The notes beneath the pieces were generated by a model. It searched no databases. It was not told the DNA's origin and saw nothing but the letters and a program-made list of their open reading frames with translations. Positions 1 through 64,000 of a stretch of DNA of 64,000 nucleotides are shown here, piece by piece (positions within the stretch are counted from its first letter, which is position 1; each line of letters starts with the position of its first letter). This DNA is from Nocardia salmonicida NBRC 13393 (lineage in GTDB: Bacteria > Actinomycetota > Actinomycetes > Mycobacteriales > Mycobacteriaceae). Made by a program: the position numbers and the translations under genes. The DNA lies in NCBI RefSeq assembly GCF_001613085.1, contig NZ_BDBR01000008.1, forward strand, positions 248,001 through 312,000. Reading direction: 5' to 3'.

Positions 1-1103
1 CCGTGCACATCCGTCACCCCCTGCAGGCCTTCGACCGCCGCAATTTCGCCCCCGAGAATCCGCGCAGCTTCGACACCGTCGCCCTGGCCGGTGCGCGCGC
101 CGCCGCCCGCCCGTCACGGCCGCGGCCACCGCTGCTCACCGCGCCGTTGCCGCCCGCTCCCGCCACGGATGTCGCACTGGCGGAACTGATCTCGTTCGCC
201 GAGCATCCGGTGCGCGCGTTCCTGTGGCAGCGGCTCGGCCTGCGGGTGCCCGAGGAATCCGAGGACATCGCCGATCAGCTCCCGATCGAACTCGACGGCC
301 TGGCGAAGTGGGACCTGGGCGAACGAATGCTGACCGCCCGCCTCACCGGCGCCGACCCGGCAGGGCTGCGCGCCGCCGAATGGCGTCGGGGAACGTTGCC
401 CCCCTTCGGTTTCGGGGCCAAGGTGCTCGACGAAGTGGAGGGCACCGTCGACACTCTCGTCCGCACCGCACTGCCCGACTACGAAGCGCCACCGCGCGCC
501 GTCGACATCGCCATCGACCTCGGCAACGGCCGGACCCTCGCGGGCACCGTGCCCGAGGTCCGTGGGGAAACCCTGGTGCGCACCACCTACTCACGTCTGG
601 CGCCGAAACACCGCCTCGCGTCCTGGGTTTCGCTGCTGGCCCTCGCCGCCATCGAAGACCGATCGTGGCAGGCGATCAGTACGGGGCGAGGTCAATTCCG
701 TAGCAGGCCGGTGGCCAGATCGGTGATCACCGCACCCGAAGCGCCTGCCGCACTGGCGATCCTGCGTGACCTGGTCCGGTTGCGCGACGAAGGGCTGTGC
801 GAACCGCTGCCCTGCGCGCCCGCCGCCACCGCCGCCTATGCCGAGCGCCGATTCCGCGGTGACAGCGTGGCCGACGCCCTGCTCGCGGCCGAACACTCCT
901 TCGACGGTGGCCCCAACGGGCCCGACAAGTTCGGTGACCACACCGATCGCTACCTGCGCTATGTATGGGGCCGCGCACCCCGATTCGCCGGTCTCGCCAC
1001 CGAACCCAGCCGACCGGGCGAGCCGGAGAGCACCCACTTCGGAGCTCTCGCGCGCCGCTGGTGGGCGCCGCTACTCGCCGCCGAGAGTCAGGGACAGCCG
1101 TGA
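1..1103 (+). CDS. recC: RecC, exodeoxyribonuclease V gamma subunit (C-terminal part)
   Basis: This is the C-terminal ~367 residues of RecC, the subunit of the RecBCD helicase-nuclease that holds the split DNA strands and scans for Chi. The reading frame is open from the window edge, so the true start lies upstream. The visible part has the RecC C-terminal inactive-nuclease character (SFAEHPVRAFLWQRLGLRV near the middle, a WRRGTLPPFGFG stretch) and ends with a typical C-terminal WW-containing tail. Identification rests on these features plus context: its TGA overlaps the GTG of recB (GTGA, 1100-1103), and recD follows, giving the recC-recB-recD order usual in actinobacteria. Strong call for the family; the N-terminal helicase-like part cannot be checked. 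Confidence 0.93.
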   Translation, partial: VHIRHPLQAFDRRNFAPENPRSFDTVALAGARAAARPSRPRPPLLTAPLPPAPATDVALAELISFAEHPVRAFLWQRLGLRVPEESEDIADQLPIELDGLAKWDLGERMLTARLTGADPAGLRAAEWRRGTLPPFGFGAKVLDEVEGTVDTLVRTALPDYEAPPRAVDIAIDLGNGRTLAGTVPEVRGETLVRTTYSRLAPKHRLASWVSLLALAAIEDRSWQAISTGRGQFRSRPVARSVITAPEAPAALAILRDLVRLRDEGLCEPLPCAPAATAAYAERRFRGDSVADALLAAEHSFDGGPNGPDKFGDHTDRYLRYVWGRAPRFAGLATEPSRPGEPESTHFGALARRWWAPLLAAESQGQP

Positions 1104-4100
1104 CGGGCACCGTATCGGCACCGACCGCGTTCGACGCCACGGGTCCGCTGCCCCAGGGCACCACCGTGCTCGAGGCCAGCGCGGGCACCGGCAAAACGCA
1201 CGCCATTGTCGGGCTCGCGGTGCGATACGTCGCCGAGGCGGGTATCGCGATCACCGAATTGCTCCTGGTCACCTTCAGCCGGGCGGCCACCCAGGAACTG
1301 CGTGAACGCACCAGGGATCGTTTCGTCACGGTGGCGACCGCACTGGCCGAGCCCGACACGGCACGCCACCACCAGGACGAACTCGTTCGGGCGATGGCCG
1401 ATGCCGACCCCGCGACCGTGCGGCTGCGCAGGCACCGCTTGCTCACCGCCCTCGCCGATTTCGACGCGGGCACCATCGCCACCACCCACTCGTTCTGTCA
1501 GCGGATGCTCGACGAACTCGGTCTGGCCGGTGAACACGATCCGGGCGCCCGGCTGGTCGAATCGGTGGACGAACTCGTCGCCACCGTGGCCGACGACCTG
1601 TATCTGGCCCGCTACGCCCGCGACCGCGCCCCCTTCACGGTGCGCGATGCCCATACCCTGGCGCTGGCGGCGGTGCACGACCGCCACGCCGACCTCGCGC
1701 CGCGCACCGACGGTGCGGCGGGGGAGCGTGTCGCCTTCGCGAGCGCCGTGCGCGCCGAAACCGAACGCCGCAAACGCCGTGCGGGACTGCGTGATTTCGA
1801 CGATCTGCTCGTGCTGCTGCACGATGTGCTGGCCGACCCGGACCACGGGCCACGCGCCTGCGCCAGGATCAGGCAGCGGTACCGGGTGGCGCTGGTCGAC
1901 GAATTCCAGGACACCGATCCCCTGCAGTGGGACATCCTGCGCCTGGCCTTCCACCAGCACGCCACCCTCGTGCTGGTCGGCGACCCGAAGCAGGCCATCT
2001 ACGCCTTCCGCGGCGCCGAGGTGCTCAGCTATCTCGACGCCGTGGCGTTGGCGGACCGCCGCAGCGAGCTCACCCGCAACTGGCGCAGCGACGCCGGACT
2101 GCTGCGCGCCATCGACCACCTGTGTGGCGGTGCGGAATTGGGTCACCCCGAGATCAGCGTGTATCCGGTCACCCCGACCCGCCCGACGACCCGCCTGCAC
2201 GGTGAACCCGAGACGATCAGTCCGCTGCGACTGCGGGTGCTGCCTCGGACCGGGGCCGGTCCGCGCAATCGGTCGGGGTTCCCGTCGGTGGGCAGACAGC
2301 GCGCCAAGGTCGCCGACGACCTGGCCGCCGACATCGTCACCCTGCTCGAATCCGGCACCGCCATCGATGCCAAACCCACACGCGGCGGGGATCATTCGCT
2401 CAGCGAGGTCGGCGACGGCCGGGTGCGCAGGCCGATCGGACCCGGCGATATCGCGGTGCTGGTCCGCACCCGATCCCAGATCGACGTGGTGCGTGCGGCG
2501 TTGGACCGGGTCGGGGTCGCCTCCGTCCTCGCCGGGGGCACCAGTGTCTTCGCGACCGTCGCCGCGACCGACTGGCTGTGGGTGCTGCGGGCCCTGGAAC
2601 AGCCGCATCGCGGTGACCGGGTGCGCCTGGCCGCGTGCACACCGATCCTCGGCGTGACCGCTGCCGAGATCGACTCGGGCGGTGCCGATCTCGTCGGCCG
2701 GGTCTCGACTCAATTGCGCGACGCCGCCCGGTTGTTCGCGCGCGCCGGATTCGCCGCCGTGTTCGACAAGCTCGCCACCGAAACCGATCTCGCGCCGCGC
2801 CTGCTCGCGGTGGACAACGGCGAACGAGAACTCACCGACCTGCGTCACCTCGCGCAGTTGCTCGACGAGGTCGCGCTGGCCGAGGGACTGGGCCTGACCG
2901 CGCTCACCCGCTGGCTCGCCGACCGCGTGCGCGACCCGGAGGCCGGCAGCATCAGCGGTCGCAGCCGCAGGCTCGATCGGGACGCGGCGGCAGTGCAGAT
3001 CGCCACCGTGCACGCCAGCAAGGGCCTCGAATTCCCCATCGTCTACCTGCCTTTCACCTGGGACAGCGCCAAGAATCCCTATCCCGCGACGCTGCTGTTC
3101 CACGACGACAACGGCACCAGGGTCCTCGATATCGGCGGCAAGGAGGCTCCCGGTTACGGCGAGCGCCAATTGCGGTGCGAGGCCGAGGAATCGGGGGAGG
3201 AGCTGCGGCTGCTGTATGTGGCGCTGACCCGGGCGATGTGTCAGGTCGTCGCGTGGTGGGCGCCCGCGGTGACCACCGGCGCCGCCCCGCTGCACCGAAT
3301 GATGCTGGGCCGGCGGCCGGGTTCGGCGCAGGTACCGCGCCGGGCGGAGATCCCCGCCGATACCGCTGCGGCGCAGAGGATTTCCGAGTGGGCGGCGTCG
3401 GCTACGGACGTGATCTCGGTGACGATGGTCGATCGCCCCGAGGATGTCGCGCCCCGGCGGGTGCGCACCGAGCTGCCGACCGGTGAGCTGGCGGCCGCGG
3501 GGTTCACCCGCGCGCTCGACCAGCAGTGGCGGCGCACCTCGTACTCGGCGCTCACCGCCGGTGCGCACGACGCGCCAGGGGTGAACGACGAGGAACCCGA
3601 GGACGGCCCGGGTCCGGACGACGAGCCGACCGAGGCGCCGGTCGACGCCCTCACCGGCAGCACGGCCGCTCCGTCGTTGATGAACGATCTGCCCTATGGC
3701 GCCGAGTTCGGCACGCTGGTCCACGGCGTTCTCGAAACGGTCGATACCTCGGTGCCCGATCTCGCCGCCGAGGTCCACCGACGGTGTGTCGAGGCGGTCG
3801 AGCACACGATGGCCGAGCTCGACGTCGAGGTCCTGTCGTCAGCGTTGCTCGAAGTCCTGCGCACCCCGGCCGATTTCGGTTCCCTGGCCGCCGTCGCGAC
3901 CCGGGACCGGCTCAACGAACTGGAATTCGAACTGCCGCTCGGCGGCGGCGATGCCCCCGGTGCGCGCTCGGCGGGGATGCACGCCATCGCCGCGCTGCTG
4001 CGCACCCACCTCCCCGCCGACGACGATCTGGCCGGGTACGCCGATCATGTTGCCGCACTGCCTGATACGGTGCTGCGCGGCTATCTCACCGGCAGTATCG

Positions 4101-4462
4101 ACGCCGTCCTGCGGGTGCCCGACGGAACGGGTGGGCTCCGCTATCTCATCGTCGACTACAAGACCAACCGGCTCGGCACCGGCGACCTCACCGTCGAGCA
4201 CTACCGTCGCGACCACATGGTCGCGGAGATGATCCGTTCGCACTATCCGCTGCAGGCGCTGCTGTATGCCGTCGCGCTGCACCGTTATCTGCGCTGGCGG
4301 CTGCCGGACTACGATCCCGCCCACCATCTGGGTGGGGCGAGGTATCTGTTCGTGCGCGGCATGATCGGCACGTCGACGCCGCCGGGCCACGGCGTTTTCG
4401 ATTGGTACCCGTCCGCGCGACTCGTTGTCGCGCTGTCGGATCTGCTCGCGGGGCAGCGATGA
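1100..4462 (+). CDS. recB: RecB, exodeoxyribonuclease V beta subunit (helicase-nuclease)
   Basis: RecB is the 3'-5' SF1A helicase and nuclease of RecBCD, which processes double-strand breaks for homologous recombination. The 1120-residue protein shows Walker A ASAGTGKT (about residues 26-33), the DEFQDTDPLQW Walker B motif, VGDPKQAIYAFRGA, NWRS, the ATVHASKGLEFP motif and LLYVALTRA, followed by an acidic linker and a C-terminal RecB nuclease domain with GTLVHG and DYKTN (D1019, K1021). The GTG start at 1100 overlaps the recC stop and immediately precedes the conserved N-terminus; an in-frame upstream ATG exists but lies wholly inside recC. The stop overlaps the recD start (ATGA), so translation of the three genes is probably coupled. 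Length and motif order are normal. Confidence 0.96.
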   Translation: MTGTVSAPTAFDATGPLPQGTTVLEASAGTGKTHAIVGLAVRYVAEAGIAITELLLVTFSRAATQELRERTRDRFVTVATALAEPDTARHHQDELVRAMADADPATVRLRRHRLLTALADFDAGTIATTHSFCQRMLDELGLAGEHDPGARLVESVDELVATVADDLYLARYARDRAPFTVRDAHTLALAAVHDRHADLAPRTDGAAGERVAFASAVRAETERRKRRAGLRDFDDLLVLLHDVLADPDHGPRACARIRQRYRVALVDEFQDTDPLQWDILRLAFHQHATLVLVGDPKQAIYAFRGAEVLSYLDAVALADRRSELTRNWRSDAGLLRAIDHLCGGAELGHPEISVYPVTPTRPTTRLHGEPETISPLRLRVLPRTGAGPRNRSGFPSVGRQRAKVADDLAADIVTLLESGTAIDAKPTRGGDHSLSEVGDGRVRRPIGPGDIAVLVRTRSQIDVVRAALDRVGVASVLAGGTSVFATVAATDWLWVLRALEQPHRGDRVRLAACTPILGVTAAEIDSGGADLVGRVSTQLRDAARLFARAGFAAVFDKLATETDLAPRLLAVDNGERELTDLRHLAQLLDEVALAEGLGLTALTRWLADRVRDPEAGSISGRSRRLDRDAAAVQIATVHASKGLEFPIVYLPFTWDSAKNPYPATLLFHDDNGTRVLDIGGKEAPGYGERQLRCEAEESGEELRLLYVALTRAMCQVVAWWAPAVTTGAAPLHRMMLGRRPGSAQVPRRAEIPADTAAAQRISEWAASATDVISVTMVDRPEDVAPRRVRTELPTGELAAAGFTRALDQQWRRTSYSALTAGAHDAPGVNDEEPEDGPGPDDEPTEAPVDALTGSTAAPSLMNDLPYGAEFGTLVHGVLETVDTSVPDLAAEVHRRCVEAVEHTMAELDVEVLSSALLEVLRTPADFGSLAAVATRDRLNELEFELPLGGGDAPGARSAGMHAIAALLRTHLPADDDLAGYADHVAALPDTVLRGYLTGSIDAVLRVPDGTGGLRYLIVDYKTNRLGTGDLTVEHYRRDHMVAEMIRSHYPLQALLYAVALHRYLRWRLPDYDPAHHLGGARYLFVRGMIGTSTPPGHGVFDWYPSARLVVALSDLLAGQR

Positions 4463-6354
4463 CCTCTATTCAGGTGGCGCAGCGGGGGACCGGATTGCTG
4501 CGGGTGTTCAACGAAGCGGGCGTCCTGTCCGCCGCCGACGTGCACGTGGCGGTGCGGTTGGGTCGGATGGGGCGCGAGGACAGCGAGGACGTGCTGTTCG
4601 TGGCGGCCCTGGCTGTGCGCGCGGTGCGCTCGGGATCGGTGTGTCTCGAGCTGGCTCGGATGCGTGAGATCGGCATCGACGCCGACGAAACTCGCGACGG
4701 CGCCACGGGAATCGACCCGACGACCCTGCCGTGGCCGGACATCGATCGGGTGCTCACCGCCCTGCGTCGCAGTCCGCTGATCCGCGGCGGGCAGTCCGGT
4801 CCGCTGCGCCCGTTGCGGATCGTCGAAGCCGACGCCGAGGGCGGCGCGCTGCTCTACCTCGACCGGTACTACCAGCAGGAACAGACCCTGCGACGAGTGC
4901 TCACCGAACGCAGTGCCGATCACCCCGCGATCGATACCGAACTCGTGCGCGCACAACTGGATCGGCTCTTCGCCGACCCCCTCGGCGACGGTCCCGACCG
5001 GCAACGCTTGGCCGCGGCCCTCGCCGCGACCCACTGGACCACCGTCGTCGCCGGTGGTCCCGGCACCGGCAAAACCCACACCATCGCCCGCATCCTGGCC
5101 CTGCTCACCGCCCACCGCGGGGCCTCGCCGAAGTTGCCCGCCCTGCGTATCGCCCTCGCCGCGCCCACGGGCAAAGCGGCGGCCCGGCTGCAGGAAGCGG
5201 TGCGCGAACAAGCCGCCGTCCTCGGCCTGCCCGAACTCACCGCCTCGACCCTGCACCGTCTGCTGGGCTGGCAACGTGGCCGCACCACCCGATTCCGCCA
5301 CCACGAACACAACCGCCTGCCCTACGACGTCGTGGTGGTCGACGAGACCTCGATGGTGTCGCTGACGATGATGAGTCACCTGTTCTCGGCCCTGCGCCCC
5401 GATACCCGCCTGGTGCTCGTCGGCGATCCCGACCAGCTCGCCTCGGTCGACGCGGGTGCGGTGCTGGCCGACCTCGTGGCCGGACCGGTCAGCGGTGCGC
5501 CGAACGAGGCGCTGCGTGCGGTGCTGGGCGAGGTGGACCTGCCCGGTGCGCAGGCACCCTCGCTCACCGACCTCGAACAGCGGCGTCTGCAAGGCGGGAT
5601 CGTTCGATTGACCAGGGGTAGAAGGTTCGGCGGGCGCATCGCCGACCTGGCCGTGGCCGTTCGCGCGGGCGACGCGGACACGGCGTTGGCCATTCTGCGG
5701 GCGGGCGGAGATGATGTGTCGCTGTGCGCCCCCGACGACACCCGCGCTGTCCGGGCGGATGTGACAACCGCCGCCCTTGCCGTCACCGCCGCCGCCGAGG
5801 CGGGCGACGCGAGCGGGGCGCTGACCGCACTGGAGTCGCACCGATTGCTCTGCGCCCATCGCCAGGGCCCCTTCGGCGTGGAACGCTGGGACCGGATGGC
5901 GGCCGAGTGGGCCGCGGCCGGTGGCGCGGGACCCGAAGGGCCGCAATCGGTCTGGTACCCCGGCCAGCCGCTGCTGGTCACCGCCAACGACCACGAGGCC
6001 CGGATCTACAACGGCGACACCGGCGTCATCATCCGCCGCCCCGACGGCTCTCTGCGCGCGGCCCTGCAACGCGGCAGCGAGCCCTATCTGGTCCACCCGA
6101 CTCAATTCCCCGCCGTGGTCACGGTTTTCGCCATGACCATCCACCGCAGCCAGGGCAGCCAGTACGACACCGTCTCGGTCGTCCTCCCCGAACCCGAATC
6201 CACGTTGCTCACCAGGGAACTCCTCTACACAGCCATCACCAGGGCCCGCACCCATGTCCGGATCATCGGTACCGAGGACTCCATCCGCGCCGCGATCGGG
6301 CGCCGCGTCCTGCGAGCGAGCGGCCTGTCCAGAACTGTTGCGCCACAGGAATAG
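4459..6354 (+). CDS. recD: RecD, exodeoxyribonuclease V alpha subunit (5'-3' helicase)
   Basis: RecD is the 5'-3' SF1B helicase motor of RecBCD. The 631-residue protein carries an N-terminal RecD domain, Walker A GGPGTGKT at residues 199-206, DETSMVSL (Walker B), VGDPDQLASVDAG, and C-terminal motifs MTIHRSQGSQYDTV and LLYTAITRA of the UvrD-like C-terminal domain. The ATG at 4459 overlaps the recB stop (ATGA) and gives a normal N-terminus, so it is preferred over in-frame starts inside recB. Last gene of the recCBD operon; the next gene is on the opposite strand and ends 82 bp away. Confidence 0.96.
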   Translation: MTSIQVAQRGTGLLRVFNEAGVLSAADVHVAVRLGRMGREDSEDVLFVAALAVRAVRSGSVCLELARMREIGIDADETRDGATGIDPTTLPWPDIDRVLTALRRSPLIRGGQSGPLRPLRIVEADAEGGALLYLDRYYQQEQTLRRVLTERSADHPAIDTELVRAQLDRLFADPLGDGPDRQRLAAALAATHWTTVVAGGPGTGKTHTIARILALLTAHRGASPKLPALRIALAAPTGKAAARLQEAVREQAAVLGLPELTASTLHRLLGWQRGRTTRFRHHEHNRLPYDVVVVDETSMVSLTMMSHLFSALRPDTRLVLVGDPDQLASVDAGAVLADLVAGPVSGAPNEALRAVLGEVDLPGAQAPSLTDLEQRRLQGGIVRLTRGRRFGGRIADLAVAVRAGDADTALAILRAGGDDVSLCAPDDTRAVRADVTTAALAVTAAAEAGDASGALTALESHRLLCAHRQGPFGVERWDRMAAEWAAAGGAGPEGPQSVWYPGQPLLVTANDHEARIYNGDTGVIIRRPDGSLRAALQRGSEPYLVHPTQFPAVVTVFAMTIHRSQGSQYDTVSVVLPEPESTLLTRELLYTAITRARTHVRIIGTEDSIRAAIGRRVLRASGLSRTVAPQE

Positions 6355-6436
6355 TCGCTGGCTTTCCGGGTCTCGGACGTGTTGTTCGAAGTCGCGGTGC
6401 GCGGTCGCTCGTGGTGAGCGACCGGATCCCGATGCG

Positions 6437-8665
6437 TCAGCGAGCTGAGCTGCGCGACCAGTTCCAGGACCACCACTGGTCGTCGTCGAGGTCGTCGAGG
6501 ACGGGGGTTTCGATCCGGGTGCGGAGGTTGTCGGGCAGCGGGTCGAGGGCGGGGAGGATATCGGGGGAGAGGTTGCTCAGGTAGTCCGCGTCCAAGCGGC
6601 CGCTGGTCTGCCAACGGTCGATATTGCGTTCGGCGACAAGGTGTTCCGGGTTCAGCAGCGCCAAGGCGATGAGGGTGCCGAGTGCGGTGCCGATCGCGGC
6701 GCGCGGCACCCAGCTCCAGCGCAGTCGCGCGATGGCGATCAACACGAGGACGTAGACGAGGCCGACCCAGAGCTCGCACGTGGTCACCAGCAGTCGCAGC
6801 ACAGTGAACCCGTAGGCCTGCTGATAGGTCCACATCCGGCCGAGCGCGGAGCACACGATCACCAGCGCCAGCACGCTCACCGCGCTCAGCAGGATGCGCA
6901 GCGACCGGCGGTCGGCGGCGGTTTCCTGCACCGACCAGTGCAAGACGGCCAGAATCACGGCCAGCGTCAGAATGCTCACCGCTGACAACTGCCAGAAACC
7001 GCTGCGCGCGTACTCGGCGTAGGTCAGACCCGCGGTGCGCTGCACGTAGTCGTCGCCGCCGAACAGCGCGACGAACTGCGCGCCGACGAACACCGCGAAC
7101 AGCACGGTCAACGCCCCGACGGGCAGCATCCACTCACTGCGCGACCACAGCCGCACCGGCCGCACCGAATCCGCCGCGTGCGCAGGCGGCCCCGCCAGCA
7201 GATACAGCGCCGCCAGCACGCCCACCATGACGACCGCGAACAGGAGGATCCACTGCCACGCCGCCGGAGCGTCCACGGTCGGAACGACCCCGTTCAACAG
7301 CTTCGCGAAGGTCGCGTCCGCCCCGCCGAGCAGGGGCACGAACACCACCAGCAACGCCGCGGTCGCGGCTACCGACACCCCGTACCGACGGACAGTGGAG
7401 GTCCCCGTCGACCGCGACTCCCGCAACCCCGAGAACGCCCACGGCACAGCGCCGAACGACGCCAACGGCACCGCGAACATGTCGTGCACGATGCCGCGCA
7501 CACTGCGTCGTCCCAACACCGCCAACGACCCGGCGACACACGCCGCGATCACACACAGTACGAACAGCCATCCCGCCGCCCGGACCGTCCCCACACCGAG
7601 CAGCACAATCGCCGCCGTCGCCCACCAAGCCCGATCACCGATCGAAACGGAGTGGGAAGCGACCTCGTTTTTCGCGGACTTCACGCCGTCGTCGGCCTCG
7701 CCAACCGTGGGTCGGTCGCTCGTGGGATCGGCCGATCGATCGGTGGGCGTGCGTCCGTCGCTCGTCGCGGCGTTCGCGGGCGCGGTGTTGTCGCCCGTGC
7801 CCGTCTCCGCGGTGCGGCCCGATGCGGTCTCTTCAGTGACTGCCGCTCCCTCGGTGTTCGGCGCTGCGAGACCGTCAGATGCTGAAGGTGTCAGTGGCTC
7901 AGCAGGTTTCGCGCCAGGAACTTGGCCCGTGGTCGGCACCGCCGCACGCGGAGCGGTCGCAGGTGGTCCTCCGGCAGTCGGAGCCGAATCCGATGCGCTC
8001 TCCTCCGGCGTTCCGCGCGACCGGGCGCGATAGTCGACCGCGCAGAGGGCTCCGGTGATGGCGACACCCGTGATCAGCCAGCCGATGCCGGGACGGTCGA
8101 GCGGGATCACGGTGGCGCCGACGATTCCGGCGATGGCCGCGGCGGGGAGGACGCCGGGTGGGCGCGCTACGCGCTGCCAGCGTGGGGGGACAGGCGGAAT
8201 GGGCGGTGGCATGACGGTTGGCGACATCGTCGGCCAAGCGGCGGCTCGTGCGGCGTCGGGCCCGGGATGAACGGTGGTGCGACTCGCGGCGAGCAGGGTC
8301 GCGAACGGCACCGAGTCGGCGGGGCTCTGTGTCGCAGGCGATGCTGCGTCCGGCTCCGGTGCCGTGGTCTTGGTGAGCACAGCTGTCGACTGGGTACCGG
8401 GGCTTGTCGCACCGCCATCCACCTGCGGATCGCTCCCTGCCTCGGATGAAACACCGGAGTCGGGCACGATCGGCTTGTTCGCTGGGGCGTCTGCCGACTT
8501 CCTGGATCCCGTTGTGCCGGTTACTGTCACGGCATTGCTGGCGACAGCGTCGGGGGGCGAAGCAGTCGCGGTCGTCTCGGTGCCGTGCTCACCGGCAACG
8601 GCCTGTGTAGCGGCATTTCGGCTGTCGGCCGGGATCGGTCCCTCGGCTATCGGCTTGTCGGACAT
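6437..8665 (-). CDS. DUF4153/DUF4173-family polytopic membrane protein with long disordered N-terminus
   Basis: Function unknown. The first ~340 residues are low-complexity, rich in Ala, Pro, Thr, Ser and acidic residues, with two weak hydrophobic stretches (around PAAAIAGIVGATVI and GWLITGVAITGALCAVDYR). The C-terminal ~400 residues contain about ten strongly hydrophobic helices and the TYAEYARSGFWQL segment characteristic of the DUF4153/DUF4173 membrane family. The start is well supported by an AGGAGGGG ribosome binding site just upstream of the ATG. It lies 73 bp downstream of the two-component genes on the same strand and may be co-transcribed with them; such an association is common for this family in actinobacteria. 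I cannot decide between the two DUF names. Confidence 0.8.
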   Translation of the reverse strand: MSDKPIAEGPIPADSRNAATQAVAGEHGTETTATASPPDAVASNAVTVTGTTGSRKSADAPANKPIVPDSGVSSEAGSDPQVDGGATSPGTQSTAVLTKTTAPEPDAASPATQSPADSVPFATLLAASRTTVHPGPDAARAAAWPTMSPTVMPPPIPPVPPRWQRVARPPGVLPAAAIAGIVGATVIPLDRPGIGWLITGVAITGALCAVDYRARSRGTPEESASDSAPTAGGPPATAPRAAVPTTGQVPGAKPAEPLTPSASDGLAAPNTEGAAVTEETASGRTAETGTGDNTAPANAATSDGRTPTDRSADPTSDRPTVGEADDGVKSAKNEVASHSVSIGDRAWWATAAIVLLGVGTVRAAGWLFVLCVIAACVAGSLAVLGRRSVRGIVHDMFAVPLASFGAVPWAFSGLRESRSTGTSTVRRYGVSVAATAALLVVFVPLLGGADATFAKLLNGVVPTVDAPAAWQWILLFAVVMVGVLAALYLLAGPPAHAADSVRPVRLWSRSEWMLPVGALTVLFAVFVGAQFVALFGGDDYVQRTAGLTYAEYARSGFWQLSAVSILTLAVILAVLHWSVQETAADRRSLRILLSAVSVLALVIVCSALGRMWTYQQAYGFTVLRLLVTTCELWVGLVYVLVLIAIARLRWSWVPRAAIGTALGTLIALALLNPEHLVAERNIDRWQTSGRLDADYLSNLSPDILPALDPLPDNLRTRIETPVLDDLDDDQWWSWNWSRSSAR

Positions 8666-8738
8666 GGATTTCCCCTCCTGGAGGTGTGCGGATTCGTCCC
8701 GGCACCGAGGTGCCGGGAGGGTGATGTGGATGTAGGGG

Positions 8739-9776
8739 TCAGTCCGTGGGGAGGACGACGCGCATGCGCGAGCCGGGGTCGGCGACGGCGATGGAGCCGC
8801 CGTGCAGGTCGATCACCCAGCGGGCGATGGCCAGGCCGAGGCCGGTGCCGCCGCCGTCGGTGCGCCCGCCACGGGTGAAACGGTCGAAGACGGTGGCGCG
8901 CTCGGCTTCCGGAATGCCGGGGCCGTCGTCCTGGATCTCGAGGACGGTCCCCTCGGGTCCGGTCGACGCCGAGACGCGGACCTCACCGCCGGACGGACCG
9001 TGCCTGGCCGCGTTGTCGAGCAGGTTGAACAGCACCTGGTGCAGGCGCGCCCGGTCGGCGAACACGGTCGCGCAGGCGGGTTCGATCGAGGTGGTGAACC
9101 GGACGCCGCGGCCGAGCGCGGCGGTCATCACCTCGGCTTCGGCGATCACCTCCGCCAACAGTGGTGTCAGCGGCAGGATTTCGCGATCCAGCGTGAACGC
9201 CCCCGCCTCGATGCTGGACAGGTCGAGGAGTTCGGAGACGAGTAGACCGAGGCGTTCGGTCTGGGCCAGCGCGGTGCGCAGCGTCGCCGGTTCGGGTTCG
9301 CTCACCCCGTCGACCAAGTTCTCCAGGACGGCGTGCAGTGCGGTCACCGGGGTGCGCAGCTCATGGGACACATTGGCGATGAGGTCACGACGTTGCCGGT
9401 CGGCGGCGGCCAGGTCGGCGGCCATCTGGTTGAACGCCGTCGCCAGCTGACCCACTTCGTCCTGCGAGGTTGCCCGCACACGAAAGCTGTAGTCGCCCTG
9501 AGCCATCCGCCGAGCGGCCGAGGTCATCTCGCGCAGCGGGCGGGTGATCCCGTGCGCGAGGAACTGTGAGGTGAGCAGCGCGATCCCGATCGCGGCCACG
9601 GTGGTGCGCGGCGGCAGCCAGCCGATCTTCAGCCGGAAGTACCCGAATGCCACACCGCCCGAACACAACATCAACACGGCCAGTTTGAGTTTGATCGATC
9701 GCAGTCGGTCCAGTGGCCGCGGCAGCACGTCGGCGATCCGGTCCATCAACGCGGCGGTGCGTTCCGGCGCCGTCAT
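8739..9776 (-). CDS. Sensor histidine kinase (HAMP, HisKA, HATPase_c)
   Basis: Membrane sensor kinase of an OmpR-type two-component system, partner of the regulator encoded just upstream. The 345-residue protein has two N-terminal hydrophobic helices separated by only a few residues, so there is almost no extracytoplasmic sensor. A HAMP segment follows (GITRPLREM to about MAADL), then the phospho-acceptor motif SHELRTP with His138, an N box (NLLDNAARHG), G1 (DDGPGIP) and G2 (GTGLGLAI). The ATG at 9776 overlaps the stop of the response regulator (ATGA), the reason for choosing it over upstream in-frame codons that lie inside the regulator gene. The stimulus is not deducible; the tiny loop suggests intramembrane or envelope-stress sensing. 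Confidence 0.9.
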   Translation of the reverse strand: MTAPERTAALMDRIADVLPRPLDRLRSIKLKLAVLMLCSGGVAFGYFRLKIGWLPPRTTVAAIGIALLTSQFLAHGITRPLREMTSAARRMAQGDYSFRVRATSQDEVGQLATAFNQMAADLAAADRQRRDLIANVSHELRTPVTALHAVLENLVDGVSEPEPATLRTALAQTERLGLLVSELLDLSSIEAGAFTLDREILPLTPLLAEVIAEAEVMTAALGRGVRFTTSIEPACATVFADRARLHQVLFNLLDNAARHGPSGGEVRVSASTGPEGTVLEIQDDGPGIPEAERATVFDRFTRGGRTDGGGTGLGLAIARWVIDLHGGSIAVADPGSRMRVVLPTD

Positions 9777-10474
9777 CGGGCGTCCAGGGCATACCCGACA
9801 CCGTGCACGGTCCGGATGAGATCGGCGCCGAGCTTGCGTCGCAACGCTTTCACATGCGAATCCACCGCCCGGGTGCCCGCCGCGTCGGACCAGTCCCAGA
9901 TGTCTTCGAGCAGCCGTTCCCTGGCGAGTACTGCTCGCGGACGTTGCGCGAGTCGCGTCAACAGGTCGAATTCCAGTGGGGTGAGCCGTGCCTCGGTGTC
10001 GCCGCGCCACACCCGGCGCTCGGCGAGATCTATGCGCAGATCGCCGACGACGATGCTGTGGTCGCCACGCTCGGCGGCGCGGTCCACGCGCCGCAACAGC
10101 GCGTGCACGCGGGCGGCGAGTACCCGCATCGAGAACGGCTTGGTGAGATAGTCGTCGGCGCCGACTCCGAGCCCGATGAGCTGGTCGGTCTCGTCGGTGC
10201 GCGCGGTGAGCATGAGGACGGGCACAGGGCGCTCGGCTTGAATCCGACGGCACACCTCCAGCCCGTCGAACCCCGGCAACATCACGTCGAGGACCACCAG
10301 ATCCGGTTCCCCCGCGAGGGCCGCCGCCACCGCGGCGGGCCCGTCGTGTGCCAGGTCGACGGTGAACCCTTCGGCCCGCAACCTGGCAGCCACGGACTCG
10401 GCGATCGTCACCTCGTCATCGACCACCAGGATCCGGCGTACCGCCTGTCCTGTCCCGCCCCCACTGTTCTCCAT
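9773..10474 (-). CDS. OmpR/PhoB-family response regulator
   Basis: A 233-residue DNA-binding response regulator. The receiver domain shows the acidic pair D19-D20, phospho-acceptor D63 in VVLDVMLPG, the conserved T in LMLTAR and K in LTKPF. A winged-helix effector domain follows, with LTPLEFDLL, the recognition-helix region VDSHVKALRRKLG and the terminal RTVHGVGYAL. It is the first gene of a regulator-kinase pair with a 4-bp overlap, and the DUF4153-type membrane protein lies downstream. No operator could be assigned in the 91-bp gap upstream. Confidence 0.93.
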   Translation of the reverse strand: MENSGGGTGQAVRRILVVDDEVTIAESVAARLRAEGFTVDLAHDGPAAVAAALAGEPDLVVLDVMLPGFDGLEVCRRIQAERPVPVLMLTARTDETDQLIGLGVGADDYLTKPFSMRVLAARVHALLRRVDRAAERGDHSIVVGDLRIDLAERRVWRGDTEARLTPLEFDLLTRLAQRPRAVLARERLLEDIWDWSDAAGTRAVDSHVKALRRKLGADLIRTVHGVGYALDAR

Positions 10475-10565
10475 GGTGCGACCCTAGCGAGCGGGTGTGG
10501 AGGGTTGCGTCGCCAAATGTGGAGATTCTGTGTGGAGTGCACCCGCTGCCGCGGAACCCGAGGCG

Positions 10566-11246
10566 CTACGGATCCGGGAAGAGACCGGGCAGTTCCATCG
10601 CGTAGGCGAGATCGTCGCGGGTGCCGAGGGTGACCAGCAGGACACGGATCATGGTCACCCTGGCCTCGGACGCCAGCGCCGGATCGGGATCGCTGCCCGG
10701 CTCGCTGCCCGCGGTGAGCCGGTAGACGATGTATTCACACACGTGCAGCGCCGCGTCCAGATCGAGCGGTGCGGGCACCGGGCGGCCGAGGTCGCCGAAG
10801 GTCTTGCGCACCAGATCGCGGATATCGTCGAGCGCGCGTTCGCGGTAGCCCGAGACGACCGAAGCGGGATCGTGCAGCTCGGCGAACAAGGGGCGCAGCA
10901 TCGGGCCGTGCCCACGGGCCCAGTCCACATACGCGTCGATGAGCCGGATGCCCAGCTGAACCGGTTCGTCGGTTCCGGCGAGTGCCTCGCGGATGCCGCC
11001 GACGAGGCCGTCGTTGGACGCGTCGAGCACCGCGTGCAGCGGCTCGGACACGTTGCCGAAATAGCGGTAGAAAGTGGGTCTGGCCAGCCCGGCCTCTTCG
11101 ATGATCTGGGCCACGCTCAACCCGCGCGAGCCGGTGCGCGCGAACACCGCGGCGGTCGCCTCGACGATCCTGGCGCGCACTTCCTCGGCCTGCTCCTGGG
11201 TCTGCGGCGGGCGCCCGCGACGTACCGCCGTCGATTCCTCGGTCAT
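10566..11246 (-). CDS. TetR/AcrR-family transcriptional regulator
   Basis: A 226-residue regulator with an N-terminal TetR helix-turn-helix (IVEATAAVFARTGSRG, then GLARPTFYRYFG) and an all-helical ligand-binding C-terminal domain. The ATG at 11246 is preceded by a strong GGGAGG ribosome binding site. It is divergent from the aldehyde dehydrogenase-SDR pair, with a perfect 12-bp palindrome in the 147-bp intergenic gap, so local control of that pair and of itself is the likely role. The ligand is unknown; an aldehyde or alcohol substrate of the neighbouring enzymes is a reasonable inference only. Confidence 0.9.
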   Translation of the reverse strand: MTEESTAVRRGRPPQTQEQAEEVRARIVEATAAVFARTGSRGLSVAQIIEEAGLARPTFYRYFGNVSEPLHAVLDASNDGLVGGIREALAGTDEPVQLGIRLIDAYVDWARGHGPMLRPLFAELHDPASVVSGYRERALDDIRDLVRKTFGDLGRPVPAPLDLDAALHVCEYIVYRLTAGSEPGSDPDPALASEARVTMIRVLLVTLGTRDDLAYAMELPGLFPDP

Positions 11247-11284
11247 CGCACCTCCCTCACCGCTGGTGAACACACCTTGAAAGC

Positions 11285-11313
11285 TTGACACGAACCCTGG
11301 CGCTGGCATTAAT
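11285..11313 (+). promoter_or_regulatory. Candidate sigma70-type promoter of the ALDH-SDR operon
   Basis: TTGACA at 11285-11290 is followed after 17 bp by ATTAAT at 11308-11313. It directs transcription toward the aldehyde dehydrogenase and directly abuts the palindrome at 11316-11327, which would therefore sit over the transcription start. No transcript data are available. Confidence 0.5.
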
Positions 11314-11315
11314 CT

Positions 11316-11327
11316 AACACTAGTGTT
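11316..11327. promoter_or_regulatory. Palindromic operator (AACACTAGTGTT), likely TetR site
   Basis: A perfect 12-bp palindrome, AACACTAGTGTT, lies between the divergent TetR gene and the aldehyde dehydrogenase, 2 bp downstream of a candidate -10 box. The position is what is expected for repression by the adjacent TetR protein. Binding itself is inferred. Confidence 0.6.
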
Positions 11328-11393
11328 CAGTAAATAACCTGAACGTGCGCGACCTGTTCCGCGCGATCCATCTGTTGAGGAGAAGGGCCGACA

Positions 11394-12968
11394 ATGACGA
11401 CAGCCCCAGAGCTGACCGCCGAACCCACCGCGCTGCCCACCGCGCTGGTCAAGCCCCTGTTCGAACGCGGAGTCGCCGGCGGCGCCCCGTCGGTTCCGGT
11501 CTTCGCCCCGGCTACCGGCCACAAGATCGGCGACCTGCCGCAGTCCTCGGTCGCCGATATCGAGCGCGCCTTCGCCGTCGCCAGGCACGCGCAGCGCGAC
11601 TGGGCCAAGGTGGGCGTCAAGCAGCGCGCCGAGATCGTGCGCCGCTTCCACGACATCGTGCTCGCCGAGCAGGACACGATCCTCGACATCGTGCAGACCG
11701 AGACCGGCAAGTCCCGTCCGCACGCCTTCGACGAGATCGCCGACGTGGCGCTGAACGCGCGCTACTACGCCACGGTCGCCCCCAAACTGCTCGCCGAGCG
11801 CAAGCCGCGCGGCGTGCTGCCGGTGCTCACCTCGGTCGAGGTGCACAACCGGCCCAAGGGCGTCGTCGCGGTCATCTCGCCGTGGAACTACCCCCTCGCG
11901 CTGGCGGCCTCCGACGCGCTGCCCGCCCTGCTCGCGGGCAACGCGGTCATCGCGCGCCCCGACAACCAGACCGCGCTCACCGCACTGTGGGCCATCGACG
12001 CCGCCGAGCGGGCCGGGCTGCCGCGCGGTCTGTGGCAGGCGGTGCTCGGCCGTGGCCGCGAGATCGGCGGCGACGTGATCGCGCGCGCCGACTACGTCGA
12101 CTACACCGGTTCCAGCGCGACCGGCCGGACCATCGCCCAGCAGGCCGGTGAACGCCTGATCGGCTACTCCCTCGAACTCGGCGGCAAGAACCCGCTGCTC
12201 GTGCTGGCCGACGCCGATGTCTCCAAGGCGGCGAAACTGGCTGTGCGCGCGTGCTTCTCGTCGGCCGGTCAGCTCTGCGAGTCGATGGAACGCATCTACG
12301 TCGACGCCTCGGTCTACGACCAGTTCGTGGCGGAATTCGTCGGCAACGTCAAGAACATGTCGCTCGGCGGCGAACTCGACTACAGCCGGGACATGGGTTC
12401 GCTGACCTTCCAGCGTCAGCTCGACACCGTCAGCGGCCACGTGGACGACGCGGTCGCCAAGGGCGCCAAGGTGCTCGCCGGTGGCCGTGCCCGCCCGGAT
12501 CTCGGTCCGTACTTCTACGAGCCCACCGTCCTCGCGGACGTGGCGCCCGGCATGACGGTCTTCCGCGAGGAGACCTTCGGCCCGGTCGTCTCGGTGTACA
12601 AGGTCGACTCCGACGAGGCCGCCGTCGAGGCAGCCAACGACACCGCCTACGGCCTCAACGCCAGCGTGTGGAGCCGGGACGTGAACCGTGGCAAGGAAGT
12701 CGCCGCCCGGATCAACGCCGGTTCGGTGAACGTGAACGAGGGCTTCAGCGCCGCCTGGGGCAGCGTCGACGCGCCCTCGGGTGGTCTCGGCATCTCCGGT
12801 CAGGGGCGTCGCCACGGTCCGGAAGGCCTGCTGAAGTACATCGACACCCAGACCATCGCGGTCCAGCGGCTGCTGCCGATCGCGCCGCTGCCCGGCATGT
12901 CCGAGCAGATGTGGGCCAAGACGATGACGGTGGTTTTCGGTGTCATGAAGACACTGCGCCAGAAGTAG
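11394..12968 (+). CDS. NAD(P)-dependent aldehyde dehydrogenase, succinate-semialdehyde dehydrogenase-like
   Basis: A 524-residue aldehyde dehydrogenase that oxidises an aldehyde to the acid. It shows SPWNYPLAL (cofactor and oxyanion asparagine), YTGSSATGR, the general-base motif LELGGKN with E261, the catalytic cysteine C295 in SSAGQLCESM, and FREETFGPV. GQLC rather than GQxC variants and the overall pattern resemble the actinobacterial GabD2 succinic-semialdehyde dehydrogenases, but substrate cannot be fixed from sequence. The ATG at 11394 has a GAGGAGAAGGG site just upstream. The SDR follows after 30 bp; together they could act as an alcohol-aldehyde-acid oxidation pair under the divergent TetR. 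Confidence 0.88.
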   Translation: MTTAPELTAEPTALPTALVKPLFERGVAGGAPSVPVFAPATGHKIGDLPQSSVADIERAFAVARHAQRDWAKVGVKQRAEIVRRFHDIVLAEQDTILDIVQTETGKSRPHAFDEIADVALNARYYATVAPKLLAERKPRGVLPVLTSVEVHNRPKGVVAVISPWNYPLALAASDALPALLAGNAVIARPDNQTALTALWAIDAAERAGLPRGLWQAVLGRGREIGGDVIARADYVDYTGSSATGRTIAQQAGERLIGYSLELGGKNPLLVLADADVSKAAKLAVRACFSSAGQLCESMERIYVDASVYDQFVAEFVGNVKNMSLGGELDYSRDMGSLTFQRQLDTVSGHVDDAVAKGAKVLAGGRARPDLGPYFYEPTVLADVAPGMTVFREETFGPVVSVYKVDSDEAAVEAANDTAYGLNASVWSRDVNRGKEVAARINAGSVNVNEGFSAAWGSVDAPSGGLGISGQGRRHGPEGLLKYIDTQTIAVQRLLPIAPLPGMSEQMWAKTMTVVFGVMKTLRQK

Positions 12969-12998
12969 CCGAACACGAGCAGGGGTAGGTAGCGAGAG

Positions 12999-13826
12999 AT
13001 GAAGTTGGAAACGGTCGCAGGCAAGCGGGTTCTCATCACCGGCGCGGCGATGGGGCTCGGGAAGTTGTTCGCCGAGAAGGCCGTTGCCGAAGGCGCCGAC
13101 GCGGTCGTGCTGTGGGATATCAATGAGCTGGCGCTGCGCGAGACGGCGGCGCAGCTGACCGCCGCGGGCGGCAAGGTGCACCACTATGTGGTGGATGTGT
13201 CCTCGCCGGACTCGATCCGCGAGGCGGGCGAGGCGGTGCGCAAGGAAGTCGGCGGCATCGACATCCTCGTCAACAACGCGGGCATCGTGCGTGGCAACAC
13301 CTACTTCTGGGAAACCGAGAACCGCGCCGACATCGACAAGACGATGGCGATCAACTCGTTGGCCCCGATGTACGTCACCCTGGAGTTCCTGGCCGGCATG
13401 GTCGCCGGTGCGGGCCAGGCGCGCGTGCTCAATATCGCGTCGTCGGCCGGTCTGGTCGCCAACCCGCGCATGGCCGTCTACGCGGGGTCGAAGTGGGCGG
13501 CGCTGGGTTGGTCGGATTCGGTGCGTCTCGAGCTCGAGCAGGCGGGCCACGACCACGTGAAGGTCACCACGGTCTGTCCGACCTACATCAACACCGGCAT
13601 GTTCGACGGCGCGAAGGGCATTCTGTTCACGCCGATGCTCGAGCAGCACGAGGTCGTCGACACCTCGTGGTCGGAGATGAAGAAGGGCGGCGCCCTGGTG
13701 GTGCTCCCGTGGACCTCGAGGATGAACCGGGCACTGACCGGTCTGCTGCCGATCAAGATTCGCGACTTCTACCTGAACGCGGTGGGCGTGTACCACTCGA
13801 TGGATCAGTTCACCGGGCGCAAGTAG
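12999..13826 (+). CDS. Short-chain dehydrogenase/reductase
   Basis: A 275-residue classical SDR. The N-terminal Rossmann motif is TGAAMGLG (about residues 14-21), followed by D in VVLWDIN that favours NAD, NNAG near residue 92, the catalytic Ser in NIASSAG and the YxxxK pair in YAGSK. The C-terminal part, with TYINTGMF and PLLPIKIRDFYLNAVGVY, resembles the membrane-associated retinol/sterol-type SDR16C group. It is 30 bp downstream of the aldehyde dehydrogenase and probably co-transcribed; the pair might convert a hydrophobic alcohol to acid. Substrate is unassigned. Confidence 0.88.
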   Translation: MKLETVAGKRVLITGAAMGLGKLFAEKAVAEGADAVVLWDINELALRETAAQLTAAGGKVHHYVVDVSSPDSIREAGEAVRKEVGGIDILVNNAGIVRGNTYFWETENRADIDKTMAINSLAPMYVTLEFLAGMVAGAGQARVLNIASSAGLVANPRMAVYAGSKWAALGWSDSVRLELEQAGHDHVKVTTVCPTYINTGMFDGAKGILFTPMLEQHEVVDTSWSEMKKGGALVVLPWTSRMNRALTGLLPIKIRDFYLNAVGVYHSMDQFTGRK

Positions 13827-13840
13827 GCATTCGGTGCGGG

Positions 13841-13884
13841 TGCCCCCGTCGACCGGTCGCGAAGGCGATCGTTCGACGGGGGCA
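13841..13884. terminator. Hairpin between convergent genes
   Basis: Two perfect 12-bp arms (TGCCCCCGTCGA and its complement at 13873-13884) enclose an internally paired 20-nt loop, 14 bp after the SDR stop and 36 bp before the stop of the opposing methylase gene. It likely terminates transcription from both sides. Confidence 0.7.
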
Positions 13885-13919
13885 TCGTCGTTTGTCGGGC
13901 GGCGGTGGTGGGGTCGTGA

Positions 13920-14726
13920 TCAGCGAGGATCCCGGGTACCGATGACCACGGTGGCGTAATACTCCTCGGACTCCGACACGTGGGGCACGAGACCGTGCGC
14001 GGTGAGCACCGAGCACGCGATATCGACCTGTCCCGCACCGGTTTCCACCAGCACGGTGCCGCCCGGCGCCAGCCATGCGGCCGCGCCCTCGGCGACCCGC
14101 CGGAATACGTCGAGCCCGTCCTCGCCACCGTCGAGCGCGGCCAGCGGCTCGTGCTCGCGTGCCTCCGGCGGCAGGTCCGCGACCCGGGCACTGGGCACAT
14201 ACGGTGTGTTCGCGAGCAGGATGTCGATGCGCCCGCGCAGGTCACCCGGCAGCGCGTCGAACAGATCGCCGCCGAACACCGGTGCGCTCATCGGCGCGAG
14301 ATTCTCGCGGGCGCAGGCGACGGCCACGGGGTCGATATCAGCGGCGACGAGCTCGACGTCGCAGCCCCGCGCCGTGAGCTCGGTCGCCGCGCTCAGCCCG
14401 AGCGCCCCACAGCCACAACACAGGTCGACCACACAGGCTCGCTTCGTGCCGGGCGCGACACCGTCGACCGCCTGCTCCACCAGGAACGCGGTGCGCTGAC
14501 GCGGCACGAAGACCCCCGGTCGCACGCCGACCCGCAGTCCCCGGAATTCCACCCAGCCGAGCAGATATTCGAGCGGAGTCCCCGAGACCCGTTGTCCCAC
14601 CAACGCGTCCAGTCGCCGAGGATCGCCTGCCGCCGCCTCGATCAACAGCGTGGCCTCGTCCTCGGCGAACACGCATCCCGCACGCCGCAACGTCACGACC
14701 ACCTCGGGAAAACCGGAACCGCTCAT
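13920..14726 (-). CDS. PrmC/HemK-related protein N5-glutamine methyltransferase (paralogue)
   Basis: A 268-residue class I SAM methyltransferase of the PrmC-related group. It has the PrmC-type N-terminal helical domain (GTPLEYLLGWVEFRGL), VPRQRT, the SAM-binding motif VVDLCCGCGALG (about residues 98-109), AADIDP, and LLANTPYVP in place of the canonical NPPY motif. PrmC methylates glutamine in release-factor GGQ motifs. Because the real prmC normally sits next to prfA and this gene does not, and because the NPPY proline is Thr, I read it as the separate PrmC-related family with unknown protein substrate. ATG start at 14726 with normal N-terminus. Confidence 0.85.
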   Translation of the reverse strand: MSGSGFPEVVVTLRRAGCVFAEDEATLLIEAAAGDPRRLDALVGQRVSGTPLEYLLGWVEFRGLRVGVRPGVFVPRQRTAFLVEQAVDGVAPGTKRACVVDLCCGCGALGLSAATELTARGCDVELVAADIDPVAVACARENLAPMSAPVFGGDLFDALPGDLRGRIDILLANTPYVPSARVADLPPEAREHEPLAALDGGEDGLDVFRRVAEGAAAWLAPGGTVLVETGAGQVDIACSVLTAHGLVPHVSESEEYYATVVIGTRDPR

Positions 14727-14790
14727 GCGCCGATTGTTCCTGACCTGGCAAACGAATTTTCACCGCAGGCGGTGGTCGCGACGCAACGGC

Positions 14791-15663
14791 TCAGCGCGAA
14801 GTGTCCAGTTCGAAGGTGCGGGTCGCGTCGAGGTAGATCCCGCGCTGGGCGCTGCGCGCGGGCGGGGGCAACTGGGAAACCAGCTGTTCGAGCGAGGTCA
14901 TCGCCCCGACCACCTGCGTTCCCGCCACGATGAAGTCGGCGACCGCGCGGCGAATGTGGTTCGGGGAGGTCACCACCACCGCGCTGGTCGCTCCGAGATC
15001 ACGCAACAGCCGGGTACTGAACAGCGCGTTCTGCACCGTCGACCCGGCCCGATCCTCCACATGGATCCGATCGCCGGGCAGCCCGCGCGCGGTCAGCCAG
15101 CGCCGCATCGCCTCGGCCTCGGAGATGCCGTTCTGCGGATTGCCGCCGGTCACGATCACCGGGGAGAACGGCGCGGCGATCGCCTGCATCCACGCCGCGG
15201 TGAGCCGGTTCTCCAGCTCCGGTCGCAGCGCGCCGTCGGGCAGCAGGCCGTAGCCCAGGACCACGATGCCGGTCTGCGGACCGACCAGCGCGGGCAGCGG
15301 GTTGGGCAGGGTGGCGGCGGCAGCGGTCACCGCGTGCAGCACGTGGTTGGTGCGCGCCGCCATGCCCGCGTCGATTCCGCCGAGCCTGGTCAGTGCGTCA
15401 CCGACCGCGGCCGGATCGCCCGCGTAGTGCGACCAGATCGCCTGGAGGGCGAGCGCGTCGGCATCATGGGGATCGGCGGCGATGAGGGCGCGGAGGTCGG
15501 CACGTCCGGCGGCGTCGTCACCGTCGGTGAAATGCCGTTGCGCCGAGTTGTAGAGCGCTGTCACATCGGCTTCCGCGGCGGCTGGGCCCACCGTGACGCC
15601 CGTCAATGCGGCGGTCGCCAGGACAGCGGCGGCCAGTTGTTTCCAGTTCCTCGAGATCTTCAA
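14791..15663 (-). CDS. Secreted/periplasmic DUF218 (YdcF/SanA/ElyC) protein
   Basis: A 290-residue exported protein. An N-terminal signal peptide (basic MKISRNWK, hydrophobic core, AAA cleavage region near residue 30) is followed by a TPR-like helical stretch of about 70 residues, then a DUF218 domain with VVLGYGLLPDG, ENRLTAA, VTGGNPQNGISEAEAM, EDRAGSTVQNA and VTSPNHIRRA. DUF218 proteins of the SanA/ElyC type are linked to envelope integrity and cell-wall precursor metabolism in other bacteria; the reaction is not known. It lies 64 bp downstream of the PrmC-like gene on the same strand, so a short operon is possible. Confidence 0.85.
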   Translation of the reverse strand: MKISRNWKQLAAAVLATAALTGVTVGPAAAEADVTALYNSAQRHFTDGDDAAGRADLRALIAADPHDADALALQAIWSHYAGDPAAVGDALTRLGGIDAGMAARTNHVLHAVTAAAATLPNPLPALVGPQTGIVVLGYGLLPDGALRPELENRLTAAWMQAIAAPFSPVIVTGGNPQNGISEAEAMRRWLTARGLPGDRIHVEDRAGSTVQNALFSTRLLRDLGATSAVVVTSPNHIRRAVADFIVAGTQVVGAMTSLEQLVSQLPPPARSAQRGIYLDATRTFELDTSR

Positions 15664-15826
15664 GTCAGTCGCAACCCTTCCCGCGAACGGTTCGGTACGT
15701 GCTGGCAGAGCAGAGCTGCCGACACCCTACGGCCGTCCGTCCGGCGCCCGGTGGATCTCGACCAGCTTGCGCGCGTCGCGGCCCGGCGGCAGGCCGTCGG
15801 CCCGGCGGCGGATAAGGTGACTCACC

Positions 15827-16678
15827 GTGGATACCGCTTCGCTGACCGGCAAGGAACTCGCCGCCGCCATCAACGCCGACTCGAAGGAGCGCGCGGCCGC
15901 GCTCACCGCCGCCGGCACCGCGCCGACGCTGGCGCTGATCGTCGCCAATGACGACCCGGCGAGCGCCTGGTATGTGAACTCCCTGCGCAAGGCCGCCGAA
16001 CGACTCGGAATCGCCTGCGAGCGCATCGATCTCGGCGCCGACGCGAGCGCCGAGACGATTCGCGCCGAACTGAGCGCGCGCAGCGCCGACCCGGCCACCG
16101 ACGCGATCATGCTGCAGACCCCGCTGCCGGCCGGCGTGAACCTCGACGACGTGAGTTCCGCGATCGCCGCGACCAAGGACGTCGACGGCGTCAGCCCGCT
16201 GTCGCTCGGCCTGCTCGCCTCCGGCCTCGACGGTTTCGTTCCCGCCACCTCCGAAGCCGTCGTCGAGCTGCTGAAGCATCACGGCATCGCGCTGCAGGGG
16301 CGTCTCGTCACCGTGGTCGGTCGCTCCAATATCGTCGGCAAGCCGCTGGCTCAGCTGCTGCTCGCCGAGAACGCGACCGTCACGGTCGCGCACTCACGCA
16401 CCGCCGACCTGACCGCGGTCACCACCCCCGCGGACATCGTGGTCGCCGCGGCGGGCCGGATCGGCCTGGTCACCGGCAAGCACATCGGCGAGGGTGCGGT
16501 GGTGATCGACGTGGGCACCAACGAAGCCGAAGACGGCGGCATCGTGGGCGATGTCGACGCGGCGTCGGTCATCGGCAAGGCGGCGGCGCTGAGCCCCGTT
16601 CCCGGTGGTGTCGGCCCGGTGACCACCGCGCTGCTCATGCGCCATGTGGTCGTCGCCGCCGAAAAAGCCCGCGCCTGA
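15827..16678 (+). CDS. folD: Divergent FolD (methylene-THF dehydrogenase) lacking the cyclohydrolase lysine
   Basis: A 283-residue FolD-family protein. FolD interconverts methylene-, methenyl- and formyl-tetrahydrofolate. The NAD(P)-binding half is intact (VVGRSNIVGKPLA, HSRTADL, VIDVGTNE, PGGVGPVTTALL). In the active site Gln97 (MLQTPLP) and Asp120 (KDVDG) are kept, but the YxxxK motif reads Y49-V-N-S-L53, so the lysine essential for cyclohydrolase activity in characterised FolD enzymes is leucine, and the usual PCTP loop reads PATS. This suggests a paralogue with dehydrogenase activity only, or altered substrate. GTG start at 15827 with an AAGGTG site. An FchA-like cyclodeaminase gene lies about 3.5 kb away. 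Family certain; activity uncertain. Confidence 0.85.
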   Translation: MDTASLTGKELAAAINADSKERAAALTAAGTAPTLALIVANDDPASAWYVNSLRKAAERLGIACERIDLGADASAETIRAELSARSADPATDAIMLQTPLPAGVNLDDVSSAIAATKDVDGVSPLSLGLLASGLDGFVPATSEAVVELLKHHGIALQGRLVTVVGRSNIVGKPLAQLLLAENATVTVAHSRTADLTAVTTPADIVVAAAGRIGLVTGKHIGEGAVVIDVGTNEAEDGGIVGDVDAASVIGKAAALSPVPGGVGPVTTALLMRHVVVAAEKARA

Positions 16679-16766
16679 ACACTTTTCACGAGAGGGCTGT
16701 GGTACCGCCCCACCGCTGACGGTTCGGCTGCCGTGGCCGCGTCGTGAGGCGGGCCCTCGTCCGGGT

Positions 16767-18029
16767 CTAGCGCGGTGCCGCTCCGAACGAGGTGATCAAC
16801 GTTTTGTTGCCGATCTCGGCGGTCCCCACCAGCTGTGGTGTGTAGGTGCTCGGCGCCGAATCCGGTCGGAACGCGGTGATCTTGACGAGGTATTGATCGG
16901 CGAAGGCGCCCGGGGTGATCTCCACGCAGTGCGTGGTGCCCACCGGGGTCGAGTCGATCCCGGCCTGGATGGCAGCCGCGGAGGGCGCGACGGCATCGGA
17001 AGCCACGAGAGTCCGCGCCTGATCACCGGACCGTGCCACGTAATAGGCGTATTGGAAGGCCAGGATCGCCGCGATGCCGGACTCGGTGCCGCCCGCGCCG
17101 TTGCCCCGGGACATGGCGCCGATCTGTTCGGTGGGGCACTCGGCCGTCACCGGGCTCACCGAACTCGGGGCCAGGGGAGTGCTCGCCGCCGTGGATGCCG
17201 GTGCGGGCCCGCGTAGTTGGACGTAGGTGCCGCCGAGAAGGACGGCGCCTGCCACCGAGGCCACCAGCGGTGCGACCCATCGGGGCACGCGCCGTCGCTT
17301 GGAGCGATCGATCATCCGCGCGAAGACTTCGTCGTCACCGTTGTAGTCGGGTGCGGTACGCGAAGGCTCATCCTCGCCACCGTGGTCCTCGGAAGGGGCG
17401 TGTGCCGAAAAGGCGTCCGTGTCGGGGTAATCGGGTGCGGGGCGTGGTGGGAAGGTGTCCGTGCCACGGTAAGGGGAGGCCGGGCGCGGTGGGAAGGTGT
17501 CCGCACCGCGGTAATCGGACGCCGGTCGCGGCGGAAAGGTGTCCGCACCGCGGTCCTCGGGTGTGGAACGCGAATGCTGCGTCACCGCAGCGCCGTAGCT
17601 GGGTGTGGGATGTTCGAGGGTCGCCCACCCCGGGGTCGGCGAGGTGATGATCGGCAGTTGATCGGTGTCGGGTCCGTTGTCGCTCATCGAGAACGGGGTG
17701 TCCGGGAGACGGTGACGCGCACCGGGATCGAATTTTCCGCCGACAACGGGCAGCCGATCGGTGACGGTAGCGTCCGCCGGAACGACCCCGCTGGTCTCGG
17801 CCTCTCGAATGGCGGCGGCCGAGATGACCGGAATACCGGCCGGTGTCGTGGGTCCACCTTCGATGCGATGACGTGCACCGCTCGTCGGCTGCTCGCTCAG
17901 CCGACGAGGCCGTGGCGCGCCGAGGTCGCGTGAGCGCCGAATCGGGGTGACAGCAGCGAGCGGAGCACCTGCCGATCCCGGGTCGTGCTGTCGAGCCCCG
18001 ATCGGTCTGTGCGCATCCGGTCGATCCAT
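16767..18029 (-). CDS. Membrane-anchored protein with repeats in a disordered N-terminus and a DUF8176-like extracellular domain
   Basis: A 420-residue protein of unknown function. Residues 1 to about 250 are disordered and Pro/Asp-rich and include three near-identical 14-residue repeats of the type RGADTFPPRPASDY. A basic stop (RSKRRRVPRW) precedes one transmembrane helix (VAPLVASVAGAVLLGGTYV), giving a cytoplasmic N-terminus and an outside C-terminal domain of about 130 residues with two cysteines (AECPTEQIG and THCVEI) that could form a disulphide. The C-terminal part resembles actinobacterial DUF8176 domains, from memory only. The ATG at 18029 is the first in frame. It is convergent with folD and separated from the L,D-transpeptidase gene by 111 bp. 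Confidence 0.75.
   Translation of the reverse strand: MDRPDAHRPIGARQHDPGSAGAPLAAVTPIRRSRDLGAPRPRRLSEQPTSGARHRIEGGPTTPAGIPVISAAAIREAETSGVVPADATVTDRLPVVGGKFDPGARHRLPDTPFSMSDNGPDTDQLPIITSPTPGWATLEHPTPSYGAAVTQHSRSTPEDRGADTFPPRPASDYRGADTFPPRPASPYRGTDTFPPRPAPDYPDTDAFSAHAPSEDHGGEDEPSRTAPDYNGDDEVFARMIDRSKRRRVPRWVAPLVASVAGAVLLGGTYVQLRGPAPASTAASTPLAPSSVSPVTAECPTEQIGAMSRGNGAGGTESGIAAILAFQYAYYVARSGDQARTLVASDAVAPSAAAIQAGIDSTPVGTTHCVEITPGAFADQYLVKITAFRPDSAPSTYTPQLVGTAEIGNKTLITSFGAAPR
17427..17556 (-). repeat. Three tandem 42-bp coding repeats
   Basis: Three in-frame copies of a 42-bp unit encode the 14-residue repeat GADTFPPRP-containing segment of the membrane-anchored protein. Copies differ by a few substitutions. 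Copy number is likely to vary between strains by slippage or recombination. Confidence 0.75.
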
Positions 18030-18140
18030 CGCCCCACCTTCATCAGGCTCGTCGCCGTCAGGGTATGTCCCGCAACGATTTCGTTACGGGCACGATACTG
18101 CCCTGACGGCGCGTTCGCCGAATGCCACGAGGGAAAATGT

Positions 18141-18644
18141 TTACCAGTGGATATAGACCTCGTCGCCGATGCCGACATTCTCGAAGTACCAGGCGGCGTC
18201 GTCGGGTGCGAGGTTGATGCAGCCGTGGCTCACATTGGCGTTGCCCTGCGAGTCCACCGACCACGGCGCCGAGTGCACCATCACGCCACCCCAGGTGAGG
18301 CGAACGGCGTACTCACCGTCGACGATGTAGCCCTCCGGGTCGTCGAGCGGAATGCCGATCGTGCGCGAGTCGAACACCACCGCCCGATCCTTCTCGAGCA
18401 CGCTGAAGGTGCCGGTGGGCGTCTCGAAACCGGGCTTGCCCATCGACGCGGGCATCACCCGCACAACCTGTCCACCCTGGCTGACGGTGAAGGTGTGCGT
18501 CGAGAGATTCGCCTCTGCGTACGTGCCACCGCCGTACTGGGTGCGCTGGCCTCCGATCAGGTCCGCGGACGCGGCTCCCGACCAGGACGCGGCTAATACT
18601 GCCGCCATGATCGCGACGAACAGGAAACGAAATGCGCTCCTCAT
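18141..18644 (-). CDS. Secreted L,D-transpeptidase (YkuD domain)
   Basis: A 167-residue exported protein with a signal peptide (MRSAFRFLFVAIMAAVLAASW, cleavage near SGAASA) and a YkuD catalytic domain. The active-site region runs from MVHSAPW to SHGCINL, containing the conserved His and catalytic Cys. Such enzymes form 3-3 cross-links in peptidoglycan or attach proteins to it. The domain is a minimal one with no Ig-like or lipoprotein parts as in mycobacterial LdtMt2. I chose the ATG at 18644, preceded by GAAGGGG, over a GTG at 18665 in the same frame, since it begins directly with the signal peptide. Confidence 0.9.
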   Translation of the reverse strand: MRSAFRFLFVAIMAAVLAASWSGAASADLIGGQRTQYGGGTYAEANLSTHTFTVSQGGQVVRVMPASMGKPGFETPTGTFSVLEKDRAVVFDSRTIGIPLDDPEGYIVDGEYAVRLTWGGVMVHSAPWSVDSQGNANVSHGCINLAPDDAAWYFENVGIGDEVYIHW

Positions 18645-18788
18645 AAACGCCACCCCTTCACTCACTCGTAGGCGGATTCCAAGTCTAGGCCGCCATGATC
18701 AACTCGACCTATCGAAGTGGTAACGGCCGTCGGGTCCATCGGTGTGTCGTCTTGCGTTCGTGCAGGTCGGGGCCCCGATAAAACGTTC

Positions 18789-19229
18789 TCACTTCGAGAT
18801 CGGTGGTGCCGAGCGCCCCGGTTGCGGTACCGGGGCCGGTTCGGCGCTGCGCGCGGCATCGAATTGGGCTCTGGCGGCGGTGATCTCTGTGTGGTGTTCG
18901 ACCACCCAGGCGCCCATCGCCTGGCTGATCCGCCCCAGATCGGCCCCGAGCGCGGTGATGCCGTATTCCACTCGGGGCGGCATGGTGGGGAACACCTCGC
19001 GTCGGACCAGGCCGTCACGTTCCAGGTCGCGCAGTGTGCGGGTGAGCACCTTCTGGGTGATGCCGTCCAGGCGTCTGCGCAGTTCGTTGAAACGCACCGG
19101 CCCGCCCGCCTCACGTAGGCTGCCGAGCACCAGCAGGACCCATTTGTCGGCGAGTACCGACAGCAATTGCCGCGCGGGGCAGTCACGAAGGAACGCCTCG
19201 ACCGAACTCTGCTCACCGACGGTATCCAT
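18789..19229 (-). CDS. HxlR-family transcriptional regulator
   Basis: A 146-residue winged-helix protein. The HxlR pattern is clear: a cysteine near the N-terminus (RDCPAR), LADKWVLLVLGSL, RFNELRRRLDGITQKVLTRTLRDLERDGLV and PPRVEYGITALG. Members with this N-terminal Cys, such as YodB, often sense thiol-reactive quinones or aldehydes. It is divergent from an NADPH:quinone-reductase-like gene 66 bp away, so it probably controls that gene. The C-terminal ~20 residues are Pro/Ala-rich and probably disordered. Confidence 0.9.
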   Translation of the reverse strand: MDTVGEQSSVEAFLRDCPARQLLSVLADKWVLLVLGSLREAGGPVRFNELRRRLDGITQKVLTRTLRDLERDGLVRREVFPTMPPRVEYGITALGADLGRISQAMGAWVVEHHTEITAARAQFDAARSAEPAPVPQPGRSAPPISK

Positions 19230-19295
19230 GAGGTACCACGGTATCCGAAAGGTGCCTACTTCCGCTGGGACACCGGTCGGAGCAGACTCGACGGT

Positions 19296-20189
19296 ATGTG
19301 GCAGATCGTGCAGAGATCATTCGGCGGACCCGACGTCTTCGAGCGCGTGCAGGCGCCGCGCCCGACGCCGGGTCCGGGGGAGGTGTTGGTGCGGGTCGTG
19401 GCGACCAGCGTCAACGCCGCGGACTGGAAGGTGCGAAGCGGCCTGATCCGGAGCCTGGGTGAGCCGCCGCTCGTGCTCGGACTCGATGTGTCCGGAGTGG
19501 TCGCGGCGGTGGGCGACGGCGCGACGCTGTTCGCGCCGGGAGAAGCGGTGTACGGCATGGTGTTCGGCGGCGCCAACGCGGAATACGTGCTGGCGCAGGA
19601 GAGTCGGCTGGCGCGCGTCCCCGTCTCGATCGACCCGGTCCACGCGGCCGCGCTTCCGGTGGCCGGGGTCACCGCCTGGCAGGCACTGGCCTCGGTGCGG
19701 TCGGGGGAGCGGGTTCTCGTGCACGCGGCCGCCGGTGGGGTCGGGCATCTGGCAGTACAGATCGCCGCCCGGCGCGGCACGTGGATCGCGGCCACCGCGC
19801 GCAGCGGCAACCATGCCTATCTCCGTGGACTCGGCGTCACCGAACCGATCGATTACCCGACCACCGATTTCACCACCGCGGTGCGCGAGGTCGACCTGGT
19901 GCTGGATCTGATCGGCGGCGACTACACGGATCGGTCGTTGACCGTGCTGAGCGATACCGGCCGGGTGGTGGCCGCCGAAGGTCCGCCGACACATCCCGAT
20001 TCGCGAGTGCATCGGCTCTATGTCGAACCGACGACCGCCGCGCTCGACGAGCTCGCGGCGGCGGTCGACCGCGGCGAGCTGACCGTCGACATCGCTGAGA
20101 TCCTGCCGATCACCGAACTCGCCGCCGCGCATCGGCGCAGCGAATCCGGCCGGGTCCGCGGCAAGATCGTGCTCACCGCGGACCGCTGA
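19296..20189 (+). CDS. Zinc-less MDR-family NADP-dependent oxidoreductase (quinone oxidoreductase-like)
   Basis: A 297-residue medium-chain dehydrogenase/reductase of the quinone-oxidoreductase branch. The GroES-like N-terminal domain (PGPGEVLVRVVATSVNAADWK, LGLDVSGVV) is followed by a Rossmann fold with VHAAAGGVGHLAVQIA. No structural or catalytic zinc ligands are present, as in QOR enzymes. The in-frame region upstream of 19296 overlaps the HxlR regulator gene, so the ATG at 19296, which matches the family start, is used. Likely reduces a quinone or enone as a detoxification step; induced through the divergent HxlR protein by inference. Confidence 0.88.
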   Translation: MWQIVQRSFGGPDVFERVQAPRPTPGPGEVLVRVVATSVNAADWKVRSGLIRSLGEPPLVLGLDVSGVVAAVGDGATLFAPGEAVYGMVFGGANAEYVLAQESRLARVPVSIDPVHAAALPVAGVTAWQALASVRSGERVLVHAAAGGVGHLAVQIAARRGTWIAATARSGNHAYLRGLGVTEPIDYPTTDFTTAVREVDLVLDLIGGDYTDRSLTVLSDTGRVVAAEGPPTHPDSRVHRLYVEPTTAALDELAAAVDRGELTVDIAEILPITELAAAHRRSESGRVRGKIVLTADR

Positions 20190-20190
20190 C

Positions 20191-20850
20191 TCAGCCGCGT
20201 ACGGCGTGCAGCACGTCGCCGTGCAGGGCGTCGGCGCGGGCCGCGATGGTCTCGACGTGCAGCAGTGCAGCGGCGAACGGGTCGCCGAGGTCGGCGGGCA
20301 GGGACCCGACGTTGATCTCGATATTGAGCTGCGAGCTCATCGCCGCGGCGCGGGCGGCGTCGGCGGCGGCACCGATGTCGGTGACCACGTTCGGATTGCC
20401 GATCGGCAGCAGTTCGGCCGCCAGGGAGAGGATCTCGTCGGCCTCGTCGACCACGGCGGCGGGTACGCGCGCGGCTTCGACGAGGGCGGCGTTGATCGCC
20501 GCGGTGCGGGCGCCGATCTCGGCGTCGGTGTCCTTCGGCAGTTTGTAGGCGGCGCCGACGGCGGTGAACGCGGCCGCGTCGGCATCGGCGAGGGCGAGCG
20601 ACCTGGCCACCGCGGCATCGGCGGCCACGATGATCTGGTCGATCACCGGCCGGTTGTCCGCGTCCTTGGCCCGAGTCGTGTAGCGCGCCACCATCGCCAC
20701 CAGCGCGGCGGCCTGCGCGGCATGCAGCGCGGCCACGGCCCCGCCACCGGGGGCGGGAACCTTCGCGGCCAGCTCCGACAGGTAGTGCTCCAAGGTCACC
20801 GAACCGAAGGAGGGGGCGATCTGCTGCGGCGACACGGTGGGCTGCGACAC
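20191..20850 (-). CDS. Cyclodeaminase/cyclohydrolase family protein (FTCD C-terminal/FchA-like)
   Basis: A 219-residue all-helical protein with the family hallmark APGGGAVAALHAAQAAALVAMVARYT near the N-terminus and IGNPNVVTDIGAAADAARAAAM near the C-terminus. Relatives are formimidoyl-THF cyclodeaminase and the separate methenyl-THF cyclohydrolase FchA of acetogens. Because the nearby FolD lacks its cyclohydrolase lysine, this protein could supply that activity; that link is inference. The GTG at 20850, with AAAGG upstream, gives a normal N-terminus; a longer in-frame extension is Arg-rich and unlikely to be coding. It is convergent with the oxidoreductase gene (1-bp gap) and divergent from the LLM oxidoreductase. 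Confidence 0.85.
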   Translation of the reverse strand: MSQPTVSPQQIAPSFGSVTLEHYLSELAAKVPAPGGGAVAALHAAQAAALVAMVARYTTRAKDADNRPVIDQIIVAADAAVARSLALADADAAAFTAVGAAYKLPKDTDAEIGARTAAINAALVEAARVPAAVVDEADEILSLAAELLPIGNPNVVTDIGAAADAARAAAMSSQLNIEINVGSLPADLGDPFAAALLHVETIAARADALHGDVLHAVRG

Positions 20851-20999
20851 GACGGGGTGGCCTTTCGATGCGGCGAGAATTGCGTGGAATCTTCTCCCAA
20901 CGCTACCGCGTGCCCGCCCACGCACCCCGCTCGACCAGCACCTGCGCCGACAGACCGACCGGTCGGGGTCGGCGCGTCGTCCGGGGCTATGTTGGGTGC

Positions 21000-22037
21000 A
21001 TGCGGATCGGATTGAGCATCAACTACACGGACGGTTTCAAGGAAACGGCGGCCGAGGTCGCCGACCTGGAACGCGCCGGCCTCGACATCGTCTTCGTGCC
21101 GGAGGCGTACTCGTTCGACGCGGTGAGCGCGCTGGGCTTCCTGGCCGCCCGCACCGAGCGAGTGCAGCTGGCCTCGGGCATCCTGCAGCTCTACACCCGG
21201 ACCCCCAGCCTCACCGCGATGACCGCGGCGGGCCTGGACTACGTCTCCGACGGCCGGTTCATCCTCGGCATCGGCGCCTCGGGCCCGCAGGTCATCGAGG
21301 GCTTCCACGGCGTTCCCTACGACGCCCCGATCGGCCGCACCCGCGAACTGCTCGAAATCTGCCGCACGGTGTGGCGCCGCGAGAAGCTCAACTACCAGGG
21401 CAAGTACTACCAGATTCCGCTGCCCGCCGAGCGTGGCACCGGCCTCGGCAAAGAGCTCAAGCTGATCAATCACCCGGTGCGCGCGGACATTCCGGTGCTG
21501 CTGGCCGCGCTCGGCCCGAAGAACGTGGAGCTGGCCGCCGAGGTCGCCAACGGCTGGCAGCCGATCTTCTTCCTGCCGGAGAAGGCGAACGACGTATGGG
21601 GCGACGCGCTCGCCGCGGGCAAGACCAAGCGTGATCCGGCGCTGGGCGAGCTCGACATCTTCGCCGGTCCCGCACTGGCGATCGGTGAGAACGTCACCGG
21701 GCTGCTCGAGTTCGTGAAGCCGCACCTGGCGCTCTACATCGGCGGCATGGGCGCCAAGGGCAAGAACTTCTATCACACCCTCGCCACCAAGTACGGCTAC
21801 GGCGAAGCCGCCGACCGCATCCAGGAGCTGTACCTGGCAGGCGACAAGCAGGCCGCCACCCAGGCTGTGCCCGACGAGCTGGTGCGCGACGTGTCGCTGA
21901 TCGGTCCGGAGAGCTTCGTGAAGGAGCGCATCGCGGCGATGGCCGAGGCGGGCGTCACCACGCTCAACGTCACGCCGATCGCCGAGAACGCGGCAGGACG
22001 GGTGAAGCTGATCGAGCAGCTGCGCTCGCTCTGCTGA
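21000..22037 (+). CDS. LLM-class (F420-dependent) oxidoreductase
   Basis: A 345-residue luciferase-like TIM-barrel protein. The N-terminus MRIGLSINYTDGF, the loop with VFVPEAYSFDAVSALGFLAARTERVQLASGI, the segment GRFILGIGASGPQV and FHGVPYDAPIGRTRELL are typical of actinobacterial F420-dependent LLM enzymes of this size. It probably uses reduced or oxidised F420 in a hydride transfer; substrate unknown. The ATG at 21000 matches the family N-terminus; upstream in-frame sequence overlaps the divergent cyclodeaminase gene. A strong terminator follows. Confidence 0.88.
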   Translation: MRIGLSINYTDGFKETAAEVADLERAGLDIVFVPEAYSFDAVSALGFLAARTERVQLASGILQLYTRTPSLTAMTAAGLDYVSDGRFILGIGASGPQVIEGFHGVPYDAPIGRTRELLEICRTVWRREKLNYQGKYYQIPLPAERGTGLGKELKLINHPVRADIPVLLAALGPKNVELAAEVANGWQPIFFLPEKANDVWGDALAAGKTKRDPALGELDIFAGPALAIGENVTGLLEFVKPHLALYIGGMGAKGKNFYHTLATKYGYGEAADRIQELYLAGDKQAATQAVPDELVRDVSLIGPESFVKERIAAMAEAGVTTLNVTPIAENAAGRVKLIEQLRSLC

Positions 22038-22052
22038 CACCCACCGACGACA

Positions 22053-22092
22053 AACGCGCCGCCGTCCGGACATTCCCGGGCGGCGGCGCGTT
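22053..22092. terminator. Strong hairpin terminator between convergent genes
   Basis: Arms 22053-22068 and 22077-22092 form a 16-bp stem (AACGCGCCGCCGTCCG with one G-U wobble) around an 8-nt loop. It lies 16 bp after the LLM oxidoreductase stop and 9 bp before the stop of the opposing STAS gene, so it can serve both. Confidence 0.8.
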
Positions 22093-22100
22093 GTGTTGTG

Positions 22101-22478
22101 TCAGGACGTGAACGACGCCAACGCGGCGTCCAGGGTGGTGTGCATGGCGAACACCTGGTCCAGGCTCGTCATCTTCAGCTGACGACTGGTGGCAGGTCCG
22201 TCGGCCACGACCGCGATCGAGGTGGTCTCGCCTGCCCGCTGATGCGCGGCGACCAGCGTCGCCATGCCTGCCGACGCCAGGAACCCGACCGCGGTCAGGT
22301 CGATCACCAGCGCCGCCGGTTTATCGGCCAGGATGGCCTCGATGGTGGCGTCGAGGGCAGGTGCGGTCGCCAGGTCGACCTCGCCGGTCACCGTCAGCAC
22401 CGTGACGCCGTCGTGTACCGCCGTCGTGGTGGTCATCGTGTCCGTGAGTGGATACGCGTCTCCGGAAGAGTTGGTCAC
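22101..22478 (-). CDS. STAS-domain anti-sigma factor antagonist
   Basis: A 125-residue single STAS domain protein. The core reads VTVLTVTGEVDLATAPALDATI and LVIDLTAVGFLASAGMATLVAAHQ, where the Ser of LASAG occupies the phosphorylated position of SpoIIAA/RsbV-type antagonists. It would bind an anti-sigma kinase when dephosphorylated. The GTG at 22478 is the longest start; an ATG at 22436 also fits the family. It lies 82 bp from the SulP gene on the same strand, and the stressosome phosphatase at about 49 kb is a possible partner, without proof. Confidence 0.82.
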   Translation of the reverse strand: MTNSSGDAYPLTDTMTTTTAVHDGVTVLTVTGEVDLATAPALDATIEAILADKPAALVIDLTAVGFLASAGMATLVAAHQRAGETTSIAVVADGPATSRQLKMTSLDQVFAMHTTLDAALASFTS

Positions 22479-22560
22479 TGTTCAACAACACACAACTTCG
22501 CCCGAATACGCAAGCCGCAGGGGTGCTCGCCGCTAGATCGCCCTGGTCGGCATCGGGTTC

Positions 22561-24060
22561 TCAGGCCTCGCCGCCGCCGAGGCCGGACAGGCGAACATGG
22601 CGAGCTTCGGACGCGGCGTTGAGCCCGATGATCTCCACCTGCTTGCCCTTGTTCGCGTACTTGGTGGTGATGGCATCGAGCGCGGCGACGGTGGAGGCGT
22701 CCCAGATGTGGCTCTCGGACAGGTCGATCACGATGTTCGCCGGATCGTCGACGTAGTCGAACTGGTAGACGAGATCGTTGCTGGAGGCGAAGAACAGCTC
22801 GCCGCGCACCTTGTAGACGCGGATGTCGTCGGCGGTGGGCACCGGCACGACCTCGGTGAAGTGCGCGACCCGATGCGCGAACGCCACCATCGCGGCCAGC
22901 ACCCCGACGATCACGCCGTAGGCCAGATTGTGCGTGACGACGGTGACGAGCACGGTCACCAGCATCACCGTGGTCTCCGCGACGGGCATGCGCCGCAATG
23001 TCTTCGGTGCGATGGAATGCCAATCGAAGGTCCCGACCGACACCATGATCATCACCGCGACCAGCACCGCCATCGGGATCTGCGCCACCAGTCCACCGAG
23101 TCCGACGACCAACCCCAGCAGGAAGACACCGGCCAGGAACGTCGAGATCCGGGTCCGCGCTCCGGAGACCTTGACGTTGATCATGGTCTGGCCGATCATC
23201 GCGCACCCGCCCATCCCGCCGAAGAACCCGGTGACGAGATTGGCCACGCCCTGACCCCAGCCCTCGCGGGTCTTGTCCGAATGCGAATCGGTGATGTCGT
23301 CGACGAGCTTGGCCGTCATCAGCGATTCGAGCAGACCGACCAGCGCCATCGCGAGCGCGAACGGCGCGATGATCCGCAGTGTGTCCAGATTCCACGGCAC
23401 GTCCGGTATCCCGGGCGAGGGCAGACTCTTCGGCAGCGCGCCCTCGTCACCCACATTCGGGACATCCAGGGACAACGCCATCGTCACCGCGGTGAGCGCC
23501 ACGATCGCGACGAGCGGCGCCGGCACCGCGGTGGTCAGTTTGGGCAGCAACACCAGAATCGCCAGGCTCGCCGCCAGCATCGGATACACCAGCCAGGGCA
23601 CCCCGATCAGGTACGGGAGCTGGGTGAGAAAGACCGAGATGGCCAGCGCGTTCACGAACCCGACCATCACGCTGCGCGGAATGAAGCGCATCAACCTGGC
23701 CACCCCGACCACGCTCAGCACGATCTGGAACACCCCCGCCAGCAGCACCGTCGCGATCAGATAGTCGATCCCGTACTCGCGCACCACCGGCGCGATCACC
23801 AGCGCCACCGCGCCCGTCGCCGCCGAGATCATCGCGGGCCTGCCGCCGGTGAACGCGATCGTCACCGCCATGGTGAACGAGGCGAACAGCCCCACTCGCG
23901 GATCCACCCCGGCGATGATCGAGAACGAGATCGCCTCGGGTATCAGGGCCAGCGCGACGATCAGTCCGCCCAGCACTTCGGTCCGTAGTCGTCTCGGGCT
24001 GCGTAGCGCCGCGAGCACCGAGATGTCGTCTCGATGTGATCGAGGTGCCGTCGCGGCCAT
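22561..24060 (-). CDS. SulP-family anion transporter with C-terminal STAS domain
   Basis: A 499-residue SulP (SLC26-like) transporter for sulfate, bicarbonate or a similar anion. About twelve membrane helices start after a 27-residue N-terminal tail; typical segments are VALALIPEAISFSIIAGVDP and FFGGMGGCAMIGQTMINVKVSGARTR. A C-terminal STAS domain (from about DIRVYKVRGELFF to QVEIIGLNA) completes the normal architecture. No adjacent carbonic anhydrase or ABC sulfate genes define the substrate. The divergent neighbour is the first KhtT-like subunit, 142 bp away. Confidence 0.92.
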   Translation of the reverse strand: MAATAPRSHRDDISVLAALRSPRRLRTEVLGGLIVALALIPEAISFSIIAGVDPRVGLFASFTMAVTIAFTGGRPAMISAATGAVALVIAPVVREYGIDYLIATVLLAGVFQIVLSVVGVARLMRFIPRSVMVGFVNALAISVFLTQLPYLIGVPWLVYPMLAASLAILVLLPKLTTAVPAPLVAIVALTAVTMALSLDVPNVGDEGALPKSLPSPGIPDVPWNLDTLRIIAPFALAMALVGLLESLMTAKLVDDITDSHSDKTREGWGQGVANLVTGFFGGMGGCAMIGQTMINVKVSGARTRISTFLAGVFLLGLVVGLGGLVAQIPMAVLVAVMIMVSVGTFDWHSIAPKTLRRMPVAETTVMLVTVLVTVVTHNLAYGVIVGVLAAMVAFAHRVAHFTEVVPVPTADDIRVYKVRGELFFASSNDLVYQFDYVDDPANIVIDLSESHIWDASTVAALDAITTKYANKGKQVEIIGLNAASEARHVRLSGLGGGEA

Positions 24061-24202
24061 CCCGAACTCCGTTCCCTGACAGGTGCCGGGTGATCCGGCA
24101 ATCGCTAACCTTAACTATGCGTCAGGTCGGGGACGTGGCTGGTGTACGAGGGTGTGCAGGGTAGGGGCTGGTGTTATTCCGATGTCGTCGTACTGTGAGG
24201 GC

Positions 24203-24682
24203 GTGAACATCGATGTGACGCCTTTACCGGGAATCGGCGTATGCAAGGACTTTCCGCTGGCGGAGGCGCGTCGCCGGATCGGCGTGATCGAGCATCGTGA
24301 CGGCTCCGTCGACCTGGTTGTCTCGCGCGCCGGTGACTACGACTCGACGACGTCGATTCCTCTGTCGGACACCGAGATCGGCGTGCTCGCCGGGTTACTC
24401 GGCGCGCCGCAGGTGGTGCAGAAGACGCGGGAGACCCACAGCGCGGGCGAGCTGTCGACCAGGCAGTTCGCGATCGACCGCGGCAGCCCCTTCGACGGTC
24501 GCCCCCTGCGTGACACCGAGATGCGCACTCGTACCAAGGCCTCGGTCGTCGCGGTGGTGCGCGCGGGTGAGGTAACTCCTTCACCGGGGACCGATTTCAC
24601 CTTCGTCTCCGGTGACCTGGTCGTCGTGATCGGCACCGACGAGGGCCTCGACGCCGCCGGAAGGCTGCTCGGCGCGGGCTGA
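24203..24682 (+). CDS. KhtT-like regulatory subunit of a CPA2 cation/proton antiporter (copy 1)
   Basis: A 159-residue cytoplasmic subunit. The N-terminal ~75 residues (MNIDVTPLPGIGV to LAGLLGAP) match the domain typical of actinobacterial antiporter regulatory subunits, and the C-terminal part is a TrkA_C (RCK C-lobe) domain (ASVVAVVRAGEVTPSPG, SGDLVVVIGT). In Bacillus, KhtT with KhtU forms a K+/H+ antiporter regulated by nucleotides. GTG at 24203 follows a GAGG site. A second copy follows after 59 bp, then the antiporter, all on one strand. Confidence 0.88.
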   Translation: MNIDVTPLPGIGVCKDFPLAEARRRIGVIEHRDGSVDLVVSRAGDYDSTTSIPLSDTEIGVLAGLLGAPQVVQKTRETHSAGELSTRQFAIDRGSPFDGRPLRDTEMRTRTKASVVAVVRAGEVTPSPGTDFTFVSGDLVVVIGTDEGLDAAGRLLGAG

Positions 24683-24741
24683 GAATCCATACGGATAGTA
24701 AAGGGCAGGTAAGGTATCCCTAGCTGAGGTTAGGTGATCCC

Positions 24742-25224
24742 ATGAATGTAGAAGTGACGTCCCTGCCGGGAATCGGTGTCCGCAAAGAGTTTTCACTGTC
24801 GAAGGTGGACCGCCGCATCGGCATCGTCGACCACCGCGACGGTGGTACCGACCTGATTTTCACCAAGGTCGGCGACCCCGATTCGACCGTACAGATTCCA
24901 CTGTCCGCGGTCGAGGCCCGCACGCTGGCGAGCCTGCTCGGCGCACCCCAGTTGGTCGCGCAGCTGCGCGAAGAACATCGCGAACTCGACGGAGTGAGCA
25001 CGCGATCGATGTTGGTTCCGCCGAATTCGCCGTACGCGTCGCGGCGGTTGGGCGATACCGAGCTGCGGACCAAGACGCGCGCCTCGATCGTGGCGGTCCT
25101 GCGCGCGGGGCAGGTCCTGGCCTCACCGGGACCGGAATTCGTGTTCGCCAGTGGCGATATGGTCGTCGTGGTCGGCACGAATGCCGGGTTGGACGCCGCC
25201 GCTTCGATCCTGACCGACGGCTGA
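24742..25224 (+). CDS. KhtT-like regulatory subunit of a CPA2 cation/proton antiporter (copy 2)
   Basis: A 160-residue paralogue of the preceding gene with the same two domains: N-terminal MNVEVTSLPGIGV to LASLLGAP and C-terminal TrkA_C (ASIVAVLRAGQVLASPG, SGDMVVVVGT). The two copies are clearly alike but not recent identical duplicates, which suggests either a heteromeric regulator or two regulators for one transporter. It ends 4 bp before the antiporter start, so translation is probably coupled with it; copy 1 is separated by 59 bp and may have its own promoter arrangement. Confidence 0.88.
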   Translation: MNVEVTSLPGIGVRKEFSLSKVDRRIGIVDHRDGGTDLIFTKVGDPDSTVQIPLSAVEARTLASLLGAPQLVAQLREEHRELDGVSTRSMLVPPNSPYASRRLGDTELRTKTRASIVAVLRAGQVLASPGPEFVFASGDMVVVVGTNAGLDAAASILTDG

Positions 25225-25228
25225 GCCG

Positions 25229-26428
25229 GTGGAGATCAGTGGAACCGCGCTGGCACTGATCCAGCTGGGGGCTGTGTTCTTCGGGTTGGGCGTACTGGGG
25301 CGCATCGCGGCGCGCATCGGCCTCTCGCCGATCCCGCTCTACCTGCTCGGGGGTTTGGTCTTCGGTACCGGCGGGCTGATCGAGCTGCACGAGGTGGAGG
25401 ACTTCATCCACATCGCCAGTGAGATCGGCGTCGTGCTGCTGCTGTTGCTGCTCGGATTGGAATACACCGCCGGTGAATTGGTCACCGGCATGCGCAAATC
25501 GTGGCCCGCGGGTCTGCTCGACCTGGTGCTCAACGCGACCCCCGGTGTGATCGTGGCGCTGATGCTCGGCCTCGGTCCCACCGGGGCGATCGCGATGGCC
25601 GGCGTCACCTACATCTCCTCGTCGGGCATCGTCGCCAAGGTGCTCAACGACCTGGGTCGACTGGGTAACCGCGAGACGCCGACCGTGCTGTCGATCCTGG
25701 TGTTCGAGGACCTGGCGATGGCGGTGTATCTGCCGGTGCTCACCGCGGTGCTGGCCGGTGTCGGGTTCGTGGCCGGGATGACCACCGTGGGAATCGCGCT
25801 GGTCGCGGTGACCGTGGTGCTCGTCGTCGCGCTGCGCTACGGCAGATATGTCTCGGCGATCGTGGCCAGTGAGGATCGTGAGATCTTCCTGCTCAAGCTG
25901 CTCGGTTCGGCGCTGCTGGTGGCGGGTATCGCCTCGGCGGTGCAGGTGTCGGCGGCGGTCGGCGCGTTCCTGCTCGGTATCGCGATCTCGGATTCGACCG
26001 CGCACGACGCCACCAAGATCCTCGAACCGCTGCGCGACCTGTTCGCGGCGATGTTCTTCGTGCTGTTCGGGTTGAGCACCGATCCGGCGAGTATTCCGCC
26101 GGTGCTCGGCTGGGCGGTGCTGCTGGCGGTGGTCACCACGATCACCAAGATCGCCACCGGGTGGTGGGCGGCCAAGCGCGCGGGGGCCTCGCAACTGGGC
26201 CGGGCTCGGGCCGGTACCGCCTTGGTGGCGCGCGGTGAATTCTCGATCGTCATCGCGGGCCTCGCGGTCGCCGCGGGCGCGGTACCCGCCGAATTCGCCG
26301 CCCTGGCCACCACGTACGTGCTCCTGATGGCCATCATCGGCCCGATCGGTGCCCGCATCGTGGAACCGGTGATGCGTCTGGTGGTCGGTCGCAAGCAGCG
26401 TGTGCAGGTCGATCCGCTCGCGGAATGA
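25229..26428 (+). CDS. CPA2-family cation:proton antiporter (KhtU/KefB-like)
   Basis: A 399-residue membrane protein with about twelve helices of the Na+/H+ exchanger (CPA2) fold. Typical segments are GVVLLLLLLGLEYTAGELV, the acidic VFEDLAMAVYLPV in a transmembrane helix (ED pair of the ion pathway) and LLGIAISDSTAHD. There is no fused TrkA_N domain; regulation would come from the separate KhtT-like subunits just upstream. K+ as exported cation is inferred from the family. GTG start at 25229 with a GAGCCGGTG context, 4 bp after the preceding stop. Confidence 0.9.
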   Translation: MEISGTALALIQLGAVFFGLGVLGRIAARIGLSPIPLYLLGGLVFGTGGLIELHEVEDFIHIASEIGVVLLLLLLGLEYTAGELVTGMRKSWPAGLLDLVLNATPGVIVALMLGLGPTGAIAMAGVTYISSSGIVAKVLNDLGRLGNRETPTVLSILVFEDLAMAVYLPVLTAVLAGVGFVAGMTTVGIALVAVTVVLVVALRYGRYVSAIVASEDREIFLLKLLGSALLVAGIASAVQVSAAVGAFLLGIAISDSTAHDATKILEPLRDLFAAMFFVLFGLSTDPASIPPVLGWAVLLAVVTTITKIATGWWAAKRAGASQLGRARAGTALVARGEFSIVIAGLAVAAGAVPAEFAALATTYVLLMAIIGPIGARIVEPVMRLVVGRKQRVQVDPLAE

Positions 26429-26440
26429 ACGATCTCGACG

Positions 26441-26466
26441 AGGCCCTCGCGATCGTTCGCGGGGCC
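26441..26466. terminator. Hairpin between antiporter and response-regulator genes
   Basis: AGGCCCTCGCG pairs with CGCGGGGCCT with one bulged base around a short loop, 12 bp after the antiporter stop and 10 bp before the stop of the opposing regulator. Probable bidirectional terminator. Confidence 0.6.
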
Positions 26467-26476
26467 TTCGGCGTTC

Positions 26477-27130
26477 TCATGGCTCGATCAGTCCGGCCCG
26501 AATCGCGTACCTGGTCAGGTCGAGCCGGTCGCGCAGGCCCAGTTTCTGCAGGATATTGGCGCGATGCCGGTCGACGGTCTTCGCGCTGATCACCAGCTCG
26601 GCGGCGATCTCACGCGCGGAGTACCCCTCGGCGATCAGCTTGAGCACTTCTTCCTCGCGGGGGGTGAGGATCGTTTCCGGCAGCGCCGAGCCCTGCCGGG
26701 CGAGTTGGAGGTAGTCGCGCACGAGGGCGGTGACCGCGCCGGGGTAGAGGAACGATTCACCACGCATCGTCGCCCGGCACGCCTCGATGAGGTCGCGATC
26801 GGCCACCGACTTCAGCACGTAGCCGGAGGCGCCGGCCTTGAGCGACTCGAAGAAGTACTGCTCGTTGTCGTACATCGACAGCATCAGGATGCGTACCGGA
26901 TGGTTGTTCCTGGTGATCTCGCGGGCGGCCTGGATACCGGTCATCCGCGGCATGGCGATATCGAGGATCACCAGGTCGATGCTGTCGTCGGCGATCGCGG
27001 TGACCGCGTCGAGTCCGTTGGCGGCCTCCGCGACGACGAGCAGATCCGGCTCGTTGTCCAGGATCATCCGCAGACCGCTGCGCACCAGCGCGTGGTCGTC
27101 GGCCAGCAGGATCCGAGTTGGCGCGCTCAT
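26477..27130 (-). CDS. NarL/FixJ-family response regulator
   Basis: A 217-residue regulator with a receiver domain (D11-D12, phospho-acceptor D57 in VILDIAMP, S in LMLSMYD, K in YVLKS) and a C-terminal LuxR-type helix-turn-helix (LTPREEEVLKLIAEGYSAREIAAELVISAKTVDRHR, quoted here only in part by its ends). Its start overlaps the stop of the partner kinase (ATGA at 27127-27130). Targets are unknown; the flanking ion transport genes are candidates. Confidence 0.93.
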   Translation of the reverse strand: MSAPTRILLADDHALVRSGLRMILDNEPDLLVVAEAANGLDAVTAIADDSIDLVILDIAMPRMTGIQAAREITRNNHPVRILMLSMYDNEQYFFESLKAGASGYVLKSVADRDLIEACRATMRGESFLYPGAVTALVRDYLQLARQGSALPETILTPREEEVLKLIAEGYSAREIAAELVISAKTVDRHRANILQKLGLRDRLDLTRYAIRAGLIEP

Positions 27131-28143
27131 GCCGGTACCTCGTCACGAGCCGGGACCGGGATGACCAACTCGACCGCCGTGCCGCCCGACACCGGGGAGG
27201 TGATGGTCAGGGTCGCGTCGATCAGCATGGCGCGCTCGCGCATTCCACGGATGCCCGCTCCGTCCTCGACCGCGCCGCCGCGACCGTTGTCGGTGACCTC
27301 GAGGATCACGGTGTCCTCGCGTGCCGCGATCAGCAGGCTCACCTCGTCGGCTCCCGCGTGGCGCAACACGTTCGTCAGGCTCTCCTGCGCGACCCGGTAG
27401 CAGACGAGTTCGATATCGGGGTCGAGGCGGCTGATCGCCGGGTCGACCTCTCGACGCACGGAAATGCCTGCCGTGCGGCTGAATTCGTGACACAGCGCGG
27501 TGATCGCGCTGTGCAGACCGAGGTCTTCGAGCACATCGGGCCGCAGCCGCGAGGCGATCCCGCGGACCTCGTCCAGGCACCCACGCACCGTCTCCTGCGC
27601 CGCCTCGACCTCCGCACGCAACTCGGCGGGCGCCCGGTCCACGACGCGTTTGAGCCGCAACAGCGCCACGGTCAGGCTCTGGCCGATCTCGTCGTGCAGT
27701 TCGCGGGCGATGCGCCGACGCTCACCCTCCTGCGCGGCCAGCGCGGCACCACCGGCCACCGACCGTTCGGCTTCCAAGCGGTCGAGCATCGCGTTGAAGG
27801 TCTCGATCAGCTGATGGAAGTCCCCGCTCGCACCGCGCTCGAGGCGGACCGCCCGCCGGGGCGGGTCGACGCGGCGCATGGAGGCGACCAGCTCGTCGAG
27901 CGGAGCCAGCGAGGTGCGCAGGGCCACGGCGTTCGCCGTGAGGATCACCGCGAGTCCGATCACCAGCACCGGCACCTCGGTCAGGCGCAGCCGGGCCGAC
28001 ACCGTGGCCGGGGAGAGGGCCAGGATCAGCGTGCCGAGGGTGAAGATCACGCCGTTGAGCAAGCAGATCCGCCAGAACAACGCCGTCACCGGCGTTCGGA
28101 TTCGCCGCGAGCGTCCTGCTCGCAGCGCTGCGGGACGGTTCAT
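27127..28143 (-). CDS. NarL-type sensor histidine kinase (HisKA_3)
   Basis: A 338-residue membrane kinase. Two N-terminal transmembrane helices are joined by a loop of roughly 15 residues, followed by a HAMP-like stretch (LRTSLAPLDELVASM to FNAMLDRLEAE), a HisKA_3 dimerisation domain with His150 in RRIARELHDEIGQS, and an HATPase_c domain (CYRVAQESLTNVLRHA, VTDNGRGG, GIRGMRERA). The small extracellular part gives no hint of the signal. Same-strand partner of the NarL-type regulator, and divergent from the KhtT-N/CBS/permease operon, which it may control. Confidence 0.9.
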   Translation of the reverse strand: MNRPAALRAGRSRRIRTPVTALFWRICLLNGVIFTLGTLILALSPATVSARLRLTEVPVLVIGLAVILTANAVALRTSLAPLDELVASMRRVDPPRRAVRLERGASGDFHQLIETFNAMLDRLEAERSVAGGAALAAQEGERRRIARELHDEIGQSLTVALLRLKRVVDRAPAELRAEVEAAQETVRGCLDEVRGIASRLRPDVLEDLGLHSAITALCHEFSRTAGISVRREVDPAISRLDPDIELVCYRVAQESLTNVLRHAGADEVSLLIAAREDTVILEVTDNGRGGAVEDGAGIRGMRERAMLIDATLTITSPVSGGTAVELVIPVPARDEVPA

Positions 28144-28319
28144 GACACCAGCATGCTGGCGCCCTCACGTTCTGTCCATGGTGCCCAGCACCCATCCCGC
28201 ACCCGCTTACCCCGCCGGACCGGTCGACGAAATGGGTGTCACGGCCGATAGTGCCCGTGAACTGGGCGAACCAGACTCGGATCAGACGCTTTCGACGAGC
28301 CGAGGAAGGACCGCCGGCC

Positions 28320-28595
28320 ATGGATATCGACCGGACGACGATCCCGGGAGCAGGTGTGCTGCACAGCTTCCACACTCGCCACGGCGCCCGCTTCGCCCTG
28401 CTGACGCACTCGTCGGGAGCGCGACGCCTGCTCGCCTACGCCAGTGGCAGCGACGAACCCACGGTCGACATCGAACTGGAGCCCGACGAAGCCGATCAGG
28501 TCGCCGAGCTCATGCATTCGCGGCCGTTCGGTGACCGGCTCACTCGCCTCGAACAACGGCTCGACCTCCTGACCGGACGGAAGGCACACCCGTGA
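28320..28595 (+). CDS. Stand-alone KhtT-type N-terminal domain protein
   Basis: A 91-residue soluble protein that matches the N-terminal domain of the two antiporter subunits at 24.2-25.2 kb: [12 protein letters not shown] aligns with MNIDVTPLPGIGV, and [14 protein letters not shown] with IPLSDTEIGVLAGL. The TrkA_C half is missing and replaced by a short basic, helical tail ([16 protein letters not shown]). I chose the ATG at 28320, which aligns with the paralogues; upstream in-frame codons lack similarity. Its TGA overlaps the GTG of the CBS-domain gene (GTGA). It is probably a regulatory partner of the downstream permease, by analogy. Confidence 0.8.
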
Positions 28596-29083
28596 GCACA
28601 GTCGAATCCCCCCGGAGCCATGCCATGCGTGCACGCGATATCGCGATGAACCTGCCGACCGTCCGTATCAGCGACCCCGTCGCCCGCGCGGTCCGGCTGA
28701 TGGTGGTCAACCGGTTGCCGGGTCTGATCGTCGTCGACGAGCTGGACCGGCCGGTGGCGGTCCTGCCCGGAACCCAGGTGCTGCGCCTGGCGATTCCCGC
28801 CTCCTACCACGACGACCCGACGCTGGTGCGCACGATCGACGAGGTGCACGCCGACCTGTTCTGGCAGGAACCGGGCAGCCTCACTGTCGGCGACTGTCTG
28901 CCCGACGGCGCGAGCAAACCGGTCACCGTTACCCCGGACGCGACCCTGCTGGAAATCGCGATCCTGATGGCGCGCAAGCACAGTCCGCTCATCGCCGTGG
29001 TCGACCGCTCGCGCACGTTGTGCGGCGCGATCACCCTGGAACGGTTGCTGACCAGCCTCGCTGTCGTCGGCCCCGGCGACTGA
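28592..29083 (+). CDS. CBS-domain protein
   Basis: A 163-residue protein with a pair of CBS motifs: first around [26 protein letters not shown]...[17 protein letters not shown] and second around VGDCLPDG...[26 protein letters not shown]. Tandem CBS domains form a Bateman module that commonly binds adenosine nucleotides and gates transporters or enzymes. The GTG start overlaps the preceding stop and its stop is 14 bp before the permease, so it is probably an adenylate-sensing regulator of that permease. That role is inference. Confidence 0.86.
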
Positions 29084-29097
29084 ACGCCACGCCGCGC

Positions 29098-30381
29098 ATG
29101 GCCGCAGTGCTTGCCGTCATCATCTTCGTGGTCGCCTTCTTCTTCATCGCCACGGAGAAGGCCGACAAGGTCAAGACCGTACTGATCGCCGCGGGCGCGA
29201 TGGCCCTGCTCGGCCTGATCCCCGGCGACGAAGTCTTCTATTCCGCCCACGAGGGCATCGACTGGAATGTCATCTTCCTGCTGCTCGGGATGATGATCAT
29301 CGTCGGTGTCATCAAGCAGACCGGCCTGTTCGACTACCTGGCGATCTGGTCGGCCAAACGCTCGCGGGGCAACCCGTATCGCCTGATGGTGATGCTGATG
29401 TTGATCACCGCGGTCGCGTCACCGTTTCTCGACAACGTCACCATCATCATGCTCGTCGCCCCGGTGACGCTGGTGGTGTGCCGACGCCTCGGCCTCGCCG
29501 CGCAACCGTTCCTGATCGCCGAGGTGCTCGCGTCCAACATCGGCGGCGCGGCGACGCTGATCGGCGACCCGCCCAACATCATCATCGCCAGCCGGGCCGG
29601 GCTCACGTTCAACGACTTCCTCGTGCACATGGCGCCGATCGTGGTGATCACCTTCGTGCTGTTCGTCGTGCTGACCCGGGTGCTGTTCCGCTCGGCGCTG
29701 CGCACCGATCCCACCTCGGTCGACACGGTGATGGCGTTGCAGGAACGACGCGCGATCCGTGATCCGAAACTGCTGGTGCGCTCGATGATCGTGCTCACCG
29801 GCGTGGTCGTCGGCTTCTGCCTGCACAGCGTGCTGCATGTCGCGCCGTCGGTGATCGCGCTGGTCGGCGCGGGCATCATGGTGCTCGTCTCCGGCCTCGA
29901 CATCGGCGACATCCTGCAGGAGGTGGAGTGGTCCACGCTGGTGTTCTTCATGGGCCTGTTCGTGATGGTCGCCGGCCTGGTGCACACCGGGGTGATCGCC
30001 ACGATCGGCGACGCCGCGATCGGGTGGGTGGGTGACGACTACTTCCTGGCCGCGACCGCCCTGGTCTTCGGTTCGGCGATCCTGGGCGCGTTCGTCGACA
30101 ACATCCCCTACACCGCGACCATGGCGCCGGTGGTCGAAGACATCGTCGCGGGTGCGCCGGATCCGGCTACCGGCCGATCGCTGTGGTGGGCCTTCGCTTT
30201 GGGCGCCGACTTCGGTGGGAACGGCACGGCGGTGGCGGCCAGCGCCAATGTGGTCGCACTCGGGATCGCCGCTCGCGCGGGGCAGCGGATCACCTTCTGG
30301 CAGTTCACGAAGTACGGCATGTCGGTCACGATGCTCAGTAGCTTCATCGCCTGGATCTACGTCTGGATCCGCTACTTCTGA
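29098..30381 (+). CDS. ArsB/NhaD (ion transporter superfamily) permease
   Basis: A 427-residue membrane protein with about eleven to twelve helices of the ion-transporter superfamily. Diagnostic stretches are GIDWNVIFLLLGMMIIVGVIK, FLDNVTIIMLVAPVT, NIGGAATLIGDPPNIIIASRAGL (the loop shared by ArsB, NhaD and CitM-type carriers) and FVDNIPYTATMAP. Substrate cannot be decided between an anion such as arsenite or dicarboxylate and Na+/H+. No arsR or arsC is nearby. Organisation with a CBS protein and a KhtT-N-like protein suggests regulated ion transport. Confidence 0.86.
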   Translation: MAAVLAVIIFVVAFFFIATEKADKVKTVLIAAGAMALLGLIPGDEVFYSAHEGIDWNVIFLLLGMMIIVGVIKQTGLFDYLAIWSAKRSRGNPYRLMVMLMLITAVASPFLDNVTIIMLVAPVTLVVCRRLGLAAQPFLIAEVLASNIGGAATLIGDPPNIIIASRAGLTFNDFLVHMAPIVVITFVLFVVLTRVLFRSALRTDPTSVDTVMALQERRAIRDPKLLVRSMIVLTGVVVGFCLHSVLHVAPSVIALVGAGIMVLVSGLDIGDILQEVEWSTLVFFMGLFVMVAGLVHTGVIATIGDAAIGWVGDDYFLAATALVFGSAILGAFVDNIPYTATMAPVVEDIVAGAPDPATGRSLWWAFALGADFGGNGTAVAASANVVALGIAARAGQRITFWQFTKYGMSVTMLSSFIAWIYVWIRYF

Positions 30382-30401
30382 GCCGTTGTCCCGCAACGGT
30401 T
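30381..30401. terminator. Short hairpin between permease and helR
   Basis: CCGTTG and CAACGG pair around TCCCG, extendable by two weaker pairs, directly after the permease stop and 28 bp before the helR stop. Weak but well placed. Confidence 0.45.
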
Positions 30402-30429
30402 CTCACACGAGGCGCACATGCTGAAATCG

Positions 30430-32622
30430 CTACGCCCGCAGCTGTTGTGCCGGTTGGACCTCGGTGAGTCCGCGCAGCGACTCGGGCAACGGACTCTGGT
30501 GCACGACACCGAGACGCTGGGTGGCACGAGTGAGCGCGACATAGAGTTCGGCGGCGCCCCGGGGTCCGTCGGCGAGGATTCGCTGCGGATCCACGACGAG
30601 CACGGCGTCGAACTCGAGGCCTTTCGTCTCCGACGCGGGCACCGTGCCGGGAACCCCCGGCGGGCCGATCACGATGCTCGTCCCCTCGCGGCCCGCCTCG
30701 CTTCGCGCGAATTCCTCGATCGCCGCGGGCAATTCGTCGGCGGTGATCCGGCGGGACCAGGGTGCGACCCCGCAGGATCGCACCGAATCCGGCGGTCGGA
30801 CGTCGGGTGCGAACTCGGCGAGCACATCGGCGGCCACCGCCATGATCTCCGCCGGGGTGCGGTAGTTCACCGTGAGGGAGCGATAGATCCACCGGCCGGG
30901 GACGTAGGGCTCCATCATCGTGGCCCATGAGGTCGCGCCCGCCGCCGACCGGCGTTGCGCGAGATCGCCCACGATCGTGAACGACCGGCTCGGGCAGCGC
31001 CGCATCAGCACCCGCCAATCCATCGCCGACAGTTCCTGGGCCTCGTCGACCACCACGTGCCCGTAGGTCCAATCACGGTCCGCCGCGGCACGGTCGGCGA
31101 GTTCGCGGGTGTCGCGCTCGAGGAAGCGTTCGGCGAGGTCTTCGCCGAAGAGCATGTCCTGGGCGAGCAGATGGTCTTCGTCGTCCATCAGGTCTTCGCG
31201 GCTGATGAGGGTGTCCAACACGCCCGCCGCGTACTCGGCCTCGGCTTTGCGTTCGCGCTCGGCGGAGTCGTCGGCGGCCTTGTCGCGGCCGAGCAGGTCC
31301 ACCAGTTCGTCGAGCAGCGGCACGTCCGACACCGTCCACGCGCCACCGTCGGCCCGCCACAGCACCTCGTCCGCACCCGCCGCGCGCAAACGATCGTGCG
31401 ACGAATACAGCTCGGACAGCACGGTTTCCGGGCGCAGGACCGGCCAGCACCGATCGATCGCCGCGGTGAACTCGTCGGTCTCGGCGAGCTCGCGGAGCAG
31501 GTCGGCCCGCAGCTGTTCCCACGCCTCGGTGTCGTCACGAGTCAGCCACCCCTCCCCGATCCGAGCGATCGCGCGTTCGGTGAGGACGTAGGTGATGATC
31601 TCGGTGAACACCGCGCGCGCCTCGTTGTGCGGACGGCCGCTCTCTCGCGCTTCCTGCCTGGCCCACTCCGCGGTCGCGGCGTCGATCCGCACCGTCACGT
31701 CGGTGAGCGCGATCGTCAGCGGCGCCTCGGGCAGGCGCTGGCGATCCGCGATCGTCGCCGCCAGGATGTCCAGGATCGGCAGCGAGCCCTTGAGGCGGGC
31801 GGCTTCGGGGGTGTCCTCCGCGCTCGCGTGCAACCCGGGCACGAGGTCGGCGGTGGTCGCGAACACGACATTCGTCTCGCCCAGCGAGGGCAGTACATGG
31901 GCGATGTGGTTCAGGAAGGCCGGGTTCGGGCCGACCACCAGCACACCCTGGCGCTCCATCCGCCTGCGCTGGGTGTAGAGCAGATACGCGACGCGGTGCA
32001 GGGCCACCACGGTCTTGCCGGTGCCGGGACCGCCCTCGATCACGGTCACGCCGGGGTGCTCGAGGCGGATGATCTCGTCCTGTTCGGCCTGGATCGTCGC
32101 GACGATATCGCGCATCCCGTCCCCGCGGGGCGCGTCGACGGCGGCGAGCAGAGCGGCGTCCGCTCCGCCCTCGCTCCCGTCCGGTCGGCCGAGCACCTCG
32201 TCGGTGAAATCGACCACCTGACGGCCGCGAGTATGGAACTGGCGACGCCTGCGCATGCCCTCCGGAGTGGCCGCGGTAGCGACGTAGAACGCGCGCGCCG
32301 CCGGGGCCCGCCAGTCCAGCAGCAGCTGTTCGAGCTCGTTCGACTCGTCGAACAGCCCGATCCGGCCGATATAGGACCGCTCACCCGATGCCGCGTCGAG
32401 TCGGCCGAAACACAGTCCGTTGTCGGCCACGTCGAGGCGCTGTACTTCTTTGCCCAGTGCCCGCACCTCGTTGTCGCGCTCCATGGGGGAGTCGCCCTTG
32501 GAGCGCAGGGCCGCGCCGTAGCGGCCCTTCACCCGTGCCCGCTCGGCATCGAGGCGCGAGTACAACCCGGCGACATAGCTCCGCTCGGACCGGCGTTCCT
32601 CTTCGTACCCGTGCGCTGACAT
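30430..32622 (-). CDS. helR: HelR, RNA-polymerase-recycling helicase-like ATPase (rifamycin resistance)
   Basis: A 730-residue SF1-type motor protein of the HelD/HelR group. An N-terminal coiled-coil arm (ERRSERSYVAGLYSRLDAERARV) is followed by a 1A domain with Walker A GGPGTGKT at residues 197-204, a long insertion, VDEAQELSAMDW, VGDLAQRRSAAG and a C-terminal ETKGLEFDAVLVVD plus ELYVALTRATQ. HelR proteins release stalled RNA polymerase and in streptomycetes and Mycobacterium abscessus dislodge rifamycins from it. The inverted repeat 53 bp upstream matches the element that controls such genes. The ATG at 32622 has AGGGG close upstream. Distinguished from UvrD-type helicases by the arm and motif spacing. 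Confidence 0.9.
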   Translation of the reverse strand: MSAHGYEEERRSERSYVAGLYSRLDAERARVKGRYGAALRSKGDSPMERDNEVRALGKEVQRLDVADNGLCFGRLDAASGERSYIGRIGLFDESNELEQLLLDWRAPAARAFYVATAATPEGMRRRRQFHTRGRQVVDFTDEVLGRPDGSEGGADAALLAAVDAPRGDGMRDIVATIQAEQDEIIRLEHPGVTVIEGGPGTGKTVVALHRVAYLLYTQRRRMERQGVLVVGPNPAFLNHIAHVLPSLGETNVVFATTADLVPGLHASAEDTPEAARLKGSLPILDILAATIADRQRLPEAPLTIALTDVTVRIDAATAEWARQEARESGRPHNEARAVFTEIITYVLTERAIARIGEGWLTRDDTEAWEQLRADLLRELAETDEFTAAIDRCWPVLRPETVLSELYSSHDRLRAAGADEVLWRADGGAWTVSDVPLLDELVDLLGRDKAADDSAERERKAEAEYAAGVLDTLISREDLMDDEDHLLAQDMLFGEDLAERFLERDTRELADRAAADRDWTYGHVVVDEAQELSAMDWRVLMRRCPSRSFTIVGDLAQRRSAAGATSWATMMEPYVPGRWIYRSLTVNYRTPAEIMAVAADVLAEFAPDVRPPDSVRSCGVAPWSRRITADELPAAIEEFARSEAGREGTSIVIGPPGVPGTVPASETKGLEFDAVLVVDPQRILADGPRGAAELYVALTRATQRLGVVHQSPLPESLRGLTEVQPAQQLRA

Positions 32623-32674
32623 AGGCCCCTAACTGTACTTTTCGGCTGCGACCGGATGATTGTGCAGCACCCAC

Positions 32675-32695
32675 GGGGCCTTGCCGCAAGTCCCC
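32675..32695 (-). promoter_or_regulatory. Rifamycin-associated element (RAE)-like inverted repeat upstream of helR
   Basis: A 21-bp imperfect palindrome. On the helR strand it reads GGGG-A-CTTGC-G-GCAAG-G-CCCC, with 9 of 10 positions per arm complementary. This matches the RAE inverted repeat known from promoters of rifamycin-inactivating enzymes and helR in actinomycetes, recalled from the literature. A weak -35 (TTGCGG) lies inside it and a possible -10 (CACAAT, 32664-32659) downstream with a 19-bp spacer. It predicts rifamycin-inducible expression. Confidence 0.8.
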
Positions 32696-32721
32696 ACATG
32701 CGCTATACAGTGAAAGTGGAA

Positions 32722-32746
32722 AGAGCCCCGGCGATGCCGGGGCTCT
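32722..32746. terminator. Perfect 11-bp hairpin (AGAGCCCCGGC arms)
   Basis: Arms 32722-32732 and 32736-32746 are perfectly complementary around a GAT loop. On the minus strand the stem is followed by a T-rich run (TTTCCACTTT), the better terminator orientation, although no convincing minus-strand gene lies immediately upstream. It could shield the helR promoter from read-through. Confidence 0.6.
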
Positions 32747-33316
32747 CGTCTTGTCCGGGCTTGTCAGCCTTCCTGCACATCTGCCCGTACATCGTCTGCC
32801 CCAACTGCGTCATCGCACCGAGGTGGTGTTCGTGTGGTCGGAGGCGTCCGGTGATCAGGACTCGCGAATATGATGGGCGGCAAGGTATTCCATTCTCAAG
32901 ACTCGAAATACCCGGATTCTCTGGGTAATTGCGCAATGATATTTCGATCAGGGAGATAGTCGAACTGTTCTCTGCGCAGTTGTATTACCGGCTACTTATC
33001 GGCGGCAACGGCCTCGTCGAGCAGCCGTGCGTTTGTCGAGTTCATTCTCGATGGGATTCGACCTGCTCGATGAGGCGGTGAGGGTGCGCAATCGTTCTCC
33101 GAAATTGTTACCCGATCTGAATGAAATCTGACTGTAGCAAATCGAAAGCTATCCAAAATTTGGTGTCTGAACTGGGCATATGTCGGATGGTTCGATCGGG
33201 TTCAGTTTTGAGTTATCACTGTTTCATGACGATGTACGCGCAATGCCGGATAGGGGCTGTACGTTTGGGGCTCGAGAGTTTCGCTGGGTTCCATTCAGGT
33301 AACGGAGAGGGCGGAA

Positions 33317-33646
33317 ATGGCTACAGTCACGCAGCCGTCGGGGCCGCACACCATGATCTCCCGACGTGATTTCTCCGCAGCGAAAACAGCGATGACGCCG
33401 TCGGGTCTGGTGACTCTCGGGTTGATCTTGCTGATTCCCGTATTCATCACGGCGGGGCCGATTCTCGCGTTGGCGTTGATCGCGCGAAGTAACGGTGTCG
33501 GCTGGTCCGGCGGGGTGCTCTTCGGGGCCATCGCGACCGTCGTCGTCATGTCGGCACTGGCCTCGGTGTGGGCATTCCGCCTCGCGTGGCAGCGCGGTTC
33601 CGCCGCCGCGCGGCAGCACTCGTTCGGTTCTTCTCTCGCGCGGTAG
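33317..33646 (+). CDS. Small hypothetical membrane protein
   Basis: A 109-residue protein that I do not recognise. It has two hydrophobic helices, LVTLGLILLIPVFITAGPILALALI and a second from VLFGAIATVVVMSALASVWAF, with a hydrophilic N-terminal 30 residues. The ATG at 33317 follows GGAGAGGGCGG. The next gene starts 12 bp after the stop, with its AGGAGG site overlapping this stop codon, so the two are an operon. Confidence 0.6.
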   Translation: MATVTQPSGPHTMISRRDFSAAKTAMTPSGLVTLGLILLIPVFITAGPILALALIARSNGVGWSGGVLFGAIATVVVMSALASVWAFRLAWQRGSAAARQHSFGSSLAR

Positions 33647-33657
33647 GAGGTCGACAC

Positions 33658-34254
33658 ATGCAGACGCAACGACAAGCGGCGACGCCGCTCATCGAACCGC
33701 CCGCAGCCACCGCTGCGAACGAATGCCGCCGCCTGCGCATCGTCGCCCGGATCGAGTCGCCCGACCTGTGGGACTCGACCGCCGCCCGCCTGCTCGGCTG
33801 CGCCCGTCGGCGCTGGCAGGGCAGACCCGATATCGCCGATCACCCGGCCCTGCGCCGTTGGTCGCAGATCCAGGACTCCCAGCAACGGCCGGAACAGCCG
33901 TGCCTGCGCACGCTGTTCGCCGCCTTCGCCTCGGGTTCGCTGGTCGGCGGTGATCCCTGCGCCGACCTCGCCGCCGCGGTCATGCTCCTGTCGAGCTGCC
34001 CCGCCGAAGCGGTTCAGCAGGCCGACCCGCTCAACGATCAGCACACGGTGCGCTTCTCGGTGTTCGCCTACCGCGAAGACGACCTTCCCCTGGCCGAAGA
34101 CATGATCACCACCGCCGTCAAAACCTGCGGCACTCTGCTGGCTCGTCGCTGCACGATCATGCGCCCCCCGGCTCGTTCCACGGCTCCGCTCGTGGACCAC
34201 CCGATGCCGGACCAACTGGTCCTCGGCAACCTCGGCAGTACCGCCGCCCGCTGA
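33658..34254 (+). CDS. Hypothetical protein (unrecognised family)
   Basis: A 198-residue soluble protein without a recognised domain. It contains several cysteines (ECRR, LLGCARRR, QPCLRTLF, GDPCADL, SSCPAEA, KTCGTLLARRCT), mostly spread out and not forming an obvious metal site. The ATG at 33658 has a perfect AGGAGG. It forms a two-gene unit with the small membrane protein upstream and lies between helR and the terpenoid cluster; whether it belongs to either is unclear. Confidence 0.6.
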   Translation: MQTQRQAATPLIEPPAATAANECRRLRIVARIESPDLWDSTAARLLGCARRRWQGRPDIADHPALRRWSQIQDSQQRPEQPCLRTLFAAFASGSLVGGDPCADLAAAVMLLSSCPAEAVQQADPLNDQHTVRFSVFAYREDDLPLAEDMITTAVKTCGTLLARRCTIMRPPARSTAPLVDHPMPDQLVLGNLGSTAAR

Positions 34255-34538
34255 CCCGTTCCCGTTGCGTGACCGAGCGACACGCGGTGTCTGATCCTAC
34301 GTGTGGTCGGTGACGGACTGCCGGCTTTCGCGCCTTTTCGCTTCGATGCCTCCGCGTCCTGGTGCGTTGCTAGCGAAACTAACAGTGCTGCAGTGTATTT
34401 CAATGTGACAGCCGCCGTGAGTTCGGATCGTCGTGCGTGCGGCGAGTCGCATCCCGATCGCTTCTCGGCTCGCGGGAAGGCACTTCGGATTGTATGGTTC
34501 AGGCAGAGCTGCCCCCGTCGCCGGAGCTGTTGACGACC

Positions 34539-34553
34539 TGACAGTTCGTGTCA
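34539..34553. promoter_or_regulatory. Inverted repeat TGACA-N5-TGTCA, possible operator
   Basis: A perfect 5-5-5 inverted repeat, TGACAGTTCGTGTCA, 466 bp upstream of the terpenoid operon start codon. Could bind a dimeric regulator; none is encoded adjacent. Distance makes a direct role uncertain. Confidence 0.3.
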
Positions 34554-34797
34554 ATCTGGTCTGAATCTGCTGTGTATCAACAACATTGACGTTGTGGCTC
34601 CGAAGCGACCGCGAGCCGGTCGATCCCGAGGTGTCTCGCCTTCGGGTGCCCGGAGAGCCATGAGTTCGTGCCAGGATGCCCCGCGACGACGCGGAAGCCT
34701 TTGTCGTGCAGGCGATTACGCCGCACAGGGGTAAACGTCGGCAGTCCACAACTGCTGTGTTGCCCACCCATAAATCTTGTAAACCATTGTGGTACAG

Positions 34798-34807
34798 GAC
34801 AATTGTC
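34798..34807. promoter_or_regulatory. Palindrome GACAATTGTC upstream of the terpenoid operon
   Basis: A perfect 10-bp palindrome 212 bp before the prenyl synthase start, next to a smaller ACCA-TTG-TGGT repeat at about 34783-34793. Possible regulator site, no known motif recognised. Confidence 0.3.
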
Positions 34808-35018
34808 GAATCCAAACCTGGAACATGTTGGAATGCTTGACATCTCGAGCTTCCTCCACAAAACTACCCGTCGGTAGCCAGCGAACGGGACGCTCGACCC
34901 CGTCGGCTGCGAGAGGTGACTCCCTACGACTGCCCCACCGGAAATGTCCGTAAACCCGTGTCCGGCAGTCGCCGGGGAACCTCTCCGCATCGTGATCACA
35001 CCAAAGGAGCTCAGCGCT

Positions 35019-36068
35019 ATGGATAATCCCGCGCTACCCGCAGCACAACACTCCGGTGACCAGCACTCAGGCGACCGAGTGGTGGTCATGCCAAGGCCGG
35101 CCGGACCGGCCGAGCAACTGGCGCTCGTCACCGAACGGCTGCGGGAACTGCTCATCACCGGTGAAGACTTCGACGCGATCTACACCCACATCCTGGCCGC
35201 GCCCGGCAAACGCGTGCGGGCACGGCTCGTCCTGGCCTGCGCCGGCTTGCTGCCCGATGCCATCGATACCGCGGCCCCGCTGCGCGACGCCGTCGACCTC
35301 GCCTGCGCGATGGAGATGCTGCACGAATCCTCGCTGGTCCACGACGACATCTGCGACGGCTCGCTGCTGCGCCGTGACGCGCCGTCGGTGCCCGCCGCGT
35401 TCGGTGTCCGCACCAGCGCGCGGGCCGGGTTTCACCTGGCAGGCGCCGCGATGCAGGTGGTCGCGCGGGTGCTCACCGACAATCCGGAGGCCTTCGCGCG
35501 GGTCGGTGAGGCACCCGGCATCACCTACGCGGATCGGCTCTCCGACCTGTCCTACGGCCAGCTCATCGAGACCCTGCCGCCCTCGATCGACGAGCTCGCG
35601 CTGCGCCGTCACTACGAACTCGTGGCCGGGGCCAAGACCGGCACCCTGTTCCGGCTGTCCTGCGCCTACGGCGGCACCGCGGGCGGAGTCGATCTCGATC
35701 GGCTGCACGCCCTGATGGAGTACGCCGACCAGCTCGCGCTCGCCTTCCAGATCATGGACGACGTCCGCGACATCGAGGGCGGACCAGGCCTGGGCAAGGA
35801 CGCGGGCGGTGACCTCGAACGCCGCGTGCCGACCTGGCCGGTCATCGAATGGCTCGGCACGCGACCCGGAGCCCGTGAAATGTGGCTGGACGCGGAGATT
35901 TCCAGCGCGACCCTGCAAGAAGACCTGGTCGAGAGCGGTGCGACCAAAGCCGCCCGCCTGGTCGCGATGGACGCCACCGAGAAGGCCACCCGCGCCCTCG
36001 ACGTCTTCCCGCCTTCCCTCGCGCGCGACGACCTGCGCGAGCTCCTCGAGCAGGTGATATCCCGATGA
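35019..36068 (+). CDS. Polyprenyl diphosphate synthase (GGPP synthase type)
   Basis: A 349-residue trans-prenyl diphosphate synthase that condenses IPP with allylic diphosphates. It has GKRVRARLVL, the first Asp-rich motif D109-D110-I-C-D113 in LVHDDICDGS, GAKTGTLFRLS and the second Asp-rich motif D247-D248-V-R-D251 followed by GKDAGGD. Residues 4 and 5 before the first motif are small (SS), so chain length is not blocked at C15; GGPP or longer is expected. The ATG at 35019, preceded by AAAGGAG, is preferred to an ATG at 34944 without a site. Its stop overlaps the start of the next gene. It begins the terpenoid/mevalonate operon. Confidence 0.88.
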   Translation: MDNPALPAAQHSGDQHSGDRVVVMPRPAGPAEQLALVTERLRELLITGEDFDAIYTHILAAPGKRVRARLVLACAGLLPDAIDTAAPLRDAVDLACAMEMLHESSLVHDDICDGSLLRRDAPSVPAAFGVRTSARAGFHLAGAAMQVVARVLTDNPEAFARVGEAPGITYADRLSDLSYGQLIETLPPSIDELALRRHYELVAGAKTGTLFRLSCAYGGTAGGVDLDRLHALMEYADQLALAFQIMDDVRDIEGGPGLGKDAGGDLERRVPTWPVIEWLGTRPGAREMWLDAEISSATLQEDLVESGATKAARLVAMDATEKATRALDVFPPSLARDDLRELLEQVISR

Positions 36069-37327
36069 ACACACCACGCCTTCCCCTCCTGATCCGCGGC
36101 CTGCGGCACCTGCGTCGCGCACCGGATCTGGCCGCACTGCGAGCCGCGCGGACACCGCGGGAGCTGGCCGCGCTCGCCCTGATCCCGGCGGGGCGCAACC
36201 TCGGTATCGCCGTCACCCTGCTGCCCGCGACGTTGCGCGACGAAGCCACCGCCGCGCTGCTCGCCTGTCGCGTGCTCGACGCTTTCGAAGACCTCAGCGA
36301 CCGTGCGGTGGCCAGCGGTGCCGTGCTGGCGGCGGCGGATTACCTCAACGGTGTCAGCGACACCCTCCCGACGCCGCTACCCGCGCTCGAGGGCGAGATC
36401 CGCGACAGCGAAGCCGTCGATCGGGTACTCGCCGAGCGCATCGCCGACATCAGGGCACTGCTCACGGCATTGTCCGAGCGTGGCCGTGAGCGTGTCGGCC
36501 ACGTGCTCACCGATGTCGGCCGGGTGATGGCCCGCAATATCGACGCACCGCTGACCCGCGTCGCCTACAGCGAGGGCGTGCTCGGCCGGATCACCCACTA
36601 CGCGTGCGCCCTGGTCGCCGAAGATGTGCTGCCCGAAGCGGATCTGCGCGAGCTCACCGGCTGCGTGGCAGTGATCGCCCAGTCGGCCAACGACCTGCGC
36701 GACAACGAGCTCGCGATCTACGGCGCCGCCGACCGCGACGAACTCACGCGGATGGTGATGCTGCGCCAGCTCACCCCCGCCCTCGGCGGCTTCGCGCTAC
36801 TGGCCAAGCTCGGTCCCGGCACGCCGAGTGTGGGCGCGCGAGCGGCGATGGCGTACATGACGATCACGACCTCGGCATTCCTGTGCCGTGCCGTCGACGC
36901 GCCGCCTGCCTTCCGGCGCCCGGTCGCCGCGGCCGCGCTGGCCGCCGCCTCACCGGTGTACTGGACGAAGATGCTCGAGCGGGTACGCCGCAGCGGCGAC
37001 GCCGCGATCCATCAAATGCTGGATGCCTCACCGGATTTCACCACCGGCTCGGCTTCGGCGTCGCAGGTGCTCGGTGCGGGCGACCTCGCCTCGACGGAAA
37101 CCTCGTTGATGCCGCTGATCGTCGACACCACCTTCGCGCTGGTACACACGCTGCCCGAAGGTCGCTTGACCGGCGAACTCTCCGATTCGGCGATCCGCAC
37201 CATGATGATCGCCGATCACCTCGCCTTCGGTGCCATGGAGCGGGTACCGAACCACGAACCCGACGCGATCCGGGCGCTGGCCACACGGCTGCAGCTCGCC
37301 GCTCTCGACAACAGCAGCCACCAGTAA
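36065..37327 (+). CDS. Squalene/phytoene synthase-fold enzyme (divergent)
   Basis: A 420-residue class I isoprenoid synthase of the squalene/phytoene synthase type. The first Mg-binding motif is D72-A-F-E-D76 (DxxED) in CRVLDAFEDLSD, and the second is N-D210-L-R-D213 in SANDLRDNE. It is about 100 residues longer than ordinary bacterial CrtB and the rest is hard to align by eye. Expected chemistry is head-to-head condensation of two GGPP to a phytoene-like C40, but a C30 or C35 product or an unusual coupling is possible. Start codon overlaps the GGPP synthase stop (ATGA). No crtI or cyclase follows, which makes the product unusual. Confidence 0.8.
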   Translation: MNTPRLPLLIRGLRHLRRAPDLAALRAARTPRELAALALIPAGRNLGIAVTLLPATLRDEATAALLACRVLDAFEDLSDRAVASGAVLAAADYLNGVSDTLPTPLPALEGEIRDSEAVDRVLAERIADIRALLTALSERGRERVGHVLTDVGRVMARNIDAPLTRVAYSEGVLGRITHYACALVAEDVLPEADLRELTGCVAVIAQSANDLRDNELAIYGAADRDELTRMVMLRQLTPALGGFALLAKLGPGTPSVGARAAMAYMTITTSAFLCRAVDAPPAFRRPVAAAALAAASPVYWTKMLERVRRSGDAAIHQMLDASPDFTTGSASASQVLGAGDLASTETSLMPLIVDTTFALVHTLPEGRLTGELSDSAIRTMMIADHLAFGAMERVPNHEPDAIRALATRLQLAALDNSSHQ

Positions 37328-37377
37328 TCGAGGAACACCTCCTCGATGATCGTCACTACTAGCGAAGGAGCTCTCCT

Positions 37378-38373
37378 ATGAGCACCGGAACGCCCGTCGC
37401 GCCCACAGAGAAACCGCCGTTCAGCCGGCGCGTGTTCAAACTCGAGCACGCATCCAACGTCGGCCCGCTGCTCCACATCGCGTTGTGGATGGGCATGACC
37501 TCGGCCGCGCTGTTCATTCCAGGCACCTCGGCCTGGTACCTCGCGGTGCCACTGATCATCGTGCTCTCGCTGCTGAACCTCTCGCTGACCATCGGCGTGA
37601 TGCACATGCACACCCATCGCCCGCTGTTCGTGTCCAAGTTCCCCAATCGGGTGGTCGACATCCTGTGCTGCCTGCCCGGCAACCTGACCGCGGCCGAGAT
37701 GCGCGAGGTGCATGTCCTCAACCATCACCGGTTCAACGACGGCCCGGGTGATGTCACCGCGACCACCGGTCTGGACAAGGGCATCGGTGCCCTCTGGTAC
37801 TGGGTCCGCTACGGCATGGTCGTCAAGATCCACACGGTGCGTACGGTTTTCGCCGCGAACCCGGCGCCGCGTCGCCGGAAGACGCGCCACCAGTTCATCT
37901 TCGACCTGGCCGTGTACGCGGTCGTGATCGGTTCGGTCTGGTACGTCGCGGGCTTCGAGAAGTTCGTGCTCTTCTACTGGGTGCCGTTCCTCATCACCCA
38001 GGTCAACGCAGGCTACTTCGCCTGGCTGAGCCACGCTCCCGCGCGTGGATTCACCGATGAGCCGAGCACCTCGCTGAACAACGCGGGCAACATCCTCAAC
38101 TTCCTGATCTTCAACCAGGGCTACCACAGCGTGCACCACCGCTACCCCGGCATCCACTGGAGCCAGATCCCCGACAAGCTCGACTACATGCGCGACGTGA
38201 ACCCCGGCGTCATCGTGCCGTATTGGATGGTGGCGCAGTCGGGTTGGCGTCTGGTCGTGCCCGGCGGCTTCCTCAACGAGGGCTACGGCAACAAGTGGAA
38301 GGCGCGTCTGGAGACGCGTTTGGAGGCGGGCACCGTTCGTTCGCGTTTCCTGCCGTGGTTCGCATGGATCTGA
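37378..38373 (+). CDS. Membrane-bound di-iron fatty-acid-desaturase-family oxygenase
   Basis: A 331-residue membrane protein with four or more hydrophobic helices and three histidine clusters: HMHTH at residues 76-80, HVLNHH at 112-117 and HSVHH at 250-254, the arrangement of the desaturase/hydroxylase superfamily. In this operon the substrate is probably the polyprenoid made by the preceding two enzymes, which it would desaturate or hydroxylate; a lipid substrate cannot be excluded. AAGGAG precedes the ATG. Its TGA overlaps the next gene's ATG (TGATG). Confidence 0.87.
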   Translation: MSTGTPVAPTEKPPFSRRVFKLEHASNVGPLLHIALWMGMTSAALFIPGTSAWYLAVPLIIVLSLLNLSLTIGVMHMHTHRPLFVSKFPNRVVDILCCLPGNLTAAEMREVHVLNHHRFNDGPGDVTATTGLDKGIGALWYWVRYGMVVKIHTVRTVFAANPAPRRRKTRHQFIFDLAVYAVVIGSVWYVAGFEKFVLFYWVPFLITQVNAGYFAWLSHAPARGFTDEPSTSLNNAGNILNFLIFNQGYHSVHHRYPGIHWSQIPDKLDYMRDVNPGVIVPYWMVAQSGWRLVVPGGFLNEGYGNKWKARLETRLEAGTVRSRFLPWFAWI

Positions 38374-39161
38374 TGACACCGCAACAGGTTCGGGGCGTGG
38401 TGAAAACCCCCTCGCGGCTCGTCCCGTTCCTGTTCTCCTTCGCCGTCTACGGTGTCGCCGGAATCACGGTGCCGTTGATGCTGCTGTTCGCCGGCGGCTG
38501 GTGGTTGCCGAAGACGGTGGACAAGGGACAGCACCTGTCCACGGTTCCGGCGATCGCGATCGACCTCGTGCTGCTCGCGCTGTTCGCGCTGCAGCATTCG
38601 GGGATGGCTCGGCCCTCGTTCAAGGCCTTCATCACCCGCTGGGTGCCCGAGGCGCTCGAGCGGACCGTCTACATCATCGGCGTGTGCCTGGTGATGTGGG
38701 TGATCATGCTGGCGTGGCAGCCGGTGCCGCAGGTGCTGTGGTCGGCCGACGGTGCGGTCGGGGTGGCACTCGACACCGGATTCTGGATCGGTTTCGTGCT
38801 GGTCTACGCGGCTACCCTGTTGCTGAACCACTTTCACCTGCTCGGCATCAGCCAGGCCTACCGCCAGTACGTGATCCAGGTACCGGACGCGACGGTCGAC
38901 CGCCTGCAGGTGAACGGCGTCTACAAACTGGTTCGTCATCCGCTGATGACCGGATTGCTGGTGTCGTTCTGGTTCGCCAGTGAGTTCACCGTCGGGCATC
39001 TGGTGTGGGCCCTCGGGCTGACCGGGTACATCCTGCTCGGAACCTACCTCGAGGAGCGCGATCTCATTGCTCGGTTCGGTGCGTCCTATCGTGCCTACGC
39101 CGCGCAGGTACCCGCGTTCTTCCCGTCCGTGCGCGCCATTTTCGGCCGATCGTCTCGGTAA
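38373..39161 (+). CDS. MddA/NnrU-like integral membrane methyltransferase
   Basis: A 262-residue protein with about six membrane helices of the isoprenylcysteine-carboxyl-methyltransferase-like superfamily. LFALQHSGMARPSFK, VYKLVRHPLMTGLLVSFW and the terminal YLEERDLIARFGASYRAYAAQVPAFFP are typical of NnrU and methanethiol S-methyltransferase MddA, which bind SAM at the RHP/E-E-RDL region. In the terpenoid operon it may methylate a product of the BVMO or oxygenase. The TGATG overlap with the desaturase supports the ATG at 38373; an ATG at 38364 is also in frame. Confidence 0.75.
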   Translation: MTPQQVRGVVKTPSRLVPFLFSFAVYGVAGITVPLMLLFAGGWWLPKTVDKGQHLSTVPAIAIDLVLLALFALQHSGMARPSFKAFITRWVPEALERTVYIIGVCLVMWVIMLAWQPVPQVLWSADGAVGVALDTGFWIGFVLVYAATLLLNHFHLLGISQAYRQYVIQVPDATVDRLQVNGVYKLVRHPLMTGLLVSFWFASEFTVGHLVWALGLTGYILLGTYLEERDLIARFGASYRAYAAQVPAFFPSVRAIFGRSSR

Positions 39162-39197
39162 CCGGCACGGCCGGGCCGAGTCTGGAGAGGAATCGTC

Positions 39198-40244
39198 GTG
39201 AACAGTCCCGTTCGAGAACGTACTGAACACAGCTCCACAGCGACCGGCCCGGTCCGTGGCGTGGGTCGGGCCCACGCCAAGGCGATCCTGCTGGGCGAGC
39301 ACACCGTGGTACACGGCACGCCCGCCATCGCGTTCCCGCTGCCGACCCTGTCGGTGCGGGCGATCGCGCGTCCCGGCACGCCGGGTTCTGTCATCGAGGT
39401 TCCCGAAGGACATTTCGGGTTCGTCGCAGGCAACCCGAACGCCGTGGAGAACTCGCTGTCCGGTCCGCGCGTCGCGGTCGAGGAGGCGTTGCGGCGCTGG
39501 GGCCTGACCGGTCACATCGCCCATGTGGTGATGGAGTGCGATATTCCACTCGCTCGTGGGCTCGGATCGAGTGCGGCCTGCGCGGGTGCGGCGGTGCGCG
39601 CGGTCGCCGACCTGCACGGCCGGACCGTCGATTCCGTCACGCTCTACGAACTCGTGCAGTGCGGTGAACAGGTCGCGCACGGCAGGGCCAGCGGTATCGA
39701 CGCGAGCGCGGTGCTGGCCGACGGCCCGATCCGGTTCCACGAAGGAACCGCTACCGCGCTCGACATCGGTCTCGACGCCGCCCTGGTGATCGCCGATACC
39801 GGGGTGCCCGGGTCCACTCAGCACGCGGTCGGGGGAGTACGCCGCACGCTCGAGCGCGATCCGTGCTCCGCACGCCGACTCCTGGCGAGGGCGGACGAGC
39901 TGATCAGCGGTGCCGCGGCAGACCTCTCGGCCGGGCACGCCGACTCGCTGGGGCGAGTGATGCTCGACTTCCAGGACCTGCTCGCCGAACTCGGCGTCAG
40001 CACTCCGCACATCGATACCCTCGTCGCCGCGGCGCTCGACGCGGGCGCGTACGGCGCCAAACTCACCGGCGCCGGCCTCGGCGGCTGTGTCCTCGCGCTC
40101 ACCGAGACCGGTGACGCCCGCACCGTCAGCGCCGCATTGCGCCGCGCGGGCGCGGTACAGACCTGGACGGTCCCCACCCGCAGCCTGCGGTCCGGCGCGC
40201 AGTCCCTATCCGCCTCGACATCGGAACACGGTGCCAACCCATGA
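39198..40244 (+). CDS. mvk: Mevalonate kinase
   Basis: A 348-residue GHMP kinase that phosphorylates mevalonate. It has the N-terminal AHAKAILLGEHTVVHG, the ATP-binding PLARGLGSSAACAGAA motif and the C-terminal KLTGAGLGGCVLAL. The start is GTG at 39198 with GGAGAGGAA upstream. First gene of a mevalonate block whose order (MK, MDD, PMK, type II IDI, HMGR, HMGS) equals that of the known Streptomyces CL190-type clusters. Its stop overlaps the next start (ATGA). Confidence 0.93.
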   Translation: MNSPVRERTEHSSTATGPVRGVGRAHAKAILLGEHTVVHGTPAIAFPLPTLSVRAIARPGTPGSVIEVPEGHFGFVAGNPNAVENSLSGPRVAVEEALRRWGLTGHIAHVVMECDIPLARGLGSSAACAGAAVRAVADLHGRTVDSVTLYELVQCGEQVAHGRASGIDASAVLADGPIRFHEGTATALDIGLDAALVIADTGVPGSTQHAVGGVRRTLERDPCSARRLLARADELISGAAADLSAGHADSLGRVMLDFQDLLAELGVSTPHIDTLVAAALDAGAYGAKLTGAGLGGCVLALTETGDARTVSAALRRAGAVQTWTVPTRSLRSGAQSLSASTSEHGANP

Positions 40245-41302
40245 CTTTCACTCCCGCATCACCCGCGGCTACCGAACGTGGCGCCGTGACCGGGCCGTCC
40301 GCCGAGGCTGTCGCGGTCGCGTATCCGAATATCGCCCTGGTGAAGTACTGGGGTAAGCGGGACGAAGAGCTGTTCCTGCCCGTCACGGGCAGCCTGTCGA
40401 TGACCCTCGACATCTTCCCGACCACCACCTCGGTGCGGCTGATCGACGGACCGGCCGATGTCGTCGAGTTCAACGGTGTCACGGCGACCGGCGCCGCACG
40501 CGCCCGCATCGAATCGTTCCTGGATCTGGTGCGGGCCAAGGCAAATCGTGACGACCGTGCGATGGTGGTCACCGCCAACGCCGGGCCGACCGGCGCCGGT
40601 CTGGCCTCCTCGGCGAGCGGGTTCGCGGCGCTGGCCACCGCCGCGGCGGCCGCCTACGCGCTCGACGCCGACCCGCGCGCCCTGTCGCGACTGGCCCGAC
40701 GCGGTTCCGGTTCCGCCTCGCGCTCGATCTTCGGTGGATTCGTCGTCTGGCATGCCGGCGAGGGGGAGGGCGAAGCGGGGGACCTGAGTTCGTACGCGGA
40801 GCCCATCGGCGGCGACGAGCTGGATCCGGCCCTGGTGGTCGCCGTGGTGAATCAGGGCGCGAAGGCGGTCTCGAGCCGTGTCGCGATGCGGCAGACCACC
40901 GCCACGTCACCGTTCTATCGCCCATGGGCGGAATCGTCGGTGCTGGATCTGGCGGAGATGCGCAAGGCCGTCGCGCGGCAGGATCTTCCCGCGATCGGGG
41001 AGATCGCCGAGCGCAATGCCCTCGGCATGCACGCCACCATGCTCACCGCCCGGCCCGGAATCCGGTACCTGTCACCGCATTCGATCGCCATCCTCGACGC
41101 GGTGCTCGCACTGCGTGCCGACGGGATCATGGCGTACGCCACGATCGATGCGGGCCCGAACGTCAAAGTGCTGTGCACCCGTGCCGACGCGCCACGGGTC
41201 GACGCCGTATTGGACGGCCTCGGCGACTTCGTCACCACCCGGACCGCGCACATCGGTCCCGGCGCGTCCCTGACGGTGCCCGGTACGGGTGGTGATCGAT
41301 GA
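40241..41302 (+). CDS. mvaD: Diphosphomevalonate decarboxylase
   Basis: A 353-residue GHMP-family enzyme converting 5-diphosphomevalonate to IPP with ATP. Characteristic are AYPNIALVKYWGKRDEELFLP (substrate-binding region), FNGVTATGAARARI, TGAGLASSASGFAAL and ARRGSGSASRSIFGGFV. The Ser/Asp catalytic positions of the family appear conserved. ATG at 40241 overlaps the MK stop; its own stop overlaps the PMK start. Confidence 0.93.
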   Translation: MTFTPASPAATERGAVTGPSAEAVAVAYPNIALVKYWGKRDEELFLPVTGSLSMTLDIFPTTTSVRLIDGPADVVEFNGVTATGAARARIESFLDLVRAKANRDDRAMVVTANAGPTGAGLASSASGFAALATAAAAAYALDADPRALSRLARRGSGSASRSIFGGFVVWHAGEGEGEAGDLSSYAEPIGGDELDPALVVAVVNQGAKAVSSRVAMRQTTATSPFYRPWAESSVLDLAEMRKAVARQDLPAIGEIAERNALGMHATMLTARPGIRYLSPHSIAILDAVLALRADGIMAYATIDAGPNVKVLCTRADAPRVDAVLDGLGDFVTTRTAHIGPGASLTVPGTGGDR

Positions 41303-42381
41303 CCAGTTGTCGCGCTCCCGGCAAGCTCTTCATCGCCGGTGAATACGCCGTGGTCGAGCCGGGACACCTCGCGGTGCTCACGGCGGTCGATCGTTATGCC
41401 ACCGCCACGGTGACCGGAGTGGATTCCGACCAGGACATCACCCTGTATTCGGATCTGGACGGCGGGATCGCCCTGTCCTGCCGTCGTCACGGTGACGAGT
41501 TGATACCCACTCCCGATGCTGTGGTGCCAGAGGAATTCTCCTACGTTTTCGCAGCGGCTTCGGTAGTGCACCGTCTGCTCGTGGAGCGTGCGATCCCCGT
41601 ATCGTCTTTCCACCTGAGCGTCACCGCCGACCTCGGCGACGCCGACGGTCGCAAGTTCGGCTTGGGTTCCAGCGCGGCTGTCACGGTGGCCACCGTCGCC
41701 GCCCTCGGGCAACACTTCGCTCTCGGCCTCGATGCGATGGATCGCTACCGGTTGGCCATGCTCGCCACCATCGCGGTCAATCCCCGCGCTTCGGGCGGCG
41801 ACATCGCCGTGAGCACCTGGGGCGGCTGGCTCGCCTACCGGTCCCCGGACCGCGCGCAGGTGGCGGCGTCACTGGCCCGCGACGGCGTCGAGGCCACCCT
41901 GCGCGCACCGTGGCCAGGCCTGTCGGTTCGCCCGCTGCCCACCCCCACCGAGCTCACCCTGCAGGTCGGCTGGACCGGAAACCCGGCCTCCACGCCTGCC
42001 CTGGTCGCCGGACTCGACGGTGACCGCACCACCTTCCGGGCGCACAGCAACGAGTGTGTCGAACGACTCGTCGTCGCCATCGAGGCCGACGACTCCCACG
42101 CTGTTCGTCTCGAAATCGACAGCGCCCGAACACTGCTCGTCGACCTCGACGCGATGTCGGGTCTGGGCATCATGACCCCGCGTCTGCACGCGCTGTGTGA
42201 CGCGGGCGCCGCGGTCGGCGCTGCGGCGAAGCCCTCGGGTGCCGGTGGCGGGGACTGTGGAATCGCGCTCATCGAACGCACCCGTCCCGCCGCGATCGCC
42301 GAACTCACGGGCCGTTGGATCACCGCCGGAATTCGTCCGCTGCCCCTGCGGACCCACCCAGTCGAAGGGGACCATCGATGA
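41299..42381 (+). CDS. Phosphomevalonate kinase
   Basis: A 360-residue GHMP kinase phosphorylating mevalonate 5-phosphate. Features are RAPGKLFIAGEYAVVEPGHLAV at the N-terminus, FGLGSSAAVTVATVAAL and KPSGAGGGDCGIALI at the C-terminus, the usual bacterial PMK pattern. Overlaps both neighbours by 4 bp. Assignment between PMK and MK is secured by both motif pattern and position between MDD and IDI. Confidence 0.92.
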   Translation: MTSCRAPGKLFIAGEYAVVEPGHLAVLTAVDRYATATVTGVDSDQDITLYSDLDGGIALSCRRHGDELIPTPDAVVPEEFSYVFAAASVVHRLLVERAIPVSSFHLSVTADLGDADGRKFGLGSSAAVTVATVAALGQHFALGLDAMDRYRLAMLATIAVNPRASGGDIAVSTWGGWLAYRSPDRAQVAASLARDGVEATLRAPWPGLSVRPLPTPTELTLQVGWTGNPASTPALVAGLDGDRTTFRAHSNECVERLVVAIEADDSHAVRLEIDSARTLLVDLDAMSGLGIMTPRLHALCDAGAAVGAAAKPSGAGGGDCGIALIERTRPAAIAELTGRWITAGIRPLPLRTHPVEGDHR

Positions 42382-43475
42382 TCGCCGATCGCAAGGACGA
42401 CCACGTCCGCCACGCGGTGAACCACCAACGCCAGGCCACCGGTAGCAGTGACTTCGACTCCGTCACTTTCGTTCACCACGCACTCGCGGGCATCGACGCC
42501 GACGAGGTCTCCCTCGCGGTAGACGTCGCTGGAAAGCAGTGGGCCACACCACTGTTCGTCAACGCGATGACCGGTGGCAGTACCAAGACCGGCGAGATCA
42601 ATCGCCAGCTCGCCATCGCCGCCCGCGAGACCGGCATCCCGATCGCCTCCGGATCGATGAGCGCCTACTTCCGTGATCCGTCGGTCGCGGGCACCTATCG
42701 CGTGCTGCGGCAGGAGAATCCGCACGGATTCGTGATGGCCAATGTGAATGCGAACGCGACCGTCGACCAGGTGCGCAGCGCCGTCGATCTCCTCGAAGCC
42801 GATGCGTTGCAGATCCATCTCAACGCCGTGCAGGAAGTGGTCATGCCCGAGGGTGACCGCTCGTTCGGGTCGTGGCCGCGTCGGATCGAGGAAATCGTCG
42901 CCGCTACCGCCGTGCCGGTCTTCGTCAAAGAAGTCGGGTTCGGACTGAGCAGACAGACCGTCAGCTGGTTGCGCGACGCGGGCGTGGCCGTGGCCGACGT
43001 GGGTGGGCGCGGCGGTACCAATTTCGCGCGCATCGAGAACGATCGGCGGGTAGGCGGCGACTTCGGGTTCATCGAGAGCTGGGGCCAGTCCACCCCGAAC
43101 TGCCTGCTCGACTGCGCCGACCTCCCCGGCATCGATATCGCCGCGTCCGGCGGCATCCGCTCGCCACTGGACATCGCGCGCGCACTCGCGTTGGGCGCCG
43201 ACGCGACCGGTGTCGCCGGCGCGTTCCTGGAAACCCTGGTCAGCCACGACACCGCCGCCCTGGTCGACAAGATCGGGACCTGGCTCGACCAACTGCGCAC
43301 CATCCTCACCGTGCTCGGCGCCCGCACGCCGGCGGATCTGGTCGGTGCCGACCTGCTCGTCACCGGCGAGGTCGCGAGCTTCTGCCAACTTCGCGGTATC
43401 GACGCCGCGGCACTCGCCCACCGGAGCCCCTGGTGGCGTGAATCCGAACATCGAGAAGGAGTCACCCATGAATGA
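42378..43475 (+). CDS. fni: Type II isopentenyl-diphosphate isomerase (FMN-dependent)
   Basis: A 365-residue TIM-barrel flavoenzyme that interconverts IPP and DMAPP, using FMN and NADPH. Features are MIADRKDDHVRHA, NAMTGGSTKTGEINRQLA, GSMSAYFRDPS, NANATVDQV, LQIHLNAVQEVVMPEGDRSF (active-site region), FVKEVGFGLSRQT, DVGGRGGTNFA and AASGGIRSPLDIARAL (phosphate-binding). The ATG at 42378 overlaps the PMK stop. Normal length for the family. Confidence 0.94.
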   Translation: MIADRKDDHVRHAVNHQRQATGSSDFDSVTFVHHALAGIDADEVSLAVDVAGKQWATPLFVNAMTGGSTKTGEINRQLAIAARETGIPIASGSMSAYFRDPSVAGTYRVLRQENPHGFVMANVNANATVDQVRSAVDLLEADALQIHLNAVQEVVMPEGDRSFGSWPRRIEEIVAATAVPVFVKEVGFGLSRQTVSWLRDAGVAVADVGGRGGTNFARIENDRRVGGDFGFIESWGQSTPNCLLDCADLPGIDIAASGGIRSPLDIARALALGADATGVAGAFLETLVSHDTAALVDKIGTWLDQLRTILTVLGARTPADLVGADLLVTGEVASFCQLRGIDAAALAHRSPWWRESEHREGVTHE

Positions 43476-44526
43476 CATGTCGTACGCGGCGGTGCCGATG
43501 CAGTGGGTGGGACCTGTGCGCATTACCGGAAACGTCGTCGACGATGCCGTCGACGTTCCTCTCGCCACCTACGAGACCCCGCTGTGGCCTTCGGTCGGAC
43601 GCGGCGCGCGGATCAGCACCCTGGCGGAGAAGGGCATCGTCGCGACGCTGATCGACGAGCGGATGACGCGCTCGATCCTGTTGGAGGCCGACGACGCGTA
43701 CACCGCCTACACCACGGTCCAGCAGTTAGAAGGCCGCATGGCCGAGCTCCAGGAGGTGGTCTCGGGCAGTAGTCGTTTCGCCCGGCTCATCGACCTGCAC
43801 CATCAGATCACCGGCAACCTACTGTTTCTGCGCTTCGAATTCACCACCGGTGACGCGTCGGGCCACAACATGGCGACCCTGGCCAGCGATCACCTGATGG
43901 ATCACATCCTGTCGACCATGCCCGGTGTGCGCTACGGCTCGATCTCGGGCAACTATTGCACCGACAAGAAGGCCACCGCGGTCAACGGCATCCTGGGTCG
44001 CGGTAAGAACGTGATCACCGAACTGCTCATCCCACGCGAGGTGGTCGAGCAGCGGCTGCACACCACCGCGGCGCAGGTGGTGCAGCTCAATATCCGCAAG
44101 AACCTGATCGGCACCCTGCTGGCGGGTGGAATCCGTTCCGCCAACGCGCATTACGCCAACATGCTGCTCGCGTTCTATCTGGCCACCGGTCAGGACGCCG
44201 CCAATATCGTCGAAGGATCCCAGGGCATCACCCATGCCGAGGATCGCGACGGCGACCTCTACTTCTCGTGCACCCTGCCCAACCTGATCGTGGGCACGGT
44301 CGGCAACGGCAAGCACGCGAGTTTCGTCGACGAGAACCTGGAACGCCTCGGCTGCCGCGAAGACCGGCAGCCCGGCGAGAACGCCCGACGCCTCGCGGTG
44401 ATCGGAGCGGCCACCGTGCTGTGCGGGGAGCTGTCGCTGATGGCGGCACAGACCAATCGCGGTGAATTGATGCGTGCCCATACCCAATTCGAGCGGTCCA
44501 CCACGAGCAACGGAATCTCACGATGA
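43468..44526 (+). CDS. Hydroxymethylglutaryl-CoA reductase (class I, Streptomyces type)
   Basis: A 352-residue NADPH-dependent reductase producing mevalonate. It carries TGDASGHNMAT (in place of DAMGMN), SGNYCTDKKATAVNGILGRGK with catalytic Lys, GTVGNGK and LCGELSLMAAQTNRGELMRAH. The length and lack of membrane domain match the soluble Streptomyces CL190 class I enzyme. The general-acid GHL motif of eukaryotic enzymes reads GEL here, as I recall it does in the Streptomyces relatives. ATG at 43468 overlaps the isomerase stop by 8 bp and follows GAGAAGGAG. Stop overlaps HMGS. Confidence 0.9.
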   Translation: MNDMSYAAVPMQWVGPVRITGNVVDDAVDVPLATYETPLWPSVGRGARISTLAEKGIVATLIDERMTRSILLEADDAYTAYTTVQQLEGRMAELQEVVSGSSRFARLIDLHHQITGNLLFLRFEFTTGDASGHNMATLASDHLMDHILSTMPGVRYGSISGNYCTDKKATAVNGILGRGKNVITELLIPREVVEQRLHTTAAQVVQLNIRKNLIGTLLAGGIRSANAHYANMLLAFYLATGQDAANIVEGSQGITHAEDRDGDLYFSCTLPNLIVGTVGNGKHASFVDENLERLGCREDRQPGENARRLAVIGAATVLCGELSLMAAQTNRGELMRAHTQFERSTTSNGISR

Positions 44527-45695
44527 CAACTACGCCGGTCGGTATCCACGACCTTTCGTTCGCCACCACCCATTACGCTCTCGATCACGCCGTCCTCGCC
44601 GAGCGACTCGGCGTGGATCGCGACAAGTTCTACCTCGGCATCGGCCAGGAGAAGATGAGCGTCGCCGCCGCCGACGAGGACATCGTCACCATCGCCGCGG
44701 CTGCCGCCAAGCCGATTCTGGAGCGGCACGGCACCGACAACATCCGCACCGTGCTGCTGGCTACCGAGACCGGTGTCGACCAGTCCAAAGCCGCCGCGCT
44801 GTACCTGCATTCGCTGATCGGGCTGCCCAACGCCGCCCGTGTCGTCGAGCTCAAGCAGGCCTGCTACGGCGGCACCGCCGGGCTGCAGTTCGCGGCGGGC
44901 CTGATCGCCCGCGACCCGTCGCAGCGGGTGCTGGTCATCGCCGCCGACATCGCCAAGTACGAACTCGACACCCCGGGTGAGCCGACCCAGGGCGCCGCCG
45001 CCGTCGCGATGCTGGTCACCGCGGACCCGGCGATCCTGGCACTCGACCCGATCTCGGGGCTCTACAGCGCCGACATCATGGACTTCTGGCGCCCGAACTA
45101 CCGCACCGAAGCCATCGTGGACGGCAAGACCTCGGTCAACGCCTACCAGAAGGCCGCCCAGGAGGCGTGGACCGACTACCGCCGCCAGGGCGGTCGTGAA
45201 CTCGGTGAGTTCGCCGCGTTCTGCTACCACCAGCCCTTCACCAAGATGGCCTACAAGGCACACCGGCACCTGCTCGAGAGCCAGGGCCACACCGCCGATG
45301 CCGAGGCCATCGAGGCCGCGATCGGCGCCACGACCACCTACAACCGCACGGTCGGCAACAGCTACACCGCCTCGCTCTATCTGGGCTTGGCCTCGCTGCT
45401 CGACCACGCCGACGACCTCACCGACAAGGCGCTGGCCATGATCAGCTACGGGTCGGGCAGCGTCGCCGAATTCTTCAGTGGCACCGTGCAGCCCGGCTAC
45501 CGCGCGCACCTGCGGACAGAGGCGAACCTGGCGACGATCAGCTCGCGTGAGCTGCTCGGGTACGAGCGCTACCGGGACCTGCACGAGGCCACCTCGCCCA
45601 GCGACGGCGCCTACCACGCCATGGTCGAGGAGACTCGCCGCCCATACCGGCTCGCCGCCGTCTCCGGTCACAAACGCATCTACGAATCCCGCTGA
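44523..45695 (+). CDS. Hydroxymethylglutaryl-CoA synthase
   Basis: A 390-residue thiolase-fold enzyme condensing acetyl-CoA and acetoacetyl-CoA. It shows GIGQEKMSVAAADEDI, ATETGVDQSKAA, the catalytic Cys114 in ELKQACYGGTAGL, FCYHQPF with the catalytic His, and TVGNSYTASLYLGLASLLD. ATG at 44523 overlaps the HMGR stop. Last mevalonate-pathway gene; the first monooxygenase begins 9 bp later. Acetoacetyl-CoA synthase (NphT7-type) is not present in the cluster. Confidence 0.94.
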   Translation: MTTTPVGIHDLSFATTHYALDHAVLAERLGVDRDKFYLGIGQEKMSVAAADEDIVTIAAAAAKPILERHGTDNIRTVLLATETGVDQSKAAALYLHSLIGLPNAARVVELKQACYGGTAGLQFAAGLIARDPSQRVLVIAADIAKYELDTPGEPTQGAAAVAMLVTADPAILALDPISGLYSADIMDFWRPNYRTEAIVDGKTSVNAYQKAAQEAWTDYRRQGGRELGEFAAFCYHQPFTKMAYKAHRHLLESQGHTADAEAIEAAIGATTTYNRTVGNSYTASLYLGLASLLDHADDLTDKALAMISYGSGSVAEFFSGTVQPGYRAHLRTEANLATISSRELLGYERYRDLHEATSPSDGAYHAMVEETRRPYRLAAVSGHKRIYESR

Positions 45696-45704
45696 GGTCG
45701 CCCC

Positions 45705-47186
45705 ATGAGCAGTAACGACACACGCCACGTCCAGGTCATGATCGTGGGCAGTGGGCTGTCCGGCCTCGGCACCGCCATCCGGCTGAGCCAGCGTGGCCTG
45801 TCCGACTTCGTGGTCATCGAACGCGGCCCCGATGTCGGCGGGACCTGGCGCGACAACACCTATCCGGGTGCGGGCTGCGATGTGCCCTCGCACCTGTACT
45901 CGTATTCGTTCGCGCTCAATCCTGATTGGTCCCGGTCGTTCTCGCCCCAGCCGGAGATCGAGCAGTACCTGCGCACCGTGTCCGAACGCTACGGCGTTCG
46001 CGACAAGCACATCTTCGACTGCGCGCTGACCGCGGCCCGCTGGAACGATGCCGACCGCCGGTGGGATATCGAGACCAGCAAGGGCACCTTCACCGCCGAC
46101 TTCATCGTCTCGGCGGCGGGCGTGCTCGCCGAGCCGAAGCTTCCGGATATCAAGGGCATCTCGAGCTTCGAGGGCGAGGTCTTCCACTCCGCGCGCTGGA
46201 ACCACGACGCTACTCTGGCCGGCAAGAAGGTCGCCGTCATCGGCACCGGATCCTCGGCGGTGCAGATCGTCCCATCGATCGCGCCCGAGGTGGAGCACCT
46301 GGACGTGTACCAGCGCACCGCCACCTGGGTGATGCCGCAGATCTCGCGGCCGTACCTGGGGCTGGAACGATTCGCCTTCAAGCGGATTCCGGGTCTGCAA
46401 CGGTTGATCCGGGCGCTGATCTACATCACGCGTGAGCTGTTCGTGATCACGCAGGTGAAGTACCCGTGGACCGGCATCGTGCTGGAAACGGTCGGGCGAT
46501 TCAAGATGCGCTTCGAGATCCGGGACCCGGAGTTGCGGCGAAAAGTGCTGCCCCAGCACCGGATCGGCTGTAAGCGCATGCTCGTGTCGAACAAGTTCTA
46601 CGGCGCGCTCGATCGCGACAACGTCGACGTCGTCACCGACGGCATCGCCGAGGTTCGCAGCGGGTCGATCGTGTCCGAGGACGGCACGGAGCGGGAGGTG
46701 GACGCCATCGTGCTCGCCACCGGTTTCCACGTTGCCGATTCGCCGACGTTCAACCTGTACACCGGTCGCGACGGCCGGACCGTGTCCGAGGCGGCCGATG
46801 CCGAGGGCTACCAGATGTACAAGGGCACGACCGTCTCGAATTTCCCGAACATCTTCTTCATGCTCGGCGCCAACTCCGGGTTGAACTACACCTCGCTGAT
46901 CTACATCATCGAATCCCAGATCAACTACATCGTCGACGCGATCACCACGATGGAGCAGCGCAACCTGCAGTCCTTCGAGGTCCGCCTGGACGCGCAGGTC
47001 GAATACAACGACAAGCTCCAGCCGAAGATGGCCCGCACCGTGTGGGTCAACGGCGGCTGCACCAGCTGGTTCCTCGACAACCATGGCAACAACTCCGCGC
47101 TGTGGCCGGACTTCAGCTTCAAATATCGGCGCATGGTGCGGAAGTTCGACATCGACGCCTACGACACCACCACGAAGACACTGTGA
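45705..47186 (+). CDS. Baeyer-Villiger-type FAD monooxygenase (first of a pair)
   Basis: A 493-residue flavoprotein monooxygenase with an FAD-binding VGSGLSGLGTAIRL motif, GGTWRDNTYPGAGCDVPSHLYSYSF, the BVMO fingerprint FxGxxxHxxxW at residues 155-165 and an NADPH-binding VIGTGSSAVQIVPSI motif; ATGFHVADS follows. It would insert oxygen next to a ketone or oxygenate a heteroatom. ATG at 45705 with a GAGG site, 9 bp after HMGS; stop overlaps the next gene (GTGA). Substrate is probably the cluster's terpenoid. Confidence 0.9.
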   Translation: MSSNDTRHVQVMIVGSGLSGLGTAIRLSQRGLSDFVVIERGPDVGGTWRDNTYPGAGCDVPSHLYSYSFALNPDWSRSFSPQPEIEQYLRTVSERYGVRDKHIFDCALTAARWNDADRRWDIETSKGTFTADFIVSAAGVLAEPKLPDIKGISSFEGEVFHSARWNHDATLAGKKVAVIGTGSSAVQIVPSIAPEVEHLDVYQRTATWVMPQISRPYLGLERFAFKRIPGLQRLIRALIYITRELFVITQVKYPWTGIVLETVGRFKMRFEIRDPELRRKVLPQHRIGCKRMLVSNKFYGALDRDNVDVVTDGIAEVRSGSIVSEDGTEREVDAIVLATGFHVADSPTFNLYTGRDGRTVSEAADAEGYQMYKGTTVSNFPNIFFMLGANSGLNYTSLIYIIESQINYIVDAITTMEQRNLQSFEVRLDAQVEYNDKLQPKMARTVWVNGGCTSWFLDNHGNNSALWPDFSFKYRRMVRKFDIDAYDTTTKTL

Positions 47187-48661
47187 CCGCATCGCAGGGG
47201 CGCCACACCCGCGTCGCGATCATCGGTGCCGGGTTCGCCGGGTTGGGTGTGGCTATTCGCTTGCGCCAGTTGGGTATCACCGACTTCGTCGTCTTCGAAC
47301 GCGGCAGTGATGTCGGCGGTACGTGGCGTGACAACACCTATCCCGGCGCCGGGTGCGATGTGCCCTCGCAGCTGTATTCGTATTCGTTCGCCCCCAATCC
47401 GGACTGGACGCACTCGTTCTCGACACAGCCGCAGATCCAGCGGTACATCCAGGACGCGGTCGACCGGCACGGGGTCCGCGATGCGGTCGTCCTCGAGTGC
47501 GAGGTCACCGACGCGCGGTGGAACGACGCCACCGCGCGGTGGGAGATCCAGACCGGCGACGGCGCCTACACCGCCGAGATCATGGTGTCGGCGGCCGGCC
47601 CGCTGAGTGCCCCGAATCTGCCCGATATCAAGGGCATCAACACTTTTCGTGGTCCGATCTTCCACTCCGCGCGCTGGGATCACGAGTTCGAGCTCGCGGA
47701 AAAGCGCGTCGCGGTCATCGGTACCGGCGCGTCCGCGATCCAGATCGTGCCGTCGATCGCGGGCGAGGTCGCCCGGCTCGACCTCTATCAGCGCAGCGCG
47801 CCGTGGGTGCTGCCGCGGATGGGCCGCAAGTACACCTGGCTGGAGCGGCTGTACTACCGGCGAGTTCCGGGTGCGCAGCGGCTGGCCCGGCTCGGGGTGT
47901 ACTGGGTGCGTGAGTCTTTCGTGCTCTGGCAGTCCAAGTACCCACCGCTCGCCGACTTCTTCTCGTTCGGTGCGCGGATCAAGATGTGGTCGGTGATCCG
48001 GGATCGGGAGCTGCGCCGCAAGCTCACCCCCGGCTACCGTCTCGGGTGCAAGCGCATGCTGATCTCGAACGTCTACTACCCCGCGCTGGCCCGCGACAAT
48101 GTCGAGGTCGTCGTCGACGGCATCGCCGAGATCCGCGAACACTCGATCGTCGCCGACGACGGCACCGAACGCGAAGTCGACGCCGTCGTGCTGGCCACGG
48201 GCTTCCGGATCACCGACTCGCCGACCTACGACCTGATCAGCGGGCGTGACGGGCGCACCCTGTCTGAGGTATTCGGCGCCGAGGGCATCAGCGGGTACAA
48301 GGGCACGACCATCGCGAACTTCCCGAATCTGTTCGTGATGATCGGCCCGAACTCCGCGTTGAGCTACACCTCGGCGGTGTTCACCATCGAATCCCAGATC
48401 AACTACATCATCGACGCCGTCACGACGATGACGACCGGTGGCCTGCGCAGCGTCGAGGTCCGCGAGGACGTGCAGGCCGCCTACAACCGGGACCTGCAGA
48501 AGAAATTCGACGGCACCGTCTGGAACACGGGCGAATGCACCAGCTGGTTCGTCGACGAGAACGGCCATAACGCCACCCTGTGGCCGGATTTCAGCTACCG
48601 GTTCCATCGGATGCTGAAGACCTTCGATGTCGAGGCCTACGAGACGACCCGGTCAGAATGA
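47183..48661 (+). CDS. Baeyer-Villiger-type FAD monooxygenase (second of a pair)
   Basis: A 492-residue sister of the preceding enzyme with the same motifs: IIGAGFAGLGVAIRL, GGTWRDNTYPGAGCDVPSQLY, the FxGxxxHxxxW fingerprint again at residues 155-165, and VIGTGASAIQIVPSI. The colinear motif positions show that the two arose by duplication, but they have diverged widely, which suggests different substrates or successive steps. GTG at 47183 overlaps the preceding stop. Last gene of the operon; its stop overlaps by 9 bp the stop of the opposing stressosome phosphatase gene. Confidence 0.9.
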   Translation: MTASQGRHTRVAIIGAGFAGLGVAIRLRQLGITDFVVFERGSDVGGTWRDNTYPGAGCDVPSQLYSYSFAPNPDWTHSFSTQPQIQRYIQDAVDRHGVRDAVVLECEVTDARWNDATARWEIQTGDGAYTAEIMVSAAGPLSAPNLPDIKGINTFRGPIFHSARWDHEFELAEKRVAVIGTGASAIQIVPSIAGEVARLDLYQRSAPWVLPRMGRKYTWLERLYYRRVPGAQRLARLGVYWVRESFVLWQSKYPPLADFFSFGARIKMWSVIRDRELRRKLTPGYRLGCKRMLISNVYYPALARDNVEVVVDGIAEIREHSIVADDGTEREVDAVVLATGFRITDSPTYDLISGRDGRTLSEVFGAEGISGYKGTTIANFPNLFVMIGPNSALSYTSAVFTIESQINYIIDAVTTMTTGGLRSVEVREDVQAAYNRDLQKKFDGTVWNTGECTSWFVDENGHNATLWPDFSYRFHRMLKTFDVEAYETTRSE

Positions 48662-51010
48662 ATTCTGCCGCGAGCTGACGGTCGGCGGCCGCGAGGAGGC
48701 CCGCAGTGGGTTCGCGGTGGGGAAGGTGATCGAGGGCAGGGTCACCCACATGCGCACCCGGGTGCCGGTCTCATCGTGGTCGAAGGTGAGATCCTCGGTG
48801 AGTACCCGCATCATCTCCACGCCGCGACCGCGGTAGCCGGGGTCGGTGGGAGTGGGGATCCAGCTGCCGTGGTCGGCGATCTCCAGGACCACCCGGTCGC
48901 CGTCGCAGCGGGCCGTGAGACCGACGCGGCCGGGTTCGGTGTCGCGGTAGGCGTGTTCGACGCTGTTGCTGCAGGCCTCGTTGGCCGCGGCGACGAGGTC
49001 GGCGGCCAGATCGTGCGGGACCGCGGCGGTGGCGAACCAGCGGTAGAGACCACGGCGCACACCGGCCAGTTCGGTTGCGGCAGCGGGAAAGTCGAGGCTC
49101 AGCGGCTCCGGGGGCTGCCGGTAGACGACCATGGCGACGTCGTCGTCGTAGCCCGCGGGCGGGCACAGCCGCGACAGCACCGCGTCGGCGACATCACGGG
49201 GGAGTGCGGCACCGGTTTCGCTGAGCACGTCGGCGATCTTGACGAAGCCCTCGGCGATGTCGTACCCGCGCTGTTCGACGAGGCCGTCGGTGAACAGCAC
49301 CAGGGTGGCGCCCGGTGGGAGCGCCGTGGTGGCTTCCGGCCTGCGTGGGGTATCGAAGGTGGCCAGGGGGACCGCGCGTCCGCCTTCGAGGATGCGGCCC
49401 GGTCCGCCGGGCGGTGCGAGGACGGGCGGCATGTGGCCCGCGTTCGAGTAGCGCACCATCCCGCGCTCGGGGTCGAGCACGGCCGCGCACACCGTCGTAC
49501 ACATGGCGCCGGGGATCCGGGAGGCCACGGCGTCGAGTTCGGCGAGCAACTGTGCCGGTCCGGCGCCACGCAGCAGCAGAGCCCTTGCCGCGGTACGCAA
49601 TTGGCCCATCACCACGGCGGCCGACAGACCACGACCGACGCAGTCACCGACGACGACGCCGATGGTGCCGTCGCGCAACGGCACCACGTCGTACCAGTCG
49701 CCGCCGATCTCGAGCGGCGGCAAGGCGGGTTCGTAGTGCACCGAGAACCGGGGCGGCAGTTCGATCGGCCCGAGCATCGCCCGCTGCAGGGTGAGCGAGG
49801 TGGCGCGAGCCTGGTCGAAGTTGCGGGCGCGCTGGAGCGCGACGCTGAGATGACCCACGAGCAGTGAGTACAGAGCCCAGTCGGCGGCGCTGACCGCGCG
49901 TGGCGCACCGAAGCGCACCCACAGCGCCGCGTCCCCGGTCTCGCCGAGCGGTGCGACGACCGCGTCGACCCCGCCCTCGTCACCGGTGATGGCCGAGAGC
50001 CCACGGGCGGACTGCCTGCGTGAGCGGTCGAGCAGGGCCTGGGTGTCGTCGTCGAGCACGACGGGGCCGTCGGCGCGCGGGCCGCTCTGCCGCATCGGCG
50101 CCACGGTGAATTGTGATGCGATACCGATGGTTTCGGGTGTCGGCTCCGCTTCTTTGCTCGACGGTGTCACGCCACAGGAGTAGACATCGGGGCGTCCGGT
50201 CCGGCTCGGCCAGATCGCGACCAGCGCGGTCTCGGCGCCCATGGTCCGGCGCAGTTCGTCGAGTCCGACCGCGAGGACCTCCACCATGCTCGTCGCCGCG
50301 CCGACGGCGGTGGCCAGGCGGGAGGCGGCCTGGTCGCGGGCCTGCGCGTCGTGTTCGGCGGTCACATCGCGCACGGTGCCGACGAAGATCCGTTCGTCGT
50401 TCTCCTGCTTCACCAGCGAGCTGGCGCTCACCGCCAGCCAGCGTTCGCGGCCGTCGCGATGACGCACCGGCATCACGAATCGTGAAGCCTCCGTGCCGAT
50501 CTGGGGGTATCCGGCGCGATCGGTCAGTGCCCACGGATGGGGCAGCCGGAACGGCACCTCGGTGGCGCCGTATCCGGTGAGCACCCCGAACGCGGAGTTC
50601 ACCTCGACGATGGTGCCGTCGTCGTCGGCGACGAAGAACCCGTCCTGCAACGATTCGACCAGTGCGGTGCGAAAGGCGTCGCGGCCTTCGAGATCCTCGG
50701 CGCGGGAACGCTGTTGCTCGTAGCGGCGGGTGCCGTCGAGGTAACCGCGGGTGGCGATGTCCAGTGCCGCCATGGTCTGCAGCAGGAATTCCAGTGCTAC
50801 CTCGGCGCGGCGCGGATCGGCCTGCGTTTCGCTGTCCTGGGCAACAGCGCGGAAGTGATGCTCGGTGAGATCGAGCAGGCTGATGCCTTCGACGAGGGCC
50901 CGTCTGCCGAGGTCGTATCCCTCCGAGAGGCCGGCCTGGCCTGGCGCGGCGACGTGGCGGCGCATCGCCGCCGAATAGTCGTCGAGAAATGCGACCAGGA
51001 CCGCGCTCAT
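48653..51010 (-). CDS. RsbU-like PP2C phosphatase with RsbU_N, PAS, GAF and C-terminal HATPase domains
   Basis: A 785-residue multidomain regulator. From the N-terminus: an RsbU_N-like helical domain (about 1-85: VAFLDDYSAAMRRHV, RALVEGISLLDLTEHHF), a PAS domain (LVESLQDGFFVADDDGTI), a GAF-like domain, a SpoIIE/PP2C phosphatase (GGDWYDVVPL, GVVVGDCVGRGL, SNAGHMPPV, LVLFTDGLVE) and a C-terminal HATPase_c anti-sigma-kinase-like domain (NEACSNSVEHAY, IADHGSW). RsbU_N binds RsbT in Bacillus. The ATG at 51010 has AGAGG upstream; a longer frame is an unlikely extension. It closes the rsb block on the minus strand. The phosphatase-kinase fusion is common in actinobacteria. Confidence 0.88.
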   Translation of the reverse strand: MSAVLVAFLDDYSAAMRRHVAAPGQAGLSEGYDLGRRALVEGISLLDLTEHHFRAVAQDSETQADPRRAEVALEFLLQTMAALDIATRGYLDGTRRYEQQRSRAEDLEGRDAFRTALVESLQDGFFVADDDGTIVEVNSAFGVLTGYGATEVPFRLPHPWALTDRAGYPQIGTEASRFVMPVRHRDGRERWLAVSASSLVKQENDERIFVGTVRDVTAEHDAQARDQAASRLATAVGAATSMVEVLAVGLDELRRTMGAETALVAIWPSRTGRPDVYSCGVTPSSKEAEPTPETIGIASQFTVAPMRQSGPRADGPVVLDDDTQALLDRSRRQSARGLSAITGDEGGVDAVVAPLGETGDAALWVRFGAPRAVSAADWALYSLLVGHLSVALQRARNFDQARATSLTLQRAMLGPIELPPRFSVHYEPALPPLEIGGDWYDVVPLRDGTIGVVVGDCVGRGLSAAVVMGQLRTAARALLLRGAGPAQLLAELDAVASRIPGAMCTTVCAAVLDPERGMVRYSNAGHMPPVLAPPGGPGRILEGGRAVPLATFDTPRRPEATTALPPGATLVLFTDGLVEQRGYDIAEGFVKIADVLSETGAALPRDVADAVLSRLCPPAGYDDDVAMVVYRQPPEPLSLDFPAAATELAGVRRGLYRWFATAAVPHDLAADLVAAANEACSNSVEHAYRDTEPGRVGLTARCDGDRVVLEIADHGSWIPTPTDPGYRGRGVEMMRVLTEDLTFDHDETGTRVRMWVTLPSITFPTANPLRASSRPPTVSSRQNSF

Positions 51011-51116
51011 CGGCAACCTCTCATCGGCCCGGTTCGGGGGAACAGGCCGCGGTGTCGTGGCCTCGGGAAAGAGGTCCACGGAACAGGGGCGCACGCAGTG
51101 GTGCGACGTCGGGGCC

Positions 51117-51737
51117 TCACGGGCACGGCCCGCGGAAACGTGCCGCGAGCACCAGTGCGTCGTCGGTGTCCTTCGCATCGCGAGCGAGCAGATCGCCCGC
51201 GATGGCGGTGGCGGTTTTGGCCAGGTCGAGCGATTCCGGGCCGACCGCGACGATCCCGTCGGTCGCCATCAGCAATAGATCGCCGGGGCGGATCGGCAGG
51301 GTCTGCGGCTGCAGGTGCGAGGGCAACCGGTACCCGACGATGCCGCCGGTGAGCAGCATCGTCGCCCGCAGCTCCGGACCGGCCGGGCCGAGAGTGAGCA
51401 ATCGCGAATCGACGTTGCCCACGCCGAGCCATTGCAACGTCTCGCCCGGCTCGATCAGCGCCAATGACACTGCGGCGCCACGGGTTTCGACCATCGCGCG
51501 ATGGCAGAGCACCATCAGCACGTCCAGCGGTTCGCCGCAGTTCTCGGTGAGGATGGCCATCGCGCGATCGGCGGCCTCGGCCGCGGGAGCACCGTGACCG
51601 AGCCCGTCGAGCACCGCGAACAGCACGCCGGCGCCGGTGTCGAGCACGAGCGCGCGGTCGCCGGAGACGTCCTGGCCGGGCAGAGCCCGGCCGGCCGTCG
51701 ACCACTCCATGCGCCCGATGATCCCGTCCTCATGCAA
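51117..51737 (-). CDS. rsbX: RsbX-like SpoIIE/PP2C phosphatase
   Basis: A 206-residue single-domain PP2C-type phosphatase. FAVLDGLGHGAPAAEAADRAMAIL carries the metal-binding Asp-Gly, and GDLLLMATDGIVAVG the second one. In the stressosome module RsbX removes phosphate from RsbR and RsbS to reset the complex. Its start overlaps the rsbT stop by 8 bp. A shorter ATG at 51710 (MEWSTAG) is possible. Confidence 0.85.
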   Translation of the reverse strand: MHEDGIIGRMEWSTAGRALPGQDVSGDRALVLDTGAGVLFAVLDGLGHGAPAAEAADRAMAILTENCGEPLDVLMVLCHRAMVETRGAAVSLALIEPGETLQWLGVGNVDSRLLTLGPAGPELRATMLLTGGIVGYRLPSHLQPQTLPIRPGDLLLMATDGIVAVGPESLDLAKTATAIAGDLLARDAKDTDDALVLAARFRGPCP

Positions 51738-52143
51738 CGTCGGGTACCCACTTCCACATCTCGATCAACGTCCCGCGGCCCGGGGCGGAATCGATGGTGA
51801 GGCGGTCCATCAGTCTGCGCGCGCCGGGCAGCCCGAGTCCGAGTCCGCGGCCGGTGGAATAGCCGTCTTCCAGCGCGCGGGGAATGTCACGGATGCCGGG
51901 GCCCTGGTCCTCGGCTTGGATGACGAGCGCGCGGCGACCCTCGCGCAAGTCGATGAGCAACCTGATCTCGCCGCTGCCCGCGTAACTGGTGATGTTGCGG
52001 GCGATCTCGGAGATGGCGGTGGAGATCATCGTGCGGTCGGTGAGGGTGAAACCGAGGTCACCGGCCAACTCGCTCCCGGCCTGCCGGGCGGTGACGATGT
52101 CCTCGGACACCTTGACCGCGATCGCCACCTGCTCAGCGGCCAC
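51730..52143 (-). CDS. rsbT: RsbT-like serine/threonine kinase
   Basis: A 137-residue HATPase_c protein of the RsbT type: AISEIARNITSYAG (N box), EDQGPGI (G1), STGRGLGLGLPGARRLMD (G2). RsbT phosphorylates RsbR and RsbS STAS domains on stress, is released from the stressosome and activates an RsbU phosphatase. Here the phosphatase with an RsbU_N-like domain is encoded 0.7 kb downstream. Start overlaps the rsbS stop by 11 bp. Confidence 0.9.
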   Translation of the reverse strand: MAAEQVAIAVKVSEDIVTARQAGSELAGDLGFTLTDRTMISTAISEIARNITSYAGSGEIRLLIDLREGRRALVIQAEDQGPGIRDIPRALEDGYSTGRGLGLGLPGARRLMDRLTIDSAPGRGTLIEMWKWVPDVA

Positions 52144-52513
52144 TGTCGCGACCGTCTCGTCGCCGCGGGTGCCGATTCAGCCAGGAGAGGCCTTCCTCGA
52201 GATCCAGCGCGGTGTGCATGTCTTCGAATGTAAGGCCCAGTTGCACCATGGCGAAGGCCACCTCGGGCTGCAACCCGACGATGACGGTTTCCGCGCCGCG
52301 CAACTGGGTCATGTGCGCGATGGTGCGCAACGAGCGCGCGGCGAAGGAATCCATCACGTCGATGGCGGTGACGTCGACGATGATGCCGGTCGCGCGGTAG
52401 CGACTGACCTGCTTCATCAGGTCGTCCTGTAACCGCTCGGTGTCGGCATCGGTCAACGCCGACTGCACGGACGCGATCAGGTACGTGCCCTGCTTGAGAA
52501 TAGGTACCGGCAT
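52133..52513 (-). CDS. rsbS: RsbS-like STAS-domain stressosome scaffold
   Basis: A 126-residue STAS protein. The phosphorylatable Ser56 lies in DVTAIDVMDSFAARSL, aligned with Ser59 of Bacillus RsbS, and the LGLTFEDMHTALDLEEGL end is typical. It forms the stressosome core with RsbR. It starts 10 bp after the rsbR stop. Confidence 0.9.
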   Translation of the reverse strand: MPVPILKQGTYLIASVQSALTDADTERLQDDLMKQVSRYRATGIIVDVTAIDVMDSFAARSLRTIAHMTQLRGAETVIVGLQPEVAFAMVQLGLTFEDMHTALDLEEGLSWLNRHPRRRDGRDSGR

Positions 52514-52523
52514 GGTGGCTTGG

Positions 52524-53429
52524 TCAGCGCCCGTCCCGCTCGCTCAAGCGTTCGGTGACCCGGGAGACCTCGTACCCGAGTAGACGCTCGGCCTCTTCGA
52601 TACCGCCCTGCAGGTCGCCGACGGCATTCATCTTGGACAGATCGAGGCCGATGGTGACCAGGGTCAGCGCGATCTCCGAGGACAGGCCGGTGATGATCAC
52701 GCTGGCGCCCATCAGGCCGGACGCGTCGACGGTCTGCACGAGGTGGTTGGCCACCACGGAGTCGATCGCGGGCACACCGGTGATGTCGATGACGACCACC
52801 TTGGCGCGATTGGCGCGGATGGCGCGCAGCAGCTGTTCGGTGAGCTGGCGGGCACGCTGGGAGTCGAGCACACCGATGATCGGCAGGATGAGCAGCTGCT
52901 CGCGCACCTGCAGCACCGGGGTGGACAGCTCGCGGATGGCCTCTTGCTGGCGGCTGATGACGCGCTCGCGCTCCTGCACGAACGACACGGCCACGGTGTT
53001 GGCGATGCGGTTGGCGGCTGGTTCGTAGGCGTCGAGCACGCGGTTGAGCAGCTCGAAGTTGGACTGGTACTTCTCGAAGAGGCTGCGCGCCAGCACATCG
53101 CGCAGCAGCAGCACGATGCCGATGACCTCGTCGGTCTCGACGCCTCGCGGAATGATGCGCTCGGACAGGTCGCGGGCATAGGCCTGCAGTGCCTCGACGC
53201 TACCGGTGACGAGCACCTCGACGTAGTTGTCGTACATCGACGTCGCCTCGGAGAAGATCTCCTCCGGGGTCATCGCGGTCAGCAGTTCGGCCTCGGTGAT
53301 ACGCCGTGCCCACTCTTCCCGCAGCCCGGTGCGGTTCTGCCGCAGATGCTCGACCAACTGCGGCAGCAGGTTGTCGAGCGGTTGCGCCGGCAGCGAATCC
53401 GCCGAAAGACTCGTGGACACCTCGGACAT
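52524..53429 (-). CDS. rsbR: RsbR-like stressosome protein (sensor N-domain plus STAS)
   Basis: A 301-residue stressosome protein. The N-terminal ~180 residues form a helical RsbRD-type sensor domain (LPQLVEHLRQNRTGLREEWARRI onward), followed by a linker and a C-terminal STAS domain containing DITGVPAIDSVVANHLVQ and SSEIALTLVTIGLDLSKM. Phospho-acceptor equivalents of Bacillus T171 and T205 are Ser (AIDS) and Thr (EIALT), both phosphorylatable. The ATG at 53429 has an AAAGGGG site; an upstream GTG gives a less likely N-terminus. First gene of rsbR-S-T-X-phosphatase. Confidence 0.9.
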   Translation of the reverse strand: MSEVSTSLSADSLPAQPLDNLLPQLVEHLRQNRTGLREEWARRITEAELLTAMTPEEIFSEATSMYDNYVEVLVTGSVEALQAYARDLSERIIPRGVETDEVIGIVLLLRDVLARSLFEKYQSNFELLNRVLDAYEPAANRIANTVAVSFVQERERVISRQQEAIRELSTPVLQVREQLLILPIIGVLDSQRARQLTEQLLRAIRANRAKVVVIDITGVPAIDSVVANHLVQTVDASGLMGASVIITGLSSEIALTLVTIGLDLSKMNAVGDLQGGIEEAERLLGYEVSRVTERLSERDGR

Positions 53430-53539
53430 GGAAACCCCTGCCCCTTTCGACGACGGACGTTTTCGGTGCGCACAGTGCGCGTTGAGCCTGAGCCTACTCA
53501 TACCCCCTTCCTGGTGCTGCCCAAACGTGGCGCGCCCGG

Positions 53540-54166
53540 CTAATCCGGGGCGAACCCGCGTTCCAGTGCGCGCAGCGCCTGATCCAGATACACGGTGAGA
53601 TCGGTATCACCGCGCTCGAGCCACGCGTCGAACGCGGCACGCGCGGCGGCCAGGGTAGTGCGCCCGATGGCGAGGGGGATCAGGTCGCCCGCGCCCGCCC
53701 CGAGGCGGCTCGCGGCGAACTCGCCGACGGCGTGCTCCCACGCGTCGTAGTGCGCCCCCGCGCCCGCCGAGAGTGCGGGGACCCCGGAGACCAGGCGCAT
53801 CCTGGTACGCAACTCGGGGATGTCCTCGGCGCGATATCTGTTGGCCGCCACCACGATTCGGCGTACCGCCGCCATCATCGGCTCGTCGGCCGGGACGGCG
53901 GCGAACGCGGCGCGAAGGTCGTCGACCTCGTTGTCGAACTGGTGCCACAGCACCTCGGCCTTGGTGGGGAAGTAGCGGAAGAAGGTGCGCTCGCTCACCC
54001 CGGCCTCGGCGGCGATGCGTTCGACGGTGACGTCGTCGAACCCGTGTTCGGCGAACAGCTTCATCGCGATCACCTCCAGCTCGCGACGGGTGGTGCGCGG
54101 CGGACGCCCGCGGTGCCCCGACGGCTTCGGAATCGGCATCGGTGCGCGCGGCGGCGGGGCGGACAT
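53540..54166 (-). CDS. mftR: MftR-like TetR regulator of mycofactocin genes
   Basis: A 208-residue TetR-family protein with GRPPRTTRRELEVIAMKLFAEHGFDDVTVERIAAEAGVSERTFFRYFP as helix-turn-helix (ends quoted only) and VLWHQFDNEVDDLRAAFAAVPADEP, a pattern typical of the mycofactocin regulator MftR. It is divergent from mftE-mftD. MftR has been reported to respond to long-chain acyl-CoA. Start is uncertain: ATG at 54166 is used, alternatives are GTG 54205 and a further downstream ATG. A palindrome lies in the gap. Confidence 0.78.
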   Translation of the reverse strand: MSAPPPRAPMPIPKPSGHRGRPPRTTRRELEVIAMKLFAEHGFDDVTVERIAAEAGVSERTFFRYFPTKAEVLWHQFDNEVDDLRAAFAAVPADEPMMAAVRRIVVAANRYRAEDIPELRTRMRLVSGVPALSAGAGAHYDAWEHAVGEFAASRLGAGAGDLIPLAIGRTTLAAARAAFDAWLERGDTDLTVYLDQALRALERGFAPD

Positions 54167-54219
54167 GGATACAGGATAGGGACTCGGCGAGCTTTCGACC
54201 TGCACGAGCTATTGATTAT

Positions 54220-54232
54220 GTCAGTGACTGAC
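54220..54232. promoter_or_regulatory. Perfect palindrome GTCAGT-G-ACTGAC, likely MftR operator
   Basis: A perfect 6-1-6 inverted repeat between divergent mftR and mftE, 16 bp before the mftE ATG at 54248. It overlaps an alternative in-frame ATG at 54218, which argues against that codon as start. Expected position for a TetR-family operator. Confidence 0.6.
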
Positions 54233-54247
54233 GTTAATGTTGGCGCC

Positions 54248-54949
54248 ATGTTCGTGGCGCACCTCACATCGCCCGAGGCAGGTGTGCGCGCCGCCGAGGG
54301 AGTGATCCTGGTCATTCCGCTCGGTGCGACCGAGCAGCACGGCCCGCATCTGCCCCTGTCGACCGACAGCGATATCGCCTCGGCGGTGTGCCTGCGAGCC
54401 GCCGCCGAGCGTCCCGACGTGCTCATCGCGCCTGCCGTGACCTACGGGGCAAGCGGCGAGCACGCGGGGTTCGCCGGCACCTTGTCGATCGGGCAGGCGG
54501 CGCTGGAACTGCTCGTCGTCGAACTGTGTCGCTCCGCGACGGACACGTTCTCACGAATCGTGCTGGTCAACGGGCATGGCGGCAATGTGGAAACGCTGCG
54601 CCGAGCCGTCGCCTTGCTGCGGTCGGAGTCGCGCGACGTGCGGGTGTTCTCGCCCGGCTACGGCGGCGACCCGCACGCCGGGCGCACCGAAACCTCGATC
54701 CAGCTCGCGCTGAGTCCCGAGCTGGTGCGCACCGAACTGGCCGAGCCGGGGGACTGCCGCCCGCTGGCCGAACTGCTGCCGCTGCTGCGCGCGGGCGGAG
54801 TGCGGGCAGCCAGCCCCAATGGAATCCTCGGCGACCCCACCGGATCGAGTGCCGACGAAGGCGCCGATCTGTTGCGGGTCGCCACGACCGCATTGCTGGA
54901 AGACCTGCGCCGATGGTGGCCGCAGGATCATGAGGAAGGACCCCGATGA
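54248..54949 (+). CDS. mftE: MftE, mycofactocin precursor peptidase (creatininase family)
   Basis: A 233-residue creatininase-family metallopeptidase. Features are VIPLGATEQHGPHLPLSTDSDIA with metal-binding His and Asp, YGASGEHAGFAGTLSIG and LVNGHGGNVETLRRAV. MftE cleaves the modified MftA peptide to release the C-terminal Val-Tyr-derived AHDP. The gene's stop overlaps the mftD start (ATGA). Normally preceded by mftABC and mftD; here it directly follows mftR, with no space for mftA. Confidence 0.88.
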   Translation: MFVAHLTSPEAGVRAAEGVILVIPLGATEQHGPHLPLSTDSDIASAVCLRAAAERPDVLIAPAVTYGASGEHAGFAGTLSIGQAALELLVVELCRSATDTFSRIVLVNGHGGNVETLRRAVALLRSESRDVRVFSPGYGGDPHAGRTETSIQLALSPELVRTELAEPGDCRPLAELLPLLRAGGVRAASPNGILGDPTGSSADEGADLLRVATTALLEDLRRWWPQDHEEGPR

Positions 54950-56190
54950 ATCCCTGGTTCGAGACCGTTGCCGAGGCGCAACGGCGCGCCCGCAAGCGCC
55001 TGCCGAAGTCGGTGTACGGCGCGCTGATCGCGGGTTCGGAACGCGGACAGACCATCGAAGACAATCAGACCGCGTTCACCGAACTCGGTTTCGCCCCGCA
55101 CTGCGCGGGCCCGATCGGCGAACGCGACCAATCGACCACGGTGCTGGGCCAGCAGGTCTCCATGCCGGTGCTGATCTCGCCGACCGGCGTGCAGGCGGTG
55201 CATCCCGACGGTGAGGTCGCCGTCGCGCGCGCCGCGGCGGCACGCGGAATCGCCATGGGGCTCAGCTCTTTCGCGAGCAAGCCCGTCGAGGAGGTCATCG
55301 CCGCCAACCCGTCGACCCTGTTCCAGCTGTACTGGTGTGGCAACAGAGACCAGATCCTCGAGCGGATGGCCAGGGCGAAGAAGGCGGGCGCGGTGGGCCT
55401 GATCCTCACCCTGGACTGGTCGTTCTCGCACGGCCGCGACTGGGGCAGCCCGGTGATCCCGGAATCGTTGAACCTGCGCACGATGATGAAATTCGCGCCG
55501 CAGACCCTCGCGCGCCCGCGCTGGCTCGCGACCTACCTGCGCTCGGGCAGCATCCCCGACCTCACCGCACCCAATATGGCGGTCGGCGGCGGCGCGGCGC
55601 CCGGGTTCTTCGGCGCCTACGGCGAATGGATGCAGACACCGGCGCCCGACTGGGACGATGTCGCCTGGATCTGCGCGCAATGGGACGGTCCGGTGCTGCT
55701 CAAGGGCGTGATGCGGGTAGACGACGCCTTGCGCGCCGTCGACGCGGGCGTCGCGGGCATCTCGGTGTCCAACCACGGCGGCAACAACCTCGACGGCACC
55801 CCCGCCGCCATCCGCGCGCTGCCGGTGCTCGCCGACGCGGTGGGCGACCAGATCGAGGTGCTCCTCGACGGCGGCATCCGGCGCGGCAGCGATGTCGTGA
55901 AGGCGGTGGCGCTCGGTGCGCGTGCCGTACTGATCGGGCGCGCGTACCTCTGGGGTCTGGCGGCCAACGGTCAGGCCGGTGTCGAGAACGTTCTCGACGT
56001 CCTGCGCGGCGGCATCGATTCCGCGCTGTTGGGTCTGCGCAAGACCTCGATCACCGACCTGACGCGCGACGACATCGTGATCCCGGCCGGTTTCGAGCGC
56101 GCGTTGGGGGTGGGTTCGGGGCAAAACGATTCCGGCAACCGGGATTTCACGACTAACGCAACGGTCGTCAGCGGCGCCGCGTCTCGTTAG
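54946..56190 (+). CDS. mftD: MftD, pre-mycofactocin synthase (FMN-dependent)
   Basis: A 414-residue FMN alpha-hydroxyacid oxidase-like TIM barrel. It has PVLISPTGVQAVHPDGE, SSFASKPVEEV, LILTLDWSFSHGRDWGSP (in place of the usual T-V-D-P region), LKGVMRVDDALRAVDAGVAGISVSNHGGNNLDG with the catalytic His, and LDGGIRRGSDVVKA. MftD oxidatively deaminates AHDP to pre-mycofactocin. The reverse order E-D and absence of mftA, B, C and F nearby distinguish this locus from mycobacterial ones. Confidence 0.88.
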   Translation: MNPWFETVAEAQRRARKRLPKSVYGALIAGSERGQTIEDNQTAFTELGFAPHCAGPIGERDQSTTVLGQQVSMPVLISPTGVQAVHPDGEVAVARAAAARGIAMGLSSFASKPVEEVIAANPSTLFQLYWCGNRDQILERMARAKKAGAVGLILTLDWSFSHGRDWGSPVIPESLNLRTMMKFAPQTLARPRWLATYLRSGSIPDLTAPNMAVGGGAAPGFFGAYGEWMQTPAPDWDDVAWICAQWDGPVLLKGVMRVDDALRAVDAGVAGISVSNHGGNNLDGTPAAIRALPVLADAVGDQIEVLLDGGIRRGSDVVKAVALGARAVLIGRAYLWGLAANGQAGVENVLDVLRGGIDSALLGLRKTSITDLTRDDIVIPAGFERALGVGSGQNDSGNRDFTTNATVVSGAASR

Positions 56191-56227
56191 TATCGGCGGT
56201 TGGGCAGCACCGCCGGAGGGGGATTTC

Positions 56228-56746
56228 GTGAGTGTGGTTTCGGATATCGAGGGTTCGCGTCGGCGAATCATGATGTCGCGCAGCGTGTCCTACACGCTGC
56301 CCGCCGTGGTGGCGGTGGCACTGGTCTCGGCCGGATGTGGCACCGCCACCCCGAAACCGGCACCGCGCGCGGCGTCGACCACGCTCACGACCACCTCGAA
56401 GCCCCCGACGACGACTTCCCGGACGACCACCACGACCGCGGCCGCCGCCGAACCGGCGTCCGTCGGGGTCTGCGTGGACACGACGACCAACGTCCGGGTG
56501 GCCGACGATCAGTGCGACACCGCGGGCACCAGGTACTCGCGCTTCTGGTACCAGCACACCGATACCTTCGTGTACCCGGCGATCGGCGTCGCGGTCGCGC
56601 TGGCGGCGGGCAGCTTCCTACGCCCGACCAGCGGTGAGATCTTCGATCGCGGCGCACCGACCAAAGGCGGCACTGTCGCGCGCGGTGGTCTGGGCAAGAC
56701 CCGCCCCGATTCCTCCGGAGGGGGCGGCGGCAGCGCCGGGTCCTAG
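56228..56746 (+). CDS. Putative lipoprotein, Thr-rich linker and C-terminal membrane helix
   Basis: A 172-residue protein of unknown function. After a basic N-terminus, a hydrophobic segment ends in a lipobox-like VSAGC (about residues 33-37), followed by a Thr/Ala/Pro-rich linker, a short domain with two cysteines (GVCVDTT, DDQCDTAG) and a second hydrophobic segment (YPAIGVAVALAAGSF), then a Gly-rich tail. GTG at 56228 has GGAGGGGG upstream. It ends 4 bp past the stop of the opposing MarR gene. Confidence 0.7.
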   Translation: MSVVSDIEGSRRRIMMSRSVSYTLPAVVAVALVSAGCGTATPKPAPRAASTTLTTTSKPPTTTSRTTTTTAAAAEPASVGVCVDTTTNVRVADDQCDTAGTRYSRFWYQHTDTFVYPAIGVAVALAAGSFLRPTSGEIFDRGAPTKGGTVARGGLGKTRPDSSGGGGGSAGS

Positions 56747-57252
56747 TCCTCGCCGGGCGCGGCGGTTTGCAGGCGACCGACCGGGTCGTCGGCCTTCGCG
56801 CCGCGGTGATGGTCGACGAGCACGTCGTAGATCTCCGCGAGGGTGGCGAGCTGGTCGCGATCCAACACGTCGATCATGTGTTTGCGCACGCTGCGCACGT
56901 GCGCGGGCGCGGCCGTGGTGAGCAGTTGTCCGCCGGTCGGGGTCAGCTTGGCCACGGTGCGGCGCTGGTCGTGCGGCATCGTCTCGCGTGAGACCAGTCC
57001 GCGCTTCTGCATGCGGGTGATCTGGTGCGAGAGCCTGCTCTGCGACCATTCGAGCGCGCAGGCCAGATCGGCGAAGGTGAGTCGCTGGCCCGGTGCGTCG
57101 GCTAGGTAGACCATGACGGAATACTCGACATAGCTCAGGTTGGCGGCCCTGCCTGCGTCACGTCCGATCGCCGCGGCGATCAGGTCGCGGGTCCGGACAT
57201 AGCCCAGCCAGGCACGCATTTCGACATCATCGAGCCACTGTGGATCGGTCAC
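56743..57252 (-). CDS. MarR-family transcriptional regulator
   Basis: A 169-residue winged-helix protein with YVEYSVMVYLADAPGQRLTFADLACALEWSQSRLSHQITRMQKRGLV (ends quoted in part), RETMPHDQRRTVAKLTPTG as wing. GTG start at 57252. Three similar motifs containing TGAA-CG-TGCA lie in its upstream region and are probable binding sites. Divergent from class I fumarase, whose relation to it is unclear. Confidence 0.88.
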   Translation of the reverse strand: MTDPQWLDDVEMRAWLGYVRTRDLIAAAIGRDAGRAANLSYVEYSVMVYLADAPGQRLTFADLACALEWSQSRLSHQITRMQKRGLVSRETMPHDQRRTVAKLTPTGGQLLTTAAPAHVRSVRKHMIDVLDRDQLATLAEIYDVLVDHHRGAKADDPVGRLQTAAPGED

Positions 57253-57269
57253 GATCGAGCTCCAGATTC

Positions 57270-57354
57270 TGAAGGTGCAGGCTTCGGATTGAACGGTGCA
57301 CTCCCGCCACCGCCCGGGAGAATGGGTAGCACCGTTTGGGTTGAACGTGCAACC
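57270..57354. promoter_or_regulatory. Repeated MarR-type operator motifs
   Basis: Within 85 bp upstream of the MarR gene occur TGAAGGTGCA (57270-57279), TTGAACGGTGCA (57289-57300) and GGTTGAACGTGCAACC (57339-57354). The last is a near-perfect palindrome with one mismatched pair. Spacing between the second and third is 52 bp. Likely autoregulatory sites. Confidence 0.5.
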
Positions 57355-57509
57355 TCGATATTAGTTAGGGTCAGTTAGGAACCTCACATAGGGTTGCCTA
57401 ACCGCCGTGCGGGTGTGGGTGGTCGTTAGGCTGCGGATTGCTTTGTGACCAGCCCTGCCTGGTGCTCCGCAGTGTTGCGGTGCCCGCCCTGCCCGAAGGA
57501 GTGCGATCC

Positions 57510-59186
<1,677 letters not shown>

Positions 59187-59201
59187 TCATCCGGCTCCGA
59201 T

Positions 59202-59233
59202 ACCCCGGTATCCGCTGCGGCGGGTGCCGGGGT
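59202..59233 (+). terminator. Terminator after fumarase
   Basis: ACCCCGGTATCC pairs with GGGTGCCGGGGT (two G-U pairs) around an 8-nt loop, 15 bp after the stop codon, followed by TTCGTCTGTTT. Confidence 0.6.
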
Positions 59234-59312
59234 TTCGTCTGTTTCGCGGGCCCGGCGGCGCCTGTCACCCGGTGTAATGTGACGCCCGACATACGGCGGA
59301 CAGGGGTGCGGA

Positions 59313-60704
59313 TTGGCGAGCGGTTCAGTGCCGAGGGGGCGGGTGACGCGCAGCGCGAAGTTGGGGCAGTTCGCCGCCGGTCAGGCCATGCGGGAAGTCG
59401 GGCGGCGGCTGTCGATGATAGGCCGCACCGACGAGGCGCGGGAGGTGCTGGCCGAGCGGTCGGCGATGATGAAGGCGCAGCAGATCGTCGCGGTGTTGGG
59501 GAGCATGAAGGGCTCGGCGATGAAGCTCGGGCAGATGGGGTCGGTGCTCGATCTCGACTTCGTGCCCGAAGCCCATCGAGAGCAGTTCCGTGCCCAGCTC
59601 GCGGCCCTGCAGGACCGGGCGCCCGCGATGCCGTTCTCGACGATGCGGCAGGTGATCGAGGACGACCTCGGTCCCTTGTCGCGGACCTTCGCCGAGTTCG
59701 GTGAGACAGCGATCGCGGCGGCCTCGATCGGCCAGGTGCACCGGGCGCGACTGCACGACGGGCGCGTCGTCGCGGTCAAGGTGAAGTATCCCGGGGTGGA
59801 GCGCGCCGTCCACGCCGATATCAGCAATCTCGAGTTCCTCGCCAAGATGGCGAGAACGGCGCTGCCGAGCATGGCCGATACGGGCGTGCTGGAGGAGGTC
59901 GCCAACAATCTGCGCAGCGAGCTCGATTACGAGCGCGAAGCTCGAACTCAGCATCGGGTCGCGCAGCGCTATCGTGGCCATCCCTTCATCACCGTGCCCG
60001 ACAGCATCGAGGAATTCTGTACGCACAATGTGCTGGTCACCGAATTCGTCGAGGGACATCCCTTTTCGCATATCCAGACCCTGCCCGCCGCCGAACGTGA
60101 CCGGCTCGGTGAACTGATCTATCGCTTCTATATCGCCGGCCTGTTCGCCGACAACGAGTTCTGTGGCGATCCGCATCCGGGCAATGTGCTGCTGGCCGCT
60201 GACGGCAAGCTCGCCTTCGTCGACTTCGGTCTCTACAAGGAGATGGACCCCGACCACGTCGAATTCGAACGTGATGTCCTGCGGGCAGCCGCGGAAGGCC
60301 GGGGCGAGGATCTGTTCGCGGCGTGGGTGGGTAGGGGGATCATCGACCCCGATTCCGCGGTCACCGCGGAGGAGAGTCTGGCCTACGTCTGGGCCGCCAC
60401 GGGCTGGCACCTGCTCGACGAGGCCGTCACGATCACCCCCGAATTGGCGACCGGCGCACTGCTTCTCGCCATCGATCCGCGCTCGTCGGACTTCCAGGGC
60501 ATGCACAAACAGCTGTTGCCGCCCGAGCACGTGTTCTCCCGCCGCGCCGACCTGTTCACCTTCGCCACCCTCGGTCAGCTGCGCGCCACCGCCAACTGGC
60601 ATCAGCTCGCCCGCGAATGGCTCTACGACGAACCTCCGCAGACCGAAACCGGCCGGGTGATCGAGCAGTGGCGCCTCGGTCTCGGCGACCGGTCGGGTCG
60701 ATAG
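59313..60704 (+). CDS. ABC1/UbiB-family atypical kinase
   Basis: A 463-residue member of the ABC1/AarF/UbiB kinase-like family. The KxGQ motif is seen as MKLGQMGSVL, the Ala-rich loop as AAASIGQVHRA, catalytic Lys as VAVKVKYPG, and FCGDPHPGNVLL plus FVDFGLYK complete the pattern. Members act on lipid-linked substrates, often quinones. The start is uncertain: TTG 59313, GTG 59328 or GTG 59343 are all in frame; I list the longest. No transmembrane helix is evident at the C-terminus. Confidence 0.87.
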   Translation: MASGSVPRGRVTRSAKLGQFAAGQAMREVGRRLSMIGRTDEAREVLAERSAMMKAQQIVAVLGSMKGSAMKLGQMGSVLDLDFVPEAHREQFRAQLAALQDRAPAMPFSTMRQVIEDDLGPLSRTFAEFGETAIAAASIGQVHRARLHDGRVVAVKVKYPGVERAVHADISNLEFLAKMARTALPSMADTGVLEEVANNLRSELDYEREARTQHRVAQRYRGHPFITVPDSIEEFCTHNVLVTEFVEGHPFSHIQTLPAAERDRLGELIYRFYIAGLFADNEFCGDPHPGNVLLAADGKLAFVDFGLYKEMDPDHVEFERDVLRAAAEGRGEDLFAAWVGRGIIDPDSAVTAEESLAYVWAATGWHLLDEAVTITPELATGALLLAIDPRSSDFQGMHKQLLPPEHVFSRRADLFTFATLGQLRATANWHQLAREWLYDEPPQTETGRVIEQWRLGLGDRSGR

Positions 60705-60713
60705 AATCCGCCT

Positions 60714-61223
60714 ATGAAGACTGTGCTCGGCCGCGCGGCCGACCGGATCCTGGTGACGATGACGGCCGCCGCCGCAGTGACCGCCGTCGGCATCGGCACC
60801 GTCGGCGCCCAGCCCGAGCCGCGCGAACAGTTCCAATCGGCAGCGGGCACCGAAGGCCTCGACCCACCGCTCGCCGCCGCCTACACCCTCGCCGAGAAGC
60901 AGGCCCATGCCGAGGATGTGCCGCTGTCGATCACCTCCGGCCATCGCACCTACGAGCAGCAGCAATGGCTCTGGCAGGACGGCCTCGCCACTTACGGCAG
61001 CCCCGAGGAAGCGCGCCGCTGGGTGCTGCCGCCGGAGGAATCCACCCATGTCTCCGGTCGCGCCGTCGATGTCGGCCCGCAGGTGGGGGCGCAGTGGCTC
61101 GAGAACAACGGCAATCGGTGGGGGCTGTGCCGCACCTTCGACAACGAGTGGTGGCATTTCGAGTTGGTCACCGCGCCCGGCACACCGTGTCCGCCTCGGG
61201 TACCGGACGCGAGCCAACGCTAG
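60714..61223 (+). CDS. Secreted D-alanyl-D-alanine carboxypeptidase (peptidase M15B)
   Basis: A 169-residue exported protein with signal peptide (hydrophobic stretch to about VGAQ) and an M15B peptidase domain: SITSGHRTYEQQQWLW, STHVSGRAVDVGP (zinc His and Asp) and NEWWHFEL (zinc His and catalytic Glu context). Trims D-Ala from peptidoglycan stem peptides. Begins 9 bp after the ABC1 gene, so the two may be an operon. Confidence 0.87.
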   Translation: MKTVLGRAADRILVTMTAAAAVTAVGIGTVGAQPEPREQFQSAAGTEGLDPPLAAAYTLAEKQAHAEDVPLSITSGHRTYEQQQWLWQDGLATYGSPEEARRWVLPPEESTHVSGRAVDVGPQVGAQWLENNGNRWGLCRTFDNEWWHFELVTAPGTPCPPRVPDASQR

Positions 61224-61234
61224 AGCGGAACAGT

Positions 61235-62374
61235 TCAGCGCAGCGCGCCGAAGAATGTCCGGATGTCGGCGACGTGGGCGACGGGTTCCTCCATCGCGAC
61301 GAAATGGTTGCCCGGATTTCCCGTCGGCCAGTGGGTGATCTTGTTGCCCCGGTCGGCGAGTGTGCGCATGAGCGGTGAACCGCCGCCGTAGACGCCGGTC
61401 GGCACCAGGTTCTGGTCGGTGGGCCAACTGAATCCGCCACCGTCGCGCAGTCCGTCGTACATCGGCCAGGACGAGGTGCCGGTGGTCTGGGTGAACCAGT
61501 ACAGGGCGATGTTGGTCAGCAGGTGGTCGCGTTCGATCACGTCTTCGGCGCGGTCGGCCATGTAGGCGAACTCCTGGAACTTCTGCATCATCCATGCCAG
61601 CAGTGCGACCGGCGAATCGTTCCAGCCGAGGGCGAAGGTTTGCGGCGCCGCCCGCAACAGGGCGTGGTGGTCGACGCCGCCGGTCATCCACTGCTGCATT
61701 TCCGCCCACTGCGCGCGATCCTCGGCCGACATCGCGGGCACGTCGGCCTCGGTCGGCATGCCGATCCCGCCGTCGAGATGCACGCCGATCACGTGTTCCG
61801 GGGCGGCGAGCGCCATCTCCGGCGCGATGTAGGCGCCGAGGTCACCGCCCTGCGTGCCGTAGCGGTCATAGCCGAGGCGGTCCATCAGAGTGGCCCACAT
61901 CGCGGCGACCCGTGCGGTGGTCATTCCGGGTTCGCGCGGCGCCGCCGAGAAGGCGAAGCCGGGGACGGACGGGATCACCACGTCGAAGGCGAGCGCGGGG
62001 TCGAGGCCATGGGCGCGCGGATCGGTGAGTGGGCCGATGGTGCGGGTGAACTCGACGAAGGAGTTGGGCCAGCCGTGGGTCAGCAGCAGCGGCACCGCGT
62101 CGGGCTCGGGGGAGCGAACGTGCACGAAATGGACATCGAGGCCGTCGATCTCGGTGATGAACTGGGGAAACGCATTCAGCGCGGCTTCTTGTGCCCGCCA
62201 ATCGAATTCGTGCACCCAGTACTGGGCGAGCTCGCGCAGGTACTCGGCTGGGATGCCGCGCTCCCAGCCTTCGCCCGGCAGTTGAGCCGCCCAGCGCGCC
62301 CTGCTCAGCCGGTCGTACAGGTCGTCGATCTCGGACTGAAGGATGTCGATGCGGAACGGGCGAATGGTGCTCAT
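61235..62374 (-). CDS. Epoxide hydrolase (alpha/beta hydrolase with EHN domain)
   Basis: A 379-residue microsomal-type epoxide hydrolase. It has an N-terminal EHN domain (RPFRIDILQSEIDDLYDRLSRARW), the oxyanion-hole HGWPNSFVEF, the nucleophile Asp in QGGDLGAYIAPEMA and a C-terminal His in NPGNHFVAMEEP. It hydrolyses an epoxide to a diol; substrate unknown. It is divergent from a WYL regulator with a perfect inverted repeat between the genes, which suggests specific regulation. Confidence 0.9.
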   Translation of the reverse strand: MSTIRPFRIDILQSEIDDLYDRLSRARWAAQLPGEGWERGIPAEYLRELAQYWVHEFDWRAQEAALNAFPQFITEIDGLDVHFVHVRSPEPDAVPLLLTHGWPNSFVEFTRTIGPLTDPRAHGLDPALAFDVVIPSVPGFAFSAAPREPGMTTARVAAMWATLMDRLGYDRYGTQGGDLGAYIAPEMALAAPEHVIGVHLDGGIGMPTEADVPAMSAEDRAQWAEMQQWMTGGVDHHALLRAAPQTFALGWNDSPVALLAWMMQKFQEFAYMADRAEDVIERDHLLTNIALYWFTQTTGTSSWPMYDGLRDGGGFSWPTDQNLVPTGVYGGGSPLMRTLADRGNKITHWPTGNPGNHFVAMEEPVAHVADIRTFFGALR

Positions 62375-62415
62375 CGGAACTCCTCGTTGTCGGTGTGATT
62401 CCGACGCTACGAATC

Positions 62416-62440
62416 ATCTAGGACAGGTTCGGTCCTAGAT
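62416..62440. promoter_or_regulatory. Inverted repeat ATCTAGGAC-N7-GTCCTAGAT, probable WYL regulator operator
   Basis: Perfect 9-bp arms around a 7-bp spacer, in the 85-bp gap between the divergent epoxide hydrolase and WYL regulator genes, 20 bp before the latter's start. The symmetric and central position suits one operator controlling both directions. Confidence 0.75.
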
Positions 62441-62459
62441 ATCCGGCAGAATCGAGAAC

Positions 62460-63416
62460 ATGACCGACACCGCCGCCCGCCTGCTCTCCCTGCTGCAGAT
62501 GCCACGGGAGTGGCCGGGCAGCGAACTGGCCGATCGGCTCGGCGTCACCGACCGGACCGTGCGACGCGACGTCGACCGGCTGCGCGAGCTGGGGTACCCG
62601 GTGGTCGCGGCGATGGGTGCCGCCGGTGGGTACCGGCTCACCGCGGGTTCGGCGCTGCCGCCGTTGATCCTCGACGCGGACGAGGCGGTCGCGGTGGCTG
62701 TCGGGCTGAGAGTCGCTGCGGGACAAGCGGTCGCGGGCATCGAGGACGCCTCGGTGCGGGCCTTGACCAAGCTCGAGCAAGTCCTGCCGACGAAACTGCG
62801 CAGACGGGTGCGCGTGGTCGGTTCGGCGGTCGCGGTCCGCGCGGGCGAGGGCCCGACCGTCGACCCCGAGGTCCTCACCACCCTCGCCGCCGCTGTCACC
62901 AACCGAGAACGCCTGCGCTTCACCTACCGTGACGCCACCGGCGCCGAATCCCGCCGCCACACCGAGCCCGCCGGTGTCGTCGCAGCGGGCCGCCGCTGGT
63001 ACCTCGTCGCCTACGACCTCGACCGCGACGCCTGGCGCGGCTACCGCGCCGACCGCATCGAAACCCCCCACCCCACCGGCGCCCGCACCACCCCCCGCGA
63101 CCTCCCCGCCGCCGACCCGGCCGACTACGTCGCAGGCCGCCGAACCGACTGGGCCACAACCGAATACCACGTCGACGTCACCATCGAAGCACCACACGGC
63201 CGCATTGCGGGCCGCCTCGGCGAAGAACCGAACACCCTGCACGCCGTCGGCGACACCACGTGCCGCCTCACCGCCACCCGAGACGACGACCCCGCATGGC
63301 TCGCCACCCAGCTGACCACTCTCGGTGTCCCCTTCCACGTACACAATTCGCCCGAACTGGCCGCGAGTATGCGCACCCTCGTGCACCGCCTGACCGCCGC
63401 CCTGCCGACCGGGTAA
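62460..63416 (+). CDS. WYL-domain transcriptional regulator (YafY type)
   Basis: A 318-residue regulator with an N-terminal winged helix (ARLLSLLQMPREWPGSELADRLGVTDRTVRRDVDRL as the HTH, ends quoted) and a WYL domain with RWYLVAYDLDRDAWRGYRADRI, followed by a WCX-like C-terminal extension. It is divergent from an epoxide hydrolase gene and probably controls it. ATG at 62460. Confidence 0.9.
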   Translation: MTDTAARLLSLLQMPREWPGSELADRLGVTDRTVRRDVDRLRELGYPVVAAMGAAGGYRLTAGSALPPLILDADEAVAVAVGLRVAAGQAVAGIEDASVRALTKLEQVLPTKLRRRVRVVGSAVAVRAGEGPTVDPEVLTTLAAAVTNRERLRFTYRDATGAESRRHTEPAGVVAAGRRWYLVAYDLDRDAWRGYRADRIETPHPTGARTTPRDLPAADPADYVAGRRTDWATTEYHVDVTIEAPHGRIAGRLGEEPNTLHAVGDTTCRLTATRDDDPAWLATQLTTLGVPFHVHNSPELAASMRTLVHRLTAALPTG

Positions 63417-63449
63417 CCCGGCCACCATCGCGCACCCGCAGAGTAGGTT

Positions 63450-64000
63450 ATGGCTATGGCCGAGCAACCCTCGAACCCGCACGACGCCTTCGCGCGCCAC
63501 ATTCTCGGCCGAACGGTCAACGCGGCCTCGGAATTACGCGCTGTCCTGCCCGAACACATTGTGCAGCGGGCGAACTGGAATACCCTTCGTTTGCTCCCGG
63601 GTAGTTACGTCTCACCGCAACTGCGGTCGCGTTACAGCGACCTGCCGTTCTCGGTCGAACTCGACGGCGACGACGCCATCATCTACGTGCTGATCGAACA
63701 CCAGAGCAGTAGCGACCATCTGATGCCGCTGCGACTGATGGAGTACATGGTCAACATCTGGACCCGCTATGTCGACGCATACCCCAAGACGCGAACACTG
63801 CCGATCGTCGTTCCGGTGGTGATCCATGCGAGTCCGCGCGGGCATCGATGGGCGGCACCGACGGAGCTTTCGCAACTGTTCGCCGCCTCCGTGCCGCTGC
63901 TGGATTCACTGGGTGATGTGGTCCCGCGGATGCGGTTCATTCTCGACGACATGGCGAGCGTCGACCTGGCCGAGCTACAGAAGCGGCCACTGACGCCCGC
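63450..64000 (+). CDS. Rpn-family recombination-promoting nuclease/putative transposase (partial)
   Basis: The N-terminal ~183 residues of a PD-(D/E)XK-type Rpn nuclease. Typical parts are PHDAFARHILG, SYVSPQLRSRYSDLPFSVEL with an active-site Asp and IIYVLIEHQSSSDHLMPLRLMEYM with the ExQ signature. Ribosomal start candidates are ATG 63450 and ATG 63456. The gene runs off the window. Rpn proteins promote DNA recombination and some act in phage defence, which cannot be judged here. Confidence 0.85.
   Translation, partial: MAMAEQPSNPHDAFARHILGRTVNAASELRAVLPEHIVQRANWNTLRLLPGSYVSPQLRSRYSDLPFSVELDGDDAIIYVLIEHQSSSDHLMPLRLMEYMVNIWTRYVDAYPKTRTLPIVVPVVIHASPRGHRWAAPTELSQLFAASVPLLDSLGDVVPRMRFILDDMASVDLAELQKRPLTP

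Follow-up and report, generated by a model that had tools for sequence, protein, structure and literature searches.

A packed Nocardia salmonicida operon combining a mevalonate pathway with a predicted divergent squalene-synthase-like protein

The window, that is, the whole 64,000-nucleotide stretch of Nocardia salmonicida NBRC 13393 DNA analyzed here, contains twelve tightly packed open reading frames on the + strand at positions 35019-48661 (Table 1). The earlier note had described twelve packed same-strand genes, and this is confirmed by the coordinates of the reading frames and by family searches. The prenyl synthase gene overlaps by 4 bp the gene of the squalene-synthase-like protein (SQSL), a gap of 50 bp precedes the desaturase, and the latter overlaps the MddA-like methyltransferase by 1 bp, or by 10 bp counting from the ATG at 38364. 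After a gap of 36 bp, the MVK, MDD, PMK and IDI-2 genes overlap successively by 4 bp, IDI-2 and HMGR by 8 bp, and HMGR and HMGS by 4 bp. The first monooxygenase gene (BVMO1) lies 9 bp after HMGS and overlaps the second (BVMO2) by 4 bp. No RNA elements were found at the gathering score. The upstream genes at 33392 and 33658 are doubtful members of the operon, because six called genes separate both from it in a related locus (L063).

Table 1. Genes of the operon, with positions in the window and the match on which each assignment is based.
Gene product	Coordinates	Strand	Evidence
trans-Prenyl diphosphate synthase, GGPPS-like	35019..36068	+	PF00348 polyprenyl_synt, 150 bits
SQSL, divergent squalene-synthase-like, 420 aa	36065..37327	+	PF00494, 14.2 bits; family profile; predicted model; motifs
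Membrane fatty-acid-desaturase-superfamily enzyme, weakly CrtR-like	37378..38373	+	PF00487 FA_desaturase, 120 bits
MddA-like membrane methyltransferase	38373..39161	+	NF045656, 217 bits (cut-off 270)
Mevalonate kinase (MVK)	39198..40244	+	GHMP kinase N and C domains
Diphosphomevalonate decarboxylase (MDD)	40241..41302	+	TIGR01240, 297 bits (cut-off 171)
Phosphomevalonate kinase (PMK)	41299..42381	+	TIGR01220, 384 bits (cut-off 166)
Type 2 isopentenyl diphosphate isomerase (IDI-2)	42378..43475	+	FMN_dh, 56 bits
HMG-CoA reductase (HMGR)	43468..44526	+	PF00368, 276 bits
HMG-CoA synthase (HMGS)	44523..45695	+	TIGR01835, 509 bits (cut-off 360)
BVMO/FMO-like monooxygenase 1	45705..47186	+	6er9 match, E 8e-67
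BVMO/FMO-like monooxygenase 2	47183..48661	+	FMO-like, 65 bits

Six genes form the mevalonate set: HMGS, HMGR, MVK, PMK, MDD and an IPP isomerase, all assigned by family matches; the isomerase we take to be of type 2, partly from its position. Actinobacterial terpenoid mevalonate operons of the Streptomyces CL190 type have the order MVK-MDD-PMK-IDI2-HMGR-HMGS, which is also that of the window. The gene set is the same, and here it sits inside the SQSL operon; unlike the CL190-type operons, no thiolase or NphT7-type gene occurs among the twelve. The set begins at HMG-CoA synthase, with no acetoacetyl-CoA thiolase among the twelve genes, and the self-sufficient cluster with a full mevalonate pathway claimed previously is better described as nearly self-supplying, complete from HMGS to IDI-2. 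These enzymes would convert acetoacetyl-CoA to IPP and DMAPP. The HMGR of the operon is the sole HMGR match in the genome, and DXS is located elsewhere. This single HMGR and the separate DXS support the view of the operon as a dedicated, nearly self-supplying polyprenoid pathway.

The comparison covers 46 loci, namely the window, 37 actinobacterial loci picked by their SQSL and eight fetched loci. L085 and L086 are apparently duplicates of L058 and L055, which leaves about 44 distinct loci, and some species or metagenome-assembled genomes (MAGs) contribute two of the 37. The genes of the related loci were called by an in-house codon-model caller and not by a published gene finder. One locus, L076, was omitted from the comparison and from the counts of ATGA overlaps and MMPL genes. 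The dN/dS values are simple Nei-Gojobori estimates from three sets of 5, 4 and 6 loci, and the set of six was drawn from 22 Nocardia loci; the PEP-synthase of L067 has an in-frame stop and its row was excluded.

The prenyl synthase precedes SQSL in 37/37 of the SQSL-picked loci, followed in the same order by a desaturase-like gene (32/37) and an MddA-like gene (31/37). These four genes are the conserved core, which occurs in Nocardia, Rhodococcus, several mycobacteria and one gammaproteobacterial contig, the latter with the same first three genes and a different methyltransferase. Since the same order recurs in many species, the arrangement is not due to chance. The mevalonate genes and the BVMOs are accessories. 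The former are present in 22 of the 37 loci, all 22 of them from Nocardia, where MVK is the first mevalonate gene, and the BVMO pair is found in two of the six loci with room for it. In L051 the core is followed by a gene that, judged by eye, is DXS-like. The tree drawn for the order of mevalonate gain and loss suffers from very long branches and an unsettled bootstrap.

The prenyl synthases of the related loci carry the motifs DDICD and DDVRD, the first without insertion, and the window protein has the same motifs. Among the loci listed, Ser or Ala occupies the position five residues before the first DDxxD. By the usual rules for such synthases, neither residue there blocks the formation of longer chains. 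The GGPP-type synthase of the earlier note stands as a prenyl synthase with both DDxxD motifs, and GGPP as its product is presumptive. The stop codon of this gene overlaps the start of SQSL as ATGA in the window, as in 33 of the 34 loci scored; the other three of the 37 (L054, L073 and L074) went unscored, their called gene having no literal DDICD. The best NCBIfam match of this first gene is the cargo-4 prenyl synthase model of family 2 encapsulins, but at 129 of 450 bits, and a role as encapsulin cargo was set aside.

The desaturase contains the histidine boxes HMHTH, HVLNHH and HSVHH, scores 41 of 475 bits against the CrtR model and is 42-43% identical to its counterpart in the gammaproteobacterial locus. 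A phmmer search of the PDB gave no match for it, and the one profile match (E 0.039) is an unrelated lipid-transfer protein. Homologues occur in two of 296 genomes of the phylum, its own included; the other has no called gene at that place and uninformative neighbors. The methyltransferase, previously described as MddA/NnrU-like, matches the MddA equivalog NF045656 with 217.4 bits, below the cut-off. The best PDB match of its family profile, the isoprenylcysteine carboxyl methyltransferase 4a2n (E 0.11), is not significant. The two Baeyer-Villiger-type monooxygenases are upheld by their BVMO/FMO-like family and by the match of BVMO1 residues 9-218 to cyclohexanone monooxygenase (6er9). Type I Baeyer-Villiger monooxygenases have the fingerprint FxGxxxHxxxW(P/D). 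BVMO2 carries it exactly (FRGPIFHSARWD), whereas BVMO1 departs from it in the last place, an N (FEGEVFHSARWN); the two proteins are 60% identical.

The central component of the operon is SQSL, which scores below the cut-off of 26 bits for the Pfam family SQS_PSY; a search of its own genome with this family misses it. A first profile of 18 rows gave nothing meaningful against the PDB (best E 0.49). The squalene synthase matches arose only with a wider profile of 38 rows, whose top eight matches are all squalene synthases (E 2.3e-5 for Trypanosoma cruzi and 0.004 for human). The predicted model used (pLDDT 85.8) supersedes an earlier one (pLDDT 74.5), and its residues 28-339 superpose on residues 36-369 of human squalene synthase with Z 24.1 and 3.3 Å over 285 residues; the match to CrtM is weaker (Z 16.6). 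Foldseek gives TM-scores of only about 0.4-0.5 by query length and rmsd values of 5.7-13.5 Å against squalene synthases, to which the sequence identity is about 15%. Two distant relatives from the profile search (E 5.5e-21 and 8.1e-18) have a more canonical second motif and match the HpnD and squalene synthase models weakly, at 32-38 bits, below cut-off. Plasmid records searched with SQSL gave no match.

Squalene synthase catalytic residues named in PMC4823828 include Ser51, Ser53, Tyr171 and Gln212, and the same source describes the lycopaoctaene synthase (LOS) of Botryococcus race L, a squalene synthase fold able to join two GGPP. With these enzymes SQSL has in common the fold, the first DXXED (D72-A-F-E75-D76) and the residues corresponding to Tyr171 and Gln212 (Y168 and Q206 in the profile alignment, invariant in 38 rows); in addition, it adjoins a prenyl synthase. 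It differs from them in having no equivalents of Ser51 and Ser53, which are Gly43 and Asn45 in the same alignment, in keeping half of the second DXXED, and in belonging to a bacterial operon with tailoring genes. The second motif is RDNELA in the window and RDxE family-wide, its last two acids being gone, and in the family it is rewritten to NDLRDxE; the equivalent of Tyr73 is Leu65. Along with Y168 and Q206, the residues R44, R69, E75, N209 and R212 are invariant. D72 and D76 are both kept in 33 of 38 rows, and the five exceptions, all from one mycobacterial clade with AfsA-type loci, have lost the active-site aspartates. CrtB and CrtM share with SQSL the superfamily and the NxxRD core; unlike them, SQSL falls below the Pfam cut-off, reaches only the lower Z with CrtM and has no linked crtI-type desaturase or cyclase. 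As judged from its profile and predicted model, SQSL is a divergent branch of the squalene synthases and not a phytoene synthase. The earlier squalene/phytoene-synthase assignment therefore holds on the squalene synthase side, with changed catalytic residues.

In the pathway that we favor, the first gene would provide an all-trans prenyl diphosphate of C20 or longer. At its first DXXED, which is intact, SQSL would ionize this diphosphate and then couple two chains head to head, like squalene or lycopaoctaene synthase; the altered second metal site probably changes how the cyclopropyl intermediate is handled. Subsequently, the di-iron membrane enzyme may hydroxylate, ketonize or desaturate the chain, the MddA-like enzyme may methylate an O, S or acid group (both substrates are guesses), and the BVMOs, where present, may insert oxygen. 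The operon would thus be dedicated to a specialized metabolite, a methylated and oxidized acyclic head-to-head isoprenoid lipid, a proposal that we judge to be close to an even call and slightly on the doubtful side. MMPL genes are found in 15 of the 37 loci, compared with about 18 in the 8.25 Mb of the N. salmonicida genome; these 15 loci are interrelated and do not count as separate events, and for the MMPL of L054 tblastn finds no match in the window. The presence of these genes beside several related loci suggests export of the product to the cell envelope.

The loss of the Ser51, Ser53 and Tyr73 equivalents and of the second DXXED acids means that head-to-head coupling could itself be lost or replaced. 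Because the second metal site is rewritten, the NDLRDxE proteins might stand apart within the squalene synthase family as a new catalytic branch that converts long prenyl diphosphates by a new reaction. Mycolic-acid bacteria would then make a class of isoprenoid lipid so far unseen, and in one mycobacterial clade the enzyme would have become a pseudoenzyme beside the prenyl synthase. This broader proposal is possible, and we would sooner doubt than accept it.

The same changes in the second motif and in the three lost residues would also suit a non-canonical class I terpene synthase, in which one diphosphate is ionized to a cyclic or linear terpene that the tailoring genes decorate. Abe et al. 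2024 (PMC11234867) report that Streptomyces, Mycobacterium and Nocardia contain non-canonical terpene synthases adjoining prenyl synthases. The search rule of that study also fits SQSL, which could be one of its types and may already have been screened in it. The classes ID-IF and SQSL share the location beside prenyl synthases, the concealment from family models and the ND pair of the second motif. On the other hand, SQSL has neither D(N/D) nor RXXKD of class ID, only ND (N209-D210). Moreover, the squalene synthase match of residues 28-339 is far above those to plant terpene synthases (Z 9.6), class IB enzymes (9.8-9.9) and sestermobaraene synthase (10.7), and we regard a terpene synthase as unlikely, if still a serious contender.

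Alternatively, SQSL might attach the prenyl chain to an acceptor that is not itself a prenyl compound, as carbazole prenyltransferases do, which would yield a meroterpenoid. CqsB4 and LvqB4 share the fold (Z 13.9-14.1, with 13.9 for CqsB4), and in five mycobacterial loci the prenyl synthase-SQSL pair lies beside AfsA-, PEP-synthase/RedH-, P450- and, by eye, UbiA-like genes. However, no acceptor-making gene is seen in the Nocardia, Rhodococcus or MmpL-type operons, and the SQSL of the AfsA-type loci is an unlikely transferase because its catalytic acids are lost. Altogether, this route is improbable.

The genome also holds a carotenoid cluster on another contig, with crtB identified by Pfam and crtE-, crtI- and crtYc/Yd-like genes by eye, and a second prenyl synthase-SQSL pair, a paralogue, ends about 4 kb before it. 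Five crt genes of the genome were searched by tblastn (E 1e-8) against the window and 45 other SQSL loci; crtI, crtB and crtYc/Yd had no match there, whereas the positive control, L083, itself the paralogue locus, was found. Linkage to crtI, named previously as a sign of an ordinary carotenoid, thus applies in part, for the paralogue pair, and not to the window and the 45 loci. The tblastn result bears out the earlier claim that phytoene desaturase and lycopene cyclase are missing from the window; for terpene cyclases the claim is borne out within the operon and 20 flanking genes, all scanned with Pfam. A carotenoid-oxygenase-family gene fills the fourth (methyltransferase) slot in L064, a MAG, and another lies in pieces near one other locus; the apocarotenoid-like product proposed earlier retains this hint only. 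An ordinary carotenoid cluster is rejected because the crt genes are unlinked in the window and the 45 loci, and an ordinary carotenoid pathway completed by a desaturase and cyclase elsewhere in the genome, to which the nearby paralogue pair and the L064 gene lend something, is very improbable given that the carotenoid cluster has crtE- and crtB-like genes of its own and that SQSL scores below PF00494.

We considered KS-505a/longestin as a presumed relative of the operon. Among the papers listed, judged by title and opening of the abstract and with few subscription journals included, none seemed to deal with this operon and no characterized relative was found, in agreement with the earlier statement that no characterized cluster has this set.

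In Nocardia, Rhodococcus, several mycobacteria and one gammaproteobacterial contig, the second gene of a conserved pathway thus belongs to a protein family that the standard models overlook. If the head-to-head product that we favor is true, these bacteria would make an envelope or secreted lipid not yet described. If the product of SQSL is other than head-to-head, the protein would be a new kind of terpene-forming enzyme.

The operon of twelve genes is tentatively read as a dedicated pathway to a methylated, oxidised acyclic head-to-head isoprenoid lipid. Its genes overlap or lie at most 50 bp from their neighbours, within an assembly of 8.25 Mb. The closest named relatives of the window genes are from Nocardia, with N. 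alba (91%) nearest for gene 2, which codes for the divergent squalene-synthase-like protein SQSL. Among the matches listed, judged by titles and abstract openings, no publication describes the operon, which is apparently undescribed as far as these tell.

The genes flanking the operon look unrelated to it. The small upstream genes 33392 and 33658 gave no Pfam match, and 46 loci, the window among them, include 12 with a relative of the first and 8 with a relative of the second; in L063, another locus with an SQSL homologue, six called genes intervene between these relatives and the operon. Directly downstream, Pfam identifies SpoIIE/RsbU- and STAS-type regulatory genes grouped in one block, to which a gene judged anti-sigma-like by eye also belongs; the first gene of the block shares 9 bp with the last operon gene.

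Coordinates of the features in the window and in the related loci
Feature	Location	Strand	Content
Operon	window, 35019-48661	+	polyprenyl synthase, SQSL, FA_desaturase, MddA-like, MVK, MDD, PMK, IDI-2, HMGR, HMGS, two BVMO-like
Upstream genes	window, 33392-34254		two small genes
Downstream protein	window, 48653-51178	-	PAS/SpoIIE/ATPase (Pfam)
Downstream block	window, 48653-53429	-	regulatory genes
Paralogue locus L083	G000:C2:158000-177999		second prenyl synthase-SQSL pair
L076 core	L076, 8880-13219		first three genes in the window order, then a methyltransferase
L051 sequence	L051, 18918-20311		carotenoid-oxygenase-like, three pieces
AfsA-type gene set	five mycobacterial loci, about 1-11,300		MMPL, UbiA-like, P450, PEP-synthase/RedH-like, AfsA-like (conserved)

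SQSL scores 14.2 bits against Pfam SQS_PSY (cut-off 26), and the search of its own genome with this family found two other places, the SQSL gene being absent from the results. Within the genus, 29 of 150 genomes have relatives; a family sample has them in 8 of 301 genomes (2 of 31 genera) and a phylum sample in 3 of 396, namely the source genome and two distant ones. A single pass over 84,980 collected species genomes gave 38 loci. A first profile (18 rows) found nothing meaningful among the PDB sequences. The eight best matches of a wider profile (38 rows) were squalene synthases, with E-values from 2.3e-5 (T. cruzi) to 0.0065 (a human one). The structure model built with the 38-row alignment (mean pLDDT 85.8) aligned in VIA-align with 22 squalene synthase entries at Z 22.5-24.1, with CrtM-type rows at 15.7-16.6, with the carbazole prenyltransferases LvqB4 and CqsB4 at 14.1 and 13.9, and at 11.1 or less with the remaining rows among the matches listed. 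Foldseek likewise ranked squalene synthases at the top, with query-length TM-scores of just about 0.4-0.5. SQSL and the squalene-synthase-type families are bridged by two distant actinobacterial proteins (L081 and L082). Both retain SF in the first helix as well as RDIE followed by an acid at +4, and their matches to the HpnD and squalene synthase models are weak (32-38 bits, below cut-off).

By profile alignment and motif table, the squalene synthase positions matched in SQSL are R44, R69, D72, E75, D76, Y168, Q206, N209, R212 and D213. The profile alignment also places G43, N45, L46 and L65 at Ser51, Ser53, Phe54 and Tyr73 of the human numbering. In place of the second DXXED stands RDxE, with an extra D210. 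PMC4823828 lists catalytic roles for both DXXED motifs and for Ser51, Ser53, Tyr171 and Gln212. In its fold and first metal site SQSL is thus like squalene synthase, but it departs from it in two listed catalytic features and is filed as a divergent branch rather than as a squalene synthase. Its second metal site is the chief doubt about the head-to-head reading. The main rival, a non-canonical cyclising synthase, is rather unlikely. Abe et al. 2024 (PMC11234867) screened proteins near prenyl synthases (Streptomyces, Mycobacterium, Nocardia); their types 2-4 showed no activity in a single test at a single condition, and SQSL may be among their types.

Five mycobacterial loci (L061, L067, L068, L070 and L075) contain the prenyl synthase and SQSL and lack the desaturase and the MddA-like gene. 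The pair is divergent from AfsA-, PEP-synthase/RedH-, P450- and UbiA-like genes (UbiA by eye), and the gene set looks like an undescribed biosynthetic cluster. The five SQSL form a single tree group (support 100/100), and each has lost at least one active-site acid by differing substitutions: D72 is replaced by H, N or R, or else D76 and D213 are both replaced by S or N. All three acids are intact in the remaining 33 of 38 rows. Since the median dN/dS of these SQSL (0.48) exceeds that of five neighbour genes of these loci (0.20-0.33) and that of SQSL in four mycobacterial (0.20) and six Nocardia loci (0.27), and the matched reading frames are still open, constraint appears relaxed, not absent. 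Decay or a non-catalytic role is suggested.

The SQSL of the paralogue locus in the source genome is 73% identical, with motifs intact. No desaturase-like gene adjoins this pair, and about 4 kb after its end a carotenoid cluster begins (crtE-, crtI-, crtB- and crtYc/Yd-like genes). The carotenoid-oxygenase-like sequence near the SQSL operon of L051, a Mycobacterium MAG, is possibly a broken gene.

Of the 37 loci, 22 have mevalonate genes, and all of these carry Nocardia in the title; the 15 others lack them (Mycobacterium, Mycolicibacter, Mycolicibacterium, Rhodococcus and the two SZAS-8 loci). In L051, reading the sequence points to a DXS-like gene downstream of the core and of a BVMO-like gene. 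The mevalonate pathway of the source genome looks dedicated to the operon because the sole HMGR sits within it and a full-length DXS lies elsewhere.

The tandem BVMO-like genes share 60% identity. Six Nocardia loci extend 4 kb or more beyond HMGS: the window and its 94% relative L090 have two copies, three loci have one and one has none, and the BVMOs look like late, optional steps. MMPL genes occur in 15 of 37 loci, immediately after the MddA-like gene in four mycobacteria. The source genome has 35 MMPL half-domain matches, or about 18 genes per 8.25 Mb, so that about 5% of 21 kb stretches would be expected to carry one, a source-genome base rate that mycobacterial genomes may surpass. Because loci are related, the MMPL-bearing ones reduce to about five separate contexts. 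In one locus, L054, the MMPL had no match in the window.

The loci were chosen by SQSL, whose presence is thus true by construction. All 37 actinobacterial loci have the prenyl synthase; 32 of them have the desaturase and 31 the MddA-like gene. With eight fetched loci and the window added (46 loci, about 44 distinct, some counts being reduced by locus ends), the prenyl synthase is found in 46, the desaturase in 40, the MddA-like gene in 39, MVK in 30, and HMGS and BVMO-like genes in 28 each. An ATGA is common to the prenyl synthase stop and the SQSL start in 33 of 34 loci scored. The core of L076, a gammaproteobacterial MAG contig, shows identities of 26% (prenyl synthase), 26-31% (SQSL) and 42-43% (desaturase), and the desaturase end overlaps the start of the methyltransferase that follows. 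Beyond this core, the other strand carries a Rieske protein weakly like methylsterol monooxygenase and, by eye, ABC-transporter-like genes. The fourth slot holds the MddA-like gene in the majority of loci, a carotenoid-oxygenase-family protein (378 bits to RPE65) in L064 and, in L076, an unrelated class I SAM methyltransferase. Because the fourth-slot gene is swapped between loci, the arrangement suggests one pathway whose finishing steps are exchangeable.
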